Virus record (IMG/VR): IMGVR_UViG_3300032309_000931
Location: 29,876 to 93,875 of that record
Reading direction: 5' to 3' (one strand)
Source: a virus
DNA: 64,000 nucleotides
The notes under the pieces are model-generated. The model saw nothing but the letters and a program-made list of their open reading frames with translations. It did no database searches and was not told the DNA's origin. Below are positions 1 to 64,000 of the stretch, piece by piece (the first letter of the stretch is position 1; every line of letters starts with the position of its first letter). The position numbers and the translations under genes were made by a program.

Positions 1-1406
1 AGAACACGAGCTGCTTGTGTACCCTCGCCAATTACGTTCTGAAAGAGTGTTGATAGACGTGAGAATTGGAACTTACCAAATAGTTGCTCAATTGCACGAG
101 CACGATTAAGTGGGTCAAGAGTATCCAGTGCTGATGCAAAGTCAATAACGAGACCCTTGATGTCTCCCTTATTTGAATTAACAATTTTCTCAATGTTAAT
201 GCCAAAACCTTGAAGCATTTCTTTTGCTTTTCCAGTTGGATTAATAAGAGCAGCAAGACCAGACTTAAGTGCGTTAGCACCTTCAGATGCATTAATGCCA
301 CCCTCTTTCATAGCGGTCAGGAAGAATGCAAGGTCTTCTACGTCTCCACCAAGTTGCTGAACAACAGGACCAGCTTTTGGGATTGCTTCGGTAAGATCTT
401 CGATAGATGTTACCGACTGGTTTTCAACTGCGTTAAGGAAGTCGATCTTTGAGGCAAGCTGTTCTGTTGCTGTACCAAAAGCATTGGTAATAGACATAGT
501 TGTTTCAAGAGCCTGAGTTTGTTCTACGTTACCCAGAACTGCTAGACGAGTAGCTTCTGAAACCTGTGCAAGAAGTTCTTGTCCAGTCTTACCAGCCGCT
601 GCTGCTTCTGAAGCAAGACCAATAGTCTTTTCAACTTCAATGCCATATTTTGTGTACTCTCCTGCAAGAGCTTTGATAGATGCAACCATATCGTCTGTTT
701 CTTTAACTGTAGTACTAAAGTCACCATAAACACGACGAATTTTAATTACCTGCTTTTCAATCTCCATAAAGGATTTAGCTGCAGATGTGGCAAATAGTGT
801 AAGGGGAATAGTAAAACCAACCATAAGCTGACGACCAGCCCATTGAGTATTTTTACCAAAGTTTAGAAGGTTTGTAGAACCTTGAGTTAGAAGCTGATTA
901 AACAACTGTTGCTTTTGTGCAGCAACCATTGTTCTGGTAGCAAGATTATCCATATCAAGGGATAGTGGTCTAACCTTGATAGATTGCAATGCACCATTTG
1001 CGTCACGACCCATAGAAATATATTGAGTTTGTAAATCTTTAACTCGTTCTATTGCTACCTTTGAGATAGTGTCAAACTCTGACTTGAACGCTCTACCGAA
1101 AGTTTTGCTTGCTCCACCAGCATATCTAAAGTACTGACCCATTGTCAGCTTGTTCTTTTCAAGTGCTGTGGTGAATGCTTCCGTGGTTGAATTTACACGA
1201 GTCATACTGGCTTGGAATTGACCAGTAGCATTTACTGCATTTAGAAGGGATGACTGTAGTTGGGCAGCCTGAGCATTTGCGGTTGCCCCACCACGAGCCA
1301 TCTGAGTGTGAAATAGAGAAATCTCTCTTTGAAGATTTTTGAGAGAAGCAATGGCTGAAGACGTATCAATATTTACGCCAATATTAGCATTTACATCGTC
1401 AACCAT
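1..1406 (-). CDS. Tail tape measure protein, N-terminal part
   Basis: The frame is open from the ATG at 1406 to the left edge, so about 468 N-terminal residues are visible and the C-terminus is outside the window. Tape measure proteins fill the tail lumen, set tail length and help DNA entry. Support: it directly follows the tail tube and chaperone genes, the N-terminus is Gln/Ala/Ser-rich and helical, a hydrophobic stretch (MVGFTIPLTLF, near residue 195) is present, and the segment after it (repeated small-residue helices, ETTMSITNAFG) resembles the TP901-type tape-measure core. An RBS-like AGGGG precedes the start. Family assignment is by context and composition; the exact subfamily is not determined. 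Confidence 0.88.
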   Translation of the reverse strand, partial: MVDDVNANIGVNIDTSSAIASLKNLQREISLFHTQMARGGATANAQAAQLQSSLLNAVNATGQFQASMTRVNSTTEAFTTALEKNKLTMGQYFRYAGGASKTFGRAFKSEFDTISKVAIERVKDLQTQYISMGRDANGALQSIKVRPLSLDMDNLATRTMVAAQKQQLFNQLLTQGSTNLLNFGKNTQWAGRQLMVGFTIPLTLFATSAAKSFMEIEKQVIKIRRVYGDFSTTVKETDDMVASIKALAGEYTKYGIEVEKTIGLASEAAAAGKTGQELLAQVSEATRLAVLGNVEQTQALETTMSITNAFGTATEQLASKIDFLNAVENQSVTSIEDLTEAIPKAGPVVQQLGGDVEDLAFFLTAMKEGGINASEGANALKSGLAALINPTGKAKEMLQGFGINIEKIVNSNKGDIKGLVIDFASALDTLDPLNRARAIEQLFGKFQFSRLSTLFQNVIGEGTQAARV

Positions 1407-1429
1407 TCATTTACACCCCTATTTTAAAT

Positions 1430-1741
1430 TTAGCTAATGCCAAGTGCATCTGAGAGTCTTACTCCTGATGCGGCTTCCACAACCTGATATACCGTTGGTA
1501 GATCAATGTTGTCTTCAAGAGCAGCTAGGTCTCCTGCAAGTTCTGGCTTGTACTGCTTCATTGCAATTTGAACACATTCCATAAGAAGATTCATAGACTT
1601 TGCGTTGTCTTCTGCAACTGCTGCAATGCCCTCAAACTTCTTCATAAAATCACGAAGTAGTGAAATCTTTAGTGGTCGAACTGTAATCTCTGTACCGTCA
1701 ATTAGGACGATCTTTGATTCTTCATTAATTGTTGTTGCCAT
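1430..1741 (-). CDS. Tail assembly chaperone, short paralogue
   Basis: 103 residues. Begins MATTINEESKIVLIDGTEIT and is clearly related along its whole length to the first ~105 residues of the gene just upstream (shared MATTI, LIDGTE, PLK..LR.FM, DLPT.Y). By position between the tail tube and tape measure genes it is expected to be a tail assembly chaperone (gpG/gpGT type), which coats the tape measure during tail assembly. Only 23 bases separate its stop from the tape measure start, so no long programmed-frameshift extension is possible here. A strong AAGGAGG ribosome site precedes the ATG. Confidence 0.7.
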   Translation of the reverse strand: MATTINEESKIVLIDGTEITVRPLKISLLRDFMKKFEGIAAVAEDNAKSMNLLMECVQIAMKQYKPELAGDLAALEDNIDLPTVYQVVEAASGVRLSDALGIS

Positions 1742-1786
1742 TGTTTCCTCCTTGTTAGGCTTATTAAATTATATCACAAAAGCCGT

Positions 1787-2485
1787 TTAGTTTTCGACTA
1801 GTTTTTCATATCCTAGCCCCATACCAATACCAAATCCAGCCTGTGCAGCATTATGTCCTTGATAAGAAACAATGTCGTTCGGGTCTCCAGTAGCACCACC
1901 ACTAAAGAATTTAGCTTTCTTTTCTTCCCAGATATCCTGTCCACTCTTACCGCCATTTTGTTTATCTAAGTCTACCCCCTGAATACCTGCAAAAAATTTT
2001 TTCTCTTCGTAGTCTAAATCTCTTTTAATGTTTAAAATTGATATTAACTCTGGCATAGATATTGATTTCTCAAGTTCTTCAAAGTCTTTCCAAATACCAA
2101 GCAAAAAAACTTCAGACTCAAGCTTAGCCAGATCAAGATCTTCCCAAGTAGACCCACTTTCGACTGCTTGCTCTTTTACCGTCTCTTCTTCTTTATCATC
2201 ATTAATTTTAATATCTGCACAGATATCCAAAATCTTGTAAATAGTTGGAAGATCTACGCTATCTTCTAAGTCTTCAATTGTTTTTATTGATGGGTAGAAC
2301 TGTTTCATACACACCCTTGCACACTCTGCCAATGCTGAAATTGCTTCGGCATCTCCGTTTGCAATTCTTACTTTTTCGAATGCTACCATAAACTCTCTAA
2401 GGTATTTTAATTTTAGTGGTGTTATATATAGCTCTGTTCCATCTATTAAATGTACAGTGCCTGATTCGTAAATTGTTGTTGCCAT
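1787..2485 (-). CDS. Tail assembly chaperone, long paralogue
   Basis: 232 residues. The N-terminal ~105 residues match the short paralogue downstream; the C-terminal half is acidic, then Gly-rich (SYQGHNAAQAGFGIGMGLGY near the end). In many siphophages the chaperones are one gene plus a frameshifted extension; here the long form seems to be encoded directly and a second, shorter gene follows. The ATG is preceded by TACAAT and exactly 6 nt, with no ribosome site, so a leaderless transcript is predicted. Function is inferred from location and the duplication pattern. Confidence 0.65.
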   Translation of the reverse strand: MATTIYESGTVHLIDGTELYITPLKLKYLREFMVAFEKVRIANGDAEAISALAECARVCMKQFYPSIKTIEDLEDSVDLPTIYKILDICADIKINDDKEEETVKEQAVESGSTWEDLDLAKLESEVFLLGIWKDFEELEKSISMPELISILNIKRDLDYEEKKFFAGIQGVDLDKQNGGKSGQDIWEEKKAKFFSGGATGDPNDIVSYQGHNAAQAGFGIGMGLGYEKLVEN

Positions 2486-2491
2486 ATATCT

Positions 2492-2497
2492 ATTGTA
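2492..2497 (-). promoter_or_regulatory. Leaderless-type -10 (TACAAT) of the chaperone gene
   Basis: TACAAT, then AGATAT (6 nt), then ATG. Transcription would start at or next to the A of the start codon. It lies just after the terminator hairpin that follows the tail tube gene, so it restarts transcription. Confidence 0.5.
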
Positions 2498-2507
2498 CCA
2501 AAAACAA

Positions 2508-2537
2508 AACTGCCCAGAGCCGAAACCCTGAGCAGTT
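2508..2537 (-). terminator. Terminator hairpin after the tail tube gene
   Basis: On the minus strand AACTGC...GCAGTT forms a long stem with inner CAG/CTG pairing around a TTTCGG loop, followed by a T-rich run (TTTTGTTTTT). It sits right after the tail tube gene, as expected for attenuation of a highly expressed structural transcript. Confidence 0.7.
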
Positions 2538-2551
2538 CTGATTGTATTAAA

Positions 2552-3253
2552 TTATGATGCGAGTGTGCGGTCTACAATCTTTCCATAAGACGCATTGTCG
2601 TTAGGAAGAAGTCTGAATGAGACTTCGAACATTGTAGCTTCGTCACGCTTAGCTGAAACTGTAACACTCTCGATTGAGAGAGCACGGTATCCAACGTAAA
2701 CACGCTCGATGGATGAACCAGCTGCACAGTCTCCTGTTCCTGGACCAACTGCAACGAGACCACGCTCAACTGGACATTCACCAATGTTTCCTGCACCAAG
2801 GTTAAGAACTCGGTCACCGTCGTAAGTTGGTGTACCGAATGCACTCTGTGATGTGGAGCTAGTGTATGTAGCTGAAAGGTCGCTTGATTGTCCTGCAATT
2901 GCGAAGAGCAAGTTGTCAAGTGTCGCTTCAGCGAATGCTGTGTTAAGGTTAACCTGCATTCCCTGCTTGTAAAGCTTTGCAACGTCGAGAACCTGGTCAA
3001 CCTGTACCTCACCGAAGTCAGGCTGGAAGACAATTTCAAGACCGTTCATTGTGTAACCAACATTACGGAAGTCGACATCATTTGAGAGTGTCTCCTTGTA
3101 AGAAATGTTAGTTTGGAAGTTGGGCAAATCGAGTTCAGCCTGAGTGTTGGTAATACCACCAGTTGTGTTCTGACCGATTGGACCGTCTTCATATGTGAAA
3201 AGTGCTGCTGCACCAACGATGATGTTAGCACTTGTACCACGTGAATATGCCAT
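2552..3253 (-). CDS. Major tail tube protein
   Basis: 233 residues, beginning MAYSRGTSANIIVGAAALF. Polymerises into the tail tube. Evidence: position (after head-tail joining proteins, before chaperones and tape measure), beta-rich sequence with many Gly/Thr/Ser, a segment FRNVGYTMNGLEIVFQPDFGEVQVDQVLD typical in style of actinophage tail tubes (read here as residues ~60-90), and its own downstream terminator, which fits a high-copy protein. AAGAGGTGAAATAATT provides the ribosome site. Confidence 0.8.
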   Translation of the reverse strand: MAYSRGTSANIIVGAAALFTYEDGPIGQNTTGGITNTQAELDLPNFQTNISYKETLSNDVDFRNVGYTMNGLEIVFQPDFGEVQVDQVLDVAKLYKQGMQVNLNTAFAEATLDNLLFAIAGQSSDLSATYTSSTSQSAFGTPTYDGDRVLNLGAGNIGECPVERGLVAVGPGTGDCAAGSSIERVYVGYRALSIESVTVSAKRDEATMFEVSFRLLPNDNASYGKIVDRTLAS

Positions 3254-3318
3254 AATTATTTCACCTCTTTCTTGTTATAGATTTTGGGTGGGTGTTTCCT
3301 CTCTTTAATTATACAGGC

Positions 3319-3906
3319 TTATTGTACAAAAGAGTCTGACTTGTGCCAATCATAGTCGATAATTATTTTATTCCCTGCATAAGTACGAGCAGTACCAAAA
3401 TCAATAATGTCACGAGTTTCTTCAAGTTGATAAATCTTAATTTCGTGGAAGAAGGGAATTAAAAAGTCTGTGCCATCGAAAGTTACTTTATTATGAGTAA
3501 CTCCATCTACCGTGACTGTTCCACTTACCTTAGATGCAATCCAAGCATTAAGATCTTTAGCAGAGTCGTCTCCGTTATCAAGTAAGTCTTGGATCTCTTG
3601 TGTCATTTCAATCAAGTTAACTACCGCTGTTTCTGTAAGTGCATAGAAATAATACAGTAGCTGTTCACACTTAATGTATGGGAATGGTGTGCGACGCATT
3701 TTAAACATTCTGTCAAATACCGCTGCCTGTCCTTGGAAGGTGTATCTTGCCGTAGTTCCTGCTGTTAAAACATCTAGGCTAAAGCTTTCTGCGATGCTAA
3801 AGTCGCTTGGATATGTAGGGAACATTGGAACCGCACCAAATCCTCTACGAGCAAGTTTCTCTTGCAAGTACTTATTAATAAAAATTGGGGGATAGTATAT
3901 TGCCAT
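3319..3906 (-). CDS. Putative tail terminator / tail completion protein
   Basis: 195 residues, start codon overlapping the stop of the upstream gene. Mixed alpha/beta sequence with no recognised motif (YYPPIFINKYLQEKLARRG at the N-terminus). It is the last gene before the tail tube, where siphophages usually encode the tail terminator that caps the tube and joins it to the head. The assignment rests on gene order alone. Confidence 0.5.
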   Translation of the reverse strand: MAIYYPPIFINKYLQEKLARRGFGAVPMFPTYPSDFSIAESFSLDVLTAGTTARYTFQGQAAVFDRMFKMRRTPFPYIKCEQLLYYFYALTETAVVNLIEMTQEIQDLLDNGDDSAKDLNAWIASKVSGTVTVDGVTHNKVTFDGTDFLIPFFHEIKIYQLEETRDIIDFGTARTYAGNKIIIDYDWHKSDSFVQ

Positions 3907-4580
3907 TATGTAGTTACTCCTATGTTTGCTACCCAGGTATAGCCTGTTGAGATTCCTACAGACCTACCGCCTCGTTTACCAGCAGACAGATTCTTTTTGT
4001 ATGCTACTGGATTTGTTAAATATTGCATAACGCCACTTGATTTAATAAAAGCTTGCGTAAAATAGTTATTAAAGAATGAGTCAAAGATTCTATTGAATCC
4101 ACCCTGTGCCTCTGTTCCTCCAGGATTCTCAACAACAATCGGGTTCTTGGTAAAAACCTGCTCACCAGCGTCACTGAAGGCTAGTACAGACGCTCTTACT
4201 GGTCTAATGACCACTGGGATACCATCTTCTATGATTCTGGCTTTATTATAAAACGGAACAGTAGAACCTTCTTTAATTGAAGTAGATTGTCTGAAGGTGG
4301 ACTTAATAGAAAGACCAATGCCCGAAATAGTGTAGTCTATATCAAAAAGTCTTGCTGCTGGACTTCCAGTTTGATTCCACTCGTATACGTGGTGAAGAAT
4401 TGCAGGATTTGTTCTTGCAGAAGAATCAATATACTGTTTTAAAAGCTCAATGGCATTAACACCAATTGCAGATAGAATGTGCTTTTTACCTCGCTTAACT
4501 CCTTCTGTAAATCCAATTGAATACTGAATAATGTTATTCATTTCTTTTAAGAATAGTTGATCGTTGAATGTAGTTTGCAC
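3906..4580 (-). CDS. Putative head-tail joining / tail completion protein
   Basis: 224 residues. N-terminal helical region (FLKEMNNIIQYSIGFTEGVKRGK), then a beta-rich part and a basic Gly-rich tail (SAGKRGGRSVG). This resembles in plan the HK97 gp10-like completion proteins: helix, beta barrel, basic tail. It overlaps both neighbours by single bases in a tightly coupled minus-strand operon of head-tail connector genes. Assignment by order and general features only. Confidence 0.5.
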   Translation of the reverse strand: MQTTFNDQLFLKEMNNIIQYSIGFTEGVKRGKKHILSAIGVNAIELLKQYIDSSARTNPAILHHVYEWNQTGSPAARLFDIDYTISGIGLSIKSTFRQSTSIKEGSTVPFYNKARIIEDGIPVVIRPVRASVLAFSDAGEQVFTKNPIVVENPGGTEAQGGFNRIFDSFFNNYFTQAFIKSSGVMQYLTNPVAYKKNLSAGKRGGRSVGISTGYTWVANIGVTT

Positions 4581-5029
4581 TAGACATCTACCCCCTGATT
4601 TTCAGAGCGTCTTAGAACAACTTTGTGATACTCAACTGTTCCAAAAGGATTAACGAATGGTGCCTGAGTTGCAATTTCAAAAAGGGTAGACTTTCCATTT
4701 CTAGGTCCAGATGTTTCTATATAAATTGGATTCTCAAATCTGTCACGAATATTTGTTATAAGAATATTGGTAGCTGCATTCTTTGCATCTACGCTTGAAA
4801 TACGAATATCTTTTTTAACTCTACCCAAAAGAATCGTATCTGTTTTTATGTCTGGGTCTGGCTTAATGTCTTCTTTATAAGAAACACCAGCATCATTAAA
4901 AGAACAGACAATTGTTTTGTCCAATACCCAAGACTTTGTTACGTTTCCGTATGCGGTTGTTTCAACAATTGGGTAGTAGATATCCGCCATCATTGGGAAC
5001 ATAAAGTCTGGTGTTTCACAAATAGACAC
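4580..5029 (-). CDS. Putative head closure (stopper) protein
   Basis: 149 residues. Contains a central beta-rich stretch (DIYYPIVETTAYGNVTKSW, then DIKTDTILLGRVKKDIR) of the kind seen in small head-closure proteins that plug the portal after packaging. It lies between the larger adaptor protein and the completion protein, translationally coupled to both. No diagnostic motif was seen. Confidence 0.5.
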   Translation of the reverse strand: MSICETPDFMFPMMADIYYPIVETTAYGNVTKSWVLDKTIVCSFNDAGVSYKEDIKPDPDIKTDTILLGRVKKDIRISSVDAKNAATNILITNIRDRFENPIYIETSGPRNGKSTLFEIATQAPFVNPFGTVEYHKVVLRRSENQGVDV

Positions 5030-5940
5030 TACAGCACCCCTAGTCTTGTAATAGACTTAGCATACTTAGAAAGTATCTTGTCTACAAGAATATTACCTGT
5101 TCCTTCGAATGACTGCTTGTCGAATTGTAGTTTGTACTGATCGGTATTGTAGGCTGTGACATATCGCTTGTAGTAGTCAAGCTGACCGCATTCAATGTCT
5201 GTAATCAAAAGATTGACAGCACGAGCAATATCAGATGGTACCGCTGTATACCCAGATTCTACAATAACTCTATAGTCATATGTTTTAGGGAATCCACCCC
5301 ATACACCAAAGTTTAAATCTAGATAATCTGTGCTTCCAGCAGGAAGAATTAAGTCTGCACTTTCACTTCTATTTAGCTCACCTGTATAGGTTTGAGTTAT
5401 AGCAGTCTTATCTTTTGTAATCTCAAAATTACGTACATAAGCTGTTGGGTTACTTGCATCATAAATAAGAACGTTGTTCTCATATACCTGCAAAATTTTC
5501 TTTGCGTCTACCCATAGTGGTAAGTAATCTGCCCCAAGACCAGTAGTCTCAAAAGTTGTTTTCTTGTAGTAAAATCCTTGAGGAATTACAGAGTCAACAA
5601 TTGCTCTTGCTAATTCTTCATTAACTGTTTTTGTAGCTATGTCAGACGCTGTGTCTGCTAGTGTGTTTGGGTCTAGGTATGGTCTACGAACCTGATAGGT
5701 ATCGTCGTGAATAATATCACCTGATGCATCAGTAATTACAACTCTATAGTCTGTGTCATACTTTCCTGGTAGTGTAATTGTCCACACATAGGCTGCATTG
5801 TCTGTTACGGTTTGTGTAGTTGAGCTAAGGTCTGCCAAGTCAGTAATGGTTGCTGTAAACACCTCATTAGTTGTATAAGTCGCTGGGATAGTGTATGTAA
5901 ACCCAACGCTAGTGTATGGCGATAACCTTAGTAATTCCAT
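5029..5940 (-). CDS. Head-tail adaptor protein with N-terminal Ig-like domain
   Basis: 303 residues. Residues ~10-85 form a beta-sandwich-like repeat (FTYTIPATYTTNEVFTATIT, YVWTITLPGKYDTDYRVVI), then a conserved-looking alpha/beta part. The C-terminal third (DIARAVNLLITDIECGQLDY, FEGTGNILVDKILSKY) resembles the helical head-tail adaptor family that docks on the portal. It overlaps the genes on both sides by one base. The Ig-like extension could be exposed on the virion; this part is inference. Confidence 0.55.
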   Translation of the reverse strand: MELLRLSPYTSVGFTYTIPATYTTNEVFTATITDLADLSSTTQTVTDNAAYVWTITLPGKYDTDYRVVITDASGDIIHDDTYQVRRPYLDPNTLADTASDIATKTVNEELARAIVDSVIPQGFYYKKTTFETTGLGADYLPLWVDAKKILQVYENNVLIYDASNPTAYVRNFEITKDKTAITQTYTGELNRSESADLILPAGSTDYLDLNFGVWGGFPKTYDYRVIVESGYTAVPSDIARAVNLLITDIECGQLDYYKRYVTAYNTDQYKLQFDKQSFEGTGNILVDKILSKYAKSITRLGVL

Positions 5941-6404
5941 TAAACTCCGTACTCCCTTGCAACCTCTTCTGGGGTTGCGGTACGCACGTGATCTCGCTTA
6001 AGCCACTTTTCAGCCTCTGCTTTGTCTACTATATTGTACCCTTTGTCAATCTTCCCTACGCCTTCCCACAAGACATTTCGTGTAGAGAACAATGCTACTG
6101 TTTCTTTCTTAACAACTTCAGGCTCTACCACCTTTACTTTTGGTGATTTACTTGCGGCTCCTGAGCCGATAGCACCACTTTCTGTTGGTGTAATTGAACC
6201 AGACTTTTTGCCACCTTTGGCAACGGTACGAGATGAACCGATTACGTTATCTTCATCTGTTTCTGGCATACCCTTTGACTTTTGTTTTAAATCTGCAATT
6301 GATTCTTCTAGTGCTTCTACAGAATTGTCTACTATTTCTTCAATTGTTTCTAGTACTTCTTCAACTGTCTCTTCGACTGTTTCGATAATTGTTTCATTTG
6401 ACAT
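5940..6404 (-). CDS. Small virion-associated protein with acidic coiled coil
   Basis: 154 residues. The N-terminal 45 residues are almost only Glu, Thr, Val and Ile in heptad-like order (ETIIETVEETVEEVLETIEE), suggesting a coiled coil. A Gly/Ser/Lys-rich linker follows, then a C-terminal small domain (ALFSTRNVLWEGVGKIDKGY...KRDHVRTATPEEVAREYGV) like those found in minor capsid or head fibre proteins. It is the first gene after the major capsid protein, preceded by AAGGAGGT. Confidence 0.5.
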   Translation of the reverse strand: MSNETIIETVEETVEEVLETIEEIVDNSVEALEESIADLKQKSKGMPETDEDNVIGSSRTVAKGGKKSGSITPTESGAIGSGAASKSPKVKVVEPEVVKKETVALFSTRNVLWEGVGKIDKGYNIVDKAEAEKWLKRDHVRTATPEEVAREYGV

Positions 6405-6422
6405 TAGAAACCTCCTTCAATA

Positions 6423-6428
6423 ATTATA
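6423..6428 (-). promoter_or_regulatory. -10 box (TATAAT) downstream of the capsid gene
   Basis: TATAAT followed by TATTGAAGGAGGTTTCTA and the ATG at 6404. It sits immediately after the capsid-gene hairpin, so head-tail genes may be partly expressed from here. Confidence 0.4.
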
Positions 6429-6441
6429 TCAGATAGTAAGA

Positions 6442-6467
6442 GAGGCAAGGACCGAAATCCCTGCCTC
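6442..6467 (-). terminator. Hairpin after the major capsid gene
   Basis: GAGGCA/TGCCTC plus GG/CC stem around an ATTTCGGT loop. On the minus strand it follows the capsid stop codon; there is no long U-tract, so it may work as partial terminator or as 3-prime stabiliser. Confidence 0.5.
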
Positions 6468-6487
6468 CCCTAAGAGTTGAACTCAAA

Positions 6488-7582
6488 TTATGAAGATGAG
6501 TCCTGGCTGTCGCTGTCAACCCAAGCTACAGCGTCTTCCTCTTCCCACTGAAGTCCGAAACGAACGAATACGGTGTATTCGATTGTGTCTTTCTTCGCTA
6601 CGTATTCACGGTTTACAGTGATGTCTCGCTGGAAACCCCAAATGCGGTTTGAAGGGAATGTAAGGTCAACGTAGTTGTCTGGGTAGTAAGGAACTTCCAT
6701 TACTGGAATACCTAGTACACGAGTTGTACGACCCTCTCCTAGAACCTGGTCAGTACCTGCAAGGTATGCATTACGGTACTGCTCGGTCCAGATGTTGTTT
6801 GCTGCTGTACCATTTTGCTTAACGATGTCAGCAAATGTGTCGGTGCTTGCATAGAACTTAAGACCATTCTTGAGAGCACGATACTTTCTTGGTAGAGCAG
6901 AAATGACACCCTGAAGAACCTCTGGAGTCCACGCACCGCTTGTAACGGTTGCAGAATACTCGTGAGCATCTCCACCGAAACGAACCTTGCGAACGAATCC
7001 TTCCATAATGTTAAGGAATGAGTTTCCCCCAGTTCCTGTACCATTGATGGCAAGATCTTCAATGTCATTTGCGAATGCGTTGGTCATTAGACGAACAAGG
7101 TGGTCCTCAAGGGCTGCACCTTCAATGTTGTCTTCTAATGCCTCAGCAGAAACTTCCCAGTCAAGGCGAAGCTTCTTTGTTGTTAGTTCAACCTTAGCAA
7201 AGGTTGCACCTGCGTTTGTGTATGTCGCATCAGCCTGGTTAGCAGCACGAATAACTCGTTCTCCAACGTTGACTTTTTCGAGTTCCATTGTATTGGCTCT
7301 CATTGTGACACGACGACCATCTTTAGCGAGAATAGTACCGTCCCAAACGTAGTCAATAAATCTACGAGCCTGTTCAGGTCGTAGAATACCACTACCTGCA
7401 TCACCCGAAGGATTTACGGCGTTTGATCCAGTTGTAACACCAAAGTTTGCGGTGGGGATGTTTCCAAGTGTATCTGCACCTGGGTTAGCAACACCACCAA
7501 TTCCTCCAGACGCGAATGCACCCTCACCATTGGTTTCGTTTGCACCAGCTCCTGGATAGTTTTTAATAATTTCTTCCGACAT
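6488..7582 (-). CDS. Major capsid protein (HK97 fold)
   Basis: 364 residues from the ATG at 7582, chosen because AGGAGGTGACAAA lies just upstream; an in-frame ATG at 7648 is inside the protease gene. A low-complexity Gly/Asn/Ala N-terminal ~80 residues precedes the folded part, which has features of HK97-type shells: PEQARRFIDYVWDGTILAKD, KLRLDWEVSAEALEDNI, a long spine-helix region (EDHLVRLMTNAFANDIEDLAING), and a C-terminal FQRDITVNREYVAKKDTIEY segment. It follows the protease/scaffold gene, the usual order. Forms the icosahedral shell. Confidence 0.88.
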   Translation of the reverse strand: MSEEIIKNYPGAGANETNGEGAFASGGIGGVANPGADTLGNIPTANFGVTTGSNAVNPSGDAGSGILRPEQARRFIDYVWDGTILAKDGRRVTMRANTMELEKVNVGERVIRAANQADATYTNAGATFAKVELTTKKLRLDWEVSAEALEDNIEGAALEDHLVRLMTNAFANDIEDLAINGTGTGGNSFLNIMEGFVRKVRFGGDAHEYSATVTSGAWTPEVLQGVISALPRKYRALKNGLKFYASTDTFADIVKQNGTAANNIWTEQYRNAYLAGTDQVLGEGRTTRVLGIPVMEVPYYPDNYVDLTFPSNRIWGFQRDITVNREYVAKKDTIEYTVFVRFGLQWEEEDAVAWVDSDSQDSSS

Positions 7583-7605
7583 TTTGTCACCTCCTAAGTG
7601 ATTTT

Positions 7606-8871
7606 TTATTTGAATAGATCGGCTGTTTTGAGGAAACGTCCGTCCCATAGGGATTTCTCAATCTTGTCTGATTGAGCTTCCTGTACGATCTCGCCTAGAT
7701 CGCCAGACTTGCGGAAAGCGGTATCTGCCTCAACAGCATCAACTCTCTTTCCAAACTCATTAAACTCGCCCTTGGCTTCTGTTACCTCATTTTTTACAGA
7801 GTCAATTGACTTGCTTAGTTGTGCAATTTGTTCGGCTTGTGCCTGAACAACTGCGGTTAGATCGCTAAAGGCTTTTGTAACGGTATCCTTGATTTCAGCA
7901 ACTGCGTCTACAAGAACCTCGTCTGACTTGGATACTGAATCAGCCTTTTCAGCAACTTCTTCATCAGCAACAACCTCTTCAGCTGCCACCTCTTCAGTTA
8001 CTTCTTCAGCTACTTCTTCTGCTACTTCAATATCTGCCTCTGGAGCGACCTCTGCTTCAACAGCGACTTCTTCTACTGTCTCAGCGACTGTTTCATTTAC
8101 TTCATCAGTCATAGGACTTACCTCCTTAGTTATCTTAGAAGTATTAATGCCTTTAGCACTATCTACTAAGAACTTCACCATTTCTGGTTTTTCTGCATCT
8201 GACTTCTCCACAAAGCCGATGTTCTTCATTGTTGCACCACTAGTGGGGCTAACCTCTGAATCGTTTTCTGAAAGCATTACAATACCGTTTGCTTCATCCC
8301 AGAAAACATTTTCAATTTCTACGTCCACGCCATCTCCCTTGATTACGTCAACTCCGTCTACTTTTTCGACAGATAAAACATTTGCAAACTGATTTGCAGG
8401 TGTGTCAACTAGTGACAACTCAATGAGGTCGTAGTCTTTAATAATACGGATAGTTGCATCCATCTTTTCATCGAATGCGTCGTCCCACTTATTCATTCTA
8501 CCGCCAATTGAGAAGCCTGAGAGTGTTCCGTCTAGAACCTTCTCCCAAGTGTCTTGAGCACCCTTTGAAATATATGTAGAGACATAAACTCCTGCATAAA
8601 ACTTTTTTGACTCTGGGTCAAAGAACTTGTCCTCTTTGAATGAAACCATTTTGCCTACTGCTTTTGGCTGGTGCATTTCACGAATGTTGCCACGGAATTT
8701 TTCAAAAGCTTTCATTGAAGCTTCTGGAGTAACAATGTCATTCTGCTTGTCGACGTTATCTAGGGTTGCAAAACCAGAGACGATACGTCGCTCTTCGTCA
8801 ACTTTTGAGAATGGCATTGAAAGGCGAACGTTTTCGCCTTCAGTGTCCCAGTGGGCTTTAGAAATAGTCAT
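7606..8871 (-). CDS. Capsid maturation protease fused to a scaffold domain
   Basis: 421 residues. Residues 1-170 look like a prohead protease of the XkdF/S78 type: VSGFATLDNVDKQNDIV, REMHQPKAVGK (candidate catalytic His), GTLSGFSIGG (candidate catalytic Ser) and LIELSLVDTPANQ. A middle segment is very acidic with AEEV/EEVAEE repeats, and the C-terminus is a predicted coiled coil (VVQAQAEQIAQLSKSIDSVK), both typical of internal scaffolds. A single gene would therefore supply protease and scaffold. The start has TATAAT about 8 nt upstream and no ribosome site. Confidence 0.85.
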   Translation of the reverse strand: MTISKAHWDTEGENVRLSMPFSKVDEERRIVSGFATLDNVDKQNDIVTPEASMKAFEKFRGNIREMHQPKAVGKMVSFKEDKFFDPESKKFYAGVYVSTYISKGAQDTWEKVLDGTLSGFSIGGRMNKWDDAFDEKMDATIRIIKDYDLIELSLVDTPANQFANVLSVEKVDGVDVIKGDGVDVEIENVFWDEANGIVMLSENDSEVSPTSGATMKNIGFVEKSDAEKPEMVKFLVDSAKGINTSKITKEVSPMTDEVNETVAETVEEVAVEAEVAPEADIEVAEEVAEEVTEEVAAEEVVADEEVAEKADSVSKSDEVLVDAVAEIKDTVTKAFSDLTAVVQAQAEQIAQLSKSIDSVKNEVTEAKGEFNEFGKRVDAVEADTAFRKSGDLGEIVQEAQSDKIEKSLWDGRFLKTADLFK

Positions 8872-8940
8872 ATTAATTAATTATATACTGTTTTTTACAA
8901 CAATGTAATATTGTTCTTACATTTAAAATTATAGCACAAT

Positions 8941-10545
8941 TTATGCAGATGATCTGCCTTCGCCCTGAGCGTTTCTTCCAGTAGTTGTTGATAGACTATC
9001 TGAATTATTATTTGTTCGTTCAGCATCACGCTGTCTATTGTTTGCCAAGTTAGCACGAGCATCCGTTGCTTGACGTGGTGTCATTTGAAATACTTCGTCT
9101 CCGTCTGCACGTTGAGGAAGTCCAAGCTGATCTCTAGCCTCGTTAGGAGTAATAATCTGTGTCTTAACATAGCGTTCTAGAATTTGTGACTGTGAAATCT
9201 CGTCTGTAAGAGTTAACTCATTAAACTTAAACTCTAGGATGTCTGTCTTCTCTTTAATAATCTTGCTAAGAACTTTCTCAAGATTGGTTTGTGCAGGACG
9301 TGCAACCTGTTCCTTAAATGTGCGGTCCTGTGCAAGAGCAGCAGCGATACTTGCGGCATCTCCACCACCGATCTTAGAGAGTGGAACTTGGTGAGCAACA
9401 AGAATGTCGTCACGGTTACGAATGCGGTATTGGTTGAATGATGCTTCCTGTACGCCATTCTCAATTGGCTCCATCTTGAACTCAACCTTGTTTGTATCTG
9501 AGTCGCCAGGAAGTGGAATGTAGAGTGTTCTGTGTGACTGCCCCTTTAGGCTTGTCTGTAGGAAGCGGAACATCTTGTCTTCTGCATCGTCTGAAAGTTT
9601 TGCACCTTTAAGAGTTACGACATAACGAGGTACAGCTTTGTTGCTAAAGTAGTCAATGTTGTATTGTGAAGCAAGCTGATCTCCGTGAAGAGAAGAGATT
9701 GCAGACATAATATCTGGGATTCCGTAGTATGTGTTGAGTGGAGAATATTCCTTGTAATGAATAATCTCATTGGGTCGTGGGTCGTCAGTTACTGGGTTTG
9801 GGTTAACTGCCCCGAAATTTCTGAAGTAGACAACCTTGTTACCGATAATCTGAACGTAGCCATCTTTTAGTCTACGGACTCGCATTGTGGTTGAGGGAAT
9901 GTGACCAACGTATCCAATCTCACCTGTTACTGTGCGACCAACCTCAAGGTATCCATTTCCTGTAGCCTGAACATCTGTATAAAATTTCATCATTGTGTTT
10001 GTAAAAGAATCATCATCGTTGAGTGTTTCTATCCATTCACGCATTGCAATTCTTGCACGTTCAATACGCTTACGTGCTTTTTCTGCAGCCGAATCTGTAG
10101 AACCTTCAATAGCAAACATTGTGCTTTTTGTTGGTTGAAAGTCATAGCCAAGACCAACAATGTTTTCTACCTTTGCATCGATAGCAGCGTGGTTAGCAAA
10201 AGATGTGTCGTAGTAGTTTGCAAGTTCGTAAAGATTCCAGGGTGGGGTAATGACATCAAAAAGACCGTAGCCATTGTGGTAGACAGTTCCAGGATTAATT
10301 TCCTTTGAACGTGCTCCATTAACACCTGAGCTTGTAGCCATTGCACTGTCAAGATATGCTGGTGTAATATCTACAGCTTTTGACATTCTTGTTGCACGAC
10401 GCTTAAAGTTTGCGTTGAGACCAGATAGTGACTTGATACCCTCCCAATCTTTAATGAATGGATCTTGTGCTTTAAACACATTCTCTTCTTCTGCAAGACT
10501 ATCCATCTTTGCACGAATAATGTGTTCCATAGGTTCTTCTCTCAT
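8941..10545 (-). CDS. Portal protein
   Basis: 534 residues; the dodecameric portal is the DNA entry/exit channel of the capsid and docks the terminase. Diagnostic features: a long N-terminal region, DIMSAISSLHGDQLASQYNIDYFSNKAVPRYVVT in the stem region (read here as residues ~275-310), DILVAHQVPLSKIGGGDAAS and the C-terminal PNEARDQLGLPQRADGDEVF motif, all typical of PBSX/SPP1-like portals. It precedes protease and capsid, as expected. A Ser/Asn-rich disordered tail ends the protein. Confidence 0.9.
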   Translation of the reverse strand: MREEPMEHIIRAKMDSLAEEENVFKAQDPFIKDWEGIKSLSGLNANFKRRATRMSKAVDITPAYLDSAMATSSGVNGARSKEINPGTVYHNGYGLFDVITPPWNLYELANYYDTSFANHAAIDAKVENIVGLGYDFQPTKSTMFAIEGSTDSAAEKARKRIERARIAMREWIETLNDDDSFTNTMMKFYTDVQATGNGYLEVGRTVTGEIGYVGHIPSTTMRVRRLKDGYVQIIGNKVVYFRNFGAVNPNPVTDDPRPNEIIHYKEYSPLNTYYGIPDIMSAISSLHGDQLASQYNIDYFSNKAVPRYVVTLKGAKLSDDAEDKMFRFLQTSLKGQSHRTLYIPLPGDSDTNKVEFKMEPIENGVQEASFNQYRIRNRDDILVAHQVPLSKIGGGDAASIAAALAQDRTFKEQVARPAQTNLEKVLSKIIKEKTDILEFKFNELTLTDEISQSQILERYVKTQIITPNEARDQLGLPQRADGDEVFQMTPRQATDARANLANNRQRDAERTNNNSDSLSTTTGRNAQGEGRSSA

Positions 10546-10934
10546 TAGTCTTCAGCTCCGTATAGGTCTAGAGTTTTCTTTGCAGCAATGACTGCTCCAA
10601 GGTCATTCATATTTGGAATGAATCCCTGCTTCATACGGTCAATTTGTTCGGAGTGTGTCTCGTCTGAAATCTGTCGTGTATTTGGGTAGAAGATAGCCTG
10701 ACCCTCTGCTTCTCCATAATATGCAGCGGCATCCATAAGCTTCTTTACACGTTCGTGATCATTCTTGTATGCCTCGATAGAAAGAACGTTGTTGTCGCCA
10801 TCAGTAAATGGCTTGCCGTTTGCTTTTACCCAAATATATGTGCCGAAGTCTGAGTATTCTTCTTTGACCACTGTTAGTCTAGCTTTTCCAAGAGCTTCCT
10901 CAATTGGATCTATTTTTTCCTGTTCCATAACCAC
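10545..10934 (-). CDS. Hypothetical protein upstream of portal
   Basis: 129 residues, not recognised. Mostly helical and acidic, with FGTYIWVKANGKPFTDGDNN in the middle and a segment on tyrosines (DAAAYYGEAEGQAIFYPNTR). It overlaps the portal start by one base, so it is probably expressed with the portal and could belong to packaging or head assembly. TATACT lies 7 nt before the ATG, suggesting a very short leader. Confidence 0.7.
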   Translation of the reverse strand: MVMEQEKIDPIEEALGKARLTVVKEEYSDFGTYIWVKANGKPFTDGDNNVLSIEAYKNDHERVKKLMDAAAYYGEAEGQAIFYPNTRQISDETHSEQIDRMKQGFIPNMNDLGAVIAAKKTLDLYGAED

Positions 10935-10946
10935 CAGTATACCATA

Positions 10947-13900
10947 TTATAGCGGTGACACCTTAATTAGTGACGATCTAATACCAAGATATGTGCTATA
11001 GTCATCCTGAGCCATCTCTATAATATACTGATCTTCGTTTGCAACTATTCTACTATTTCCAACATATGCACCATAAATTGCATTAGCATCTAGTTTAATA
11101 TCAATACTTCCCTCGCCACTGATTAGCTGTTGTTCCCATCCACCAGCTGCATCTAAAACTTGTTGCCAAGTATTATTATCTGTATCTGACCAAAGATAAA
11201 AAGAGAAGTTGCTGTTTTCTGTTGATTCATCAATTTGATAATCTGAAATATTGTTTATTATAAATGGACCAGTAATGTCAATTCTATTTGTTGATGCCCC
11301 ACCAAAATCTAGTAAGCCATTAAAGAGTATTCCAATCATATTCCATTCACCATATCTGATTGTTGCGTCTTCTGTTCCATTAACAAAAAATTTAACAACT
11401 GGACTTCCCCCTGTACTTATGATTGTTCCGTTGCTTAATTTTGCTGTTAGTTCTGCATAGTTTGAATCTGTACGGTCTGCATAAACAGTAATGGTATCTT
11501 CATTATATTTAATTCTAAATAACTCTACGTCAGCGGCAAACGGTTTTTCGTACATAGCTGATACAGATAAAACGCTAACCTTATAGTAATCTTTTGCAGA
11601 TTCATTGATCGGAATTTCAATTCCTCTTGTACCGTCAAAAGTTGATCCTAGTAGCTTAACTCCACTTTGCTTAGTAAGATATAAATATGGAGTAGTTCCT
11701 TTATAGATTGAGTATGGATTTTTCTTAGAGTAGTCTCTTGTTCCAGAAGTAGTACCAAATGAATAAATATCTTTTCCAAACCTAGTTCCGATTGGTGTCT
11801 TTGTCGGTGAATAGTTTAGTGCTTGTGATGCAACCTGTAACATTTTTATTTTTACTGGATTTCTTATTATTCCAGGGACAAAAAATTCTATGTGAGTTAC
11901 TAGTCCTAAGTCATTATAATCTCCATATCCACCAGTTGGAAGATATACAATACTTCCATTTATAAACTCATATTTATTATTTAGCCACTCAGTCAACGGA
12001 TCAATAACATTGGTTGATTGAACTGATATGTTTGTTTTTGTTATTTGATTTGTGGATACAACAGAGGTTGCTATTTCTGAAAACTCTACATATGATCTAA
12101 CTGATGAATTAACAACATTGCTCATTTGCGGAACATCAATGTTAAGCTGAAGAAAATCTATAGAGTATGCAGTATTTCCAGACTGGTCGATAGATATATT
12201 TTTATCCATCTGACTTAAAGATATATAGTCTCGCCAGGTTCCATTAACGGCTATGTCTAAACTAAAAGTATTTAAGGTATTGATTCCAAAAAGAGTATAG
12301 CTTGCAATATGCGAATCAAACTCTGAGGTAGTTGCGGTATCGGCTACACCATCAACAAAGTTGTTGCTAATCTTGTTGAGATTGTTTTGATTACAGAATC
12401 CAAACTTGTAAATGTTACCGCTAAAAAGTTTTGGGCTGTCTTCACTGATTGCAGTGCCGCCATTGAATGAAGGTGGTCCACCAAGAAAAACCTTTAACTC
12501 TGATGCGTTATTGAAGAATTTTGACATTTGCCCATTTTCTTCTTCTGTAACGATTGCATCTATATCGATGCCAACAGTAAACTTATTGTTTATTGTAACC
12601 ACGTTAGCAGATACTTTTTCATATGTTGTTATTGCTGGTGAGACAAATCTATATGTAATATCGTTATTATCTAACACTACCTCAAAGTATTCATTTGAAG
12701 AATTAGATATTCTAAAAAGAAGTTCTTCTGATGTTGGAAGAGAGGAAACGGAGAATACTCCATATACTGATTTTACTGGGTCTTGTAATAAGTTAAACTT
12801 ATCGAAATATAAATACCCAGCATAATTAAATGTTGTGTTTGCAACGTTATCTGGAACTATTTTAAAGAAAACATCATTATCTATTAATTCGCCATTAGAT
12901 AGATTAATAGAATTTGATTGACCAGAAAGATTTCTTTGAAGATCATTCCAGTCAGAAACTGTGCGATAATTATCTTCTAGTATAAGTTGTGGCAATTGAT
13001 AGTTTGGTGCAGAAAGAACATTGTTGTCTGTTGAAATATTATCTATAACCCCATTTCTCCATCTACCAGTTCCAGGATAAGTGTAGTTATTTGCATACTT
13101 TGACATTTGATAATCTATAATAACTGGTACGTCAAAATATGAAGAGTTTTTTATTTCTGGCGACTCTACCGATTGCCCTTTTACAAAATGAAGCTTAGCT
13201 TTCTCTATTGGTATTTGATATGGGTAAATAGAAACACAGTCAATCTGGAATGGAACAATATCTGAATATGCATAAAATCCAATCCAGTCTTGATCTTCTG
13301 ATGCAGCATTTAATTTTGTAGGAAACTCAATAGTTCGGTAATCATAGTTAATAGATATTACGGATTCTCCGTTTAAAATTACACCTGCAGAAGTTCCTGT
13401 ATAGTATATGTGAACAAGCATTGGTCTGCCCCACTCACCCACATAGTGAGAGCAAATGTTTTCTCCAATCTTTAAAGATAGAAATCCACCGCTCACATAT
13501 AGCCCATTGTCTCCAGTTATTGGACCAATAATTCTTCTTGGGGTTTGTGTTGAAGGAGAAACTCTAATCCAAGCTTCAAGTGTTAGTCTTTTATTTTTGC
13601 CATTTTCATTTAAAAATCCAAATCCAGGAATTATTAATGATGGGTCTGGAATGTTTGCAAGACTTTGGCTATAATTTTCAGTTCCTGACCACACAAAATC
13701 TATAATGCCTATATCAGTTGAAGAACCGTCAAAGTATGTCCCTGGTGAGCTTGCTCTTTCAAACAAGACAGCATCTACATAATGATTATTATCTGTGGTT
13801 CCAGAAGATGTTTTTTCTATTATTATTCTTACATACTCAGCATTGTTTGGCAAAGTAGATGTTACGGAAATTCTTCTCCAGGCTGTTCTGGATGAAGTAA

Positions 13901-14510
13901 CAGTTGTTCCAGAGCTTGTCCCAACTGTTGTAATGCCATTACTGCCAATCCACGTAATGTTAGCCCTAAAATCTTCCGCTGCCTGATCTGATCTAACGTA
14001 TGCACTAAAAGTATAGTCTTCTGTGTCACCAGATGTGAGTGTGATCAGTTCAGATCGAACATTCCAGCTAGTGGTTGACTGAGTAACCTTTAGAGAATGT
14101 GTTCCAGAATAAGATTGATCTGTTGACAAAACATTTGATAAGGCACCATTTACTGTCCAGCCAGTAACATTAGCCTCAAATGATGGATTTCTCTGTATGT
14201 TTGTTGCTATAGTAATTGTGTTTGGATCAATGCTTGTTACGTTTGTTGCTCCGTATACCATCGGAATACCAGAAGATCTTGCCTTTAGTGTTGATGTTGT
14301 TGCAGATGTTCCCAAGTAATACCCTTGGTTTTTTTCAGATCCATAAGCTAATGCAGGTACTCCATAACTACTGTATGCAACATTTGATGATCCATTAAGT
14401 GCAATGTTTGAGGGAATTGCAGAAAGAGATCCTACTGCAAGATCATCATCTAATGCCCATAGTGCTGTTGGGTTTTCTGCAAAGATTGCATCTGCATATA
14501 AATTAGTCAT
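10947..14510 (-). CDS. Very large tail appendage protein with carbohydrate-binding and LamG-like domains
   Basis: 1187 residues from the ATG at 14510, which has TAGGAGAAAA upstream. Residues ~10-25 (NPTALWALDDD) resemble phage fibres that carry LamG-type domains. Residues ~105-255 form a CenC-like carbohydrate-binding module (NPSFEANVTGW...FSAYVRSD...YVDAVLFERA...YFDGSS). Residues ~280-440 contain a concanavalin/LamG-like sandwich (LTLEAWIRVSPSTQTPRR, GENICSHYVGEWGRPMLVHI), and at least one more such sandwich lies near the C-terminus (YGEWNMIGILFNGLLDFGG). Likely a host-surface-binding virion protein. Size and domain plan make a structural role very likely; exact location in the tail is unknown. 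Confidence 0.75.
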   Translation of the reverse strand: MTNLYADAIFAENPTALWALDDDLAVGSLSAIPSNIALNGSSNVAYSSYGVPALAYGSEKNQGYYLGTSATTSTLKARSSGIPMVYGATNVTSIDPNTITIATNIQRNPSFEANVTGWTVNGALSNVLSTDQSYSGTHSLKVTQSTTSWNVRSELITLTSGDTEDYTFSAYVRSDQAAEDFRANITWIGSNGITTVGTSSGTTVTSSRTAWRRISVTSTLPNNAEYVRIIIEKTSSGTTDNNHYVDAVLFERASSPGTYFDGSSTDIGIIDFVWSGTENYSQSLANIPDPSLIIPGFGFLNENGKNKRLTLEAWIRVSPSTQTPRRIIGPITGDNGLYVSGGFLSLKIGENICSHYVGEWGRPMLVHIYYTGTSAGVILNGESVISINYDYRTIEFPTKLNAASEDQDWIGFYAYSDIVPFQIDCVSIYPYQIPIEKAKLHFVKGQSVESPEIKNSSYFDVPVIIDYQMSKYANNYTYPGTGRWRNGVIDNISTDNNVLSAPNYQLPQLILEDNYRTVSDWNDLQRNLSGQSNSINLSNGELIDNDVFFKIVPDNVANTTFNYAGYLYFDKFNLLQDPVKSVYGVFSVSSLPTSEELLFRISNSSNEYFEVVLDNNDITYRFVSPAITTYEKVSANVVTINNKFTVGIDIDAIVTEEENGQMSKFFNNASELKVFLGGPPSFNGGTAISEDSPKLFSGNIYKFGFCNQNNLNKISNNFVDGVADTATTSEFDSHIASYTLFGINTLNTFSLDIAVNGTWRDYISLSQMDKNISIDQSGNTAYSIDFLQLNIDVPQMSNVVNSSVRSYVEFSEIATSVVSTNQITKTNISVQSTNVIDPLTEWLNNKYEFINGSIVYLPTGGYGDYNDLGLVTHIEFFVPGIIRNPVKIKMLQVASQALNYSPTKTPIGTRFGKDIYSFGTTSGTRDYSKKNPYSIYKGTTPYLYLTKQSGVKLLGSTFDGTRGIEIPINESAKDYYKVSVLSVSAMYEKPFAADVELFRIKYNEDTITVYADRTDSNYAELTAKLSNGTIISTGGSPVVKFFVNGTEDATIRYGEWNMIGILFNGLLDFGGASTNRIDITGPFIINNISDYQIDESTENSNFSFYLWSDTDNNTWQQVLDAAGGWEQQLISGEGSIDIKLDANAIYGAYVGNSRIVANEDQYIIEMAQDDYSTYLGIRSSLIKVSPL

Positions 14511-14527
14511 TTTTCTCCTAATTAAGT

Positions 14528-14556
14528 TTACCACAATACGTGTTTCGTGGTATACT
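14528..14556 (+). promoter_or_regulatory. Promoter of the lone plus-strand glycosyltransferase
   Basis: TTACCA, 17 nt, TATACT. It lies in the 74-base gap between the divergent appendage gene and the glycosyltransferase gene, which starts about 28 nt downstream. Confidence 0.55.
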
Positions 14557-14584
14557 ATTAATACAATTAACAGATGGAGAGACA

Positions 14585-15358
14585 ATGCATTTACACATTG
14601 CTACCCCTATGTATGGGGGAAACTGTAAAGGCGTTTACGTTGACGGTCTAATGGCTCTAACCTTTGAGCTTGCACGAAAGGGATATCAAGTATCCTTTTC
14701 CAAGATCTACAACGAAAGCCTTATCACTCGTGCTCGTAACAACCTTGTTTATGAGTTCGAAAAGTCTGGTGCCGACGCACTACTATTCATTGATGCCGAT
14801 GAAGGCTTTAATCATATGGATGTTATCAAGATGATTGAGTCCGACAAAGAAGTTATCGGTGCTATCTACCCAATGAAGAATATCAACTGGGAACAAGTTC
14901 GACAGGCTGCTCTTGAAGGTAAAGAGAATCTTTCTGATTACTCTGGATTCTTTGCTATGAATATGCTACCTGGCGAAAATACGTTTAAGCTTGGTGACCC
15001 AGTTCCTGTAACTGAGGTTGGCACTGGAATGCTTTTCATTAACAAAGAAGTGTTTGAGCTAATGAAGCCACACTGCCCACAGTATATGTTAAATACGTCT
15101 ACTGGAGCATTTAATCCAGATGCAATGGTTACTGAATACTTTGCTACTAGTATTACTGATACTGGGGTATTGTTATCAGAGGATTACCACTTCTGCCGTA
15201 AGTACCGTGAACTTGGAGGTACTGTATATGCAGCTCCTTGGGTAGACATTGTACACGCAGGAGAATATATCTTTAATGGTAAGTTTGCTCACCAGATTAT
15301 GCTTACCGCAGAAAAGGTAGAAGAAGATCCACCAAAGCATAAAACTAAAAAGAAGTAA
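14585..15358 (+). CDS. GT-A-type glycosyltransferase
   Basis: 257 residues from the ATG at 14585, preceded by GATGGAGAGACA. Features: N-terminal MHLHIATPMYGGNCKGVYVD, ESLITRARNNLV, then LLFIDADEGF, which provides the DxD metal/nucleotide-sugar motif, and a later GTGMLFINKEVFE plus SEDYHFCRKYRELGG, where glutamate-aspartate acts as a likely catalytic base region. This pattern is that of family 2-like glycosyltransferases common in phages. It is the only plus-strand gene inside the virion block, with its own promoter and terminator. Target sugar and acceptor are unknown; modification of the neighbouring tail proteins is an inference. Confidence 0.8.
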   Translation: MHLHIATPMYGGNCKGVYVDGLMALTFELARKGYQVSFSKIYNESLITRARNNLVYEFEKSGADALLFIDADEGFNHMDVIKMIESDKEVIGAIYPMKNINWEQVRQAALEGKENLSDYSGFFAMNMLPGENTFKLGDPVPVTEVGTGMLFINKEVFELMKPHCPQYMLNTSTGAFNPDAMVTEYFATSITDTGVLLSEDYHFCRKYRELGGTVYAAPWVDIVHAGEYIFNGKFAHQIMLTAEKVEEDPPKHKTKKK

Positions 15359-15363
15359 AAGAG

Positions 15364-15390
15364 AAGCCAGGATTAATTTCCTGGCTTTTT
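15364..15390 (+). terminator. Intrinsic terminator of the glycosyltransferase gene
   Basis: AAGCCAGGA/TCCTGGCTT stem with a 6-nt loop followed by TTTTT. It separates the plus-strand gene from the converging minus-strand operon. Confidence 0.85.
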
Positions 15391-15392
15391 CT

Positions 15393-15584
15393 TTATTCTT
15401 CTATAATGTCTGGCTCTTCTGGTGGGGTAAAAGTATTTCCATTCCAATACCATCCAATGCCAAAGTCTAAGTCTTCTGCAACTGGAACTAGTGTACAGAA
15501 CAAATCTTGTTCAGACTTTTCCTTATCATCTGTAACAATTATGTTTACTACTTGACTGCCCTTAATCATAATGTATTTATTCAT
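15393..15584 (-). CDS. Small tail-fibre-associated protein
   Basis: 63 residues (KYIMIKGSQVVNIIVTDD at the start, GIGWYWNGNTFTPPEEP at the end). The C-terminal W-N-G-x-F-T-P-P pattern is common in small phage tail-fibre accessory proteins or chaperones. It is the last gene of the glycine-rich appendage cluster. Confidence 0.65.
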   Translation of the reverse strand: MNKYIMIKGSQVVNIIVTDDKEKSEQDLFCTLVPVAEDLDFGIGWYWNGNTFTPPEEPDIIEE

Positions 15585-15592
15585 AGTTTCTC

Positions 15593-16498
15593 CTAATAGT
15601 ATAAAAGTATAGCCCCACTACCACCAGAGCCTCCAGTTCCAGAAGTTCCACCTCCGCCACCTCCACCGCCCAAGCCGCCGTCACCGCCAGCCCCTGCAGT
15701 TGCGTTTGAGCCAGGTGCAAGATATCCAGCACCGCCACCGCCTCTAGAAGTTCCATTTACAACTGCTGTATATGCATTTCCTCCAGCACCACCATAGCCA
15801 GCCCCTCCATTTCCACCATAAGCAGTTCCAGTAGAGGTTGTTCTTCCAGCTCCACCGCCACCTCCAACAAATCCATTACCGCCAGTACCACCAGTAACAG
15901 TTCCTGAAGATTTTGTATTAGGAGCACCACCACCACCGCCACTAAATCCATTACCACCAGAGCCTCCAACAGTATTAGTAGCAGTAATGTTTGATGTGTA
16001 TCCACCACCAGTACCAGCCCACGAAGAGAAACCGTTAATGGCGTTTTCTGTGGCTACAACACCTGGACCACTAAGTGAGAATCCTGCTCCAAATATGTTT
16101 TTTGTAACTGCGGTAGGATTAGCAGACGTACCTGCACCACTGGTTCCAGCTGCAAAAAAACTTGTTGATGCGTAAGTACCGCCTCCAGCAATTAAATGAC
16201 CATAGCTTGATTGTCCACCGACTGCGGCACCGCTGAATGCTCCAGTGCCTCCAGCACCAACTATACAAGTGTTTGCTGCAAATGTCCATCCCCAGATAAT
16301 TCCGCCAGCACCTCCGCCACCACCATTACCAGATCCAGCACTAATTCCTCCACCAGCACCACCACCAATTACTATTGCAAAAACAAGATCAACTCCGTTC
16401 GGTATTGTTACGGATGTTCCAGAAGTAATTGTTTGACGAAGAACAAGACCTTCAGGCACTATGCTGTTGTCAAAACTTTTTGATATGTTAATTGTCAT
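15593..16498 (-). CDS. Glycine-rich tail appendage protein A
   Basis: 301 residues. The first ~55 residues are a folded-looking head (EGLVLRQTITSGTSVTIPNG) and the rest is dominated by GGGGGAGG-type runs and short hydrophobic turns. Such glycine-rich sandwiches occur in phage adhesins at fibre tips. It is a paralogue of the next gene upstream, with the same layout. Attachment specificity is inference. Confidence 0.7.
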   Translation of the reverse strand: MTINISKSFDNSIVPEGLVLRQTITSGTSVTIPNGVDLVFAIVIGGGAGGGISAGSGNGGGGGAGGIIWGWTFAANTCIVGAGGTGAFSGAAVGGQSSYGHLIAGGGTYASTSFFAAGTSGAGTSANPTAVTKNIFGAGFSLSGPGVVATENAINGFSSWAGTGGGYTSNITATNTVGGSGGNGFSGGGGGAPNTKSSGTVTGGTGGNGFVGGGGGAGRTTSTGTAYGGNGGAGYGGAGGNAYTAVVNGTSRGGGGAGYLAPGSNATAGAGGDGGLGGGGGGGGTSGTGGSGGSGAILLYY

Positions 16499-16506
16499 AT
16501 TTTATC

Positions 16507-17466
16507 CTAATAGTATATATATAATATACCATTTCCTCCGTTGCCGCCTGTCCCACCAGTTGTTCCATTCGTACCAGCTCCACCACCACCACCGCCACCT
16601 TCTCCGCCTGTACCACCGTTAAGACCAGAGGCATCTCCTCCAACTGCATAAAAACCAGCTCCTCCACCTCCACCGCCATTGGTATTTGATCCAGTAGTTC
16701 CTGCTCCTCCAGCACCACTGTAACCAGAACCACCAGTTCCACCTACACGAGTACTCCCTGCAACGTTTGTTTGTGCTCCACCAGCTCCTCCACCAATAAG
16801 ACCGCTGCCTCCGTTGCCGCCAGTAGCTGTAGTTCCAGCGGTTGTTAGAGGGATATTAGATCCCCCACCTCCACCAGAGATATATCCTCCACCAGCACCA
16901 CCAGCTCCTGTTACTGTAGCACTAGATTTTGAGCCACCACCACCGCCGTTGACAGCATTTCCACCAGCGTTTCCACCTGACCCTCCACTACTCCCAGCAC
17001 CTCCAGCTGGATAACCACTTTCTGAAATACTACCTGCTGATGCACTTAAATTTATACTAATAAATGCACCACCACCGCCGCCGCCACCAATAGTTCCATA
17101 TGTAGTATTGCTTGCATTTGCAATACCACTTGCTCCAGTAGATCCACCAGGAGCAAGTAATCCTCCGTAAAGAGTTGTTTGACCAACTGTTGCGTTTGTA
17201 CTAGCAGACCCACCACTACCACCCAGTCCAATAAAGCATACAGTGTCTGAATTAGCCCAACCAGCACTAAATGCTCCTGCTCCTCCGCCGCCAAGAGCTC
17301 CTCCGCCTCCAGCACCAACCAGCACAGCCCAAACTGTTTTTATATTTTCTGGAATAGCAACAGTACCAACACCATTTGTTGTGTTTGCATAGCGAATAGT
17401 ATGCCTTAATTTAAATCCATAAGGAGTTCCTGGAATAGACTGTGGAGGATAAGAACTAGTTGACAC
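16507..17466 (-). CDS. Glycine-rich tail appendage protein B
   Basis: 319 residues. Same plan as protein A: N-terminal LRHTIRYANTTNGVGTVAIP and VWAVLVGAGGGG, then long Gly-rich region ending in GILYIYY, which matches AILLYY at the end of the other copy. The shared ends and Gly-rich core indicate an old tandem duplication. Probably part of the host-binding apparatus. Confidence 0.7.
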   Translation of the reverse strand: MSTSSYPPQSIPGTPYGFKLRHTIRYANTTNGVGTVAIPENIKTVWAVLVGAGGGGALGGGGAGAFSAGWANSDTVCFIGLGGSGGSASTNATVGQTTLYGGLLAPGGSTGASGIANASNTTYGTIGGGGGGGAFISINLSASAGSISESGYPAGGAGSSGGSGGNAGGNAVNGGGGGSKSSATVTGAGGAGGGYISGGGGGSNIPLTTAGTTATGGNGGSGLIGGGAGGAQTNVAGSTRVGGTGGSGYSGAGGAGTTGSNTNGGGGGGAGFYAVGGDASGLNGGTGGEGGGGGGGAGTNGTTGGTGGNGGNGILYIYY

Positions 17467-17798
17467 TATGAAATCTCACTTCCAAAAGCGGTAAATGTTA
17501 GATAGTTAGCTACGTTTGTACGGACTGTTAATACATCTGCTGCAGCTAGTGTAATACCAAGTGTAAAGGTTACTGTTGAGTTACCTGCAATTGGTGTGTC
17601 ATAAATAATTGCATTAGAGGTTGCTGCTGCTGCCCCAGCAATTCGTGCAAAAACACGAGCTGAAGCTGTATTAGCATTTGTATTTGTAATTACGAGTGTT
17701 GAAACAATTTCTGATTGTCCAGCACTAACAGTAATAAGATCAGCGTTTGATGTATTACTAGGTGCTGATTGACCTAAAATTTTATATGCGATTGCCAT
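17466..17798 (-). CDS. Small beta-rich tail protein
   Basis: 110 residues, nearly all beta-strand-like with Ala, Thr and Asn (SEIVSTLVITNTNANTASAR, VTFTLGITLAAADVLTVRTN). The plan looks like small structural proteins that sit on the tail or capsid surface. It overlaps the start of glycine-rich protein B by one base. Confidence 0.65.
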   Translation of the reverse strand: MAIAYKILGQSAPSNTSNADLITVSAGQSEIVSTLVITNTNANTASARVFARIAGAAAATSNAIIYDTPIAGNSTVTFTLGITLAAADVLTVRTNVANYLTFTAFGSEIS

Positions 17799-17823
17799 AA
17801 TTCCTCCTTATCTAAGTATATCA

Positions 17824-20800
17824 TTATCCACCCATCAAAAGGAAGGGGGAGATTGGTTCTACGTATGCACCCTTAATTTTAACATCTCCAGTAAAATTAT
17901 TAGCACCTGAAAGATAGGATACCCCGATTGAACCTATAGCACCAGATGTAGATGCATTGGCTGTGCCTGTCCACGCATAATCGATACCGTTGGCATCTGG
18001 TGTATTTCCATCAAAGAATGTTCCAGTGTAAGTAGAGGTTAGTTCAAGAATTAGCGAGTCAACAAACAGCGTTACATTATCTCCAGAAACGCTCATTTGA
18101 AAAGTAGTATTACCAGCAGCAGTTGTTGCTGGTGCTTCAATAAACTGCCAAGAAGTAGTTGCGGTAAAATAAACTGTTCTGTTTGCACCATTTCCAAAAT
18201 AAAAATCTACTGTTATGGGTGCAGTTCCAGACTCAATTCTGACCCAAACACCAGCACGATAACTAGTTCCAATTACAACTGCATTTGCTTGGGTATACTG
18301 CATAAGAACGTATGGGTCTTCGCCGTTAGTCATTGCACGTACAGAATAAGTGCCAGATTGAGGATTTTCTGTGACTCTATCTGTACCACTGTACCCCGAA
18401 GCCCAGCCAGCCACATTTGTTTCAAGATTAGGGTTTGTGATAAGATTGGTGCGAGTAAATGGAGTAAGGAAAGACTGGGCATTAACATTGCCGCTCATAC
18501 TTATATTAGTACCAGCAACATTGCCAGTAAATGTAGCACCTGAAAGATTGGCTACCCCAGCTTCTTCAGCTGTTTGATTAATCCAAAGACTAGATGCAGA
18601 GTTATAAGCTAAAAGTTCGTTGTCTGCTGGCGTACCGTCAATCGCTACGTCGTGTAACCACTCAAGGTGGTGATTTCCTGGAATAATACGTACAGCAATC
18701 TGTCCAGTTGATGCGTGTCTAATAGTAATAAATGCAACTGCAAGGTCGTGCTGTGGACGAACCTTAGTTAGTTTTCCTGCAACGGTGGGGTGTGCATAAA
18801 GAATATCCCCCTCTGCCCAAGTTTCGTCACCAACAGCGATAGCACTGGCAGTATCTCCTCTTGTGTCTATTCCAACAAGAGTTCCAAAACTAATAACTTC
18901 ACCATTTACACCATTAGAAATGTTTGCTGTTGCCATTCCCATTACACGAAGTTCAGAGTCTTGTGTTCCAGTAGTTGAATGTGGTGCTACGTCAATGCGA
19001 CCACTTGGTTCCGCACCTGAAGCTGATACTAGTGTTCCCTTGGAAATTGTTGAGCCAGTGTTGTTACGAACTAAGTAATAAATTTTTTCAGCATAATCAA
19101 CTGAGAATGTTACTGTGTCTGATGTTGCATTGCCAACAATTGACATTCCACTACCAGGAGTAATTGTGAGGGTATCTGTAGAAGAGTCGGCAACTACTGA
19201 AGTACCGTTTGCAGAAATGGTTTCAAATGAATTTCCACTACTACCAGCAATAGTAATGTTACCACCAAGGGCAACAGCATTTCCATTAATAGTAATAGAG
19301 TTGTTTACTAATGAAGAGTTTGGAATTGATGTAAGACTTGCACCGCTACCGCTAAAAGTTGTAGCACTAACCACGTTTGCAGCAAAACTACCATTTGCAT
19401 CACGAGCAACGATAGTTGAAGCACCGTTAGCAGAGTTTGCTGATGTACGTGCATTTGCAATAGTTCCAGTTGTGATTGTAGAGGCGTTAGTGTTTCCGAT
19501 CAGGGTAGTTGCATTTACTGTTACTGCATTAACATTGCCACTCATACTTATGTTAGTACCAGCAATATTTCCAGTAAAAGTACCACCTGCAAGTGTTGCC
19601 AATCCTACTGCTGACCCTGTAGCGGTTGATGTTGAAGCATTGGCTGTGCCAGTCCAAGCATAATCTACAATGCTAGTATCTGGAGTATTACCGTCAAAGA
19701 ATGTGCCATTATATGTTGAAGATAGTTCTACAATTGCTGAGTCAGCAAAAAGTGTTCCGCTAAAACCTGCATAAGTATTTGGTGGAGTTACCCTTAATTG
19801 TAAGTTACCATTAGAGGTGGCGGTCACAGGACCTACTTGAACAAACTGCCACGAAGTAGTTGCAGTAAAATTAGTAAATGATGATGAAGCTCCTGCTTCA
19901 AGAGTAAGTCGCATACCAAAAGTTCCAGAAGCAATTCTTACCCAGATACCAGCACGGTAACTTGTTCCAACTGTTAAAGCATTTGCTCTAGTATAGATGG
20001 GACCAAGGTCACCATCTTCGTCTGGTGTTGCTGCTAGACACCAAGAGCCAGTTTGTGGCGTTGTGCTGACCCGACTAACAGAACCGTAAAAAGCTGTCCA
20101 ATCAGTTGCGTTTGTTTCAAAATTAGGATTTGCAACAAGGTTAGTGCGAGTAAAAGCTGCAGTGCTAAAAGACTGGGCAGAAACAGAGGTCGCAGAAACA
20201 GATGGGGCAGTAATAAGATTAGCAGTAACATTACCAGTAACATTTACAGATGTTCCAATTGCTGCCCCAATATTTGGGGTAGTTAAAACTGGACTTGTAG
20301 AAAATACTAATGTGCCAGTACCAGACTCGTCTGTAACAGCATTTAAAAGATTTGTGCTTGAAGGACTAGCAAGGAATGTTGAAACATTAAATCCAAGACC
20401 AGTTACATTTGCAAGTGCCACGTTTCCATTAAAGTTAGGTGCAGTAACATTACCAGCAAAAGTAGCACCAGAAAGATTTGCCACACTAACTGTGCCTGTG
20501 CCTGTGGTAGTTGATGTAGATGCATTTGCTGTACCAGTCCACGCAGCACCTGGGGTATTGCCATCAAAGAAGCCTTCGTAACTTGATGTTGTTTCAACTA
20601 TTACAGAGTCAACAAAAGTTACTGCATAGTCTGAACCGCTTGCTGGTCTAAGTGTAATGTAGCAAACGCCAGACCCTCCAGCAACAACAGTTGATGTAAT
20701 TTGTGTCCAACTTGTTCCAACAGAAACAATACTTTCTGATGTAGTAGAGCCTCCATAAAAACTAAAGCTAATATTCTTTGTTCCAGAATCAATTCTCACC

Positions 20801-21108
20801 CACAAAGAAACGGTATATGAAACACCTGAAATTAAAGTTCCAGCACCTGCGGTGTATCCTAAAAATGTTGGATAGTCAGCCTGAGCACACCACGTGCCAT
20901 TTTTAGGATTTGTACTTGTTCTTACCAGGGTTGACTCATCGTCAACGCCCCAGCCAGTTAGGTTTGTTTCAAAGTTAGGATTTATAACAAGATTAGTACG
21001 AGGAGATGGAACGTTAAAAGACTGGGCAGAAACAGCACCATCAAAAGTACCGTTTCCTCCAACCTCTAAGCCATTTTTGACCTTAAAGTTTTTATTAGTA
21101 GTTGCCAA
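17824..21108 (-). CDS. Large tail fibre protein with three carbohydrate-binding repeats
   Basis: 1094 residues. N-terminus MATTNKNFKVKNGLEVGGNG is shared with the next gene. Three CenC-like modules begin at about residues 38, 325 and 905, each starting RTNL-(V/I)-x-NPNxETN and ending in FFDGNTP...WTGTANASTS. Between them are beta-helix-like repeats (LSGATFAGNVTAPN, NISMSGNVNA). The middle carries a segment like those in tail spike proteins (GDETWAEGDILYAHPTVAG). Very likely a trimeric fibre that binds cell-surface sugars. Modules 2 and 3 are closer to each other than to module 1, suggesting stepwise duplication. Confidence 0.78.
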   Translation of the reverse strand: MATTNKNFKVKNGLEVGGNGTFDGAVSAQSFNVPSPRTNLVINPNFETNLTGWGVDDESTLVRTSTNPKNGTWCAQADYPTFLGYTAGAGTLISGVSYTVSLWVRIDSGTKNISFSFYGGSTTSESIVSVGTSWTQITSTVVAGGSGVCYITLRPASGSDYAVTFVDSVIVETTSSYEGFFDGNTPGAAWTGTANASTSTTTGTGTVSVANLSGATFAGNVTAPNFNGNVALANVTGLGFNVSTFLASPSSTNLLNAVTDESGTGTLVFSTSPVLTTPNIGAAIGTSVNVTGNVTANLITAPSVSATSVSAQSFSTAAFTRTNLVANPNFETNATDWTAFYGSVSRVSTTPQTGSWCLAATPDEDGDLGPIYTRANALTVGTSYRAGIWVRIASGTFGMRLTLEAGASSSFTNFTATTSWQFVQVGPVTATSNGNLQLRVTPPNTYAGFSGTLFADSAIVELSSTYNGTFFDGNTPDTSIVDYAWTGTANASTSTATGSAVGLATLAGGTFTGNIAGTNISMSGNVNAVTVNATTLIGNTNASTITTGTIANARTSANSANGASTIVARDANGSFAANVVSATTFSGSGASLTSIPNSSLVNNSITINGNAVALGGNITIAGSSGNSFETISANGTSVVADSSTDTLTITPGSGMSIVGNATSDTVTFSVDYAEKIYYLVRNNTGSTISKGTLVSASGAEPSGRIDVAPHSTTGTQDSELRVMGMATANISNGVNGEVISFGTLVGIDTRGDTASAIAVGDETWAEGDILYAHPTVAGKLTKVRPQHDLAVAFITIRHASTGQIAVRIIPGNHHLEWLHDVAIDGTPADNELLAYNSASSLWINQTAEEAGVANLSGATFTGNVAGTNISMSGNVNAQSFLTPFTRTNLITNPNLETNVAGWASGYSGTDRVTENPQSGTYSVRAMTNGEDPYVLMQYTQANAVVIGTSYRAGVWVRIESGTAPITVDFYFGNGANRTVYFTATTSWQFIEAPATTAAGNTTFQMSVSGDNVTLFVDSLILELTSTYTGTFFDGNTPDANGIDYAWTGTANASTSGAIGSIGVSYLSGANNFTGDVKIKGAYVEPISPFLLMGG

Positions 21109-21161
21109 GTATCATCACCTTAGTAAATTATACCAGATAATGATACTCGACAACTAACTAA

Positions 21162-22457
21162 TTAGAGTTCGATGTATGTTTTGATTACTTTAAATGTAGT
21201 TCCAGCTGTGGTTGTAGCAGTTAAACGAACATATGATGCTTCTCCACTTTCGTAGGCTGCAGTATATTCTGCAAGAGATGCATTTGAGAACATATTTGCA
21301 TACTCAGTAATGTATACATTATTGCCTGAATCATAAGTTACAAGTAATTCTGTAACTTCAACATCACCAGCTTTGTAAGCCTGAATAATGTATTTTGCTG
21401 TTCTATAAACATCAACATCAAATGCGTCTACACTAACTGTTGTGCTTGATGATGTTACTGTTCTACTGTCAATAAGCCCATTTACTAACTCTACCGACCC
21501 AACCTGAAGTTGTGCAGTAGCATTTGTACCAATTGTAACTGTGTCACTTGTTGAATTTACATTTACTGTAATAGCACCAGAACCAGTGAAGGTTAGAGTA
21601 TCGTTTGAGCTATCTGGTGTTGCAGTTGTTGCCCCATCTGAAATAGTGTTGAATAGGTTAACACTTCCACTAGTTGTAATTGCTGCTTCTGTGGCTGCAC
21701 CTGCACTATCTCCAGGTGTTGAAAGATACCAAGCGTTCGCTGTCTCATTCCAGTAAATTTTTGCATTGGTATAAGATCCACGCTCAACTTCAATACCAGC
21801 GTCAAGATTTGGTACTCCAGTAAAGTTGGTGTTAAGCATAACAATGTTATCTTCAACAGCAAGGGTATCTGTATTAAGAGTTGTAGTTGTACCACTAACT
21901 GTTAGGTTTCCTGTAACAGTAAGGTTGTTACCAATTGTTACGTTGTCTGGAAGACCGATTGTTACTGAACCAGTACCTGCAGAAACTTCAATCTCATTTG
22001 CAGTTCCAGAAACTCCTGTTACACCAGAGTTGGTAATTGTAATGGTATCGCTTGTTGCATTTCCTGCAATGGTAATACCAGTGCTTGGTGTAATGGTAAT
22101 TGTGTCAGAGTTATTAGCTGCGACAATTGATGTTCCATTTGCAATGAATGTTTTAAAGATGTTTTGCGATGAACCAAGGTCTGAGTTAGAAATTGTGATT
22201 GTATCGCTTGTTGCGTTACCCACAATTGTAATTCCAGTGCTTGGTGTGAGTGTAAGTGTATCAGTGCTGCTATCTGCAACTACTGATGTTCCGTTAGCAC
22301 TAATTGTTCCAAATGTGTTTGGAGCAGCTGGATATGCTACGGTAGCTTCGGTAAGAATGTTTGAGCTGTTGATGGTTCCGTTTGTACCTGTAATGGTTAC
22401 GTTACCGTCAACAGTCAGACCGTTCTTAACTCTAAAGTTTTTGTTTACGGTTGCCAT
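21162..22457 (-). CDS. Tail fibre protein with beta repeats
   Basis: 431 residues. Starts MATVNKNFRVKNGLTVDGNV, nearly the same as the large fibre gene downstream. The body contains repeated blocks of the type TSVVADSSTDTLTLTPSTG-(I/M)-TIVGNATSDTITIS (several copies), a beta-helix-like pattern. The last ~95 residues form a separate domain that is also found at the end of the next gene upstream. Likely part of the distal tail. Confidence 0.72.
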   Translation of the reverse strand: MATVNKNFRVKNGLTVDGNVTITGTNGTINSSNILTEATVAYPAAPNTFGTISANGTSVVADSSTDTLTLTPSTGITIVGNATSDTITISNSDLGSSQNIFKTFIANGTSIVAANNSDTITITPSTGITIAGNATSDTITITNSGVTGVSGTANEIEVSAGTGSVTIGLPDNVTIGNNLTVTGNLTVSGTTTTLNTDTLAVEDNIVMLNTNFTGVPNLDAGIEVERGSYTNAKIYWNETANAWYLSTPGDSAGAATEAAITTSGSVNLFNTISDGATTATPDSSNDTLTFTGSGAITVNVNSTSDTVTIGTNATAQLQVGSVELVNGLIDSRTVTSSSTTVSVDAFDVDVYRTAKYIIQAYKAGDVEVTELLVTYDSGNNVYITEYANMFSNASLAEYTAAYESGEASYVRLTATTTAGTTFKVIKTYIEL

Positions 22458-22472
22458 TTTATTATCTCCTTA

Positions 22473-22919
22473 TTATGCCTTTAATCCCATACGAGCGAAT
22501 CGTACAGTGATTGGCGTTACGGCAGGATTTGGGGTAACTACAAGAGTTACGTTTGCTCCTACCTGAGAGACGCTAACGGTTCCAATATCCCCATCATTGT
22601 CTATTGATCCATATTGACTAACGTTAACGTTTGTTCCGTCAATAAGGATTGTTAATTCGGTTGCAAAGAATTTATTTGCACCGCCTGTAATTTTAGAAAT
22701 AGAAACTATGTACTTAACCATTCTCCAACTAGATGCTGGGAAGGTGTCTACTGTAGTTGCATTCTCAATTCCATTAATTGTTTCTTCGTTATTACCACTT
22801 GACCCAAGCTCTGTTGCTTGAGCTGCAAGTGTGTCAATTAATAGTGCGTAGTCGGCACCGTTTGGGACATCACCAGTTTCAAACTTAGCTTTAATTTCTG
22901 CGAGGGTAGGTCTAGGCAT
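22473..22919 (-). CDS. Tail-associated protein sharing a C-terminal domain with the fibre gene
   Basis: 148 residues. N-terminal PTLAEIKAKFETGDVPNGAD is a short helical module seen in phage fibre-hinge proteins. Residues ~55-148 (FPASSWRMVKYIVSISKITG...ATELTILIDG) align by pattern with the C-terminus of the downstream fibre protein (AKYIIQAYKAGDVEVTELL). TATAAT lies 9 nt before the ATG. Confidence 0.65.
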   Translation of the reverse strand: MPRPTLAEIKAKFETGDVPNGADYALLIDTLAAQATELGSSGNNEETINGIENATTVDTFPASSWRMVKYIVSISKITGGANKFFATELTILIDGTNVNVSQYGSIDNDGDIGTVSVSQVGANVTLVVTPNPAVTPITVRFARMGLKA

Positions 22920-22946
22920 AATACATTAATTATATCATTAATGTTT

Positions 22947-23255
22947 TTATAAAATGTAGTTACTTACACCAACAATAGCAATACCAATGGGTGCTGGATT
23001 TCCTGGTCCATACCCTGCGATTCCAATGTCTGTAAATCTTACATAAAAAGGAATAACATCAATAGCTCTGGCGGTATAAACAATATCTTGAACTGTTGTA
23101 AGTGGATATCCCACTGTTGTAACTTTTGCATCGTGAATAATGTCTGTAATCTTTGCAGAATGTGCCTCACCTGTTACAGAAGTATTTGAGTATGAGGTTT
23201 GTACCACGGAACCAAGGTATCCAGGCTTAATGTCACTAATAACTGCTTTAGCCAT
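22947..23255 (-). CDS. Hypothetical tail-region protein
   Basis: 102 residues, beta-rich, hydrophobic end (PIGIAIVGVSNYIL). Not recognised. Start overlaps the stop of the upstream gene, so the two are co-translated in the appendage operon. Confidence 0.6.
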   Translation of the reverse strand: MAKAVISDIKPGYLGSVVQTSYSNTSVTGEAHSAKITDIIHDAKVTTVGYPLTTVQDIVYTARAIDVIPFYVRFTDIGIAGYGPGNPAPIGIAIVGVSNYIL

Positions 23256-23659
23256 TAGCTCATTCCTGAATTAGTAATATCCTCAATTACAATCATACTG
23301 CCCTGGCAGACTGTCCAAATTCTTGTAGCATCTTTAATTTCAATATCAAACAGGTCGCCAGTCTCTAGACGGTTTGTTTGTGATGCGGTTAGCTTTACTG
23401 TAAATTCTCCAACACCATCTCCTGCAACTGCAGCAGGTGTAACAGTTGTAATAAGTGTGGCAGCGTCTGTCATTTCTGGTACTGTCTGTTCTACTGTTGG
23501 ACGTTTAATCTGCATTGATTTAGTCCAAGATGTAACATTGAGTGCAGCCTTTGTATCGTCAGTTACATAGACACGAAATGCGGCGGTATCTCCACGAACT
23601 ACAGTCCAAGTTACAAGTGGTGGAACATTTCCAACAGGATAATTTTTACGAGTTGCCAT
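23255..23659 (-). CDS. Virion protein of the W-x-VVRGD family, copy 1
   Basis: 134 residues. Carries VTWTVVRGDTAAFRVYVTDD near the N-terminus and ends with IWTVCQGSMIVIEDI. A second protein with the same layout is encoded at 25.2-25.5 kb (VTWKVVRGDSSSIKVSF...IWTPIVGTISVV). Short immunoglobulin-like baseplate or tail subunits often look this way. TATAAT is 9 nt before the ATG. Confidence 0.65.
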   Translation of the reverse strand: MATRKNYPVGNVPPLVTWTVVRGDTAAFRVYVTDDTKAALNVTSWTKSMQIKRPTVEQTVPEMTDAATLITTVTPAAVAGDGVGEFTVKLTASQTNRLETGDLFDIEIKDATRIWTVCQGSMIVIEDITNSGMS

Positions 23660-23679
23660 AGTATTTAAATTATATCACA

Positions 23680-24657
23680 CTATGTGATGTTAGACCATCC
23701 AGAGCCATTCCAAATTTTTATTTGAGCACCAGATGTCCAGGTACTGCCATTCCAAACCTTTATTTCACTTTGTGACCAACCTGACCCATTCCAAACTTTT
23801 GGACCACCAGGAAGTGTTTGTGCGGTAACAGTAGAACTTCTTTGTCCAACCACTGCTGTTATAGAAGCATAGTTAGATGATGTATGATCATTGGTAACAG
23901 CGTTAAGTGCGGCAATTTGAAAATCATAAGATGTATTTCTTGTAAGACCAGTTACATTATAAGATCTTGTAGTACTTCCAGTATTTCCAACTAAAACTGA
24001 CCAGGCACTTGATGAAGATAGCTTATAGTTAATTCTATATCCAGTAATTGCAGTACCACCATTATCTGACGGAGCATTCCAGGAAAGTGTAAGTGTATTT
24101 ATCGAAACATTTGATGATGTTGGTGATAGTGGTGCAGATGGTATTGTTTGAAACGCCAGGTAACCACTAATGCTACCAGTATGGGTTGTTGCAGATGGAA
24201 GGGTTCGATATGTAGCTCCAGTAGCATTTGCAGATCTAGCAAAAGTAAATGTCGAGCCAGAAGTAGTTCTAACTCCATATCCATACTCTGTACCAGCATT
24301 AAGAATATATCCAGTCATACCAGAGTCTGTATATGTTGTAGTTGTATTTGTTAACGCCTTAGCACTACCATAATATGTTCCAGTTATACCCATCTGTACT
24401 GATATTCCTGAACCATATGCACCAGCTGTAGAGTTGTAGCCACCTAATCTTAAAGATATTTCAGAAAGTCTAATTGGATAATTTGTGGCTGCTACCGTTC
24501 CTCCAGACTGAAATGCACCAGACTGAATGGCATCGGTTGTTAGAGGTGTTATTACTGAATAAGCCTCATCCCCAGCACCAAGGCTAAAAATATATGCCGC
24601 AGACGATCCAGTTGTATCCCCAGTACCATCTCCAACACTATATCCAAATGTAGCCAT
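23680..24657 (-). CDS. Tail protein with fibronectin type III domain and W-N-G repeats
   Basis: 325 residues. Residues 1-165 are a beta-rich domain. Residues ~172-265 are a clear fibronectin III domain (PSAPLSPTSSNVSINTLTLS, GYRINYKLSSSSAWSVL, NVTGLTRNTSYDFQIAALN). The end carries three short repeats: KVWNGSGWS, KVWNGSTWT and KIWNGSGWS. Fibronectin domains on phage tails are thought to give weak binding to cell-surface sugar. Confidence 0.78.
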   Translation of the reverse strand: MATFGYSVGDGTGDTTGSSAAYIFSLGAGDEAYSVITPLTTDAIQSGAFQSGGTVAATNYPIRLSEISLRLGGYNSTAGAYGSGISVQMGITGTYYGSAKALTNTTTTYTDSGMTGYILNAGTEYGYGVRTTSGSTFTFARSANATGATYRTLPSATTHTGSISGYLAFQTIPSAPLSPTSSNVSINTLTLSWNAPSDNGGTAITGYRINYKLSSSSAWSVLVGNTGSTTRSYNVTGLTRNTSYDFQIAALNAVTNDHTSSNYASITAVVGQRSSTVTAQTLPGGPKVWNGSGWSQSEIKVWNGSTWTSGAQIKIWNGSGWSNIT

Positions 24658-24665
24658 TGATTATC

Positions 24666-25046
24666 CTAGTAGTCTACCCAGATATCTCCAGCTGTAAGAT
24701 TTGCTGTAGCTGGTTCATTTGTAGAAACAATAATTTTTCTAGTTTCGCCAATAGCTGTTGTATTAACATTAAATCCAGCAGTGGTTGTTCCATACCAGAT
24801 GGCACCCTTGATTGCTGAAGATGCCTGTCCAACTAAATTAATTGCAGTATTTGCTGAAGTAGCTGAAGACGTAATTGTTCCTGTAGACGAAATTGCACCA
24901 GTAAAAGCTTGACCAGCAGTATTTGCTTTTGATGCAATGTCGTCAGCAATACTTACGTGATAATTTGAGAATGCTGCAACAATATTAGCATTTTCTCCTA
25001 GATCTGGAATAGTTCCAGTAATTCCTGAGCTTGTGTTTGATCCCAT
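24666..25046 (-). CDS. Short tail fibre-like protein
   Basis: 126 residues. Central ASKANTAGQAFTGAISSTGT is a classic phage fibre repeat unit and the end (STNEPATANLTAGDIWVDY) is typical of fibre C-termini. TATAAT lies 7 nt before the ATG with no clear ribosome site, so the mRNA may be leaderless. Confidence 0.7.
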   Translation of the reverse strand: MGSNTSSGITGTIPDLGENANIVAAFSNYHVSIADDIASKANTAGQAFTGAISSTGTITSSATSANTAINLVGQASSAIKGAIWYGTTTAGFNVNTTAIGETRKIIVSTNEPATANLTAGDIWVDY

Positions 25047-25059
25047 AAAATTAATTATA

Positions 25060-25173
25060 TCAGAAAACTAGAGATGTAGTTTTGTTTTTGTAAACTGTAG
25101 GAACTCCGCCTACTGTTACTTTAATTACTGGAGGTAATGAGGTTTTAGAATCTACAATTTTGATAACTGCCAT
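25060..25173 (-). CDS. Hypothetical 37-residue protein
   Basis: Small beta-rich peptide (AVIKIVDSKTSLPPVIKVTV then GGVPTVYKNKTTSLVF). Its ATG overlaps the stop of the upstream gene (TAATG), a sign of real translational coupling. Function unknown; probably a small appendage component. Confidence 0.6.
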   Translation of the reverse strand: MAVIKIVDSKTSLPPVIKVTVGGVPTVYKNKTTSLVF

Positions 25174-25544
25174 TAGAGGCTACCCCCAACATCTCCAACT
25201 ACACTAATAGTTCCAACGATAGGAGTCCAGATTTCTGTACCAGTATCTATCTGTAGGTCGAATAATAATTCTGCTACGATTGATCCGTATGTGTTACCCC
25301 ACTCAACAGTAACATCTGATGGTGCTGTAATTGTCAAAACGTTTGCAGCAAAAGAAGTTTCAAGCTCATACTCTGTATCTGTCTTTGGGTTAAAGGCAAC
25401 TGCCACAAAGTCCCAACCAGTTGTTGTATAAGATGTAGTTTCATCATCATTTAAAAATGAAACTTTAATAGAAGAGCTATCACCACGGACAACTTTCCAG
25501 GTAACACGAGCAGGGTCAGACCCAAAGAATTCTTGAAGTGCCAT
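25173..25544 (-). CDS. Virion protein of the W-x-VVRGD family, copy 2
   Basis: 123 residues, paralogue of the protein encoded at 23.3-23.7 kb. Begins MALQEFFGSDPARVTWKVVR. It is the first gene of the leftward virion operon. Its ATG lies exactly 6 nt after TATAAT (spacer AAAGGT), so the transcript would be leaderless. Confidence 0.68.
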   Translation of the reverse strand: MALQEFFGSDPARVTWKVVRGDSSSIKVSFLNDDETTSYTTTGWDFVAVAFNPKTDTEYELETSFAANVLTITAPSDVTVEWGNTYGSIVAELLFDLQIDTGTEIWTPIVGTISVVGDVGGSL

Positions 25545-25550
25545 ACCTTT

Positions 25551-25556
25551 ATTATA
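25551..25556 (-). promoter_or_regulatory. Leaderless-type -10 at the head of the virion operon
   Basis: TATAAT, AAAGGT, ATG. Placed after a hairpin, at the upstream end of the appendage operon. Confidence 0.5.
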
Positions 25557-25569
25557 ACATAATTAAAGA

Positions 25570-25614
25570 CTGACACTCAGGATGGTGGGTATGAGAGACG
25601 AACCTGAGTGCCAG
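25570..25614 (-). terminator. Hairpin after the NlpC/P60 gene
   Basis: A 12-bp stem (CTGACACTCAGG pairs with CCTGAGTGCCAG, one G-U) with a 21-nt loop, followed on the minus strand by TCTTTAATT. Probably ends the lysin transcript before the virion promoter. Confidence 0.6.
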
Positions 25615-25635
25615 CCATTATTTAATTATATCAGA

Positions 25636-26334
25636 TCAATCAATAGTTATGTAAAACAAAGAACTACCTTTTTCCATCTGAATAAGAGTTCGTTGATGAG
25701 CATCAAAATTTCTGTCTGCTTCTATAACTCTAACAAATGTTGGTCTACCAAGCCAGGAATTTAGTAGTTCTAAATCTCTAACATAAGTATCCCTATAAGG
25801 ATTAAGTGCGTCAATCACTTTACCGTCACCGATATAAATACCGATGTGGTGGAAGTAACGCCCCCATCCCCATCCTACAAGGTCTCCAGGTAGAACATTT
25901 GCTTGATCAACTCTTGGACCCAAAGCCATAATTGATGAAGCTGAATGCCTAACATCAATTCCTAGCTGATTTGCCAAGACGTGTTTAACAAATCCACTAC
26001 AGTCAAAACCTCTTGTAGTTGAACCACCATACCAGTATGGAGTTCCTTGGAAAGATACAGCGTATGCAACAAATTTTGACTGTACAGATTCAGGATCAGC
26101 AATGCGATCTGCTTCTGCTTTCATAACTTGTTCATATGCTGCGTCATATTTAATTTTATATTCTGCTTGTGCAGATTGTACTGTCTCTCGTAATTCAGCT
26201 CCCGAAAGAACTGACCTAGAAATAGTGACATCATCTGCCACGGCATCTGGAGAAGAGCATACGCTCAGCCCAAATAGTATTGATAAAACAATAGAACTTA
26301 ATAAAAAGCTCTTTAGTCTAGGATTTGTTTTCAT
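25636..26334 (-). CDS. Secreted NlpC/P60 cell-wall hydrolase
   Basis: 232 residues. Residues 1-33 form a signal peptide (basic N-terminus, LLSSIVLSILFGLSVC core, likely cut after AVA). A helical linker follows, then an NlpC/P60 domain: WYGGSTTRGFDCSGFVKHVL holds the catalytic Cys, and RYFHHIGIYIGDGKVIDAL holds the catalytic His. Such enzymes cut peptide stems in peptidoglycan. AGGAGGAGGT lies upstream of the ATG. It may be the lysin or a host-wall remodelling enzyme; a second, M23-type enzyme is encoded at 58 kb. Confidence 0.88.
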   Translation of the reverse strand: MKTNPRLKSFLLSSIVLSILFGLSVCSSPDAVADDVTISRSVLSGAELRETVQSAQAEYKIKYDAAYEQVMKAEADRIADPESVQSKFVAYAVSFQGTPYWYGGSTTRGFDCSGFVKHVLANQLGIDVRHSASSIMALGPRVDQANVLPGDLVGWGWGRYFHHIGIYIGDGKVIDALNPYRDTYVRDLELLNSWLGRPTFVRVIEADRNFDAHQRTLIQMEKGSSLFYITID

Positions 26335-26625
26335 ATTTCAGATACCTCCTCCTCTTATAAAGAGAAAACACCTTATTGGCTAAGGCGTTGTAGGTTCAAG
26401 TATAACAGAGTTTATTCGATATTGCAAATTGCAACTGTTACGAAATGTTACACCAGTAATTTACAGGTATTTTGATATCAGAGTTGACAGGGGTTGCTGA
26501 GGTGTGTTATATTACTATAATGGGGGGGAATAGAAGTATAAGAAAAAACAAAATAGAAGAAAGAAACCCCTAAGAAAAGTTCTTCGAAAACAAGTCAAAT
26601 CAAGTCCGAAGGACATTAGTGTTAC
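26335..26625 (+). other. Intergenic region, no gene seen
   Basis: About 290 bases between two minus-strand genes. It holds a plus-strand promoter-like sequence (see separate entry), a G7 run, the direct repeat CAAGTC-AAAT-CAAGTC and a small GTCC-GAA-GGAC hairpin. No coding frame longer than about 20 codons with a start was convincing. Confidence 0.4.
26484..26512 (+). promoter_or_regulatory. Plus-strand promoter-like sequence pointing toward a minus-strand gene
   Basis: TTGACA, 17 nt, TTATAT. No plus-strand gene follows, so it would make a short non-coding or antisense transcript across the holin-like gene. Confidence 0.4.
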
Positions 26626-26916
26626 TTATTTTTTGCTAATGTAATTGACGAACATCTCAGTTAACTTGTCAATCTTATCATCTAGCTTTTCGTGAAATTT
26701 TTCACCTTGTTGATTCTGAACTTTTAAATCTAGAATATCTTGTTCAAGTCTAGTTACTTGATCTTTCATTGATGAACCACTATTAGGTTTAAGTTCTTTT
26801 TTGATATCATCGAAGTAGTGTCTGACTAACCATCTTACTCCTGTTGCTGTGATAGTAATAATAGTAGCAGCACTAATTGTTATACCAAGAATCATCTGAA
26901 AAACCTCTAAAGCCAT
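26626..26916 (-). CDS. Holin-like membrane protein of the DUF2746 type
   Basis: 96 residues. One membrane segment near the N-terminus (MILGITISAATIITITATG), then a basic turn (VRWLVRHYFDDIKKEL) and a coiled coil (KDQVTRLEQDILDLK). This layout, and the SSMKDQVTRLE motif, match actinophage DUF2746 proteins found near lysis genes. It is next to the NlpC/P60 gene, which supports a lysis-related role. TATAAT lies 9 nt from the ATG. Confidence 0.65.
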   Translation of the reverse strand: MALEVFQMILGITISAATIITITATGVRWLVRHYFDDIKKELKPNSGSSMKDQVTRLEQDILDLKVQNQQGEKFHEKLDDKIDKLTEMFVNYISKK

Positions 26917-27120
26917 AGTATAACTATTATAAACTATCTTTTACTACATCTTGATATAAAGTTCTCCGACAATAACTAGATATAGTGTCATTAAAGCGAA
27001 GCGGAAAATTCGGCGGCGAATAGAGTATCCCAAACACCCTATCCCCAAACAAGGATAAAGAAACATCCAATACAGGGGCAATATGTGTTAACACACCGAA
27101 TGTGTTGATATACTAGATAT
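26917..27120. other. Intergenic region between divergent genes
   Basis: No gene seen. It carries the -10 boxes of both flanking genes and the palindrome TGTGTTAACACA shortly before the plus-strand -10, a possible operator. Confidence 0.4.
27109..27114 (+). promoter_or_regulatory. Leaderless-type -10 (TATACT)
   Basis: TATACT, AGATAT, ATG: 6-nt spacing, no ribosome site. Confidence 0.5.
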
Positions 27121-27330
27121 ATGACCGATGAACAAAAGCCTGTAATGCCTTGGGACCTACTTAATCCAAACCAGCCTCGTAGCACAAAAGAACTTAAAGC
27201 AGAGCGTCTTGCCATATGTGCAGAATGTCCTTTATATAATTCATTTGCCCATACGTGTACAATATGTAAATGTTTTATGAAGATGAAGACTAAACTTGCT
27301 CACGCTTATTGTCCTATACATAAATGGTGA
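27121..27330 (+). CDS. Zinc-binding phage protein with CxxC-CxxCxC motif
   Basis: 69 residues. Cysteine pattern: AICAECPLYN, then CTICKCFMKMKTKLAHAYCP. This set is typical of a small zinc protein family widely found in phages of soil and water bacteria. The Pro/Trp-rich N-terminus (MPWDLLNPNQPRS) is also typical. Function unknown. First gene of the plus-strand block, predicted leaderless. Confidence 0.8.
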   Translation: MTDEQKPVMPWDLLNPNQPRSTKELKAERLAICAECPLYNSFAHTCTICKCFMKMKTKLAHAYCPIHKW

Positions 27331-27353
27331 ATACACATCAGGCAAGCGTTGCT
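27331..27353 (+). terminator. Possible terminator hairpin
   Basis: CAGGCAAGC-GTT-GCTTGCTG hairpin (one bulge) directly after the stop codon. The U-tract is weak. Confidence 0.4.
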
Positions 27354-27441
27354 TGCTGTATACCGTTGAAAAATAGACCATCTCGTATCCAAGTACCAAA
27401 ATATATTCTAGCTCGTTAGAGAGCCTCTGAGAGCTTTATGA

Positions 27442-27447
27442 TATAAT
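27442..27447 (+). promoter_or_regulatory. Leaderless-type -10 (TATAAT)
   Basis: TATAAT, TATTCT, ATG: exactly 6 nt before the start codon of the helix-turn-helix gene. Confidence 0.5.
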
Positions 27448-27453
27448 TATTCT

Positions 27454-27627
27454 ATGGAAACAAATTATATGCACAAGGACTGGCTCACCGAACAATTTGT
27501 AGAGCTAAAGAAAACATCTCGTCAGATCTCAAGAGAGATTAATGTATCAAGAAAGATTATTAACGTATGTCTATTGAACTTTGGTCTTATTACAAGAGAT
27601 GAATTGGAAGATTCTGATCTACCGTGA
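27454..27627 (+). CDS. Small helix-turn-helix-like protein
   Basis: 57 residues. HKDWLTEQFVELKKTSRQIS followed by REINVSRKIINVCLLNFGL reads as a helix-turn-helix of the kind used in short phage DNA-binding proteins and homing-type domains: tryptophan, then a Leu/Phe core, then SRQIS-REINVS. Might regulate the adjacent promoters, which is inference. Leaderless start. Confidence 0.65.
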   Translation: METNYMHKDWLTEQFVELKKTSRQISREINVSRKIINVCLLNFGLITRDELEDSDLP

Positions 27628-27770
27628 CAAATAGTGACATCTTCATTTTGATCATTTGCTTTGCACCTGTTGCAGCAGTGGCTATTGGGTTATTGTCTTT
27701 CTATTATGCATTTAGAGTTGATCAGGATGTATTTAGTGGAGATCTAGACTTCGATACCGTCGATTTCTAA
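27624..27770 (+). CDS. Small membrane protein
   Basis: 48 residues, GTG start overlapping the preceding TGA (GTGA). One hydrophobic segment (IFILIICFAPVAAVAIGLLS) and an acidic tail (DQDVFSGDLDFDTVDF). Unknown function. Confidence 0.6.
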   Translation: MTNSDIFILIICFAPVAAVAIGLLSFYYAFRVDQDVFSGDLDFDTVDF

Positions 27771-28010
27771 AACATCCAAATCTGAATAATTTTTTATTTG
27801 TCGTATGCGACGAATTCTGAATATTTTTTTTTATTTTTGGATTTAGACATTTTCTGAATAATTTGATTATGTGTATGATACACGATCTGAGAGAATAAAA
27901 CACTAAATCTTAGTGAGCACACTGCCTAAGCACTGCCTCTAATCGAGAATTGACTACTGGTGCCACCTAATAAATAGGAATAGTACTAGTGACTAGTGCC
28001 ACCTAGTAAT
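27771..28010. other. AT-rich non-coding region with direct repeats
   Basis: Contains repeated CTGAATA(A)T blocks in long A/T tracts and two copies of GTGCCACCTARTAA. No convincing coding frame on either strand. Confidence 0.4.
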
Positions 28011-28172
28011 CTAGGCTAGTGGAATCCAAGACCCACACTCTAGGCACGTGTCCGTAGCAACGTGGAACCAAGATTCTTCGTCACACACTACGCAGTCAGC
28101 GATAGCGTATCCTTCAACGTGCTGTCCACTAGCGAGCATTTCGTCACATTCTTCTGAGAGTAGCATTTCCAT
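28011..28172 (-). CDS. CxxC microprotein on the minus strand
   Basis: 53 residues: MEMLLSEECDEMLASGQHVE, then two zinc-knuckle pairs, DCVVCDEES and TCLECGSW. The ribosome site AAAGGACAGACAA is the same type used by the plus-strand microproteins, and the same promoter element stands upstream in inverted orientation. The only minus-strand member of the block. Function unknown. Confidence 0.68.
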   Translation of the reverse strand: MEMLLSEECDEMLASGQHVEGYAIADCVVCDEESWFHVATDTCLECGSWIPLA

Positions 28173-28208
28173 TTGTCTGTCCTTTGTTTGTGTTTCTTTG
28201 ATATCTAA

Positions 28209-28230
28209 ATACTATGTCATAGCACGGACA
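28209..28230 (-). promoter_or_regulatory. TGTC-type promoter, minus-strand copy
   Basis: TGTCCGTGCTA, 5 nt, TAGTAT; drives the minus-strand microprotein. Matches the plus-strand family in core and spacing. Confidence 0.6.
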
Positions 28231-28290
28231 TATAACTACCAATACCGCACATATTTAGGTGAACAATAGGTTAACAAATTTTGCGCCCCC

Positions 28291-28314
28291 CACGCAACAT
28301 TCTTGCGTGTTTTT
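28291..28314 (+). terminator. Hairpin CACGCAA/TTGCGTG with U-tract
   Basis: Seven-base stem, CATTC loop, then TTTTT. Preceded by the GCGCCCC motif (28283-28289). Lies upstream of a TGTC promoter. Confidence 0.7.
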
Positions 28315-28372
28315 ACGACTTACGCAATAAATCCCCAAATAGCCTGTTTTTAGCCCTATTCTGGTAGTTTTA

Positions 28373-28394
28373 TGTCGGTGGTCGATGTTACACT
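28373..28394 (+). promoter_or_regulatory. TGTC-type promoter 1
   Basis: TGTCGGTGGTC, 5 nt (GATGT), TACACT. Followed by a ~120-nt leader and the first zinc microprotein. Confidence 0.7.
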
Positions 28395-28427
28395 AAATAT
28401 ATAAACAAACAGAGAAACCAAAGAGAG

Positions 28428-28482
28428 TGAGCCTCTCAGAGCAAATAAGACCCAAAGGGTATGAGCCTCTCAGAGCAAATAA
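28428..28482 (+). repeat. Tandem leader repeat TGAGCCTCTCAGAGCAAATAA
   Basis: Two copies of a 21-base unit (28428-28448 and 28462-28482) in the leader of the first microprotein operon; a third, slightly altered copy is at 30510-30531 and a partial one near 27418. The unit contains a short self-complementary core. Each copy overlaps a GTG or ATG that opens a very short frame, so a leader peptide is possible. Confidence 0.55.
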
Positions 28483-28513
28483 ATCTCAAGGTTTCAGATA
28501 AGGATAGAAAATA

Positions 28514-28624
28514 ATGAATGAATTTCACGGAAATTGCCAAAAGTGTGGCACTTGGAATCGAATTGCGTTTGTAGGTTCGATGTCCCTTAGCCAATTGCTT
28601 TGCAAGGCTTGCCGTAACAAGTAA
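28514..28624 (+). CDS. Zinc microprotein Z1
   Basis: 36 residues, MNEFHGNCQKCGTWNRIAFV then two further Cys: C8-x2-C11 and C30-x2-C33 form a zinc ribbon. A near-identical paralogue follows 0.2 kb downstream, which supports it being real. Unknown function; such ribbons usually bind nucleic acid or host proteins. Confidence 0.7.
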   Translation: MNEFHGNCQKCGTWNRIAFVGSMSLSQLLCKACRNK

Positions 28625-28645
28625 GCCCCATAGCTTGTGCATAAG

Positions 28646-28654
28646 TTATCCACA
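28646..28654 (+). promoter_or_regulatory. DnaA box (TTATCCACA)
   Basis: Perfect 9-base consensus, followed by GGCGGCGCACC. In the gap between Z1 and its paralogue. Confidence 0.7.
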
Positions 28655-28770
28655 GGCGGCGCACCACCATATCTAGTAACATACTGACATTTACGTACTA
28701 CATATAGATTCCCCTGAATTATAACAAAATGGTAACATAGCGTAACAATAGGGCATATCGATTAGTTATA

Positions 28771-28792
28771 TGTCGGTGGTCTGTGTTAGGCT
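28771..28792 (+). promoter_or_regulatory. TGTC-type promoter 2
   Basis: TGTCGGTGGTC, 5 nt (TGTGT), TAGGCT. The weakest -10 of the family but with a perfect upstream block. Confidence 0.65.
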
Positions 28793-28816
28793 GTAGACAT
28801 AAAGAAAGGAAATGAA

Positions 28817-28939
28817 ATGAACGAATTTCACGGTAACTGCCAGAACTGTAAGGTCTGGACAAAGGTAGCCTTCAATGGCTCAATGGGTCTGAGTGAGTTG
28901 CTCTGCTCGCTCTGCCGTATGACACAGGCTACCAAGTAG
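28817..28939 (+). CDS. Zinc microprotein Z2
   Basis: 40 residues, MNEFHGNCQNCKVWTKVAFN, same Cys spacing as Z1 (C8, C11, C30, C33). Tandem duplicate with its own promoter. The start is chosen by similarity to Z1; an ATGAAATGA start-stop triplet pair overlaps the true start. Confidence 0.7.
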   Translation: MNEFHGNCQNCKVWTKVAFNGSMGLSELLCSLCRMTQATK

Positions 28940-28944
28940 TTTCG

Positions 28945-28966
28945 TGTCGTACCTCTAGGCTATACT
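28945..28966 (+). promoter_or_regulatory. TGTC-type promoter, degenerate copy
   Basis: TGTCGTACCTC, 5 nt (TAGGC), TATACT. Good -10 and correct spacing, weaker upstream block. Confidence 0.55.
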
Positions 28967-28991
28967 GATAACAACAAGTAAGGACAAACAA

Positions 28992-29171
28992 ATGGAAATC
29001 GAAAACGAAATCGACATCAACGAAGTTGAGGACATCAACATCAACACTCTCACGCCTAAGCAAATGGCACTACGCCTAAACGCTCTCGTTCGTTTGGCTC
29101 AGGGTGAAACATTCACTACCCACGATTTTGAGGAAGCCCTAACGCTCACTCGCAAACTGGCTAAGCGATAG
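28992..29171 (+). CDS. Hypothetical acidic helical protein
   Basis: 59 residues; acidic Ile/Asn/Glu-rich start (EIENEIDINEVEDINI), then amphipathic helices (KQMALRLNALVRLAQGETFT). Ribosome site AAGGACAAACAA. First gene of a three-gene operon. Not recognised. Confidence 0.65.
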   Translation: MEIENEIDINEVEDININTLTPKQMALRLNALVRLAQGETFTTHDFEEALTLTRKLAKR

Positions 29172-29179
29172 GGGAACCA

Positions 29180-29269
29180 ATGCTAGTCTCAAACATCGCC
29201 ACAGTAATTTGTGTGCTACTAATCGGATACCTAATAATCTACATCGCTCAGGAGATAAGCAATGACTAA
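29180..29269 (+). CDS. 29-residue membrane microprotein
   Basis: One membrane segment (IATVICVLLIGYLIIYIAQE). Overlaps the next gene by 8 bases, which supports translational coupling. Confidence 0.5.
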   Translation: MLVSNIATVICVLLIGYLIIYIAQEISND

Positions 29270-29351
29270 ATGTAAAGAGTGTAAGCGTAACCTAACTGTA
29301 ATAATCGAAAACTATCCTGATTTGTGTTGGTCGTGTGTGATGGAACAGTAG
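29262..29351 (+). CDS. 29-residue zinc-ribbon microprotein
   Basis: MTKCKECKRNLTVIIENYPD followed by LCWSC: C4-x2-C7 and C22-x2-C25. Too small for an enzyme; a zinc-dependent binding peptide is plausible. Confidence 0.55.
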   Translation: MTKCKECKRNLTVIIENYPDLCWSCVMEQ

Positions 29352-29361
29352 GCGGATCGAC

Positions 29362-29413
29362 TTATCCACAGCCCCCGAAAAGTTATCCACAGGGGGGCGC
29401 AAACTTATCCACA
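29362..29413 (+). promoter_or_regulatory. Cluster of three DnaA boxes
   Basis: Perfect TTATCCACA at 29362-29370, 29383-29391 and 29405-29413, same orientation, spaced 21-22 nt, i.e. two helical turns apart. Confidence 0.75.
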
Positions 29414-29472
29414 GCCTGTTAGTAACTTAGTTACGAATTGTTACGAACTTTCCCTAAAATTCCCTAGTTTTA

Positions 29473-29494
29473 TGTCGGTGGTCAATGATAAAAT
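29473..29494 (+). promoter_or_regulatory. TGTC-type promoter 3
   Basis: TGTCGGTGGTC, 5 nt (AATGA), TAAAAT. Confidence 0.68.
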
Positions 29495-29520
29495 GTAAAC
29501 ATACAAGCAAAGGACAAAAA

Positions 29521-29637
29521 ATGAACTGGTATCAAGTACTCGTAGAGTATGATGAAATGATTGGCACAATCTATGTTGCGGCAGATGAATTGGAAGCATT
29601 CAAGGCAAAGTATAAAGTGCTAAGCGTAATCATCTAG
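29521..29637 (+). CDS. Hypothetical 38-residue protein
   Basis: MNWYQVLVEYDEMIGTIYVA..., reads as strand-helix-strand. Similar in style to other DUF-like peptides in this block that begin with a Tyr/Val strand then (A)DELEAF. Ribosome site AAAGGAC. Confidence 0.62.
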   Translation: MNWYQVLVEYDEMIGTIYVAADELEAFKAKYKVLSVII

Positions 29638-29644
29638 GGTTTCG

Positions 29645-29666
29645 TGTCGGTGGTCGCTGGTATACT
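29645..29666 (+). promoter_or_regulatory. TGTC-type promoter 4
   Basis: TGTCGGTGGTC, 5 nt (GCTGG), TATACT. Confidence 0.72.
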
Positions 29667-29693
29667 AATAACATAAACAAGAAAAGGACAATA

Positions 29694-29834
29694 ATGACAA
29701 AGAGTCGATACACAACCGTACTGGTGGAAATGCCAGACAAGATTTTTTTCCAAGCAATCCACATCTATGATTGGGCTAAGGAAATCGAATACTTGAAATC
29801 TCAGGGTGCTACTTCTATCACTATAGCCAAGTAG
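29694..29834 (+). CDS. Hypothetical 46-residue protein
   Basis: Strand-helix-strand plan (TTVLVEMPDKIFFQAIHIYD, then YLKSQGATSITIAK). The protein encoded just before it has the same plan, so both may be one microprotein family. The stop codon abuts a DnaA box. Confidence 0.62.
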   Translation: MTKSRYTTVLVEMPDKIFFQAIHIYDWAKEIEYLKSQGATSITIAK

Positions 29835-29907
29835 TTATCCACAGGGGTATCGAATGAGCCTGTAGTTATCCACAGCAAATAAGTCGATACCCCCAAAGTT
29901 ATCCACA
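29835..29907 (+). promoter_or_regulatory. Cluster of three DnaA boxes
   Basis: Perfect TTATCCACA at 29835-29843, 29866-29874 and 29899-29907, all same orientation, spaced 31 and 33 nt (about three helical turns). Confidence 0.75.
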
Positions 29908-29918
29908 GGCTGCGCCCC

Positions 29919-29940
29919 ACGCAAGTTTATTGCGTCTTTA
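29919..29940 (+). terminator. Hairpin ACGCAA/TTGCGT
   Basis: Six-base stem, GTTTA loop, then CTTTATG; follows TGCGCCCC. Same type as the hairpin at 28291. Confidence 0.5.
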
Positions 29941-29978
29941 TGAAGATAGTTGCGTTTTCCCTGAATTGGGGGGTTTTA

Positions 29979-30000
29979 TGTCGGTGGTCGGCTGTATACT
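29979..30000 (+). promoter_or_regulatory. TGTC-type promoter 5
   Basis: TGTCGGTGGTC, 5 nt (GGCTG), TATACT. Confidence 0.72.
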
Positions 30001-30026
30001 GATAACATAGACAGAAAAGGACAACT

Positions 30027-30206
30027 ATGACAAATCAACTCCCAGAAAACAAGGCAACTGCCGAACAGTATGAAACTCTCAAATCGCTTATCACAAAGCG
30101 TTACCCTGACGCAGACCTGCTTCACATCTACGCTTCACTCTCAGGCGTACTTTCAGTAGGCGTATCTGAAGAGGCTATGGCACGACTTATCGAACTACAC
30201 CAGTAG
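30027..30206 (+). CDS. Hypothetical 59-residue helical protein
   Basis: MTNQLPENKATAEQYETLKS..., helices with a central YPDADLLHIYASLSG. No family recognised. Single-gene operon between two TGTC promoters; ribosome site AAAAGGACAACT. Confidence 0.65.
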   Translation: MTNQLPENKATAEQYETLKSLITKRYPDADLLHIYASLSGVLSVGVSEEAMARLIELHQ

Positions 30207-30211
30207 TTTCG

Positions 30212-30233
30212 TGTCGGTGCTCACCAGTATAAT
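30212..30233 (+). promoter_or_regulatory. TGTC-type promoter 6
   Basis: TGTCGGTGCTC, 5 nt (ACCAG), TATAAT. Confidence 0.72.
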
Positions 30234-30258
30234 TGTAATACAAGCAGAAAAGGAAAAA

Positions 30259-30492
30259 ATGGAACAACTAATCGGAACAAACGTAAAAACACACAACCAC
30301 GCTTATCTTGGTGAGGTTCGCAACGTGTCTAGACTGTTTGTAAAGCCTATCTATCGTCACCTGAGAGGCATTGAGGCTAACGAGCCTTATGTTGCCTACG
30401 CTGTCGAAATCGAAGGCTCGGACAGTCCTAAAGGCTGGACAACGCTTATCGCTCGTGATGAAGCAGACATCCTGAAGCGTTACGCAGTCTAA
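30259..30492 (+). CDS. Hypothetical 77-residue protein
   Basis: Start at 30259 (MEQLIGTNVKTHNHAYLGEV), chosen because it follows AAAAGGA; a longer frame from 30211 would include the promoter. Beta-rich sequence with a small-barrel look (VKTHNHAYLGEVRNV...YVAYAVEIEGSD). Unknown. Confidence 0.65.
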   Translation: MEQLIGTNVKTHNHAYLGEVRNVSRLFVKPIYRHLRGIEANEPYVAYAVEIEGSDSPKGWTTLIARDEADILKRYAV

Positions 30493-30589
30493 TCCGTAAG
30501 GGGAGAGAGTGAGCCTCGCAAGAGCAAATAAATCTCTCCCCAAACAGGATACATTCCAAAATGGGAATGTGTGTCAATCTCAAAAAAAT

Positions 30590-30596
30590 GCGCCCC
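30590..30596 (+). other. GCGCCCC intergenic motif (one of nine plus-strand copies)
   Basis: Exact copies also at 28283, 29912, 31683, 33011, 34123, 35603, 36952 and 38180, and inverted near 29394, 30989 and 41363. Found only in intergenic gaps of the microprotein block, soon after stop codons. Confidence 0.55.
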
Positions 30597-30655
30597 CCCC
30601 CACCCCTAGCCTTAATTACGAATTAAGAAAACAAATCCCAGATTCCCGAATTAGA

Positions 30656-30677
30656 TGTCGGTGGTCAATGTTATACT
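30656..30677 (+). promoter_or_regulatory. TGTC-type promoter 7
   Basis: TGTCGGTGGTC, 5 nt (AATGT), TATACT. Confidence 0.72.
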
Positions 30678-30704
30678 GTATACATAACGAAAGGACATAA
30701 GCAA

Positions 30705-30971
30705 ATGGCTTACTCAAACACTCACGCAGATTTCTACCAGACGGCTATGGGGACTATGGTCACAGAGCCTCAGTCGGCTTGGGATACCTCTACTCACTGT
30801 GCAGACTGTGGCGTTCAGTACGCTTACTGTGGCTGCCCCAACGAGGACATTGACGAGCCTGTTGATGGCTTTGCTGTCTGTGCTGTCTGCGACTATACCG
30901 TTCGTGGACTATTCTATCTCAATGGGGATTCAACTGGTCGCTGTGCTGGATGCCATAACTCTATTCGATAG
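30705..30971 (+). CDS. Double zinc-finger protein
   Basis: 88 residues with many paired cysteines: HCADCGVQYAYCGCP in the middle, then AVCAVCDYTVRGL and RCAGCHNSI near the end. Two zinc sites are likely. N-terminus AYSNTHADFYQTAMGTMV. Unknown function; possible nucleic-acid or host-factor binding. Confidence 0.7.
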   Translation: MAYSNTHADFYQTAMGTMVTEPQSAWDTSTHCADCGVQYAYCGCPNEDIDEPVDGFAVCAVCDYTVRGLFYLNGDSTGRCAGCHNSIR

Positions 30972-30974
30972 GAG

Positions 30975-30983
30975 TTATCCACA
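30975..30983 (+). promoter_or_regulatory. DnaA box (TTATCCACA)
   Basis: Perfect consensus 3 nt after the stop codon of the zinc-finger gene. Confidence 0.7.
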
Positions 30984-31058
30984 GGCTGGGGCGCAGCTTT
31001 TGATCCTAGACATAATTACGTAAGCATTAAAAATACCCTGGAAATTTCCCTAGTTTTA

Positions 31059-31080
31059 TGTCGGTGCTCAGATGTATAAT
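31059..31080 (+). promoter_or_regulatory. TGTC-type promoter 8
   Basis: TGTCGGTGCTC, 5 nt (AGATG), TATAAT. Confidence 0.72.
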
Positions 31081-31111
31081 TATATTATCAACCAAACAAA
31101 GGACAAAGTAA

Positions 31112-31662
31112 TGACTACTCTCACCGCTAACGAAATTCACACCGCAACTGCTACAGATTTGTACCGTGACCTGATTGTTCGTGCTACTCTTGGACAGGTC
31201 GAACAGGCTAGTGTCTGGTATCACGAAGCACAAGAAGTTGCCCAAGAGGTTGCTCGTAATCTGGACACAACGCTAGAGGTTGGTGCTAGTGTCGTATCTG
31301 CGTTTTCTCCTCGTGAGCGTTGGGCAAGCAACATCGAAAAGGCTGTGGCGTTCTCACTTGGACACACGCCTAAAGGATTGGGCAACAACCTCAAAATGGC
31401 ACAGTCCTCGCTGACTGCTGGATTCTATGCCCTCAAGGGTCTCAAGACTAATGCGTTTGCTCGTGCCATTGCTGGAGATACTGACGCTGTTGTGATTGAC
31501 ATTTGGATGATGAGAGCGGCAGGTATGGAAACTGATAGCCCAACTCAAGGACAGTATTTCGCACTCTCACTTGCTTGCCGTAATGTCGCTAAAGAATTTG
31601 GGCTTACTCCTCGCACCGCACAGGCTCTGATTTGGATTCTCGTGAGAGGCTCAGCAATCTAA
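31112..31662 (+). CDS. Conserved actinophage protein with HhH-glycosylase-like features
   Basis: 183 residues from the ATG at 31112 (AAAGGACAAAGTA upstream). Contains VVSAFSPRERWASNIEKAVA, then GLKTNAFARAIAGDTDAVVI followed by DIWMMRAAG, and a C-terminal GLTPRTAQALIWILVRG. The K-x-x-x-F-x-R-x-(I/L)-AGD-x-(D/A)-AVx-(I/V)-D pattern recalls the helix-hairpin-helix DNA glycosylase fold and similar proteins are common in actinobacterial phages. Enzymatic activity is not shown by the sequence; DNA binding is a reasonable inference. Confidence 0.72.
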
Positions 31663-31689
31663 GGGCTACCCCGAAAGGGGTTGCGCCCC

Positions 31690-31706
31690 ACGCAGCTTTC
31701 TTGCGT
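31690..31706 (+). terminator. Hairpin ACGCA/TGCGT
   Basis: Third member of the ACGCA-x-TGCGT hairpin group, directly after the GCGCCCC motif; weak without U-tract. Confidence 0.4.
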
Positions 31707-31750
31707 AATTACGAACAATTTTTGTTTTTCCCTAAATTTGGGTAGTTATG

Positions 31751-31772
31751 TGTCGGTGCTCTGATGTATACT
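31751..31772 (+). promoter_or_regulatory. TGTC-type promoter 9 (leaderless geometry)
   Basis: TGTCGGTGCTC, 5 nt (TGATG), TATACT, then AATACT and ATG. The start codon lies 6 nt after the -10, so the mRNA would have no leader. Confidence 0.72.
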
Positions 31773-31778
31773 AATACT

Positions 31779-31943
31779 ATGAAGAAAAAGAACCCAACTC
31801 ACAAAGGTATTGAGAACAAGCCCTACATTGAGGCTATGCGTGAATTGCGTAGGTCTAACGCAGCCACTACCCACGACAACCGCCCTAACCGTTTGCGTAC
31901 TCGCAAAGCAATCAAAACCCAAGCAATCAAGGAGAACGAATAA
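31779..31943 (+). CDS. Basic 54-residue protein
   Basis: Very basic (KKKNPTHKGIENKPYIEAMR, then LRRSN...RTRKAIKTQAIK), suggesting nucleic-acid or ribosome binding. No ribosome site; predicted leaderless. Coupled by TAATG overlap to the next gene. Confidence 0.65.
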   Translation: MKKKNPTHKGIENKPYIEAMRELRRSNAATTHDNRPNRLRTRKAIKTQAIKENE

Positions 31944-32110
31944 TGGAATGTGAATTCTGCACTAATGAAAAACTGGCTACCGTTTCGGTTATGCACCTGC
32001 GTGACCGTATCGAACAAGCCGCCTGTGGCAAGTGTGCCAACGACCTATCTGATGAAAAGTGGGTAGTCACTCACGAATTCGACACATCTATCTGGGATTT
32101 TGCAGGGTAG
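31943..32110 (+). CDS. CxxC zinc microprotein
   Basis: 55 residues: MECEFCTNEK near the start and CGKCANDLSD in the middle give two CxxC pairs separated by a helix (HLRDRIEQAA). Ends WDFAG. Common plan in actinobacterial phages; role unknown. Confidence 0.68.
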   Translation: MECEFCTNEKLATVSVMHLRDRIEQAACGKCANDLSDEKWVVTHEFDTSIWDFAG

Positions 32111-32115
32111 TTATG

Positions 32116-32137
32116 TGTCGGTGGTCTAGGTTATAAT
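32116..32137 (+). promoter_or_regulatory. TGTC-type promoter 10
   Basis: TGTCGGTGGTC, 5 nt (TAGGT), TATAAT. Confidence 0.72.
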
Positions 32138-32165
32138 AGTAATACGAACAAAGAAAAGGACAGAA

Positions 32166-32339
32166 ATGAAAAAGTACAACTTCACTGGTTTCGCATTCGG
32201 TAGTAACGGAGAAATGGTTTTCCGTATTGAGGTTCTGAACCACACCGAAAACGGAACAAATGTTTCCACCCAAATCGATTTGGAACTCACACCAGAGGAA
32301 CGAACCGAACTCATCACCCAACTTATCTCAATCAAGTAG
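32166..32339 (+). CDS. Hypothetical 57-residue protein
   Basis: Beta strands (YNFTGFAFGSNGEMVFRIEV) then a helix (TPEERTELITQLISIK). Single-gene operon. Not recognised. Ribosome site AAAAGGACAGAA. Confidence 0.62.
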   Translation: MKKYNFTGFAFGSNGEMVFRIEVLNHTENGTNVSTQIDLELTPEERTELITQLISIK

Positions 32340-32344
32340 TTTGG

Positions 32345-32366
32345 TGTCGGTGCTTCACGCTATAAT
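32345..32366 (+). promoter_or_regulatory. TGTC-type promoter 11
   Basis: TGTCGGTGCTT, 5 nt (CACGC), TATAAT. First promoter of a four-gene operon. Confidence 0.7.
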
Positions 32367-32390
32367 AGAACTACGAACAAAGGACAATAA

Positions 32391-32570
32391 ATGAAAGACA
32401 CAATCAACCGTTCAGGTGAGGTAATCGAAAATCTCACAATCGCACAGGGTGACCGCCGTTATGCTTACGCATTTGCGTTTGGATTTGCGTGGTCTTTGCT
32501 CTCGGAAAAGAACCGTAAAGAGTTGCTGAAAATCTCAGAACGAAAAGCACAAGAAAAGGACAACGACTAA
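32391..32570 (+). CDS. Hypothetical 59-residue protein
   Basis: Helical, with an aromatic hydrophobic stretch (YAYAFAFGFAWSLL) that could touch a membrane, and a charged C-terminus (SERKAQEKDND). Coupled to the next gene through TAATG. Confidence 0.62.
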   Translation: MKDTINRSGEVIENLTIAQGDRRYAYAFAFGFAWSLLSEKNRKELLKISERKAQEKDND

Positions 32571-32767
32571 TGACAAAGTATCCAGAAATCGAAGTACAAC
32601 TTACAGGACAAGACGGCAACGCATTCGCAATTATGGGTGCGGTATCTCGTGAACTCCGCAAGGCTGGGGTATCCAAAGAGGAAATCAACGAATACACTAC
32701 GCAATCTATGTCTGGCGACTATGACAACCTTTTGCGTACTGCTATGGCTTGGGTGAGTGTATCCTAA
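32570..32767 (+). CDS. Hypothetical 65-residue protein of a common actinophage type
   Basis: EVQLTGQDGNAFAIMGAVSR then ELRKAGVSKEEINEYTTQSM: the pattern strand, GxDGNAFxI(M/L)G, helix, (S/T)GDYDNLL is a small conserved phage family of unknown function. Overlaps both neighbours by a base. Confidence 0.72.
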   Translation: MTKYPEIEVQLTGQDGNAFAIMGAVSRELRKAGVSKEEINEYTTQSMSGDYDNLLRTAMAWVSVS

Positions 32768-32946
32768 TGATGACACGCAAAGACTATGTAGCCGTTTCAG
32801 AATTGCTGAACACCTACGCTCTCAAAATAGATGAGCAAACATTCGACCTACTCATTCACGACTTTGCTGGACTGATGGCAAAGGACAATGAGCGTTTCAT
32901 CGCTGACCGTTTCATCTCCGCTTGCTGGAATGGCGAGAATGCTTGA
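32767..32946 (+). CDS. Hypothetical 59-residue protein
   Basis: Start at the ATG overlapping the previous stop (MMTRKDYVAVSELLNTYALK). The core RKDYVAVSELLN...LIHDFAGLMAKDNERFIADRF (residues ~3-50) is a family of short helical phage proteins: DFA-x-x-(F/M)-x-x-DN-x-x-F-x-x-x-(R/K)F. Unknown function. Confidence 0.72.
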   Translation: MMTRKDYVAVSELLNTYALKIDEQTFDLLIHDFAGLMAKDNERFIADRFISACWNGENA

Positions 32947-33004
32947 GATTATTGTTATCACGCTGGGGGTATTGGCAGTACTCCTGGCGTGGTTCAATGA
33001 CTAA
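32939..33004 (+). CDS. 21-residue membrane microprotein
   Basis: MLEIIVITLGVLAVLLAWFN: one hydrophobic span, overlapping the upstream gene by 8 bases. Short but consistent with similar membrane microproteins in this block. Confidence 0.4.
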   Translation: MLEIIVITLGVLAVLLAWFND

Positions 33005-33078
33005 AATTTTGCGCCCCCCTGCCCTCACAAACCTATTACTAACCTTACGATCTTTTTCCCGAAATTCACAGAGTTTGA

Positions 33079-33100
33079 TGTCGGTGGTACTTGGTATAAT
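33079..33100 (+). promoter_or_regulatory. TGTC-type promoter 12
   Basis: TGTCGGTGGTA, 5 nt (CTTGG), TATAAT. Confidence 0.72.
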
Positions 33101-33123
33101 AGAAACATAACGAAAGGACACTA

Positions 33124-33429
33124 ATGAACGACGGAACATACCTCAACCTTGACGGAAAGTTTATTCTCTCTCACGCCAAGTCTGGCTATTGGGTAGCCGT
33201 TCACAAGTACGACAGCCTTGACGACACTATTTCAGGGGATTACGTAGGCGTGTGGACAAATCCCGAAACTGGCGTTATGTACCTTGACCGTAGCGTTTGG
33301 GTGTCTGACTTGGACAACGCTATCGCTCTGGGTAAGTCACAAGGACAATTGGCTATCTGGGACTGTGCCAATGAAACAGAAATCTGGCTCAACGAATACT
33401 TTGCCGATGTATTCAAAGACGAAGTTTGA
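33124..33429 (+). CDS. Hypothetical 101-residue protein
   Basis: Beta-rich (YLNLDGKFILSHAKSGYWVA, then DYVGVWTNPETGVMYLDRSV) with a C-terminal helix (ALGKSQGQLAIWDCANETE). No family recognised. Stop codon overlaps the next promoter block. Confidence 0.65.
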   Translation: MNDGTYLNLDGKFILSHAKSGYWVAVHKYDSLDDTISGDYVGVWTNPETGVMYLDRSVWVSDLDNAIALGKSQGQLAIWDCANETEIWLNEYFADVFKDEV

Positions 33430-33451
33430 TGTCGGTACTCCCCTGTATAAT
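33430..33451 (+). promoter_or_regulatory. TGTC-type promoter 13 (leaderless geometry)
   Basis: TGTCGGTACTC, 5 nt (CCCTG), TATAAT, then TAGACT and ATG (6 nt). The TGTC block begins inside the stop codon of the gene before. Confidence 0.7.
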
Positions 33452-33457
33452 TAGACT

Positions 33458-33568
33458 ATGAACGAACAATTTATCGAATGCCCCCAATGTGGCGACACAG
33501 TAATCGAATCCGATATGCGTGAGGTAGGCGTATGTTGGGAATGTGACTATCTACCAGAGGAGAAATAA
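33458..33568 (+). CDS. 36-residue zinc-ribbon microprotein
   Basis: MNEQFIECPQCGDTVIESDM then VCWECDY: C8-x2-C11 and C26-x2-C29. Predicted leaderless. Coupled to the next gene by the stop/start spacing. Confidence 0.65.
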   Translation: MNEQFIECPQCGDTVIESDMREVGVCWECDYLPEEK

Positions 33569-33847
33569 ATGGGAAGAATGTTTGTAGAGAGTATCAAGGA
33601 ACTTGGCGATATCGAATTAGAGGATATGGTGAGTATGCACTTCAGTAGCAATTGCTACCCCCCAATTCCACAGTTTATGGTGCAGTCAGCGGTAGCCGCT
33701 ATCAACGCTTGCAACTATGGTGACTACAATGAGGTAATCCAATTGCCACACGGAGTCACTTACAGGGGTAGTGAGTTTGTTGATGCAGCCACCTATGTCG
33801 AAGCACACCGCCTTGAGGGATTCGTAGAATGGGAGTATGAGGACTAA
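33569..33847 (+). CDS. Hypothetical 92-residue protein
   Basis: Helical, with MVSMHFSSNCYPPIPQFMVQ, SAVAAINACNYGDYNEVIQL and a C-terminal acidic part. The (L/I)PxGV-x-YRG segment (LPHGVTYRGSEFVDA) recalls other phage hypothetical proteins with a conserved NxYPP(I/V) core. Function unknown. Confidence 0.72.
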   Translation: MGRMFVESIKELGDIELEDMVSMHFSSNCYPPIPQFMVQSAVAAINACNYGDYNEVIQLPHGVTYRGSEFVDAATYVEAHRLEGFVEWEYED

Positions 33848-33936
33848 TGGACTGGGAAAACGTAATTGACTGGAAAGTTGTTGACAGGTTGACAGACGAA
33901 CAGGTATCCGCTATACTGGATATGTTCGACAAGTAA
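33847..33936 (+). CDS. 29-residue microprotein
   Basis: MDWENVIDWKVVDRLTDEQV..., a single amphipathic helix, TAATG-coupled to the gene before. Its coding sequence also holds TTGACA, 17 nt, TATACT, so it may double as a promoter for the next gene. Confidence 0.45.
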   Translation: MDWENVIDWKVVDRLTDEQVSAILDMFDK

Positions 33937-33943
33937 GGATAAA

Positions 33944-34117
33944 ATGACTGACTATATACTCAAATATCAGGTATGGAATGGACACGAGGACGGTAAGTTG
34001 GCAACGTTCCGTCACTTGGAACAGGCACAACTGTTTGTCGATAGCGTGAGAGCATTCTATCCCAAGGTATTTGTTTATGATGTTTTGACTGGACAACGAT
34101 TGGTGAGTGCAGACTAG
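33944..34117 (+). CDS. Hypothetical 57-residue protein
   Basis: TDYILKYQVWNGHEDGKLAT, then FRHLEQAQLFVDSVRAFYPK and VFVYDVLTGQRL. Strand-helix-strand plan seen in phage DUF-type peptides. Followed by the GCGCCCC motif 5 nt after the stop. Confidence 0.65.
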   Translation: MTDYILKYQVWNGHEDGKLATFRHLEQAQLFVDSVRAFYPKVFVYDVLTGQRLVSAD

Positions 34118-34188
34118 GAGCTGCGCCCCCCTCGTTACCAAACATCTATTAAGAATTACGAATAATTATCCAGATTCCCAGAGTTATA

Positions 34189-34210
34189 TGTCGGTGGTCA
34201 GGGGTATACT
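34189..34210 (+). promoter_or_regulatory. TGTC-type promoter 14
   Basis: TGTCGGTGGTC, 5 nt (AGGGG), TATACT. Confidence 0.72.
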
Positions 34211-34238
34211 TATAAGACAGACAAGAAAAGGACACACA

Positions 34239-34640
34239 ATGGGACAATACCACAGCATTTACAACCTTGACAAGCAAGAGGTTATTCACCCACACGACAT
34301 TGGTCTTGGGGCAAAGCAGCGTGAACACACAGGTCACACTGCCTCACTGTCAGATATGATGTATATCCTGACAACCTGCTCACCTATGCGTGGCGGAGGG
34401 GATTTCGTAGCAGAGGTTATGAAGGACTTCATTGGGCGTTGGGCAGGTGACCGTTGCGTAGTTATTGGTGACTATGCTGAACCTAGTGACTTGCCAGATG
34501 TGGATTTCTCTACCCTCAAAGATTTCACAGATATTTCTGGAGAAGCACGAGCCTTTATCTTTGAGGTATATGGTATCCATTTCCGAACGGTTGACTATGG
34601 TTTGGAAAGAGTTTACCCTGAGAATTCAGACAGAGTTTGA
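34239..34640 (+). CDS. Conserved phage protein of unknown function
   Basis: 133 residues from the ATG at 34239. MGQYHSIYNLDKQEVIHPHD, IGLGAKQREHTG and DRCVVIGDYAEPSDLPDVDF are hallmark segments of a family common in actinobacterial phages. The conserved His/Asp residues and GDYA could form a binding site, but no reaction is known to me. The longer frame starting at 34107 is ignored since it covers the promoter. Confidence 0.75.
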   Translation: MGQYHSIYNLDKQEVIHPHDIGLGAKQREHTGHTASLSDMMYILTTCSPMRGGGDFVAEVMKDFIGRWAGDRCVVIGDYAEPSDLPDVDFSTLKDFTDISGEARAFIFEVYGIHFRTVDYGLERVYPENSDRV

Positions 34641-34662
34641 TGTCCGTGGTAGACGGTATAAT
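34641..34662 (+). promoter_or_regulatory. TGTC-type promoter 15
   Basis: TGTCCGTGGTA, 5 nt (GACGG), TATAAT. One core base differs. Confidence 0.68.
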
Positions 34663-34689
34663 TGTAGTAACAACAACGAGAGGACAACT

Positions 34690-34950
34690 ATGTTAGACAA
34701 AGCATTTGCTCTAAAGAAAGTAACCGAAGACATAACTACAGACCCAATGGTTATGTACGCTGGCTTTCTTGTAATGCAAGCAGAAACCGAAGACGAGCGT
34801 AACTCTGCTCTGAACAACTTTGGACAAACAATCACAGGACTTATGGCATTTGCTATGTCGGAACTCCTGCTGTCGGAAGAGGACTTCACCGCCCTCACCG
34901 AAACAATTGGGGAACTTATCGAAATTGGTGAAATTGGAGAAGAGGACTAA
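34690..34950 (+). CDS. Hypothetical 86-residue acidic helical protein
   Basis: MLDKAFALKKVTEDITTDPM, then GFLVMQAETEDERNSALNNF and a strongly acidic end (GELIEIGEIGEED). All-helical. Start chosen by AGAGGACAACT. First gene of a three-gene operon. Not recognised. Confidence 0.65.
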   Translation: MLDKAFALKKVTEDITTDPMVMYAGFLVMQAETEDERNSALNNFGQTITGLMAFAMSELLLSEEDFTALTETIGELIEIGEIGEED

Positions 34951-35093
34951 TGTCTGAAATTATAATTAGGCTTGACACCGCTCACGCAGAGACCCTCATT
35001 GGGTTTCTTGGAGAGTTCTTGGATGGAGAGTTCGCTGAGGAAGAGTGCTTCATCAACTTGTACAACAAACTAGTAAGGGAGATGAACTACTAA
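34950..35093 (+). CDS. Hypothetical 47-residue protein
   Basis: MSEIIIRLDTAHAETLIGFL..., one strand then two amphipathic helices (GEFAEEECFINLYNKLVREM). TAATG coupling on both sides makes it real with good likelihood. Confidence 0.62.
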   Translation: MSEIIIRLDTAHAETLIGFLGEFLDGEFAEEECFINLYNKLVREMNY

Positions 35094-35491
35094 TGGAAAA
35101 CCAGCACCCAGTACTTTCACAACTCAATCAAGAAGTCTCAGACCTGAAGCAGCAGGTGGAGTTCCTTCGAAGTGAACGTGACCGTCTTTTGGCTAACTAC
35201 TCACAGGACGTAGAGAACACTCGTGCAATTCTTATCGAAGCAATTGTCGACGGAACAGACGTTAGGACGTTGGCAAACTCTATCGCTGATGTGTTTGCTA
35301 TCTCGCTCCTCAAGTCAGTCACAGTATCAATGGTGATGAATGTTGAAGCGACAATGGTGGTTCCTGCTGACTACGACATTAGCAACCTTGAAATTGGGGA
35401 TGTTCAGGTTCATTGCTACAACTCAGATGTTGAAGACTTTAGCGTTGAATCATTTGACATCATTGACATCGAAGAGGCTAAGTATACATAA
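35093..35491 (+). CDS. Hypothetical 132-residue protein with N-terminal coiled coil
   Basis: Residues ~10-40 form a coiled coil (LNQEVSDLKQQVEFLRSERD). The C-terminal half is a beta-type domain (SVTVSMVMNVEATMVVPADY, then DISNLEIGDVQVHCYNSDVE). Similar two-part proteins occur in actinophage early regions; function unknown. Confidence 0.7.
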   Translation: MENQHPVLSQLNQEVSDLKQQVEFLRSERDRLLANYSQDVENTRAILIEAIVDGTDVRTLANSIADVFAISLLKSVTVSMVMNVEATMVVPADYDISNLEIGDVQVHCYNSDVEDFSVESFDIIDIEEAKYT

Positions 35492-35668
35492 TAGCTAGGT
35501 TCCCACTGTGGTATTCTTGTCCTTTCCTGCAGTGGTGATAGGTCCTGGATATGACCTTTATAAACTGTCCTTTCTTAGTACCCTGCCGAGATCGGTGGAC
35601 CTGCGCCCCCCTGCCCCAGCAAACAAGTTACGAACTGTTACAAAAATCCCCTGATTTGATTTGTTTTA
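35492..35668 (+). other. Intergenic region with small hairpins
   Basis: No gene. Contains CCACTG...CAGTGG and AGGTC...GACCT inverted repeats, two copies of TGTCCTTTCYT, then the GCGCCCC motif and two GTTACRAA-like sites before the promoter. Confidence 0.4.
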
Positions 35669-35690
35669 TGTCGGTGGTCATTGGTATACT
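35669..35690 (+). promoter_or_regulatory. TGTC-type promoter 16
   Basis: TGTCGGTGGTC, 5 nt (ATTGG), TATACT. Confidence 0.72.
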
Positions 35691-35708
35691 TGTATTACAG
35701 GCAGGGAG

Positions 35709-35837
35709 ATGAAGTCGGAAGTCCCCACAAAAAAAATAAAAAAGTTTGAGAATAGACTTGACAAACTCTCTCCCAGCCTGTATAATAGTAATAACGAAGC
35801 AAACAAAACAGTTGGCTCACTACAAGGAAGCAGGTAA
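35709..35837 (+). CDS. Possible 42-residue basic peptide
   Basis: MKSEVPTKKIKKFENRLDKL, lysine-rich. GGGAG lies too close to the ATG for a good ribosome site, and a strong promoter is embedded in the frame. It could instead be an untranslated leader. Confidence 0.3.
   Translation: MKSEVPTKKIKKFENRLDKLSPSLYNSNNEANKTVGSLQGSR
35758..35786 (+). promoter_or_regulatory. Consensus sigma-70-type promoter
   Basis: TTGACA, 17 nt, TATAAT: perfect hexamers and spacing, no TGTC block. Drives the gene starting at 35843. Confidence 0.8.
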
Positions 35838-35842
35838 CACAA

Positions 35843-35989
35843 ATGGGAGAAATCCAAATCGGTTCACAGTTCACCACGCAGAAGTCAGGCGTTGTCGGAA
35901 CGGTTCAGGAAATCGTCAAGAACGCAAACGGCACAAGCCGTGTTCGCCTCACCGTCAATGGTGCAGACCGCTGGACTACCGTAAAGTAG
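35843..35989 (+). CDS. Small beta-barrel-like protein
   Basis: 48 residues: MGEIQIGSQFTTQKSGVVGT, VQEIVKNANGTSRVRLTVNG, RWTTVK. The G-x-x-F-x-T-x-x-(S/T)GVxGxVxEI plan is that of short SH3-like barrel proteins found in actinobacterial phages. Expressed from a consensus promoter, so probably abundant. Confidence 0.7.
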   Translation: MGEIQIGSQFTTQKSGVVGTVQEIVKNANGTSRVRLTVNGADRWTTVK

Positions 35990-36066
35990 TCTAGTTTGGG
36001 GAGGTAGGAGGAACGGCTCTGAATACCTAGTAGACTACCTCCCCCACTTACAACTCAATAGTTTCG

Positions 36067-36088
36067 TGTCAGACCCCAATGATACAAT
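36067..36088 (+). promoter_or_regulatory. TGTC-type promoter 17 (degenerate)
   Basis: TGTCAGACCCC, 5 nt (AATGA), TACAAT. Spacing kept, upstream block degraded. Confidence 0.5.
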
Positions 36089-36120
36089 GGATACATAAGC
36101 CAATAGAAAGGACTAAACCA

Positions 36121-36576
36121 ATGGCTCGTTCACTCTCCGTGAAAATCCCAACCGCAACTCTTATCGCTGATGTTGAGGCAACTATTGCCAAGATTGAGGC
36201 AGAGATGGCTACATACCCTGCCGATATGGAAGCATACCGCAAGGCAAGCAAGGCACACCAAGACTTGGTTCTCAAAGCAGTTATTGAGGCAATCAAGAAC
36301 CCTGACAACATTGGTGACACCTATGACCAGAACGCTCTTGTTCGTGTCAGTAGCAACCGCTATGGTCGTAACGGCGTTAGCATTGAGGTAAACACCGATT
36401 TGCTCAACCTGCCTAGCGAACCTGAATGTCCAACTAACCCTAACGAGAAAACTCACTATGGGCGTGAATACACCACCAAGTTGGACTTGCTCAAGAAAAA
36501 CCTCAAGGTTCTCAAAATGACTAACCAAGAGGAAGTCAATGCCTCCACTTACAATACTGTAATGGAACTTCTCTAA
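36121..36576 (+). CDS. Coiled-coil phage protein
   Basis: 151 residues from the ATG at 36121. N-terminal SLSVKIPTATLIADVEATIA, KIEAEMATYPADMEAYRKAS is helical; C-terminal LDLLKKNLKVLKMTNQEEVN is a second coil. Between them lies a short beta part (ALVRVSSNRYGRNGVSIEVN). Proteins with this order are common in actinophages; role unknown. Confidence 0.72.
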   Translation: MARSLSVKIPTATLIADVEATIAKIEAEMATYPADMEAYRKASKAHQDLVLKAVIEAIKNPDNIGDTYDQNALVRVSSNRYGRNGVSIEVNTDLLNLPSEPECPTNPNEKTHYGREYTTKLDLLKKNLKVLKMTNQEEVNASTYNTVMELL

Positions 36577-36706
36577 CGAGAAATGTGCTGGGTATCACTA
36601 GAAACTGCCTCCTGAATTGGGGTAGCGACTAGACAGGTAAAATAATTTCGCTCTAACCTGAGTATGTGGTTAAACTGCTCACCCTATAACTACACAGAGA
36701 AACATT

Positions 36707-36778
36707 GGCTTCATAGTGAAAAGGTTATCACACTACCCTGTCGAGGTAGAAGTTAGGGTTCGAGTCCCTATGAGGTCG
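36707..36778 (+). tRNA. tRNA-Asp (anticodon GTC)
   Basis: Full cloverleaf: acceptor GGCTTCA/TGAGGTC (with G-U pairs), D-arm GTGA/TCAC, anticodon stem CTACC/GGTAG with loop CTGTCGA, T-arm TAGGG/CCCTA with TTCGAGT. No encoded CCA. The only tRNA on the plus strand. Confidence 0.9.
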
Positions 36779-36788
36779 CTTCCCTTGA

Positions 36789-36863
36789 AATAGAGGGTGA
36801 GTTGCTAGTTGCAGATGATACTAGATAGGTTAGAGATACTAGGGTGAGATGATGTCCTCTATT
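36789..36863 (+). ncRNA. Possible structured RNA next to tRNA-Asp
   Basis: AATAGAGG (36789-36796) pairs with CCTCTATT (36856-36863), closing a ~60-nt interior that contains GATACTAG twice. A strong terminator follows, so a tRNA plus RNA transcript ending at ~36934 is plausible. No coding frame is seen here. Confidence 0.35.
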
Positions 36864-36886
36864 CCGAAGTAAACTTTCACACACTA

Positions 36887-36934
36887 ATCCCCTGCGAAGC
36901 GTCTGGATAGATTGCTGGTAGCAGGGGATTTTTG
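36887..36934 (+). terminator. Intrinsic terminator after the tRNA-Asp region
   Basis: ATCCCCTGC pairs with GCAGGGGAT (25-nt loop) and is followed by TTTTTGTTTT. Confidence 0.8.
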
Positions 36935-37028
36935 TTTTGGGGAATCGAGCTGCGCCCCGACTTTGTTAGAACATACTTATTACGGATTGGTTACGAAAGC
37001 CCCAAAAATGTTCCCGAAACTTGTTTTA

Positions 37029-37050
37029 TGTCGGTGGTCAGGAGTATAAT
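37029..37050 (+). promoter_or_regulatory. TGTC-type promoter 18
   Basis: TGTCGGTGGTC, 5 nt (AGGAG), TATAAT: one of the best copies. Confidence 0.75.
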
Positions 37051-37080
37051 AGAACTAACAACGAAAAAGAAAGGTATGAA

Positions 37081-38103
37081 ATGGCTCACGAATTAGAAAT
37101 CGGTGCTAACGGCGAGGTTGCTTTTGCTTCCTTGCGTGAACCTGCTTGGCACAAGTTGGGTACTGTCTTTGAAGACGAGGTATCAACTTCAGAAATGCTC
37201 AAGTTGGCTCACTTGGACAACTGGAATGTTCGCCTTGAGGAATTGACTTTCCCTGAAGGCTATGTCTCAGACAAGACAAACTACTTTGTTTGTCGCACTA
37301 ACCCATTCGACAAGACACAGAATGATGTGCTTGGCGTTGTGGGTGAACGCTATCACACTATGCAGAACGAGGACTTGTTCACCTTTGGTGACAACCTGCT
37401 TGACGGTGGTGGCAAGTGGGAAACCGCTGGCTCAATCAAGGGTGGGCGTGTAGTCTTTGGCTCTCTCGCTCTTGACAACGAAATGGTGCTTGACCCCAAT
37501 GGTCGTGCTGACAAGGTAGACAGTTACCTCCTTATCAACACCAGTCACGATGGCTCTATCTCCATTATGGCTTCGATTACCCCTGTGCGAGTTGTGTGTG
37601 CAAACACTCTCAACCTTGCTCTTGGTGGTGGCGTAGGCAAGTGGCGTAATGTCAAGCAGTCGTTCAAAATTCGTCACACTCAGACGGCAGAGGGCAAGGT
37701 TCAAGTTGCTCGTGAAGCACTTGGTTTGGCTCAGACTTACCTTGACGAGTTCTCCGTTATGGCTAACGCTATGATTGAGACTGAGGTTACTAAGTCAGAG
37801 TTTGACCAGATTGTTGCTCTTGCTTACCCTGCCCCTGAGAAAGACGCTAAGGGTTCGTTCAAGAAGCACAACGACAAGATTGAACTCATCAACGACATCT
37901 ATGTTGGTGACTACAACAACACGATTGCTGGTACTGCTTGGGGTACGCTCAACGCTCTCACAGAACGCCTTGACTGGTATCGCTCTGCTCGTGGTGGCAA
38001 CAACGAAAGTATCCTTGCTGGTGCTAGTGGACTTGACCCTGCTCTCAATGCAGAAAAGAACCGCTTGGCTCGTATTGTCGCAAGCGTAATGCTGGGAGTG
38101 TAA
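37081..38103 (+). CDS. DUF932 phage/plasmid-like protein
   Basis: 340 residues from the ATG at 37081. Hallmarks of the DUF932/TIGR03299 family: REPAWHKLGTVFEDEVSTSE near the start, NPFDKTQNDVLGVVGERYH, SLLINTSHDGS-like segment (YLLINTSHDGSISIMASITP), VRVVCANTLNLALGG and KIRHTQTAEGKVQ-AREAL. The family is widespread on phages and plasmids and has no firmly known activity; a role in DNA metabolism or anti-host defence is often supposed. The largest gene of the microprotein block. Confidence 0.9.
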   Translation: MAHELEIGANGEVAFASLREPAWHKLGTVFEDEVSTSEMLKLAHLDNWNVRLEELTFPEGYVSDKTNYFVCRTNPFDKTQNDVLGVVGERYHTMQNEDLFTFGDNLLDGGGKWETAGSIKGGRVVFGSLALDNEMVLDPNGRADKVDSYLLINTSHDGSISIMASITPVRVVCANTLNLALGGGVGKWRNVKQSFKIRHTQTAEGKVQVAREALGLAQTYLDEFSVMANAMIETEVTKSEFDQIVALAYPAPEKDAKGSFKKHNDKIELINDIYVGDYNNTIAGTAWGTLNALTERLDWYRSARGGNNESILAGASGLDPALNAEKNRLARIVASVMLGV

Positions 38104-38276
38104 TCCCTAACTGCTAGGCAACAGTCTAAACTGCCTCCCCTTTGGGGGATCGACTGGGGATAAGTTATGCACAGGAGCTGCGCCCCAAAAATTCTAACAT
38201 AGATAACTAATCATAAAAAAACAATTACGAACCTCGTAAAAAATCTCCCGAATTCCTCTTGTTATATGTCGGTGGT
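38104..38276 (+). other. Intergenic module
   Basis: Contains a CCCC-TTT-GGGG hairpin, a DnaA-like box (TTATGCACA, 38165-38173), GCGCCCC, a TTACGAA motif and an A/T tract before the promoter. No gene. Confidence 0.45.
38165..38173 (+). promoter_or_regulatory. DnaA-like box (TTATGCACA)
   Basis: Fits the relaxed consensus TTWTNCACA with one change from TTATCCACA. Confidence 0.5.
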
Positions 38277-38298
38277 ACGCAGTATAATTGAGGTATCC
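38277..38298 (+). promoter_or_regulatory. TGTC-type promoter 19
   Basis: TGTCGGTGGTA, 5 nt (CGCAG), TATAAT. Last full copy; drives a long run of coupled genes. Confidence 0.72.
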
Positions 38299-38316
38299 CC
38301 TAATGGAAGGTATGAA

Positions 38317-38529
38317 ATGAAGAAGTTTGATATTCGTGCTACCTATGAGTATGTAGCAGAAGGTATCATTGCTGAAGATGAAGATGCGGCTTATAACATC
38401 TTCCTTGCAAATCTCAACGACTACTACTCTGGCACAGAAGACCTAGAGATTGAAGAAGACGGAGATGTTTGCGAAGACTGTGAGCAAGACATTGACGAGT
38501 GTGATTGTGAGGAAGAAGATGCTGACTGA
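38317..38529 (+). CDS. Acidic microprotein with Cys pairs
   Basis: 70 residues. KKFDIRATYEYVAEGIIAED is a strand-helix unit like several others here; the end is highly acidic with CEDCEQDIDECDCEEE. The Cys pattern could bind one zinc. An ATGAAATGA start-stop unit overlaps the start as in Z2. Confidence 0.68.
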   Translation: MKKFDIRATYEYVAEGIIAEDEDAAYNIFLANLNDYYSGTEDLEIEEDGDVCEDCEQDIDECDCEEEDAD

Positions 38530-38599
38530 ACACTGTGTACCCAATGACAATGACCTGTGTATGTTCTGTGGAGAGGATATGAGTAATGTCTACTACTGA
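38519..38599 (+). CDS. 26-residue Cys microprotein
   Basis: MLTEHCVPNDNDLCMFCGED: H5, C6, C14 and C17 could bind zinc. Overlaps both neighbours, as in a coupled operon. Confidence 0.5.
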   Translation: MLTEHCVPNDNDLCMFCGEDMSNVYY

Positions 38600-38828
38600 T
38601 GATTGGAAGCCTGATATGTTTATTACATACCGCTTCGTTTCCGACTTTGCTATTGTGACGTTCAACGTTCCAGGTATGGCTGAGTGGGACGACGAGCAAT
38701 GGGATTCTGTAGCACACACAGACCTTGCCTCATATGTGACTGAGCCTGAAGCATACTGGGAAGACGAGCAATGGCAAGTTGAAGACGGTAGGGAGCAGTA
38801 CGAGACATATGGAAGGGTATCCCTATGA
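38586..38828 (+). CDS. Hypothetical 80-residue acidic protein
   Basis: Trp- and acid-rich (WKPDMFITYRFVSDFAIVTF, then AEWDDEQWDSVAHTD and YWEDEQWQVEDGREQ). Could mimic nucleic-acid charge, but nothing specific is recognised. Overlaps both neighbours. Confidence 0.65.
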   Translation: MSTTDDWKPDMFITYRFVSDFAIVTFNVPGMAEWDDEQWDSVAHTDLASYVTEPEAYWEDEQWQVEDGREQYETYGRVSL

Positions 38829-38995
38829 GTGATAACCTAGAGACTTATTATGAAGTCAACGAACGTGAAGTAGCCAAACAAGAGATTACGAGCAAGATTG
38901 ACGAATTGCTGGAATCGAGTTCTATGTCGTACCTCGATGCTAAAATAGGACTAAACCTAATAAAGACATTCATCAAATTTATGGACGAGGAGTAA
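38825..38995 (+). CDS. Hypothetical 56-residue helical protein
   Basis: MSDNLETYYEVNEREVAKQE..., helical with heptad tendency (LNLIKTFIKFMDEE). ATGA overlap with the gene before. Confidence 0.62.
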   Translation: MSDNLETYYEVNEREVAKQEITSKIDELLESSSMSYLDAKIGLNLIKTFIKFMDEE

Positions 38996-38996
38996 G

Positions 38997-39158
38997 ATGA
39001 AGACCTATCAAGTAGAATACAATGCTACCTATTGGGTAGAAGCAGATAGCGAAGAGCAAGCAATCGAACTGGCTATCATTCAGCACGAAGATATGCCTGA
39101 CGGTGATTGGGAAGCAATGATTGACCCCTATGACAGCAATAACTTTGGAGATAAGTAA
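38997..39158 (+). CDS. Hypothetical 53-residue protein
   Basis: MKTYQVEYNATYWVEADSEE then QAIELAIIQHEDMPDGDWEA: strand, (V/E)EA-x-(S/D)EEQAIELA helix, DGDWEA. This plan (strand then helix starting with -EEA-) recurs in several small genes here and may be one paralogous family. TAATG coupled to the next gene. Confidence 0.65.
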   Translation: MKTYQVEYNATYWVEADSEEQAIELAIIQHEDMPDGDWEAMIDPYDSNNFGDK

Positions 39159-39394
39159 TGATTACTTGGGACGAATGGGAAGATACCTATAAGCCTACTA
39201 CCCCTTTGGCTATCGAAGACCTATCAGAGATTGACAAGGACTTAGACTATCACTACATCTGGACTATGGTGGACGGTGACGGACGGTATGCTGACCTGTA
39301 CTCTGGTATTTATATCGTCAACCGTCTTGGTTACTTTGTTACTGAAGTACCGTGGACAGAAGAAGTATTCGTGACTGACCAAAAGGATATCTAA
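39158..39394 (+). CDS. Hypothetical 78-residue protein
   Basis: MITWDEWEDTYKPTTPLAIE then IDKDLDYHYIWTMVDGDGRY and YIVNRLGYFVTEVPW. The HxxWTxxDGDG segment resembles a conserved actinophage peptide of unknown role. Confidence 0.7.
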   Translation: MITWDEWEDTYKPTTPLAIEDLSEIDKDLDYHYIWTMVDGDGRYADLYSGIYIVNRLGYFVTEVPWTEEVFVTDQKDI

Positions 39395-39510
39395 TGAAGT
39401 GTGAACTAGAAAGTTGCAGCAAAGTCGGAAGGTATGAAGATGTAGAAGAGTTCTACATTCTTTGTGAAGAACACTATGAGCAAGTAGTGAAAGGAACCAT
39501 ATATGGATAA
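39394..39510 (+). CDS. 38-residue Cys microprotein
   Basis: MKCELESCSKVGRYEDVEEF then YILCEEHYEQ: C3, C8, C22 and H25 are a candidate zinc site. Overlaps the next gene by 8 bases. Confidence 0.6.
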   Translation: MKCELESCSKVGRYEDVEEFYILCEEHYEQVVKGTIYG

Positions 39511-39664
39511 TCAGATCGTTTCTTATATCAATGACCAGCTACCAGAAATTCTTGAGAGCCGTGACTATGCACTTGCTAATGATGATTTCGAATCTGAATA
39601 TTTGGATGGTATTGTAATGGCATATCAACATATCATTGATAAGTTCTCTTACGAACGCCCTTGA
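39503..39664 (+). CDS. Hypothetical 53-residue protein
   Basis: MDNQIVSYINDQLPEILESR..., helical (FESEYLDGIVMAYQHIIDKF). Its end overlaps the -35 of the next promoter. Confidence 0.62.
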   Translation: MDNQIVSYINDQLPEILESRDYALANDDFESEYLDGIVMAYQHIIDKFSYERP

Positions 39665-39689
39665 CAAAATCCCGAAATCTTGGTACAAT
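39661..39689 (+). promoter_or_regulatory. Consensus-like sigma-70-type promoter
   Basis: TTGACA, 17 nt, TACAAT, no TGTC block. Confidence 0.75.
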
Positions 39690-39717
39690 AGTATAACCCC
39701 TAACAAAAGGAAAACAA

Positions 39718-40235
39718 TGCACGTTCTACAATACATCGCAATAAAAGCAGATAGCCCTGAAGAAGCAATTGATAGTGTTCGTTCAACTCTAGAATCAATG
39801 CTAGGCAATGACGGTTCCACTAGTTCCTGGTACGACTGGTTCATCACTGGCGGTGGACGATTCAATCCCAATGCTGAACCATACAAAGACGGAGAAACTA
39901 ATATGGTTGTTTCTTCTAAGGATAGTAAAGCATTCGAAAAGATTCTGGATGAATCAATTGAGGCACGTCTCTCGGAATTCCGTCGGTATGTCGAAGAGTG
40001 GAAGCGTAGCAATATCAATCTTGATTCTTACTTTGAAGAGTATGACGGTGCTATGGACTACTCTATGAAACTGTACTCTCTTGGCAAGATTATTGATATG
40101 GCTCAAGGTGAGTGGGACTTCAACTCTTACTTCTTTGACCTTCACAACTGGTCAACCAATCCTGTTCATATGACTAAAGACCGTATCAACAATGACGGTG
40201 TTTGGTTCCTCGTCCCTGTGGACTTCCACTTCTAA
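39718..40235 (+). CDS. Hypothetical 172-residue protein
   Basis: Starts at 39718 after AAAAGGAAAACA. HVLQYIAIKADSPEEAIDSV opens the protein (strand then EEA-type helix), followed by STSSWYDWFITGGGRFNPNA, whose W-(Y/S)D(W/Y)-x-x-x-GGGR(F/W) motif marks a phage family, and a C-terminal LHNWSTNPVHMTKDR...WFLVPVDFHF. Function unknown; a large paralogue of the small strand-helix peptides is possible. Confidence 0.72.
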
Positions 40236-40243
40236 GGAGAATA

Positions 40244-40387
40244 ATGAAAGAATATACTATTGAAGTTACCCACACTCCCACTGGTCAGTACTTCACCCTT
40301 ACCGCCTCATATGACGAGGACTATGACTACGAGTCAATCGTAGAAGATATCGCTAAAGACCTTAGCATTGATGTAGAGGAGAACTAA
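40244..40387 (+). CDS. Hypothetical 47-residue acidic peptide
   Basis: MKEYTIEVTHTPTGQYFTLT, then acidic (YDEDYDYESIVEDIAKDLSI). Good AAGGAGAATA site. TAATG coupled to the next gene. Confidence 0.62.
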   Translation: MKEYTIEVTHTPTGQYFTLTASYDEDYDYESIVEDIAKDLSIDVEEN

Positions 40388-40749
40388 TGAGAGGCACACG
40401 TATACTGGACCTGAACATCTTCTACCGTGAAAGCTGGTCTAAGGAGACTGGTAGTACCTGGAGCGAAACGTTTACCATCGAACCATACATCCGTGAGGAA
40501 GACGACGAGGGTATTCGAAACATTGAGACTAACTATCTTATTGAATGTGATGAATACGAGACTGCATATCTTGCTAAGCAATTCCCTGAAGAGGAGTACG
40601 GCAGTGACTTCTGGATATTTGCAGACGAAGTTGACATTCCTACACGTCGTATTGCGAAGGTACTCAAAGAGATCGATTTAAGCCAAGATTATTTTCCACG
40701 GTCAGCAGTACACGCATTAACAATCACAGAGCCTGTCACAATGAAGTGA
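40387..40749 (+). CDS. Hypothetical 120-residue protein
   Basis: Acid- and aromatic-rich, strands and helices alternating (NIFYRESWSKETGSTWSETF, then YLIECDEYETAYLAKQFPEE). Probably binds something by charge; not recognised. Last gene before a hairpin. Confidence 0.65.
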   Translation: MRGTRILDLNIFYRESWSKETGSTWSETFTIEPYIREEDDEGIRNIETNYLIECDEYETAYLAKQFPEEEYGSDFWIFADEVDIPTRRIAKVLKEIDLSQDYFPRSAVHALTITEPVTMK

Positions 40750-40795
40750 CGGACACGTAGACGTTGAATGGGGGTTCCGTCTACAAATTGGTGGG

Positions 40796-40835
40796 GACGC
40801 AAGTTTTTATTTCCTTTCAGACTTGCGTTCCTGCC
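40796..40835 (+). terminator. Hairpin GGACGCAAGT / ACTTGCGTTCC
   Basis: ACGCAAGT at 40798-40805 pairs with ACTTGCGT at 40821-40828; the loop contains TTTTTATTTCC. It shares the ACGCAA core with the other block hairpins and its right arm overlaps the -35 of the next promoter. Confidence 0.55.
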
Positions 40836-40851
40836 TCACTTTTGGTATAAT
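40823..40851 (+). promoter_or_regulatory. Promoter with -10 TATAAT
   Basis: TTGCGT, 17 nt, TATAAT, then a very short leader with GAGGAG before the ATG at 40864. Confidence 0.55.
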
Positions 40852-40863
40852 TGACTGAGGAGT

Positions 40864-41067
40864 ATGATGAGAAAAGTAGTAACCAACGAGGAGAAAGTGG
40901 CAAAGCGATTATCAGATTCGATTTCAGACTTGCGTTTGGACTTGGAAATGATTTCACTTTACCTTTCACAGATTTCACCAAATGTAACAATCAACCGTAT
41001 TCTGCTTATGGCAGAGTTTCTAAAAGAAGAAAAAGAGGGAACACAAAATGACTACGACTACCTTTGA
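40864..41067 (+). CDS. Hypothetical 67-residue helical protein
   Basis: MMRKVVTNEEKVAKRLSDSI then a coiled coil (SDLRLDLEMISLYLSQISPN). Similar helical proteins occur in actinophages; function not known. Overlaps the next gene. Confidence 0.65.
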   Translation: MMRKVVTNEEKVAKRLSDSISDLRLDLEMISLYLSQISPNVTINRILLMAEFLKEEKEGTQNDYDYL

Positions 41068-41323
41068 GAACAAGTGCGTTATCCTGTCTGACCTTTGGCT
41101 GAACTATCGCTATGACAAAGAGTTTGCCGACTTTATCGAATACAATGATATGGGCTTGCCACTTGCCTACACCTTGTCTGAGGGAATTGTCAATGGTACA
41201 GATATGTCTACCAAGTTTATTGACGAGACTTTTGACCTTTTGCTTAGTGGTCTAGAGATTGAGGACACAGGCTTTGAGAGTCTAGACGAGTTGTTGTCTA
41301 CTGGTGGTAGTCTACAAGAATAA
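41048..41323 (+). CDS. Hypothetical 91-residue acidic protein
   Basis: MTTTTFENKCVILSDLWLNY then RYDKEFADFIEYNDMGLPLA, YTLSEGIVNGTDMSTKFIDE. The FxxFxEYNDxGLPLAYxLxxG(I/L) segment marks a conserved family of small phage proteins. Its stop codon touches the DnaA-box region. Confidence 0.75.
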   Translation: MTTTTFENKCVILSDLWLNYRYDKEFADFIEYNDMGLPLAYTLSEGIVNGTDMSTKFIDETFDLLLSGLEIEDTGFESLDELLSTGGSLQE

Positions 41324-41364
41324 TTATCCACAGGGGGGTAGCTCTATCCACAGAGTTATCCCCA
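41324..41364 (+). promoter_or_regulatory. DnaA box group, left side of origin candidate
   Basis: TTATCCACA (perfect), CTATCCACA and TTATCCCCA (one mismatch each). Confidence 0.65.
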
Positions 41365-41517
41365 GGTGGGCGCACTTTGTTATAACATACTAACAAACAT
41401 ACCATTTACGAACAGGCATTAAGAACTCCCAAATATATTTCCCAAATTTTACAGACATTACGAGGGACTTCAAAAAATCGCTGAAAGTTTGGAGGGTATC
41501 AGATGATGTCCTATTCT

Positions 41518-41786
41518 CCCTATATATAATACATATACCTATAGACATTACGATCTTATGTTTGATACCCCCGAAATGTGGATATGTCTAATAGGATTGT
41601 TTGGTATAGATATTTGGGGGCAGCTAAGTATAAGCATTTCCCCCTATATAACTATAAACAAATACATTACGAACCCTTGATTATTTTTCCCAGATTTGTG
41701 GATATTTCTGATATAAAATAGGATGTTTTGACATATTTATACACAATATATAGGGATTTTTGGGCATAATTATACTATATATAGGG
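41518..41786. repeat. CCCTATATA / TATATAGGG repeats in the A/T-rich tract
   Basis: Four of five units lie here (41518, 41642, 41747, 41778); two face each way. The fifth is at 42090. Confidence 0.6.
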
Positions 41787-41948
41787 GTTGACAAATGGGA
41801 TATTTTGTGGTAGATAGGAGGTTTGGATGTGGGGACACTATATGTTGTGGTTGGGATTACGATCCGCTACGATATGTGGGCTCTATATCTCAAACAACTT
41901 TCCAAACATCCTCTTTCAGTCAGATAATATCCATATCAGTAAGATGAT

Positions 41949-41969
41949 TGTGGATAACTCTGTGGATAA
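41949..41969 (-). promoter_or_regulatory. Two adjacent DnaA boxes, minus orientation
   Basis: TTATCCACA on the minus strand at 41949-41957 and 41961-41969, 12 nt apart. Confidence 0.7.
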
Positions 41970-42108
41970 ATGTGTCCAAATCAGCCGCAGGATACGTTCT
42001 AAGGAGCTATATCCTCTGATGTCAAACAGGTGTGTATGCTCAAAACCATCTAGTCATATAGGTGATTATAGATACTATAGGTTATAGGTTATATAGGGAA
42101 TGGGGCTA

Positions 42109-42657
42109 TCACTTGATACCGCCAAAAATTGTAGCCTTGATGTCATACCATTCATCACCCAGGATAGAGAAGTATGTTGTGTCTCTCCAGGTCCCATTGG
42201 ATCTTAATTTGTTATGACGCTTTGTTCCTTCATAGGTAGCACCTAGACGGAGTATTGCCTTCTGAGATCTTTCATTGAGAGCATCAGTCTTGAACATTAC
42301 TCTCTCGCATTCTAGCTTTTCAAATGCATACTTCAGCATTAGGTATTTACTGTGTGTGTTTATATAGGTTCTCCATACTGACTCTGAATACAACGTACCC
42401 CCAATTTCTGCTGAGTGGTCTTCCTTAGAATAGTCAACGAATGATGTTGTGCCAACGATAGCGTTGGCGTTCTTATCTATTACCGCAAACGATTTGTGTT
42501 TTCTAAGTTGTTTGACAATTCGTTTGTAGTCGCCTAAGCCTTGTGGTGTCTCCCACAACAGATTCTCAAATACATTATCGTTGCAGCCTATGCTAACATA
42601 AAGATCAAAAGCGTGTTCCATCTTCAACGGAACTAGTTTGACTAGGGAGGTTTCCAT
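42109..42657 (-). CDS. GNAT-family acetyltransferase
   Basis: 182 residues from the ATG at 42657 (METSLVKLVPLKMEHAFDLY). RimJ/RimL-like features: FAVIDKNANAIVGTTSFVDY (strand 4), then AEIGGTLYSESVWRTYINTH, KYLMLKYAFEKLECERVMFK and ALNERSQKAILRLGATYEGT, the last being the typical acetyl-CoA-binding end of this group. May acetylate an amine of a host or phage protein. TATAAT lies 6 nt before the ATG (spacer AATACT), so the mRNA would be leaderless. Confidence 0.82.
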   Translation of the reverse strand: METSLVKLVPLKMEHAFDLYVSIGCNDNVFENLLWETPQGLGDYKRIVKQLRKHKSFAVIDKNANAIVGTTSFVDYSKEDHSAEIGGTLYSESVWRTYINTHSKYLMLKYAFEKLECERVMFKTDALNERSQKAILRLGATYEGTKRHNKLRSNGTWRDTTYFSILGDEWYDIKATIFGGIK

Positions 42658-42663
42658 AGTATT

Positions 42664-42669
42664 ATTATA
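42664..42669 (-). promoter_or_regulatory. Leaderless-type -10 of the GNAT gene
   Basis: TATAAT, AATACT, ATG. The same AATACT spacer is found at two other leaderless genes here (31779 and 47130). Confidence 0.55.
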
Positions 42670-42723
42670 TAGCAAATGAGGGGCAGCTTATGCTACCCCC
42701 CACTGTTTGCGTCTACCTCCGAA

Positions 42724-42978
42724 TTAGAATGGAGACTCGTCCCAAGGATCTTCGAAAACCTCGTTGTCGGGCTTGTCATTAGCCTGTGCTAGAGCAGTGC
42801 GAAGAATAGTAATTACGTTTTCTACTTCCTCTGCATTAAGGTTTACCTCTCCAGCGTGTCCCCTACTACCATCAACTACTAGCTTAACGGTAGGTTCATT
42901 GTTTCCCCATTGCTTCCATCCAAAAGCATAGACAGCTGGGTATGTGCGTTCAATTTCATTTTTATCTGGGTTGTACAT
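42724..42978 (-). CDS. Hypothetical 84-residue protein
   Basis: MYNPDKNEIERTYPAVYAFG then a beta part (PTVKLVVDGSRGHAGEVNLN) and a helix (EEVENVITILRTALAQANDK); ends DPWDESPF, an acidic-aromatic tail like that of single-strand DNA-binding proteins. The tail is suggestive but the family is not certain. Confidence 0.65.
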   Translation of the reverse strand: MYNPDKNEIERTYPAVYAFGWKQWGNNEPTVKLVVDGSRGHAGEVNLNAEEVENVITILRTALAQANDKPDNEVFEDPWDESPF

Positions 42979-43005
42979 TATGTACCTTTCTGTTTGTATG
43001 TATCT

Positions 43006-43034
43006 ATTATATCAATTTGTTGCTTGCTTGTCAA
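43006..43034 (-). promoter_or_regulatory. Consensus sigma-70-type promoter
   Basis: TTGACA, 17 nt, TATAAT on the minus strand, 27 nt ahead of the gene ending at 42724. Confidence 0.8.
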
Positions 43035-43072
43035 GCTTGGGTCCTCTATACCGCCGAACTTTTCCGCCGAGC

Positions 43073-43270
43073 TTATTCTCCACGTATAAGTGCAACAACA
43101 TCAGAGATGTCTGAGAATTCGTAATGCCATTCATCTTTAGATTCTAGTAGTGCGGTAATCCGTTCACGCTCTTGACTACGAATATATTCTGTAAAGGCAT
43201 TGATCTGCTCCACGTCTTCGTGTGAGAATGCATTGTTAAGCACAAGCATATTGTGTTCAAACTTAATCAT
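43073..43270 (-). CDS. Hypothetical 65-residue protein with coiled-coil tendency
   Basis: Start at 43270 (MIKFEHNMLVLNNAFSHEDV), which follows GGAGAAAACG and overlaps the previous stop. QERERITALLESKDEWHYEF resembles small phage helical proteins with a RERI(I/T)xLLE motif, which recurs in the next genes. Confidence 0.62.
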   Translation of the reverse strand: MIKFEHNMLVLNNAFSHEDVEQINAFTEYIRSQERERITALLESKDEWHYEFSDISDVVALIRGE

Positions 43271-43496
43271 CGTTTTCTCCCTCAATAAGTTTAATATAGT
43301 CTTTAGTTATAAAGATAAAGTTGTTGAGTTGTTCTTCAAAAAATCCATTGTCGTTATCAAGTTCTACTTGCAATGTTTTTATCTGACGCTCAAGCAATTC
43401 AATTATGCGTTTACGTTCATCTAAACGGACGCTTGCCTCAAACTGTTCAGCCTTACGTTTCTGCTGTTCAGCATAGTGGTCGTATGGTTTATTCAT
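43263..43496 (-). CDS. Hypothetical 77-residue helical protein
   Basis: MNKPYDHYAEQQKRKAEQFE then ASVRLDERKRIIELLERQIK: same (R/E)RKRIIELLE motif as its neighbour and typical of actinophage proteins. Start overlaps the stop of the glycosylase gene (TAATG). Confidence 0.68.
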   Translation of the reverse strand: MNKPYDHYAEQQKRKAEQFEASVRLDERKRIIELLERQIKTLQVELDNDNGFFEEQLNNFIFITKDYIKLIEGENDD

Positions 43497-43975
43497 TATG
43501 CCGCCTCGTGTGTAACCCAGTAGTACTGACAAGTATCACAGCAGGGCTTGTTGTCTGCATCACTTACTGCATCGATAAAGTCATAGTAGTACAGGGGATC
43601 TTTCTTATATAGATTAGCTTTGTGTGTAGTAACGATACGAGACATCTTGTCCTCGTCCCCCCACCACTCTGGAGCACCCATACCCCAGTCAGGGAATCGA
43701 TCTGCGTGAAGGTTCCAAAGGTTCTCCTCGTTCTTGTCAGTCTTGATGCCACGAGTCTTGGCTTCATCAACCATTGTCATTACGTACCCAAACAATGAGA
43801 ACTCGTGACCACGCCACATCTTTACAGCAGGATGATTACGCCATCCAGCACGAGGGTCAGGGTTGCCAAGAACCTTAAGGATCTGGTAGCCTTCAAGGAT
43901 TTGCTTGTTGAGTCGTCGATTGTCTAAGACTTCTGCTGACTTGTTAAAGTCTGCATAAGGCAAAAAGGTTTGCAT
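43496..43975 (-). CDS. Pyrimidine-dimer DNA glycosylase-like protein
   Basis: 159 residues. MQTFLPYADFNKSAEVLDNR then RLNKQILEGYQILKVLG and AGWRNHPAVKMWRGHEFSLF closely fit the PF03013/TIGR02328-type family (M-(Q/N)-TFLP(Y/F)-x-DFxxSA-xxLDxxRLxKQ...GWxNHPAVxMWRG). The N-terminal Thr and Arg residues of endonuclease V type enzymes (attack of a thymine dimer, then strand cleavage) have counterparts here. Expected to repair UV damage in phage DNA. C-terminal CCDTCQYYW adds a Cys pair. Confidence 0.78.
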   Translation of the reverse strand: MQTFLPYADFNKSAEVLDNRRLNKQILEGYQILKVLGNPDPRAGWRNHPAVKMWRGHEFSLFGYVMTMVDEAKTRGIKTDKNEENLWNLHADRFPDWGMGAPEWWGDEDKMSRIVTTHKANLYKKDPLYYYDFIDAVSDADNKPCCDTCQYYWVTHEAA

Positions 43976-44000
43976 TGTCTCTCCTATGTGTTATGTATCT

Positions 44001-44029
44001 ATTATACAGGTCAGGCTATTCTATGTCAA
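44001..44029 (-). promoter_or_regulatory. Consensus sigma-70-type promoter
   Basis: TTGACA, 17 nt, TATAAT on the minus strand; drives the glycosylase operon; its -35 lies inside the end of the gene before. Confidence 0.8.
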
Positions 44030-44195
44030 GTGATAGTTCCATAAAGAATACCTGCATAACATCGTCACTTATTCTACCCTGCTGATGTAATGTAGAAACA
44101 AGCTTAAGCATTTTAATCTGTTCTAACAGTCTTCCTTCTTCGATAGAAGACTTTACAATATTGTTGTATACTTCTTCAAGCTTATTGTTAGTCAT
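44016..44195 (-). CDS. Hypothetical 59-residue helical protein
   Basis: Start at 44195 (MTNNKLEEVYNNIVKSSIEE), preceded by GAGGAATGCT. Two amphipathic helices (GRLLEQIKMLKLVSTLHQQG). Overlaps the preceding gene's stop. Confidence 0.6.
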   Translation of the reverse strand: MTNNKLEEVYNNIVKSSIEEGRLLEQIKMLKLVSTLHQQGRISDDVMQVFFMELSLDIE

Positions 44196-44313
44196 AGCAT
44201 TCCTCGTGTGCTTCCCAGAAGTCTTGTATCTGTTGTGGATGCAGTAGATTAGTGACAGACTTGCCACAGATACACAATAGGTGATTGTCTGCCTGTACCT
44301 TAAACTTTACCAA
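44188..44313 (-). CDS. 41-residue zinc microprotein (TTG start)
   Basis: VKFKVQADNHLLCICGKSVT then FWEAHEECYD. The C-x-C-G...FW-x-(A/S)H-x-x-C arrangement is a small zinc knuckle often found in actinobacterial phages. Starts with TTG since an in-frame stop lies just upstream. Confidence 0.55.
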   Translation of the reverse strand: MVKFKVQADNHLLCICGKSVTNLLHPQQIQDFWEAHEECYD

Positions 44314-44319
44314 CTAATG

Positions 44320-44499
44320 TTATCTCTCATTGTTAGCACCACGGTTCATTCCTGAAATGTACCCTGCCTGAAACGCAAGAATCTCTGCTTTATTTGGCAT
44401 ACGATCAATTTCCATAATCCAGTCTGCCATATCCTGCTTAGCTTTACGCATTACAGTTTCTAGAACTTTCTTGTTATCTCTACGTACCTTACGATCCAT
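44320..44499 (-). CDS. Hypothetical 59-residue protein
   Basis: Start taken at 44499 (MDRKVRRDNKKVLETVMRKA), since an earlier in-frame start at 44571 would run through the 44-residue gene in another frame. Basic N-terminus, amphipathic helix, then ILAFQAGYISGMNRGANNER. If the earlier start is used, a membrane segment is added. Confidence 0.55.
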   Translation of the reverse strand: MDRKVRRDNKKVLETVMRKAKQDMADWIMEIDRMPNKAEILAFQAGYISGMNRGANNER

Positions 44500-44623
44500 A
44501 TACCTGTCTCCAATATCTAAGGTTATAAGTGTAGCCACCCATACAAAGCATCCAGCCATTAGTAATGCCAACTGGGTCTACCTCTACTACCTCTTTTGTT
44601 TCATAGTGCTTAAGCTTTATCAT
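44489..44623 (-). CDS. Hypothetical 44-residue protein
   Basis: MIKLKHYETKEVVEVDPVGI then NGWMLCMGGYTYNLRYWRQV: compact beta sequence with a plausible conserved LKHY...(V/I)(N/D)P...GW core. Overlaps both neighbours, typical of this strand. Confidence 0.5.
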   Translation of the reverse strand: MIKLKHYETKEVVEVDPVGITNGWMLCMGGYTYNLRYWRQVYGS

Positions 44624-44717
44624 TTAGGCTACCCTCTTTCTTTACAATAATGATTCTCTTTGTTTCTCCATAGCTGGTTCCTGCTGGTGAACCAAAATGT
44701 ACAATTGTTTTAGCCAT
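44610..44717 (-). CDS. Hypothetical 35-residue peptide
   Basis: MAKTIVHFGSPAGTSYGETK then RIIIVKKEGSLNDKA. Start overlaps the stop of the upstream gene (TAATG). Confidence 0.45.
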   Translation of the reverse strand: MAKTIVHFGSPAGTSYGETKRIIIVKKEGSLNDKA

Positions 44718-44923
44718 TAGATGTTCTCAATTTCTACGATAAGGTTTTCAAGGAAATCAATCAGGTCACGGTTATCGTTTGCATAAGCTTCTGTGATCTT
44801 ACGCTCAAGTAGTTCGATAACCTTTTCGCTCTGTCTCATTTCTCCCTCGTGAATAACTGCGTTTACAATTTCTTTTTCGGCTTTGTTCATATCTTTAATG
44901 TCTAGGTTTACATAGTTAGCCAT
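44717..44923 (-). CDS. Hypothetical 68-residue helical protein
   Basis: MANYVNLDIKDMNKAEKEIV... then EKVIELLERKITEAYANDNR: contains the same (E/K)VIELLERKI motif as proteins at 43.1-43.5 kb, so these small genes are probably paralogues. Coupled at both ends by TAATG. Confidence 0.65.
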   Translation of the reverse strand: MANYVNLDIKDMNKAEKEIVNAVIHEGEMRQSEKVIELLERKITEAYANDNRDLIDFLENLIVEIENI

Positions 44924-45165
44924 TAAAACTCTCCCTTTCTAATAGACCCAATGATTGCAGTACAGGCAGCAACAGCACCACTGAGGTAGGCTCCAGTATC
45001 TGGATGTCCTTGCTTGTAAGCAGCCTCAGCTTCAAGAATGCCGTTCTCCATTCGAGACTCTACGAGATCAACAAGCATAGTCTTCATTCTCTGAGCACCA
45101 CGCTTCATCATTAGTTCATCTCTACGTTTAAGATTGCTAGGTGTGGGTATAAATATTTTTCTCAT
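44923..45165 (-). CDS. Hypothetical 80-residue protein
   Basis: Basic N-terminus (MRKIFIPTPSNLKRRDELMM), then helical (RMKTMLVDLVESRMENGILE) and AAYKQGHPDTGAYLSGAVAA at the end. Predicted leaderless: GATAAT lies 6 nt before the ATG. Confidence 0.65.
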   Translation of the reverse strand: MRKIFIPTPSNLKRRDELMMKRGAQRMKTMLVDLVESRMENGILEAEAAYKQGHPDTGAYLSGAVAACTAIIGSIRKGEF

Positions 45166-45171
45166 ACCCCT

Positions 45172-45200
45172 ATTATCTCACTCCTCGTTGAGTTTGTCAA
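45172..45200 (-). promoter_or_regulatory. Promoter with leaderless geometry inside the preceding gene
   Basis: TTGACA, 17 nt, GATAAT, then 6 nt to the ATG. The -35 and spacer lie inside the end of the 41-residue gene. Confidence 0.65.
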
Positions 45201-45303
45201 GTACCAAAGCAATAAGGTTATCGCCTGTAATGTAGTGCTTTTCGCCATCTACATCAATGCGGTAAGTGCGGTCTTCGTATATTGGATATTCAAATTGTGT
45301 CAT
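45178..45303 (-). CDS. Hypothetical 41-residue protein
   Basis: MTQFEYPIYEDRTYRIDVDG then EKHYITGDNLIALVLDKLNE. Short strand-helix plan. TATAAT lies 5 nt before the ATG. Confidence 0.5.
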   Translation of the reverse strand: MTQFEYPIYEDRTYRIDVDGEKHYITGDNLIALVLDKLNEE

Positions 45304-45322
45304 ACTTTATTATACCAGACAG

Positions 45323-45586
45323 CTAGGCTGCATTGATTAAAGCCTGTTCACGATAATAGGTTCTTAGTTTATGACAGTTAGAACAAACAACGTCACACTT
45401 CTTAACCTCTGCCCAAGCTTTCTCAGAGCCATACTTTTTTAGCACACGATAGACATTGCCAAACTTACGCTCACCTGGTCTGTGATCAAACTCTAGCACA
45501 AAGTGAGGGTAGTCCAATCCGCAGTCAGAACATCCTTGGTCCTCTTTATATTTTTGGAGGGCTGGAAGTTGCTCTGTAATTGACAT
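45323..45586 (-). CDS. HNH-type zinc nuclease-like protein
   Basis: 87 residues from the ATG at 45586. CSDCGLDYPHFVLEFDHRPG, then KFGNVY and KCDVVCSNCHKLRTYYRE, with CxxC - DH - CxxC - H, the standard order of small HNH proteins (His-Asn-His metal site with a zinc). Expected to nick or cut DNA; some such phage proteins act in packaging, others in mobility. TATAAT lies 7 nt before the start. Confidence 0.78.
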   Translation of the reverse strand: MSITEQLPALQKYKEDQGCSDCGLDYPHFVLEFDHRPGERKFGNVYRVLKKYGSEKAWAEVKKCDVVCSNCHKLRTYYREQALINAA

Positions 45587-45593
45587 TAATACC

Positions 45594-45613
45594 ATTATAC
45601 CTACTGTTATAAT
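45594..45613. promoter_or_regulatory. Divergent -10 boxes 8 nt apart
   Basis: Minus-strand TATAAT at 45594-45599 (HNH gene) and plus-strand TATAAT at 45608-45613 (Stealth-like gene). Both cannot be open at the same time easily. Confidence 0.5.
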
Positions 45614-45629
45614 AGAAGTAAGAGATTGG

Positions 45630-46331
45630 ATGTTAATTTTGGATTACGTTTATGTATGTCGCCCTGGTGCTAATGAAGAGTTAAGGTACTCGATTAGATC
45701 TACCGTTGCTAATTTACCACCTGGACGCATCTGGGTGGTTGGTGGCAAGCCAGACTGGTACACAGGAGACTATATCTATGTTAAGCAAACTGGTATGGGG
45801 CATCCCAATGTTTGGAAACAGTTAGAGGTTATCTGCAGAACAGAAGAGATAAGCGATGACTTTGTTCTAATGAATGATGACTTCTTTACTGTAAAGAAAT
45901 TAGACAAGGTTGAATACTTTTATTCTGGAACAATAGAGCAGGTGCTTGGAGACTATTCAGATTCAGGACAGACTAACTATGGATACCAAAGACTGTTTAG
46001 CAAAACGCAAAACTATTTAAGAAGAAGAGGCATCACAAGTCAGTTAGATTACGAACTGCACGTCCCTATGCCTATGAACAAGGCAAAGCTTCTTGAAGTA
46101 CTAAACTATAAGACATTGCACAGATCAACATATGGAAATGTCTACAATGTTGGTGGCACAAAGACTTATGATGTAAAGGTTTATAGCACTACAGAATTAA
46201 AAGGTAAGTTCTATGACCTTGTTAAAGAAGACTTAAACTATTTGTCTAGTCACGATTCAAACTTTGACTTCATCCTTGACTTTATTTTAAAGGATATGTT
46301 TCCAGATCCTTCTCCGTATGAGTCCCCCTAG
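45630..46331 (+). CDS. Stealth-like / capsule-phosphotransferase-type protein
   Basis: 233 residues. LRYSIRSTVANLPPGRIWVV then FVLMNDDFFTVKK matches the Stealth CR2 pattern (SE-x-F(I/V)-x-(L/M)-NDD-x-FF) with the Asp pair expected to bind metal and nucleotide. The region before it (IRSTVANLPPGRIWVVGG) matches the usual start of this family. Such enzymes transfer sugar phosphates to surface glycans in bacteria. The 3-prime end overlaps the tRNA-Arg on the other strand by 9 bases. Confidence 0.72.
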   Translation: MLILDYVYVCRPGANEELRYSIRSTVANLPPGRIWVVGGKPDWYTGDYIYVKQTGMGHPNVWKQLEVICRTEEISDDFVLMNDDFFTVKKLDKVEYFYSGTIEQVLGDYSDSGQTNYGYQRLFSKTQNYLRRRGITSQLDYELHVPMPMNKAKLLEVLNYKTLHRSTYGNVYNVGGTKTYDVKVYSTTELKGKFYDLVKEDLNYLSSHDSNFDFILDFILKDMFPDPSPYESP

Positions 46332-46394
46332 AGAGATTCGAACTCCCGACCTGTAGGGTAGAAACCTATTGCTCTTCCGCTGAGCTATAGAGGG
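46323..46394 (-). tRNA. tRNA-Arg (anticodon TCT)
   Basis: 72 nt; acceptor CCCTCTA/TAGGGGG, D-arm GCTC/GAGC, anticodon loop TTTCTAC, T-arm with TTCGAAT. First pair of the anticodon stem is A-C. Decodes AGA, a codon favoured by AT-rich genomes. Confidence 0.85.
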
Positions 46395-46410
46395 GTATTT
46401 AGTTGTAGCG

Positions 46411-46483
46411 TAGGGTGTGTGGGACTCGAACCCACGATCTCCGTGTTATGAGCACGATGCCTTAACCAGCTTGGCGAACACCC
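46411..46483 (-). tRNA. tRNA with CAT anticodon (Met or lysidine-Ile)
   Basis: 73 nt; acceptor GGGTGTT/ACACCCT, anticodon stem TCGTG/CACGG around CTCATAA, T-arm GTGGG/CCCAC. CAT can be elongator Met or tRNA-Ile2 (AUA) after lysidine modification; the sequence alone does not settle it. Confidence 0.85.
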
Positions 46484-46491
46484 TGAGTATG

Positions 46492-47130
46492 CTAAAGACT
46501 GATAGCCTTAGCAAATACTACTCTAGATGCCATCTTAGATGCACTAATAATTGCTACTGGTGCAGCAACACTAAGAATTACACCTGCCCACATCTGAGGG
46601 TTAGTCCATTGGTATTGCCAAAAGTCTAGGGTATGGAATCCGTTAGCGGCAACTGCAATTGCACCGAACATAAACATACCCCAGAATGCACCCCCTGCTC
46701 GTTCAGGATTTCCATCTTCATCAATGCGAGACTTCAAGACAAGGTACGCAATGAGAAATAAGACATACATCAATTCAATAAAGAAGAAGAACAGTGTAGC
46801 CATCCAAGGTGCTGATAGCCCTACATACTCTGCTACTGCTGTGATACCGTTGAAAGATACTACAGCAGATGCAAAGAATGCAATTACAATACCAACTATC
46901 CAGGTCCAAAGAACAATTCCCTGGTCTACCTGGACCTTAGATGCACGTTTAGACTCTTGTCGTGAGTACAGTGCAAGCCTTGCCTTCTGAGCTTTTGATT
47001 GTGCATTCTGCTTTGTTGTCTTACGCCTTGTTCTTGTTGCCACCTGCTTGTCTTCAATTGTTGCAGGAATCACGATCTCAGGCTCATTACCAAAGTAAGA
47101 ACGTGGATAGCTATTGTCTGGTGTACTCAT
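46492..47130 (-). CDS. Membrane protein with basic N-terminus
   Basis: 212 residues. Residues 1-65 are basic and disordered (TRTRRKTTKQNAQSKAQKAR), then four membrane segments (VLWTWIVGIVIAFFASAVVS; ATLFFFFIELMYVLFLIAYL; GAFWGMFMFGAIAVAANGFH; AGVILSVAAPVAIISASKMA). It has the look of actinobacterial DUF2637-type transmembrane proteins found on plasmids and phages. Leaderless: TATAAT is 6 nt before ATG. Confidence 0.7.
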   Translation of the reverse strand: MSTPDNSYPRSYFGNEPEIVIPATIEDKQVATRTRRKTTKQNAQSKAQKARLALYSRQESKRASKVQVDQGIVLWTWIVGIVIAFFASAVVSFNGITAVAEYVGLSAPWMATLFFFFIELMYVLFLIAYLVLKSRIDEDGNPERAGGAFWGMFMFGAIAVAANGFHTLDFWQYQWTNPQMWAGVILSVAAPVAIISASKMASRVVFAKAISL

Positions 47131-47136
47131 AGTATT

Positions 47137-47142
47137 ATTATA
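47137..47142 (-). promoter_or_regulatory. Leaderless-type -10 of the membrane protein gene
   Basis: TATAAT, AATACT, ATG; overlaps the stop codon of thyX. Confidence 0.55.
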
Positions 47143-47839
47143 CTCCTAATGAATTAAATGTTGCAGGGAATGCTTGTGCAGAAAGATTACGAACCGCCTT
47201 TGCATACTCCTGAATTTCTACCTGTGCATCGTGTCCAAGACGTTGATCAAGGAATGTCATAACTCCCTGAAGAGATACCGTCCAACGCCAGCGTACATAC
47301 ATACCATATGCAGGAAGAAATAGACGTGCTTGCTCTGGAGCAATTCCGTCTTCAAGTGCTGCGTGATACATCTCTAAACCAGATTCTATATATTGCTCTA
47401 GATAGTTAGTGTGAATGCTTCCAACATATTCATCTAATGGTTCACCGCTACCCTGCTTGCTATTCTCTGGCTTGCTACGCCATTGTCTAAAGTTTGGCAC
47501 ATAGAACTCTTCATCCTCAGTAACGTAACGCCTTGAGGACTCGTTCCAACCATTCTGATCGTCTACGTGGGTAGATGATACTGCATACTTCCACCATTGA
47601 CGTGCAACAAAGAGTGGTGCATAAACCTCAAATGTTAGAGCAGCGTGGCGAAATGGACTTGTATGCCCCTCACGAACAAGGAATTCTAAAAGCTTTGCAT
47701 CTTTTTCATTAAAGCCTTCGGACTCTTTGTCATAGGATACACGAGCAGCATTAACTACAGATGTATCATTACCAAGTTGATCAACGAGGCGAACATATCC
47801 TTTGTCAAGTACGCTGATCTTAATCTTCTTCACCTTCAA
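47138..47839 (-). CDS. thyX: FAD-dependent thymidylate synthase
   Basis: 233 residues. Makes dTMP from dUMP with FAD, NADPH and methylene-tetrahydrofolate. LVDQLGNDTSVVNAARVSYD and LLEFLVREGHTSPFRHAALT are the N-terminal hallmarks. The usual RHR-x7-S motif is replaced by a longer variant: VARQWWKYAVSSTHVDDQNG followed by WNESSRRY, as in a known subgroup of phage and proteobacterial ThyX. C-terminal LFLPAYGMYVRWRWTVSLQG supplies the second nucleotide-binding Arg patch. It has a TTG or GTG start inside the end of groES, with which it is co-transcribed. Confidence 0.92.
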   Translation of the reverse strand: MKVKKIKISVLDKGYVRLVDQLGNDTSVVNAARVSYDKESEGFNEKDAKLLEFLVREGHTSPFRHAALTFEVYAPLFVARQWWKYAVSSTHVDDQNGWNESSRRYVTEDEEFYVPNFRQWRSKPENSKQGSGEPLDEYVGSIHTNYLEQYIESGLEMYHAALEDGIAPEQARLFLPAYGMYVRWRWTVSLQGVMTFLDQRLGHDAQVEIQEYAKAVRNLSAQAFPATFNSLGV

Positions 47840-48113
47840 TTACTGCAATAATGTCGTTATATGAAATGATTACATAGTCTGTGTCTTCGTGTCGAACTTC
47901 TGTACCGCTGTACTTTGCAAAGATTATCTTCTGCCCTACCTCAAGTGGGATGGGTACGTGTACGCCATTCTTAGTTGTGACACCTGTTCCTACAGCAACG
48001 ACAATAGCCTCTTGTGGCTTTTCCTTGTCCCCTGTGATGATAATGCCAGACTTAGTTACCTGAGCATCTTCGATAGTCTTAATAGCTACCTTGTCTTCTA
48101 GTGGTTGAATCAT
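47820..48113 (-). CDS. groES: GroES-like co-chaperonin
   Basis: 97 residues. MIQPLEDKVAIKTIEDAQVT (IQPL-x-D-(R/K)V start), GIIITGDKEKPQEAIVVAVG, the mobile-loop region and GQKIIFAKYSGTEV-x-x-x-x-x-(D/N)Y(V/L)I(I/V) are all standard GroES hallmarks. A phage co-chaperonin would cap the host GroEL and favour capsid or enzyme folding, as T4 gp31 does. No GroEL is seen in the window. Overlaps the next gene upstream by one base. Confidence 0.92.
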   Translation of the reverse strand: MIQPLEDKVAIKTIEDAQVTKSGIIITGDKEKPQEAIVVAVGTGVTTKNGVHVPIPLEVGQKIIFAKYSGTEVRHEDTDYVIISYNDIIAVIEGEED

Positions 48114-48319
48114 TAGTACCCTTCCTCGTGGTTAATACCGTGCTTTTCGTCGATGTATTTGTGAATCTTGCGTAAAGCAACAGCTTTTGAAATTGCATAT
48201 CCAGCAATTAGAAATACGGCATTCCAGAAAAACTCTGCTGCCATATGCTCTATGCCAAACGTAATCTCAATGATTGTGCTAAGAAGGCTCTCGCCCTCCT
48301 CTGCGTGTTCGTCGTGCAT
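48113..48319 (-). CDS. Small membrane protein
   Basis: 68 residues. Acidic start (DEHAEEGESLLSTIIEITFG), one membrane segment (FFWNAVFLIAGYAISKAVAL), and a basic/His-rich end (RKIHKYIDEKHGINHEEGY). Function unknown. Consensus promoter upstream. Confidence 0.65.
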   Translation of the reverse strand: MHDEHAEEGESLLSTIIEITFGIEHMAAEFFWNAVFLIAGYAISKAVALRKIHKYIDEKHGINHEEGY

Positions 48320-48333
48320 TGTCTCTCCTAATG

Positions 48334-49026
48334 CTACATTGTTGTATTTCTATTGTACAGGCTATCCTTAATTTTGTCAACCTCAAGTACGCTTTCAACA
48401 TATTCAAATATTTTGTTTGGACCAGAAGTAATTACTTCTAAAAGACCCTTAAGGTGTCCAGCGTTTTTAAGATCAAAGGCAAGATTATGCCCATATCCAT
48501 CTCCAAAATTAAAAATATACTGTGGATACTTATGTAAAAATCTTACATCATTTACATCGTTAGTAGAAACAAACAGGTAGTATTTTTTACCGTGTATACT
48601 TAAACAATCATTTATTGTAGGATGAATCCACTTCTTTATCCTTGTTGCATATGGGGCATACTCTGAGTCACGTACCACTCTTGGGTGAATAGAAAATTGA
48701 GGATTAAATGCAACTACATACCTAGTATTTAAGTATTGTGCAGATAAAACACTATTTGTTCCCCCCATAGATACCCCAATTGAGTAAGACTCTTTATCTT
48801 TTATTATATTGTTAACAATTTCAGATATAGATTTCCAGTCAAGCCTGTTGCCCCAAGAGCTTTTCTTGTCCATTATAAATATAACGCTAAATATTTTTGA
48901 TAAAGAATAAAAGTCTAAAGTTTCAGGACTATTCATTCCTAAGCTATTAAAACAAATAAAAATAATGTCAGTATTCTTATTTATAAAAAATATGCTTGTT
49001 GTCTTATTATCTAGCAGTGTTTCCAT
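48334..49026 (-). CDS. Alpha/beta-hydrolase-fold protein
   Basis: 230 residues. The nucleophile elbow is YSIGVSMGGTNSVLSAQYL (G-x-S-x-G-G), followed by RYVVAFNPQFS, then YYLFVSTNDVNDVRFLHKYP (Asp candidate) and GDGYGHNLAFDLKNAGHL (His candidate). This is a typical catalytic triad order. The group is often linked to sugar or polysaccharide metabolism in phages. Much more AT-rich and Lys/Asn/Ile-rich than neighbours, suggesting separate acquisition. Esterase activity is inference. Confidence 0.72.
   Translation of the reverse strand: METLLDNKTTSIFFINKNTDIIFICFNSLGMNSPETLDFYSLSKIFSVIFIMDKKSSWGNRLDWKSISEIVNNIIKDKESYSIGVSMGGTNSVLSAQYLNTRYVVAFNPQFSIHPRVVRDSEYAPYATRIKKWIHPTINDCLSIHGKKYYLFVSTNDVNDVRFLHKYPQYIFNFGDGYGHNLAFDLKNAGHLKGLLEVITSGPNKIFEYVESVLEVDKIKDSLYNRNTTM
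48352..48380 (-). promoter_or_regulatory. Consensus-like promoter for the GroES-ThyX operon
   Basis: TTGACA, 17 nt, TACAAT, then a short leader with GGAGAGACA before the ATG at 48319. Confidence 0.75.
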
Positions 49027-49036
49027 AAAAGTATGT

Positions 49037-50164
49037 TTAGGAAGCTCTGAGGGTGTTCATTCTGTGGGAAACAATTGTGTCCGTTGGCTTTCCATCACGG
49101 TATAAACGAATGACTGCAGCAGGATTATCTGGTGTACCATTAATGGTTACGTCAGTTCCTGGAACATTGTATGATCCATTACGAATAATTCTGGTAATCT
49201 TTCCTGTTGCTCTACCGCCAGAAGAATTCCAGCTAACCATAGAGCCAACGCCGATTGCCTTGACTACCATTCTTTGTGACTTGGTGTAATCTTTACCAAA
49301 ATCAGCAAACAATGCTTTATCTCTCATACGCTCAACGATACCTCGTGACCAAGAGAATCCTGCATCTCCCCCCCAAGCGTCCCACATAATGCGACCATTG
49401 CTAGGGTTAGCGGTGTTGTTAAAGTCTTTGCCCTTCTTGTCTACCTCGTGGCGTGAGAAGAATGAGAACATACGTCTAACTACACTGAGAGACATTGCTC
49501 TTCCTGCTACGATGTCGGATGCTCTACCCCAACCAACTGGAGTACCTGCACCTGTAGCCTTACCATCTTCTTTCCACTTAAGAGCACGACGTGCAGCAGC
49601 CTTCATACCACCTGTTGGGCTAAAAGTCTCTGCCTTAAACATCATATCCATTTCTTCGTCTTCTTCACTCATAGAGTGTCCCTGTAGTTCGTCAAGGACT
49701 GTAGCATCTTGGTACATCATACCAATGCTGTATGCTGTCTCTTGCCACATACCCTGGTCCTCTTCTTCAAAAACTCTAACAGACATTGCTGGGTTTTCTG
49801 GTGGCATAGACTCTATGGCATACTCTGTACCTGGTTCTCCAAGAGTTCCGCCTTCCCACATTATGTGCTCAACACGTCCGTGGACCACACCCTCTGTAGT
49901 CATTCCCATCACGTAGTCACCTTCTTTAATGTGACCATCTTTTTTCATTTCATTACGATGGCGACCCATACGTTCGTCTTCTTCATCATCCATTCCAGAA
50001 TGTCCAGATTTTGGATCGATGTTGCCCTCACTAACATTGATGGCATAAATTTGATTAGCAGCTTCTTCAGCTGTCTTGTGGCAACCCATTACTGTTCCGT
50101 CGTCTTTAACGGCTGGGTAACCTGAGCAACCGTAAGACCCTTTTTCTCCAACGCTATATGGCAT
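49037..50164 (-). CDS. Multi-domain phage protein with zinc-like and DNA-binding-like modules
   Basis: 375 residues. Starts MPYSVGEKGSYGCSGYPAVK (a Cys/Gly module seen in phage head or portal proteins). The middle has AARRALKWKEDGKATGAGTP, then VGWGRASDIVAGRAMSLSVV and RMFSFFSRHEVDKKGKDFNN, IMWDAWGGDAGFSWSRG, a module widely shared by actinophage proteins, often fused to protease or primase-like proteins. The end (VGSMVSWNSSGGRATGKITR, then INGTPDNPAAVIRLYRDGKP) is a small SH3-like domain. Function not known. Leaderless geometry at the start. Confidence 0.7.
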   Translation of the reverse strand: MPYSVGEKGSYGCSGYPAVKDDGTVMGCHKTAEEAANQIYAINVSEGNIDPKSGHSGMDDEEDERMGRHRNEMKKDGHIKEGDYVMGMTTEGVVHGRVEHIMWEGGTLGEPGTEYAIESMPPENPAMSVRVFEEEDQGMWQETAYSIGMMYQDATVLDELQGHSMSEEDEEMDMMFKAETFSPTGGMKAAARRALKWKEDGKATGAGTPVGWGRASDIVAGRAMSLSVVRRMFSFFSRHEVDKKGKDFNNTANPSNGRIMWDAWGGDAGFSWSRGIVERMRDKALFADFGKDYTKSQRMVVKAIGVGSMVSWNSSGGRATGKITRIIRNGSYNVPGTDVTINGTPDNPAAVIRLYRDGKPTDTIVSHRMNTLRAS

Positions 50165-50170
50165 ACAAAT

Positions 50171-50176
50171 ATTATA
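50171..50176 (-). promoter_or_regulatory. Leaderless-type -10 (TATAAT)
   Basis: TATAAT, ATTTGT, ATG: 6-nt spacing. Confidence 0.55.
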
Positions 50177-50180
50177 TCAC

Positions 50181-50274
50181 AAAAAAAATAGAGTTCCTCA
50201 CACCGAAATCCGCTGCAGTTAGCCACGGTCTTATAATTTGGGTAACTAGTCCATCCTAAGATAGTGTGAGGAAC
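50181..50274 (-). ncRNA. Candidate small RNA with closing stem and U-tract
   Basis: On the minus strand TATACT (50286-50281) is followed by 6 nt and then a G at 50274, which begins GTTCCTCACAC. It pairs perfectly (11 bp) with GTGTGAGGAAC, whose 3-prime end lies at 50193. A run of eight U follows 4 nt later. So a -10, a closing stem and an intrinsic-terminator-like end frame an 82-nt folded unit with a 60-nt interior. It lies between divergent genes, so it is not a shared terminator. RNA class is unknown. Confidence 0.55.
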
Positions 50275-50329
50275 ACTTATAGTATACACCACAATATGAT
50301 AAAATAGAACTACAACAGAAGAGGTTATT

Positions 50330-51283
50330 TTGGCAAAGATTACATTCTTGGGAAACTTCCAGGTAGAGTTTAGTAGTGAGAATCATCACGCAAAATCATT
50401 AGAGGCACTGGGTCATACCGTAGTTAAGTTCCAAGAGGGACGAGGCACTACAATGGGCAAGGTGTTTCGTGAAGCATCAACATCTGACCTGTTTGTTTGG
50501 GTTCATACTCACGGATGGAATACTCCTGGTCAGGAAAGAGTAGATATTCTTAGAGAATTAAAGTATGCTGGAGTCCCCACTATGACTTATCATTTAGATT
50601 TATGGTTTGGTCTTAAGCGTCAGAATGATCTTCAGGATGATCCGTTTTATAAAAATATTGGTCACTTCTTTGCAACAGATAAACTTATGGCTGATTGGTT
50701 TAATGAAAACACTGCGGTCAAAGGGCATTTTCTTCCTGCTGGTGTCTTTGGTCCTGAGTGTTATTTGCATTCAGACTATGACGGTACATTTGATTATGAT
50801 GTTATTTTTGTTGGTAGCAAGAACTATCATCCTGAGTACCCATATCGTCCACAATTAGTAAGCTTTCTGCGTGAAACATACGGCGATAGGTTCTTGCACG
50901 TTGGTGGAGACGGAGACACAGGAGTTGTGAGAGGCGACGATCTTAATCGTATCTATGCTCGTAGCAAGATTGCAATTGGTGACACACTTAACCTTAACTT
51001 TAACTATCCCTATTACTCTTCAGATAGATTATTTGAGTCTACTGGTCGTGGTGGCTTTACTATCTACCCCAACATTCTTGGGCTTGACGCTTTCTTTAAA
51101 GACAAAGAGGAAATTGTTTTCTATGAGCACGGAGATCTAAAGGATCTAAAGACAAAGATAGATTATTATCTTGAGCACAATGAAGAGCGAGAAGCAATTA
51201 GACTTGCTGGACACAAACGTGCGAAGAACGAACACACCTATCTAAATAGGTGGGATACAATTATTAAGGAGCTTGGGCTATGA
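50330..51283 (+). CDS. CgeB-like glycosyltransferase (GT-B type), TTG start
   Basis: 317 residues. The N-terminal half (MAKITFLGNFQVEFSSENHH, then HTHGWNTPGQERVDILRELK, TYHLDLWFGLKRQ) and C-terminal half (VIFVGSKNYHPEYPYRPQLV, YARSKIAIGDTLNLNF, RLFESTGRGGFTIYPNILGL) match the DUF3880/CgeB glycosyltransferase plan: two Rossmann-like domains and an E-x-(T/A)-GRGG nucleotide-sugar site. First of five coupled genes. Translation starts at TTG after AGAAGAGGTTA. Confidence 0.82.
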   Translation: MAKITFLGNFQVEFSSENHHAKSLEALGHTVVKFQEGRGTTMGKVFREASTSDLFVWVHTHGWNTPGQERVDILRELKYAGVPTMTYHLDLWFGLKRQNDLQDDPFYKNIGHFFATDKLMADWFNENTAVKGHFLPAGVFGPECYLHSDYDGTFDYDVIFVGSKNYHPEYPYRPQLVSFLRETYGDRFLHVGGDGDTGVVRGDDLNRIYARSKIAIGDTLNLNFNYPYYSSDRLFESTGRGGFTIYPNILGLDAFFKDKEEIVFYEHGDLKDLKTKIDYYLEHNEEREAIRLAGHKRAKNEHTYLNRWDTIIKELGL

Positions 51284-51972
51284 AATATGTTGCTTGTCTT
51301 CCTTTCAAAGTAAAGGAATTTCGTGACGAGTTTATAAAAACTTGTAAGTTTGATAGTTTGTTAGAAGTGGATAACACTGAAAATAACATTGGCATTATGG
51401 CAAGTTATAATTTAGGAATACAAAAAATGTACGCTGAGGATGCAGACTGGCTAATTGCTATGAGTGCTGCAATTAGATTTGGAGAACCTGGTGGACTTGA
51501 TGCTATCGAATATCTAAAAAACACAGAATATAAAATTGTTGAAGGGGCTGAACTGTATGGTTGGCACTTCATTGCTTTTCACCGTAGTATAATAGATGCA
51601 GTTGGAGAATGGGACACTAATTTTACTCCATATGGTTACGACGATATAGACTTTAGCATCAGAATACAAAAGTTATTTAAAGACTCGCACCCTGGAGACT
51701 ATGGATCATTCCTATGGACAAAACAAAAATTTGATATTTCTGACACTATTATGGCACATAGCATTAAAGTAGGTGGACTAACATCATCTCCTGAGCACGA
51801 AGAGGCTTTGAGACAATACTTTGAGGCTAAGTGGGGTCTTCCACCAGGTCAGGGATCTATAGATGATGTTTATGATTATCCATTTAATGATTCAAGCAAC
51901 AGCCTTAAGTATTTTCCAAAAGACGAAAGTGAACAATATCATATATCAAATTTTGAAAAGAAGGCAAATTGA
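51280..51972 (+). CDS. GT-A-like glycosyltransferase
   Basis: 230 residues. DADWLIAMSAAI holds a DAD motif, and YGWHFIAFHRSIIDAVGEWD followed by NFTPYGYDDIDFSIRIQKLF is the acceptor-side motif of family 2/7 enzymes (F-x-PYG-x-DD-(I/V)-D(F/L)). C-terminal part is acidic with an unrelated tail. Overlaps the gene before by 4 bases (ATGA). Confidence 0.75.
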   Translation: MKYVACLPFKVKEFRDEFIKTCKFDSLLEVDNTENNIGIMASYNLGIQKMYAEDADWLIAMSAAIRFGEPGGLDAIEYLKNTEYKIVEGAELYGWHFIAFHRSIIDAVGEWDTNFTPYGYDDIDFSIRIQKLFKDSHPGDYGSFLWTKQKFDISDTIMAHSIKVGGLTSSPEHEEALRQYFEAKWGLPPGQGSIDDVYDYPFNDSSNSLKYFPKDESEQYHISNFEKKAN

Positions 51973-52814
51973 TAGCCTACTCTTTTACTCCAAAAGGAAA
52001 AGGCTTCCCAGACGATAAGTGGGACTTTGGATTTTTGCAAGAAGCTTTTACAAGAAACGATGTAGAGGTTGTTAAGGTAAGCAAACTTCCAGAGGCAGAC
52101 AGAGCATTTGTAGTAGTGCCTGGTTTTGAATGGACTGGTCTTGAAGATGTTCTTAATGAGAATCTATCTAGAATTAAAAGACTTGTTTTGTTTGTTACAG
52201 CAGATGAACTTGGTGTATTTGGTATTGATAAGATCTCTCACCCTAATGCGGAGATTTGGATTCAATACCCCTACCCTCGCCACCAAGCATATAACAAGCT
52301 ACCACTCGGAGTTCCAAATCACAAGGACAACGTTATTCCAGACTACCCAGAAAAAACAATAGATGTTTACTTTGCTGGTCAGGTAACGCACCAACGTAGG
52401 CAACAGCTTGCACAAGCATTAAAGAAGCTTCCAAACGCCTTGTATAGGCTTACAGAGGGCTTTACACAAGGTGAGACACCAAAGGACTACTACAAGATGT
52501 TAGCTTCTGCCAGATTTGCTCCTGCTCCTGCTGGTAACGCTACGATTGATTCGTTTAGATTTTATGAAGGATTAGAGATGTTGGCTTTACCAATTGCTGA
52601 CAAGGTAAGTAGTGTTGGTGAAGCATACGGATTCTGGGAGATTCTATTTAAAGATATGCCAATACAACAGGTTACTGACTGGAACAAGCTTAGACTTCTT
52701 ATCCCAGATTTACTAAATGATTATCCAGCCAATATGCATAGAGCTGTTTCTTGGTGGATCAAGCAAAAGAGAGATTTTGCATATAAGATAATGGAGCAAA
52801 TAAATGAACATTAA
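51969..52814 (+). CDS. Exostosin-like glycosyltransferase, TTG start
   Basis: 281 residues. FAPAPAGNATIDSFRFYEGL is a strong exostosin/GT47-type match (FAPxPxGxxT-x-SxRxYEAL), preceded by IDVYFAGQVTHQRRQQLAQA. The TTG start overlaps the previous stop (TTGA). Expected to use a nucleotide sugar; substrate unknown. Confidence 0.75.
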   Translation: MIAYSFTPKGKGFPDDKWDFGFLQEAFTRNDVEVVKVSKLPEADRAFVVVPGFEWTGLEDVLNENLSRIKRLVLFVTADELGVFGIDKISHPNAEIWIQYPYPRHQAYNKLPLGVPNHKDNVIPDYPEKTIDVYFAGQVTHQRRQQLAQALKKLPNALYRLTEGFTQGETPKDYYKMLASARFAPAPAGNATIDSFRFYEGLEMLALPIADKVSSVGEAYGFWEILFKDMPIQQVTDWNKLRLLIPDLLNDYPANMHRAVSWWIKQKRDFAYKIMEQINEH

Positions 52815-53541
52815 AGATATCACAGTTGTTATACCTACATCTGTTATTCCAAGTCATCCAAGTACTGAAATTATTGAAGAGACAATTAATACTATTCGTG
52901 TACATCTTCCAAACAATGAAATCATAATTCAGATCGATGGATTGCGTGATGAAAGATTAGATTGGAAAGAAAGATATGATGAATATAAAAATAGAATATT
53001 GTGGAAATGTTTGCACGAATGGAAAAATGTTTTACCAGTAATATTTGATGAACATTTACATCAAACAGATATGATGAGACAAACAATAGATTTAATTAAA
53101 ACTCCAGCATTGCTTTACGTTGAGTCCGATACTCCACTTACGCCAGATCTTTCTATAGATTGGCAATCGTGCCTTGATATGCTTGATTCTGGAAAAGCAA
53201 ACACAATTAGATTTCATTTTGAGTCTATAATTCCTGATCCACATCAACACCTTATGCTAGGTGTACAAGATGGTTTTATGAAAACTATACAGTGGAGTCA
53301 ACGTCCCCACCTTAGCACTGTTCCTTATTATCGAAAAACTGTGCTAGGCAATGTTCCAGAAAAAACCTTTATAGAAGATACCTTTCACGGATACGTGCAA
53401 GACAGACCTTGGGAACGTAATAAACTTTGGATATACTATCCAGACAATGGCAACAACATTAAACGATCCTACCATCTTGACGGACGAGCTGGCACAAGAA
53501 AATTTACATCTGATGATCTTAGTTGGGAGTATACAGAATGA
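52804..53541 (+). CDS. Family 2-like glycosyltransferase
   Basis: 245 residues. ITVVIPTSVIPSHPSTEIIE is the standard GT-A opening (VVIPT), and LLYVESDTPLTPD supplies the ESD metal motif in place of DxD. Later parts (TVPYYRKTVLGNVPEKTFIE) fit an acceptor domain. Overlaps the previous gene. AT-rich codon use like the rest of this operon. Confidence 0.78.
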   Translation: MNIKDITVVIPTSVIPSHPSTEIIEETINTIRVHLPNNEIIIQIDGLRDERLDWKERYDEYKNRILWKCLHEWKNVLPVIFDEHLHQTDMMRQTIDLIKTPALLYVESDTPLTPDLSIDWQSCLDMLDSGKANTIRFHFESIIPDPHQHLMLGVQDGFMKTIQWSQRPHLSTVPYYRKTVLGNVPEKTFIEDTFHGYVQDRPWERNKLWIYYPDNGNNIKRSYHLDGRAGTRKFTSDDLSWEYTE

Positions 53542-54572
53542 AACTAGGAATGATAGTAAGAGCAGACAACACTGGTCTGGGTAATCAAACATATGAATTA
53601 ACACAGATGTTAAATCCCCACAAAATTATGATTATTGATTTTACAGATTATAATGGTAACCAACAGCACTTTGATTGGTATGCAGAACGTGACTACACAA
53701 TATGCAGAGGCTTCCCGACTGATGAAGAAATGAACAGTTTTCTAGACGAGATAGATGTTTTATTAAGTTGTGAAACATTTTATAATGACGAGACTCCAGA
53801 CTTAGCAAGAAAGAAAAATGTAAAAACATTTTTGCAATACAATTACGAGCTATTTGGAAACTTAAAAAGAGAAAAGAAACCACTGGCAAATGTCCTACTT
53901 TCTCCAAGTCCCTGGATGATTGAGAAAGTACACAAAAGATTTTCTAACCAAGCAGTGGTACTTCACCTTCCACCACCTACAAGACCAGAACTGTTTGAGA
54001 ATGCTTTAGAGGTTAACTCTTCAAAGGATCATAAGAGGATCCTGCATATTGCTGGCAAAGCGGCAGCAAATGATCGAAATGGAACAGAGAGTGTACTTGA
54101 GATGATGAGGCATTCTAAGGCAGATTTTGAATTAGTCATAAAGAGTCAGACACCAATCGATAGCAAAAGGCTAGACTCACGAATCACTGTTGAGATTGAC
54201 AATGTAAAAGATAGACAAGATATGTATACTGGTTTTGACGGTATGGTTCTTCCTAGAAGGTATGCTGGTTTATGTTTACCTATGAACGAAGCTTTGCTTA
54301 GTGGTCTACCAGTTTTTATGACAGATATTTCTCCAAATAACATTACCCTTCCAAAAGAGTGGTTAACTGTTTCTGAAGAGCTTGGTATAATGAGACTAGC
54401 TTCTCCTATTATTTATTACGACGTTGATGCAAGAAAACTTGCAGAAAAAATTGACGCATATGTAAACTTAAAAGATAAGAGTTTTGAAAAGCAACGTGCT
54501 TTTAATATTGGACACAAGTTGTTTGCACCAGAATTATTAAAGTCTAAATACTTACAGATTTTAGGGCAATAA
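53538..54572 (+). CDS. GT-B (family 4-like) glycosyltransferase
   Basis: 344 residues from the ATG at 53538. MKLGMIVRADNTGLGNQTYE is an unusual opening shared by phage enzymes of this sort, with NTGLGNQT likely at the sugar-binding cleft. RILHIAGKAAANDRNGTESV and VLPRRYAGLCLPMNEALLSG, LPVFMTDISPNN give the C-terminal donor site: E-A-(L/x)-x-x-G-(L/x)-P. Last gene of the five-gene sugar operon. Confidence 0.8.
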   Translation: MKLGMIVRADNTGLGNQTYELTQMLNPHKIMIIDFTDYNGNQQHFDWYAERDYTICRGFPTDEEMNSFLDEIDVLLSCETFYNDETPDLARKKNVKTFLQYNYELFGNLKREKKPLANVLLSPSPWMIEKVHKRFSNQAVVLHLPPPTRPELFENALEVNSSKDHKRILHIAGKAAANDRNGTESVLEMMRHSKADFELVIKSQTPIDSKRLDSRITVEIDNVKDRQDMYTGFDGMVLPRRYAGLCLPMNEALLSGLPVFMTDISPNNITLPKEWLTVSEELGIMRLASPIIYYDVDARKLAEKIDAYVNLKDKSFEKQRAFNIGHKLFAPELLKSKYLQILGQ

Positions 54573-54575
54573 AAA

Positions 54576-54597
54576 GTGGGCTACCGAAATAGCCCAC
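54576..54597. terminator. Bidirectional terminator
   Basis: GTGGGCTA, CCGAAA loop, TAGCCCAC. For the minus strand it is followed by TTTTT; for the plus strand by CTCTTAAT. It separates converging genes. Confidence 0.8.
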
Positions 54598-54611
54598 CTC
54601 TTAATATTTAG

Positions 54612-54854
54612 CTACTTCTTTGCAGCTGGCTTCTTAGCTGTCTTTGCTGCTGTAGCAACATCATCAGCCGACGGAAGACGACCAAAAGCTGGGTCGTTGG
54701 GGTTGACGTAACGGATAATTACTGGCAACAGTGCAGCCCAGAGTGCGTTAGCAAGCTGTGAGGGATCGGTAACCCCTGCAGCATAGAGTGCGATTCCAGC
54801 AGCCAATAGGCTACGTCCATACGATGCAAGTAGTGCGACTAATTGCTTATTCAT
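54612..54854 (-). CDS. Holin-like phage membrane protein
   Basis: 80 residues from the ATG at 54854 (AAGGAGAAAACA upstream). MNKQLVALLASYGRSLLAAG, then IALYAAGVTDPSQLANALWA and ALLPVIIRYVNPNDPAFGRL: one or two membrane segments followed by a NPxDPAFGR motif. This protein type is common in Streptomyces and other actinophages next to lysis or tail genes. Lys/Ala-rich tail. Confidence 0.7.
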   Translation of the reverse strand: MNKQLVALLASYGRSLLAAGIALYAAGVTDPSQLANALWAALLPVIIRYVNPNDPAFGRLPSADDVATAAKTAKKPAAKK

Positions 54855-55269
54855 TGTTTTCTCCTTGTTTGTTTTCTTCAGGTAAAAGTTTTTGTAGTTC
54901 ACGGTATGCGGTTAGAATATCTTCTAGACCTTCAGCGTGTGGACTACCAATTACCCTGCCATATTTGTCAAAATACTCAAGTCGTGGACCTGCGTTTTCA
55001 ACAAAGCTATTTAGACCGTTTTGAACTGTTTCAATATATTCAAAAGCCCAGTCTCTTGATTCAGATAGAAATCTTACAAACCCTTCAGTCTGTTCGATAT
55101 TTTTATCTAAATGTTTTGCTTCTATTTTTTCTGCAATCTCTTGGTTATCAATAAAAGCTTGAATGAGTCTTTCTGCAATAGCCTTCGATATGAGTCTTTG
55201 TCTAATCAACATTGCAAATAGTATAATTACTAATACTGACAGCGTTGCAATTGAGATTATTTCTATCAC
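54847..55269 (-). CDS. Membrane-anchored coiled-coil protein (GTG start)
   Basis: 140 residues. N-terminal anchor (IISIATLSVLVIILFAMLIR), then helical (SKAIAERLIQAFIDNQEIAE) and a C-terminal part with DILTAYRELQKLLPEEN. Overlaps the stop of the upstream gene (GTGATAG). Unknown function; the pairing with the holin-like gene is notable. Confidence 0.65.
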   Translation of the reverse strand: MIEIISIATLSVLVIILFAMLIRQRLISKAIAERLIQAFIDNQEIAEKIEAKHLDKNIEQTEGFVRFLSESRDWAFEYIETVQNGLNSFVENAGPRLEYFDKYGRVIGSPHAEGLEDILTAYRELQKLLPEENKQGENNE

Positions 55270-55511
55270 TGCTGTACTGCCCTTCTTGTTAATTGAACAA
55301 TTGCACCATTGTCTTCTAGTGCAGATTTTACTCTTACCATATATTCTACAGCAGCACGTTTGTCTGTGTCAAGTAGTTTCATAAATTTAATTTCATCCGC
55401 TACCAACTCAATCCAACTAATGCCTTCAGTATTATGCTCAATAATATCTAGACCAAATCCCTTTGGTGCAGTAATTGAATGAACGGCACGTTTCATTTCA
55501 TCTGTATACAC
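55266..55511 (-). CDS. Hypothetical 81-residue protein (GTG start)
   Basis: MYTDEMKRAVHSITAPKGFG, then LDIIEHNTEGISWIELVADE and ALEDNGAIVQLTRRAVQQ. No family recognised. GGAGGTATT precedes the GTG. Confidence 0.62.
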   Translation of the reverse strand: MYTDEMKRAVHSITAPKGFGLDIIEHNTEGISWIELVADEIKFMKLLDTDKRAAVEYMVRVKSALEDNGAIVQLTRRAVQQ

Positions 55512-55519
55512 AATACCTC

Positions 55520-55804
55520 CTAATCGTTTGTTAGATTTTTCCAGGTCTCAGCCCAGTCAGCCTTTGACCTATGCCTATTAAATTCTCGTGAGATCTTACC
55601 ATTTTCAAGATATACACCGCCCCAGACTCCCCAACCTTTTTGTGAGACTCCAGTAGCAAAGCATAACCTGGCAACAGGACAACCTGCACAAAGATTATCT
55701 ATCCCTACTCTGAGATCAAGATCTTCTTCGTACTTGTCAAAGAATAGGTTTGTGTCGTATCCATCACAACGTGCTTTAGATTTCCAGTTTTCACTTTGCA
55801 TCAT
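55520..55804 (-). CDS. WhiB-family iron-sulfur regulator
   Basis: 94 residues with start at 55804 (an earlier in-frame ATG at 55840 is possible). Four cysteines are in WhiB order: ARCDGY, then LCAGCPVARLC (C-x2-C-x5-C), followed by the G(V/I)WGG turn (GVWGGVYLENGK) and a basic tail (REFNRHRSK). They bind a [4Fe-4S] cluster and modulate transcription with SigA. WhiB proteins are essentially restricted to actinobacteria and their phages, so this is the best host clue. Confidence 0.9.
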   Translation of the reverse strand: MMQSENWKSKARCDGYDTNLFFDKYEEDLDLRVGIDNLCAGCPVARLCFATGVSQKGWGVWGGVYLENGKISREFNRHRSKADWAETWKNLTND

Positions 55805-56012
55805 TTCCCACAAACTTGGATGGGATATCCCAGCCATCAAACTTTATGTTATAACGCTTCTGGATATTCCAGCTACCGTTACGGAATAGACCATTAGGCT
55901 TCATCCATCCAGTCGGAGATGGTGTGATCTCTTTTACGGTCCACCCATCCCACTCAAGAGACTTATTGTTTTCTACAATTGTCTCCATTTGTTCTAGAGA
56001 GTTAATCTTCAT
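55791..56012 (-). CDS. Hypothetical 73-residue protein
   Basis: MKINSLEQMETIVENNKSLE then WDGWTVKEITPSPTGWMKPN and GLFRNGSWNIQKRY. Trp-rich beta pattern of a kind found in actinophage hypothetical proteins. Overlaps the WhiB gene start. Function unknown. Confidence 0.68.
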   Translation of the reverse strand: MKINSLEQMETIVENNKSLEWDGWTVKEITPSPTGWMKPNGLFRNGSWNIQKRYNIKFDGWDIPSKFVGNDAK

Positions 56013-56382
56013 TATCTTCTCCTATTGTGTATATTACTTTTTTGATTTCTGCCGCATCAATTACTGATTGGCAACGGATGCAAGGCTTGCTGTCTCTATC
56101 CATACCCTTGGCATTTACCCTGGCTACATATATAACAGCACCCTTGACATTCCAATTTGCATCCCTGATTGCATCTACTTCTGCGTGAACAGAACAATGT
56201 GTTTTGATGTGCTCAGGTGATACGTAATAAGGATTATTACGATCCTTATTATAGCCTGTACCGATTACTCGTCCAGACTTTACTACTACCGCACCGTGCA
56301 TTCTACGAGACTTCGACTTCGAAGCAAAGTATCTTGCTACAGATAGGTAAGCTTTTTCTCTGTTACTCAGGTCGTACTCCAT
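56002..56382 (-). CDS. dCMP deaminase-like cytidine deaminase
   Basis: 126 residues. CSVHAEVDAIRDA (HAE with catalytic Glu) and SKPCIRCQSVIDAA (PCxxC) are the zinc ligands. GAVVVKSGRVIGTGYNKDRN opens the fold. Makes dUMP (or uridine nucleotides) by deamination, feeding ThyX encoded 8 kb away. Overlaps the next upstream gene by one base. Confidence 0.85.
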   Translation of the reverse strand: MEYDLSNREKAYLSVARYFASKSKSRRMHGAVVVKSGRVIGTGYNKDRNNPYYVSPEHIKTHCSVHAEVDAIRDANWNVKGAVIYVARVNAKGMDRDSKPCIRCQSVIDAAEIKKVIYTIGEDNED

Positions 56383-56732
56383 TAGTATCTAAAAATCCCA
56401 ACGTCAATGTCTTTGTCTTCCGCCTCACGGACAAGATCAGACGTTGACTCCTTTGGCTGACTAAAGAAAGCAAAGTAGTCCATAGTGTGTATGCTTTCTT
56501 TTAGTGCCTTTGGTGGAAGCTTAAATACTCTAGTACGAATACCCTGAGCCTTTAGGCTACGTTCAGTGATATTAATGAACTCCATTGCAAAAGAATTAAC
56601 CTTTGCTGGACCAGCCGTATAGATAAGAAACTCTTCGTCACCTTCTTTAATTTCTGAAAGAGCTACACGCATTGCACGTAGGAATACGCTATAGTCCTCA
56701 AAGGATTTAGTCCCTTGAATACCAACCTTCAT
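56382..56732 (-). CDS. SLOG/DUF2493-like nucleotide-binding protein
   Basis: 116 residues. MKVGIQGTKSFEDYSVFLRA, then IYTAGPAKVNSFAMEFINIT and DYFAFFSQPKESTSDLVREA follow a Rossmann-like plan (GTK-x-(F/W), GG/AGP-x-G/N) like YspA/cpYpsA proteins. They bind nucleotides or nucleic acids. The biochemical role is unknown. Confidence 0.6.
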   Translation of the reverse strand: MKVGIQGTKSFEDYSVFLRAMRVALSEIKEGDEEFLIYTAGPAKVNSFAMEFINITERSLKAQGIRTRVFKLPPKALKESIHTMDYFAFFSQPKESTSDLVREAEDKDIDVGIFRY

Positions 56733-56733
56733 C

Positions 56734-57123
56734 TTACAATCCTTCTTTTAGTTTCTCAACGATAAACATTATCTTGTTTAATTGTACCTTATCCATAGTC
56801 ATTGTGTCAACCTCTATGGCTGTATCTTTTTCAATTTCTCCATTGATTACTTTTGCAACAAACACAGCATTATTTTTAATCCAGTACGCCTCTTCTTCAA
56901 TAATAAGAATGCGTAGGTTGATGCTGTCAAAGTATTTCATTGATTGTGTAGTTGCTGCAGGAAATGACTCGTCTTTCATAAAAATGTTTTTAATCAATTC
57001 ATTGGTACGGCTTTGTGATGCAAAAATTTTAATACCATTTTTAGGAATAAGGTTTCGCAGAGACCATCTGTATGTCAGCATTATTGACATCGCAGTTATT
57101 ATTGATCCAAATAAATATTCCAA
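56734..57123 (-). CDS. Membrane-anchored hypothetical protein (TTG start)
   Basis: 129 residues. First 20 residues form a membrane anchor (MEYLFGSIITAMSIMLTYRW), followed by an alpha/beta domain (INLRILIIEEEAYWIKNNAV). Translation from TTG at 57123; no ATG fits. Function unknown. Confidence 0.62.
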   Translation of the reverse strand: MEYLFGSIITAMSIMLTYRWSLRNLIPKNGIKIFASQSRTNELIKNIFMKDESFPAATTQSMKYFDSINLRILIIEEEAYWIKNNAVFVAKVINGEIEKDTAIEVDTMTMDKVQLNKIMFIVEKLKEGL

Positions 57124-57144
57124 AATAGCACCTAATTAATTATA

Positions 57145-57474
57145 CTACGAGTGTTCAGACATTGATCTAATGAAAGCTAATAGATTTGCCTTAATATCTT
57201 CTGGCAAACTATCTACTTCATCTTTATCAAACGCTTTCTCTGTTAGTCTTACAATTGGATTATTTACAGTAATATCCATACTAATAAAACCTTTTTGCCA
57301 AAGAAACATTATTTCTTCGTACATTTTTTGCCTAATTGCATTGTACAGGTCTACATCTATGTCTTGTAACTTATCTGTAAACTTGTACAAAAACTGTCCA
57401 GAGTCTGTTAATCCAGATACTTCAACACCGCCATTAAGTATTAGTTCATCTAATTTGCTAATGTCTTCATCCAT
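57145..57474 (-). CDS. Hypothetical 109-residue protein
   Basis: MDEDISKLDELILNGGVEVS then DVDLYNAIRQKMYEEIMFLW and NNPIVRLTEKAFDKDEVDSL. Helical. The (L/I)xxKAFD-xxxxxxLPED-(I/L)-KxxL pattern is shared with other actinophage proteins. Coupled to the zinc gene upstream by overlap. Confidence 0.68.
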   Translation of the reverse strand: MDEDISKLDELILNGGVEVSGLTDSGQFLYKFTDKLQDIDVDLYNAIRQKMYEEIMFLWQKGFISMDITVNNPIVRLTEKAFDKDEVDSLPEDIKANLLAFIRSMSEHS

Positions 57475-57695
57475 TAATTCTCACCTTTAGTTCTATTTTC
57501 AACAAGCTGCTCACGCTCGTCAATGATCTCAAAAGCAAACTCTTCTAGCTTAGTCTTGTCTGCCTTATTGTAGTGGTGTCCACAAAGCATTAGCTCTCCT
57601 GCAACACCCTTAACGTGTACATAGGCTTGTGAGGGACAGGCATCACAACGATCATTTGCTGTAAGTGTCCATTGGACTGTCTCTAGTTCTGTCAA
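57474..57695 (-). CDS. DUF7455-type zinc protein (TTG start)
   Basis: 73 residues. ANDRCDACPSQAYVHVKG and LMLCGHHYNKADKTKLEEFA match DUF7455, a small actinobacterial protein with two CxxC/CxxHH ligands. AGGAGACACA precedes TTG. Function unknown but the family is a good actinobacterial marker. Confidence 0.78.
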   Translation of the reverse strand: MTELETVQWTLTANDRCDACPSQAYVHVKGVAGELMLCGHHYNKADKTKLEEFAFEIIDEREQLVENRTKGEN

Positions 57696-57703
57696 TGTGT
57701 CTC

Positions 57704-57880
57704 CTACTTGTCGGTGGAATAAAAACCAGAGCCTTTAAAACTAACCCCTACCTTAGAGTATACCCTAGTTAGCTCAGAATTGCAAGTCTTGCAGGTATAT
57801 CCAGGGTCATCTTCTGTCATCCCTCTACTAACAGTAGTCATAGTGTCACATTGCTGACACTTGTATTCGTAATAAGCCAT
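57704..57880 (-). CDS. FmdB-type zinc-ribbon protein
   Basis: 58 residues from the ATG at 57880 (AAGGATAACA upstream). AYYEYKCQQCDTMTTVSRGM then CKTCNSELTRVYSKVGVSFK and GSGFYSTDK are the classic FmdB regulatory-domain hallmarks. In bacteria it regulates formamidase/acetamidase-type genes; in phage the role is unknown. Confidence 0.82.
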   Translation of the reverse strand: MAYYEYKCQQCDTMTTVSRGMTEDDPGYTCKTCNSELTRVYSKVGVSFKGSGFYSTDK

Positions 57881-57902
57881 TGTTATCCTTAAATAGTAAT
57901 CC

Positions 57903-57923
57903 CCCCCAGAAAATTCCAGGGGG
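57903..57923 (-). terminator. GC hairpin CCCCC/GGGGG
   Basis: Between the M23 gene end and FmdB start; an eleven-base inner region and no clear U-tract, so only tentatively a terminator. Confidence 0.4.
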
Positions 57924-57950
57924 AATACCATTATACTACAGATTCGCTAA

Positions 57951-58613
57951 TTAGCCAATAGCTGCCCAAGTCTTTGGACCAACGATGCCATCGGCAACGA
58001 GTCCCTTAGAGGTTTGGAAAGCAACTACTGCAGCGTGTGTCTTGGGACCGAAGTCACCATCTGCTGCTGTACCGATCTTGCCTTGAAGATAAACAACGTC
58101 TGGACCCTTTGAACCCTTCTTGAGAGTTGCACGTCTTCCAGGGTTAGCGGCAGCCTTTGCTGCGGCAGGTGCTGCTGGTGCAGCTGCGTTTCCGCCCTGT
58201 CCAGCTAGGAATGCCTCGTAGTCAAAGTTTGCTCCACCTGCACCGTGTCTTCCCATAATACGAGCTGAGAAGTGGAGGTGTGGACCGTAGCCACGTTCCT
58301 TTCCTAGTCCTGAAGCACCAGAAAGTCCAAGGACCTGACCCTGCTTCACGGCTTGACCTGGTGTGACATCAACACGGCTTAGGTGAAGGTAGTCAAAGTT
58401 GTAACCGTCTGAGGTGGTGTCAAGAAACACCATACGTCCTCCAGCACCTGAAATTGTTGTTGTTGTTCCAACTACTACACCGTCTGCAACGGCTACCACA
58501 GGTGTTCCTACCCCTACAACATAATCAGTTCCAGGGTTGACAGACTTACGTGCTTGGTGGGCTGCGAAGTTGTCTGAAATTCCAGCATTAACTGGACGAA
58601 TAAATCTTGGCAT
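57951..58613 (-). CDS. M23-type endolysin with peptidoglycan-binding domain
   Basis: 220 residues. Residues ~8-130: M23 (LytM) domain with GTPVVAVADGVVVGTT, the metal-binding HLH in YGPHLHFSARIMG, and DYLHLS. The site that normally has the first zinc His (HxGxD) reads NPGTDY, so that residue is Asn. After an Ala/Pro linker (PAAPAAAKAAANPGR), residues ~160-220 are PG_binding_1 (KGPDVVYLQGKIGTAADGDF then GLVADGIVGPKTWAAIG). Degrades the cell wall at lysis or entry. Good AAGGAG site. Confidence 0.88.
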   Translation of the reverse strand: MPRFIRPVNAGISDNFAAHQARKSVNPGTDYVVGVGTPVVAVADGVVVGTTTTISGAGGRMVFLDTTSDGYNFDYLHLSRVDVTPGQAVKQGQVLGLSGASGLGKERGYGPHLHFSARIMGRHGAGGANFDYEAFLAGQGGNAAAPAAPAAAKAAANPGRRATLKKGSKGPDVVYLQGKIGTAADGDFGPKTHAAVVAFQTSKGLVADGIVGPKTWAAIG

Positions 58614-58679
58614 ATTTTTTATTTCTCCTTAAGGTTTTTAGTCATTATCTGACTTAATACCATTATACCAGAGTGTTTG

Positions 58680-58752
58680 TGTCCCCCCACAGGATTGAAC
58701 TGTGGACCCACAGATTAAAAGTCTGTTGCTCTACCAACTGAGCTAGAGGGAC
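58680..58752 (-). tRNA. tRNA-Lys (anticodon TTT)
   Basis: 73 nt; acceptor GTCCCTC/GGGGGAC, anticodon stem ACAGA/TCTGT with CTTTTAA, T-arm CACAG/CTGTG with TTCAATC. Confidence 0.92.
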
Positions 58753-58757
58753 AATTG

Positions 58758-58834
58758 TGCCGTGCCGAAGAATCGAACTTCGCTATCCAAAGGAAAGAGA
58801 TTTACAGTCTCCTGTGTGTCCCAGCACTCACGGC
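58758..58834 (-). tRNA. tRNA-Tyr (anticodon GTA)
   Basis: Acceptor GCCGTGA/GCACGGC (one A-G mismatch), anticodon loop CTGTAAA with stem GGAGA/TCTCT (G-U end), T-arm CGAAG/CTTCG. Extended variable arm as expected for a class II tRNA. Ends are accurate to about a base. Confidence 0.82.
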
Positions 58835-58838
58835 AGAG

Positions 58839-58925
58839 CGGAAATAGTAGGATTCGAACCTACGGTAGAGTTTCCCCTACTCGTCATTAGCAGTGACGTG
58901 CTTTAGACCTCTCAGCCATATTTCC
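58839..58925 (-). tRNA. tRNA-Ser (anticodon GCT)
   Basis: 87 nt; acceptor GGAAATA/TATTTCC, anticodon loop CTGCTAA in stem CGTCA/TGACG, a long variable arm (AGTAGGGGAAACTCTACC) and T-arm GTAGG/CCTAC. Confidence 0.92.
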
Positions 58926-58926
58926 G

Positions 58927-59000
58927 AGCCATCTGTGAGATTCGAACTCACGACTTCGATATTACAAGTATCGCACTCTGACCAACTGAGTTAAGACGGC
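58927..59000 (-). tRNA. tRNA-Thr (anticodon TGT)
   Basis: 74 nt; acceptor GCCGTCT/AGATGGC, anticodon CTTGTAA in CGATA/TATCG, T-arm GTGAG/CTCAC. Its 5-prime end overlaps the HNH gene by 10 bases. Confidence 0.92.
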
Positions 59001-59383
59001 ATTCTCCAAGATCTTCCATTACCCTTATTTAATGCCCTATACGTTGATGTTAGGGAATGGCAATTTGGACAAATTAATCTTAGATTATCTATTTTGTTAT
59101 TATTATGATTGCCGTCAATGTGATCTGCTTCCAGTGGAACTATGTTAGTAAATGGATTTACTTCACACCAACCACATTGCTGACATTTGTTGTTATTAAT
59201 TTCTCTTAAATATCTTTTTACATATGCTGACACAACACCAGATGCCCTACCACCATCCATAAGTCCTACAAGCCATTTAGATATATAGTCTTTGTACTGG
59301 TAGTCTGCTTGACATTGATTGCTGCAATACTTGTAGCTATTCCTTGCCATTTCACCATTACAACTTAAACACTTATTCTGCAT
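58991..59383 (-). CDS. HNH homing-type endonuclease
   Basis: 130 residues. N-terminal zinc finger (CLSCNGEMARNSYKYCSNQC), then CQQCGWCEVNPFTNIVPLEA, DHIDGNHNNNKIDNLRLICP and NCHSLTSTYRALNKGNGRSW: a full HNH motif (H...N...H) and an outer Cys pair. Homing-type DNA endonucleases are often placed beside tRNA genes; here it sits between tRNA-Thr and tRNA-Asn and overlaps the Thr gene. Confidence 0.88.
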   Translation of the reverse strand: MQNKCLSCNGEMARNSYKYCSNQCQADYQYKDYISKWLVGLMDGGRASGVVSAYVKRYLREINNNKCQQCGWCEVNPFTNIVPLEADHIDGNHNNNKIDNLRLICPNCHSLTSTYRALNKGNGRSWRMPS

Positions 59384-59424
59384 ACCATAATTATATCATA
59401 GATGTGGTCTGCATAACAACTTTG

Positions 59425-59496
59425 CTCCCCCTCGTGGATTCGAACCACGAACCAATTCATTAACAGTGAAACGCTCTGCCGTTGAGCTAAGGAGGA
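59425..59496 (-). tRNA. tRNA-Asn (anticodon GTT)
   Basis: 72 nt; acceptor TCCTCCT/AGGGGGA, anticodon CTGTTAA in TTTCA/TGAAT, T-arm CGTGG/CCACG. First of the tRNA group downstream of a consensus promoter. Confidence 0.92.
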
Positions 59497-59505
59497 ATAG
59501 ACAAA

Positions 59506-59547
59506 CCCTCTTAAGTTATATGTTTATTATACATCAACCTAAGAGGG
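59506..59547 (-). promoter_or_regulatory. Inverted repeat centred on the tRNA promoter -10
   Basis: CCCTCTTA (59506-59513) and TAAGAGGG (59540-59547) are perfect complements, with the centre (about 59526) on the -10. May be an operator or a long-loop terminator of the gene before. Confidence 0.5.
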
Positions 59548-59554
59548 CTGTCAA
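59526..59554 (-). promoter_or_regulatory. Consensus promoter for the tRNA group
   Basis: TTGACA, 17 nt, TATAAT on the minus strand, 30 nt ahead of tRNA-Asn. Confidence 0.82.
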
Positions 59555-59558
59555 GTTA

Positions 59559-59804
59559 CTATGATTGTGGCGGTGTGTTTTTTCTGAATGCTGCATTAAT
59601 TTCTAAATCGGAAAGCTTGCCATCGTTAAGGTATCCACGAGAAAGATCCTCAAGAACATTGGCAACACCCATAACTCCAGCAAGGATTGCTGTTTGTAGT
59701 GTGTCAATTCCAATGATAGCACCAGCACCAATTGTTGTCAATGCGGATACCAAGAATAATGCAATGATTCTTCCTGTTACTTTTTTAATTGTGTTTGTAT
59801 TCAT
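59559..59804 (-). CDS. Small membrane protein
   Basis: 81 residues from the ATG at 59804 (GAAGGAGTGATATGT upstream). Hydrophobic segments (GRIIALFLVSALTTIGAGAI; TAILAGVMGVANVLEDLSRG) and a polar tail (DGKLSDLEINAAFRK). Similar tail-less membrane proteins are holin candidates in actinophages. Follows another small membrane gene, as in holin/antiholin pairs. Confidence 0.62.
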   Translation of the reverse strand: MNTNTIKKVTGRIIALFLVSALTTIGAGAIIGIDTLQTAILAGVMGVANVLEDLSRGYLNDGKLSDLEINAAFRKNTPPQS

Positions 59805-59809
59805 ACATA

Positions 59810-59995
59810 TCACTCCTTCCCTTTTGGATTTCTTAGTCTGAATGTTATGATCCAAACTGCAAGAGTTATTAGAATTAGATTTCCTGTTACCTCTCTTGCA
59901 GACCCTTCTAGTAGTAGCCAAGCGATAGCCATACCGAGAAGTGTCCACGACTGCTCAATCATATCCTTGAGCAAATCTGTAATAAATTTCTTCAT
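59810..59995 (-). CDS. Small membrane protein, possible holin partner
   Basis: 61 residues. One or two membrane segments (WTLLGMAIAWLLLEGSA; NLILITLAVWIITFRL) with basic C-terminus (RNPKGKE). GGAGGATATAA precedes ATG. Immediately before the next small membrane gene. Confidence 0.6.
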   Translation of the reverse strand: MKKFITDLLKDMIEQSWTLLGMAIAWLLLEGSAREVTGNLILITLAVWIITFRLRNPKGKE

Positions 59996-61300
59996 TTATA
60001 TCCTCCTTAGCGATGTTGACGACATTGCTGACATTGTACCAATCTGGGCTACCTGACCAACAATGACTGCCGCAACAACTGTTTTGCTTGCAGTTTCACG
60101 AGATTCTGGACTCATATCTGAACCAACGTTTCCTGCAAAGTTAATTAAATCTGTTAACCCTTGAGCTATATCTCCAATTAATGGAACTGCTGCAAGCTCT
60201 TCATCAAGTACTATGTCGTCTGCCTGTGCTGCAAAGAATAGTGCATCCAAGGCTTCTTCATATTCTTCAGACCCTGGTTCTGATGTAGTTAAAGTTTGAT
60301 AAGCATCATTGATTATCTGTGTTACTTCTTCTTCTGTTAATTCTTGTGGTGATTGTGTTAGCAATTCTTCAGTTGTAAGATCAGTTGGTATTGTTGGCTC
60401 TTCTTCAACTACCGTTGGATTTTCTGGATTATCTTTGTCTGTTGGCTCACTTGGAGGCACAGGAATAAATGGTTCTTCTGGGTCTACAGGAGGATCTACT
60501 GGTGGCTCAGGGTCCACAGGAGGCTCTGTAGGCTCTGGTGTTGGTTCTACGGTTGGTTCTGGTGTAGGCTCTACAGTAGGCTCAGGAGTAGGCTCTACAG
60601 TGGGTTCTGAGGTAGGTTCTACAGTTGGCTCAGGGGTTGGTTCTGGGGTGGGTTCTACTGGTGGCTCTGGTGTTGGTGGAACAACTGGAGGCTCTGTTAC
60701 CTGAGTAAATCCTGCCTGTTCTAGACTGACAATACTTCTGTCGTGTAGACGAGCACCAGTTCTTAATTGAGTTTGTGTGCTCCAGTCTGTCCCATCTACC
60801 ATATATGTTAGTTGATAAGATCCATCTGTACTCTTAATTGCTGTAACTGTAATGTTTGTTGTATCTGGTGTACCCTGATTCCAAATTGGTCTAGCGGAAA
60901 TGTCGATTTGAAAACCTGCATCGCTAACTGTAATCTTTAAGTGTTCGTCTGTTCTCCAGTTTGGGTATACAACCCAGTCCATTGATAGGATTGAGATTGA
61001 TGGTGTCATTGGATAATCGTGGTATGTGCCATCTGGCTGTCCGAATGTTATTGTCGAGTTTGTTGTTGCATAAATCGTTGAGTATTCTACTCCATCAAAT
61101 ACGATTGGTGTTGATAGTGGAATTCTGTAGGATGAATCGTCTCCACCACAAGTGTTAAAAGTTACTACCTCGCCAGAACTAGGTGTGTAGATCTGGTGAT
61201 CATATACACAAGCCTCAGCTTCTGCAGGTAGGGCAAAGAACAACACGGCAGTTACTGCCAGCATTGTTGACAAACTCACGATAGATAGTAATCGTTTTAT
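59996..61300 (-). CDS. Secreted or virion-surface protein with Pro-Glu-Pro-Thr repeat
   Basis: About 434 residues if translation starts at the ATA codon at 61300, 427 from the GTG at 61279. From ATA the N-terminus is KRLLSIVSLSTMLAVTAVLF, a textbook signal peptide with a basic end, and AGGAGTGAAGGAAA lies at the right distance; from GTG there is no ribosome site and no basic end. Residues ~30-200 form a beta-domain (STIYATTNSTITFGQPDGTY, SMDWVVYPNWR). A repeat TPEPTVEPTPEPTVEP-type region (~200-255) follows, then a polar C-terminus and a hydrophobic end. Likely cell-wall or surface adhesin; function unknown. Confidence 0.68.
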   Translation of the reverse strand: MKRLLSIVSLSTMLAVTAVLFFALPAEAEACVYDHQIYTPSSGEVVTFNTCGGDDSSYRIPLSTPIVFDGVEYSTIYATTNSTITFGQPDGTYHDYPMTPSISILSMDWVVYPNWRTDEHLKITVSDAGFQIDISARPIWNQGTPDTTNITVTAIKSTDGSYQLTYMVDGTDWSTQTQLRTGARLHDRSIVSLEQAGFTQVTEPPVVPPTPEPPVEPTPEPTPEPTVEPTSEPTVEPTPEPTVEPTPEPTVEPTPEPTEPPVDPEPPVDPPVDPEEPFIPVPPSEPTDKDNPENPTVVEEEPTIPTDLTTEELLTQSPQELTEEEVTQIINDAYQTLTTSEPGSEEYEEALDALFFAAQADDIVLDEELAAVPLIGDIAQGLTDLINFAGNVGSDMSPESRETASKTVVAAVIVGQVAQIGTMSAMSSTSLRRI

Positions 61301-61343
61301 TTTCCTTCACTCCTAAGTAAGCCTGGGGAAGCTTAACTATATA

Positions 61344-61349
61344 ATTATA
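61344..61349 (-). promoter_or_regulatory. -10 (TATAAT) of the surface protein gene
   Basis: Right after the RNR terminator hairpin on the minus strand; about 45 nt upstream of the start region. Confidence 0.45.
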
Positions 61350-61370
61350 CCATTATTTACATAAAGAAAA

Positions 61371-61388
61371 GGGCTGCCTAAGCAGCCC
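61371..61388 (-). terminator. Intrinsic terminator after nrdF
   Basis: GGGCTGC, CTTAG-type loop, GCAGCCC, followed on the minus strand by TTTTC. Ends the RNR operon. Confidence 0.85.
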
Positions 61389-61405
61389 AATCCTAATATA
61401 TTTAG

Positions 61406-62365
<960 letters not shown>

Positions 62366-64000
62366 CTAAAGCATACAACTTACACACTCTGAAACGTCAG
62401 TGCCTTCTAGAGCCATCTGTCGAATTCTGATGTAGTAAATTGTTTTGATTCCCTTACTAAAGGCATAAATCTGTGCCTTATTAATGTCACGTGTTGTAGC
62501 AGTATCCTTGAAGAACAGGGTCAGTGATAGCCCCTGGTCTACGTGCTGTGTTGCAGCAGCGTAGGTATCAATGATTGCCTCTGGTCCAATCTCGTATGCA
62601 TCTGCAAAGTATTCACGATTATCGTTTGTAAGGAATGGTGCAGGGTAGTAGACACGACCAAGCTTGCCTTCCTTACGAATCTCAATCTGAGAAGCGATAG
62701 GGTGAATAGATGATGTTGAGTTATTGATGTATGAGATTGATCCTGTAGGTGGTACTGCCTGAAGGTTCTGATTGTAGATGCCGTGCTTCTTTACCAACTT
62801 AGCGAGCTCAGCCCAATCCTGTTGTGTTGGGATTTCAATATTTGCATTAGTGAATAGCTTGGCAACCTTCTTGGTTGCTGGCTTCCACTCTTGCTCGATG
62901 TACTTAGTAAAGAATTCACCAGTTGCATACTTAGACTTTTCAAATCCATCGAATGGGCTTCCAGTCTCTTTGGCAAGCTTGTTAGATGCCTTTAGAGCGT
63001 GGTACAACACAGTGTAGAAATAGATGTTGGTGAAGTCAATCCCCTCTTCAGAGCCGTAGTGAATCTGCTCACGACCAAGGTAGCCGTGTAGGTTCATCTG
63101 ACCAAGACCAATAGCACGAGACTTCTTGTTACCCTCAGCAATCGACATTACAGATTCAATGTATGACATATCTGCAACCGCTGTCAATGCACGGATTGCT
63201 ACCTCAATAGTCTTACCAAAGTCTTTGCCATCCATAACTGCAGCAATGTTTAGTGAACCAAGGTTGCAAGAGATATCTTTGCCAATGCTGTCGTAGCTCA
63301 GGTCTGCGTTGTATGTGGTTGGTGTGTTAACCTGAAGAATCTCAGAGCAAAGGTTAGACATATTGATCCGACCATCAATTGGGTTGGCATCGTTTACTGT
63401 GTCTTCATAGACAATGTATGGATACCCTGACTCAAACTGAAGCTCTGCAATACGCTCAAACAAGACACGAGCCTTGATCTTGCTCTTACGAATCTCAGGG
63501 TTGTCAACCATTTCCTGATACTTCTCAGTAATAGAAATATCGCTCATTGGTACTCCGTAGATACGCTCAACATCATATGGTGAGAAGAGATACATATCAT
63601 CGTTAGTCTTAGCAAGATCAAGTGTGACATTTGGAATAACAACACCAATACTAAGAGTCTTGATACGCATCTTCTCGTCTGCATTCTCACGCTTAGTGTC
63701 TAAGAAGTTAAGGATATCTGGGTGGTGTGCGTTTAGGTATACTGCCCCAGCCCCCTGACGAGCACCTAGCTGGTTGGCGTAGGAGAATGAGTCTTCGAGA
63801 AGCTTCATTATTGGAATGACCCCAGAAGACTGGTTCTCAATCTTCTTGATTGGAGCACCTGCTTCACGAAGGTTTGTGAGGTTTAGTGCTACACCACCGC
63901 CACGCTTTGACAGCTGGAGTGAGGAGTTGATTGCACGAGCAATCGATTCCATGTTATCCTCAATACGGAGTAGGAAGCAAGAAAAAAACTCTCCCCTTTG
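62366..64000 (-). CDS. nrdE: Ribonucleotide reductase class Ib large subunit, C-terminal part
   Basis: The frame continues past the right edge (no start at 63952 is needed; the codons before it read [15 protein letters not shown]-like residues that belong to the protein), so 545 C-terminal residues are visible. Hallmarks: [80 protein letters not shown], and the C-terminal SECVSCML with the redox-active CxxC pair. Reduces NDPs to dNDPs for phage DNA synthesis, with NrdF encoded 9 bases downstream. Confidence 0.95.

Follow-up and report, generated by a model that had tools for sequence, protein, structure and literature searches.

A composite non-coding element of Stanwilliamsviridae-like actinophages joins a genome-end-like junction to DnaA double boxes and may start replication

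A conserved non-coding strip and its DnaA boxes

The window analysed here is a stretch of 64,000 nucleotides, which runs from base 29876 to base 93875 of a virus record 93,875 bp long (IMGVR_UViG_3300032309_000931). The first 260 bases of the record repeat at its end (window 63740-64000) with 95% identity, which suggests that the record is probably closed circularly, with strain variation. The initial annotation had described a strip between two sets of genes as a non-coding, AT-rich, probable replication origin at a strand switch. The strip, its borders and one further gene used below are as follows.

41048-41323, plus strand: gene for a 91-aa protein with no Pfam family, the left-border marker in relatives
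41324-42108, no strand: the whole conserved non-coding strip, between convergent genes
41682-41781, no strand: least stable 100 bp of the strip, a candidate unwinding segment
42109-42675, minus strand: GNAT acetyltransferase gene, the right border in close relatives only
55613-55786, minus strand: WhiB-family gene

Gene direction does change at the strip, as had been described. However, the plus-strand genes of the left operon stop at 41323 and the minus-strand genes stop at 42109, which makes the junction convergent rather than the divergent switch expected of an origin and accounts for a local skew maximum. Cumulative GC skew, which had been proposed as a check on the origin, showed this local maximum and no minimum at the strip. 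Because raw cumulative skew tracks gene direction, we discarded it as a global test for an origin and regressed third-position skew on gene strand and arm in seven genomes. The strip had a negative GC and a positive AT coefficient in 7/7 genomes, a terminus- or end-like sign that is opposite to a switch in which the leading strand leaves the strip. This effect is weak and confounded by the layout that the genomes share, so that skew is only weak evidence against an origin.

The non-coding status of the strip was borne out by indels and by conservation. Among four close genomes, 80% of columns were invariant in 41400-41800, whereas the flanking genes had 30% and 42% of their third codon positions invariant, which indicates that the strip core is conserved above its coding neighbours. 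The AT-richness is modest overall (63% in the strip versus 59% in the genome), but the segment at 41682-41781, which lies about 170 nt away from the conserved box pair, ranks in the bottom 0.1% of the genome's 100-bp stretches by stability. A BLASTn search of the strip against cultured phages returned no match, an Rfam search of the strip returned none either, and the GNAT protein used as bait retrieved no relatives. A structured non-coding RNA was rejected on an unfavourable covariation term, two-sided change in only 8/170 pairs and the lack of an Rfam match.

The DnaA boxes in and outside the strip, with TTATCCACA as the perfect box, are listed below.

41324-41332, plus strand: perfect DnaA box, immediately past the stop codon of the left gene
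41344-41364, plus strand: imperfect double box CTATCCACA-gag-TTATCCCCA, 12-nt spacing
41577-41585, minus strand: ATATCCACA, likelier to belong to a promoter-like TGTGGATAT..TCTNATA element than to be a DnaA box
41697-41705, minus strand: ATATCCACA, likewise
41737-41745, plus strand: near box TTATACACA, retained in several close relatives, with TTATATACT in others
41949-41969, minus strand: perfect DnaA double box, 12-nt spacing, the conserved pair
28636-30983, all plus strand: second group of eight perfect TTATCCACA boxes, in early-operon intergenic spaces outside the strip

Each sequence reported as a box by the initial annotation was recovered, namely three perfect boxes (41324 plus, 41949 minus and 41961 minus), one TTATACACA (41737 plus), two minus-strand ATATCCACA (41577 and 41697) and two further near-matches (41344 plus and 41356 plus). 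The 785 nt of the strip thus hold eight boxes with at most one mismatch (three perfect and five with one mismatch), against a mean of 0.48 in 300 Markov shuffles, and the three perfect boxes compare with 0.017 expected; such an excess over chance is a property of a DnaA-dependent origin. The internal ATATCCACA copies were set aside as DnaA boxes since close relatives do not keep both sites, and they more likely form part of the promoter-like element. A scan of the whole genome confirmed the cluster in the strip but also revealed the larger group of eight perfect boxes, which had been missed. Those boxes lie between tiny early genes, several of them 1-30 nt past a stop codon, and similar AGTTATCCACAGG elements follow the stop codons of different genes in genomes G001, G005 and G011.

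Kinship, conservation and box spacing

Outside the window, the genome encodes Pol III alpha, DnaG, DnaB, RecA, a Cas4-type nuclease and a RuvC-like resolvase. The Pol III alpha, TerL and DUF932 proteins are 53-56% identical to those of Streptomyces phages in the Stanwilliamsviridae, and together with the ThyX and WhiB genes this homology marks a Stanwilliamsviridae-like actinophage. Approximately 400 IMG/VR loci encode relatives of this Pol III alpha. The WhiB gene and the kinship point to a host among the Actinobacteria; ThyX was dropped as a means of host identification, as it matched only in unrelated bacteria. A phage-encoded DnaA was also rejected, there being no match to its C-terminal domain (Bac_DnaA_C). 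The combination of phage-encoded DnaB, DnaG and Pol III alpha with the lack of a DnaA-type C-terminal domain suits the use of host DnaA. Among the subset of phage genes scanned, neither a candidate initiator gene nor a linked rep gene was identified.

The small gene at 41048-41323 marks the same position in relatives, which allowed us to examine 76 of them, each with at least 1 kb of sequence downstream of this marker. A perfect box occurred within 2.5 kb downstream in 48/76 relatives and a pair of boxes spaced by 12 nt in 40/76, while the 2.5 kb upstream contained a perfect box in 0/60; letter-shuffled boxes, which served as the control, gave 2.9 and 0. Perfect boxes were absent from the strip in 28/76 relatives, many of which keep other motifs, and about 15 relatives retain the remaining motifs without boxes beside CAGTAAGA, a motif that adjoins the boxes. 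Four genomes that lack boxes in the strip (G025, G027, G028 and G030) have TTATCCACA at other places in their records, as pairs or small clusters. That relatives with a boxless strip often have pairs elsewhere, like the Loccivirinae described below, suggests that the DnaA module is separable from the end module.

We also examined the spacing of boxes on the same strand in 68 non-redundant relatives, from which near-duplicates had been removed. Spacings of 12 nt (42 cases), 11 nt (6) and 20-22 nt (19) were found and none of 13-19 nt, and the linkers between paired boxes are variable, with many different sequences. In vivo, E. coli DnaA binds mainly to pairs of boxes that are 2 or 3 bp apart (PMC11317965). 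Such a gap equals 11 or 12 nt from start to start, as in the strips. This double-box spacing is the strongest argument that the predicted ligand is DnaA itself. Separately, at least 119 viral contigs (IMG/VR loci L011-L129), which differ greatly in GC content, contain the 21-mer TTATCCACAGAGTTATCCACA, often within longer arrays of 11/12-nt spacing, which raises the possibility that DnaA double boxes are common among phages.

Among nine cultured Stanwilliamsviridae genomes, all of Streptomyces phages, eight contain TTATCCACA at the corresponding region, as clusters or single boxes (Annadreamy, Gilson, TunaTartare, BillNye, Wakanda, Peebs, Bmoc and StarPlatinum, but not Coruscant). The correspondence was established by gene context for Peebs and Annadreamy and by position, sequence and relation to the terminal repeat for the others. 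Box orientation relative to the other parts differs in Peebs. In the Loccivirinae, the box cluster and the terminal repeat lie kilobases apart, which indicates that the two parts are separable. In three Loccivirinae loci (L331:33430-34930, L347 and L350), more than 100 nt of near-identical sequence adjoins the boxes (AGCTCTGTACGCC.TTCTAAGAGCC onward), and another TTATCCACA occurs about 255 nt further on. A host-specific box, TTGTCCACA, was considered for the Streptomyces relatives and rejected, as the element there uses TTATCCACA as well. Taken together, the excess of boxes, the conservation of the strip, the 11/12-nt spacing and the presence of TTATCCACA in cultured relatives make it very likely that host DnaA binds the boxes of the strip.

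TTACGA sites and a genome-end-like module

The remaining motifs of the strip are as follows, where the caret marks a mapped or predicted cut.

41405-41411, plus strand: TTTACGA site
41457-41463, plus strand: ATTACGA site 1
41547-41553, plus strand: ATTACGA site 2
41666-41672, plus strand: ATTACGA site 3
41788-41795, plus strand: conserved TTGACAAA
41856-41862, plus strand: ATTACGA site 4, the opening part of the genome-end-like module
41880-41892, plus strand: genome-end-like GCTC^TATATCTCA, a degenerate form of G[C/T][T/A]C^nATTAC[C/A]CA, with a predicted cut at 41883/41884, 52 nt before CAGTAAGA
41937-41944, plus strand: CAGTAAGA, the most widely retained exact motif adjoining the boxes

The four ATTACGA copies reported by the initial annotation are present, all on the plus strand, and the TTTACGA at 41405 adds a related site. 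Five copies of CCCTATATA are likewise present, in both orientations, and are the only five in the genome, but this 9-mer is not the palindrome that it had been called. Across the 68 strips, ATTACGA is the most abundant motif and is strictly oriented, with 271 copies on the plus strand versus 5 on the minus strand (3.7 expected), and thus forms direct repeats in one orientation, as iterons do. A regular helical spacing of the copies was not found, as spacings scatter from 33 to 205 nt. In the early operon of the window's genome, sixteen promoter-like TGTCGGTG boxes lie at 28373-38267, one ahead of most of the tiny genes, and TTACGA occurs 32-42 nt upstream of 8/16 of them, which suggests that TTACGA is probably bound by a regulator and not by an initiator dedicated to it. 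The TGTGGATAT..TCTNATA elements within the strip similarly sit about 30 nt past ATTACGA. A typical strip has several ATTACGA copies, TTGACAAA, the last ATTACGA, the end-like motif, CAGTAAGA and then, 12-14 nt on, the minus-strand boxes.

The last ATTACGA opens a rigid module, in which it is followed by 28 nt, G[C/T][T/A]C^nATTAC[C/A]CA, 52 nt and CAGTAAGA. The nATTAC[A/C]C motif is exact in 21/48 related strips that have CAGTAAGA, and in 20/21 of these the 52-nt spacing is exact. The motif is degenerate in the window's own genome, yet its distance of 52 nt from CAGTAAGA (41937) is retained. This module resembles the physical ends of cultured relatives, whose mapping by read pile-up and doubled coverage has been described (PMC5764925, PMC7650747). 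In all four long-repeat genomes (Peebs, StarPlatinum, Bmoc and Coruscant), the cut falls inside the equivalent non-coding region and immediately precedes nATTACACAC. Their 11-12 kb terminal repeat thus starts directly ahead of [C/A/T]ATTACACAC, at a distance of about 50-115 nt from the boxes in those genomes that have them. The short repeat of Gilson, TunaTartare and Wakanda starts exactly before nATTACCC, kilobases from the box cluster. At the StarPlatinum end, CTTACGA precedes GCAC^CATTACACAC with a spacing that equals the strip module within 1 nt; it is the only cultured phage in which the ATTACGA spacing of the module was found at an end. GctC.ATtaccCA had already been obtained as the strip consensus when the ends were examined, and the match was therefore not fished for.

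Conservation extends to the opposite border of the terminal repeat, where AGTGCGCCCATA lies about 35 nt inside the end in 9/9 cultured Stanwilliamsviridae genomes. An attempt to locate this border in the window's genome through the conserved TGCGCCC failed, as the motif recurs throughout the early operon. The contig ends of relatives, examined as a sign of physical ends, showed no obvious clustering at the strip. On balance, we slightly favour the prediction that a genome end of the window's phage lies at this strip.

Replication origin, genome end and other readings

Motifs, spacing and synteny are conserved in the strip, and its equivalent coincides with the ends of four long-repeat relatives. 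We propose that it is a composite cis-element of Stanwilliamsviridae-like actinophages, an end-like junction with DnaA double boxes that probably starts replication, an account that we give an even chance as a whole. The TTACGA array, also found upstream of early promoters, would probably be bound by a phage or host regulator, and the rigid module would be a genome end or concatemer junction at which this particular phage may be cut, like the cut sequence of its relatives. Just past the module (65-85 nt here), host DnaA would occupy the double-box array and help to open the easily melted segment, and phage DnaB, DnaG and Pol III alpha would then start replication beside the border of the terminal repeat. 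Such a role would most economically account for the retention of double boxes beside easily melted DNA in phages with their own replisome, although the skew sign points the other way. The original proposal of a probable origin is thus upheld by boxes that are selected with DnaA-type geometry, syntenic in relatives and adjacent to melting DNA. It is weakened by the absence of a skew minimum, the convergent genes, the relatives without perfect boxes, the boxes in other intergenic spaces and the end-like module, which had not been considered. From sequence comparison, we judge the odds that the strip acts as a replication origin to be about even.

An alternative is that the strip serves only as a genome end, a terminase recognition or cut site bordering a long direct terminal repeat, which would cover the early operon (about 28-41.9 kb), while replication starts elsewhere and the boxes are accessory. 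The mapped cuts of four Streptomyces relatives within the equivalent region, the retention of the ATTACGA-28-nATTAC-52-CAGTAAGA module in strips without DnaA boxes and the terminus-like skew sign are consistent with this account, which nevertheless appears unlikely because it leaves the conserved double-box geometry unexplained and the Loccivirinae box cluster stays away from their ends. The boxes in the early operon also bring titration or roadblock roles into consideration. Box-bound DnaA can block RNA polymerase in an orientation-dependent manner, as seen in E. coli work. The boxes might therefore form a sink that titrates host DnaA and weakens host initiation, or a roadblock to converging transcription, with no origin. 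The many boxes in early-operon intergenic spaces, several right after stop codons, are in line with such a function, as is the place of the strip between converging operons with its outer boxes co-oriented with the incoming transcription on each side. We consider it rather improbable, since box orientation relative to transcription is inconsistent in G004, G007 and G015, and titration needs neither a fixed place beside CAGTAAGA nor unstable DNA.

The TTACGA sites raise two further explanations. The array and promoter-like elements could constitute a transcription-regulatory hub that drives a non-coding or antisense RNA, with DnaA as one regulator among others, which would agree with the TTACGA sites ahead of half of the early promoter boxes and with the TGTGGATAT..TCTNATA elements past ATTACGA. 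This possibility is very unlikely given that no suitably oriented gene lies downstream and that a structured RNA has neither covariation support nor an Rfam match. Even less credible is an origin at which a phage initiator recognizes the ATTACGA sites as iterons, with DnaA as an optional helper; the abundance and strict orientation of ATTACGA and its persistence where boxes are missing would fit, but the site also occurs at early promoters, the copies are irregularly spaced and a candidate initiator gene was not identified. A more specific form of the host-DnaA origin, in which firing at the long-repeat border copies the repeat so that both daughter genomes package complete ends, is a speculative proposal that we hold to be improbable; if true, it would represent a DnaA-based answer to the duplication of long terminal repeats.

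The strip resembles bacterial oriC in its TTATCCACA boxes with double-box spacing and adjoining easily melted DNA, but it differs in belonging to a phage with its own replisome and in its convergent genes, adjacent end-like module and lack of a skew minimum. Origins that combine iterons with DnaA boxes are classical in plasmids (P1 oriR, pSC101 and mini-F). These share with the strip short repeats in one orientation, an AT-rich part and DnaA boxes at the edge, whereas the strip has irregular ATTACGA spacing, copies at promoters and no linked rep gene found, in an apparently lytic phage. The strip also resembles the box-cluster regions of Stanwilliamsviridae (Peebs, StarPlatinum, Bmoc, Gilson, Annadreamy and others), which have TTATCCACA boxes, TTACGA sites and nATTAC[A/C]C at the genome end, and which in the long-repeat genera occupy a place equivalent to the strip, although the cluster and the end are separate in Loccivirinae. 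Two papers that describe the long terminal repeats of these Streptomyces phages do not mention DnaA or present such regions as origins (PMC5764925, PMC7650747). Phages T5, SPO1 and those of cluster BE1, which have long direct terminal repeats, carry host-takeover-like early genes beside the end (PMC5764925), as at the predicted end here. The repeats of the relatives measure 11-12 kb, while the long repeat of the window's phage is putative. An AT-rich origin with DnaA boxes was predicted with Ori-Finder for Pseudomonas phage PseuGes_254, which is likewise an AT-rich phage region but, in the part of that report consulted here, a prediction from a single genome with no conservation or spacing analysis (PMC11512268). 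Known actinophage origins include those of mycobacteriophage prophages, which are RepA- or RNA-based in extrachromosomal prophages, with DnaA unmentioned (PMC7157519). In the open-access papers searched, no account was found of DnaA double boxes that are conserved where a terminal repeat borders the rest of the genome.

Because the element also occurs in cultured Streptomyces phages, the idea of replication started by host DnaA is testable at the bench. The coincidence of DnaA boxes with a mapped 11-12 kb repeat border provides a handle on how long repeats arise. If host DnaA starts replication at this element, then these actinophages, which encode their own helicase, primase and polymerase, would nonetheless hang on a cell-cycle regulator of their host.
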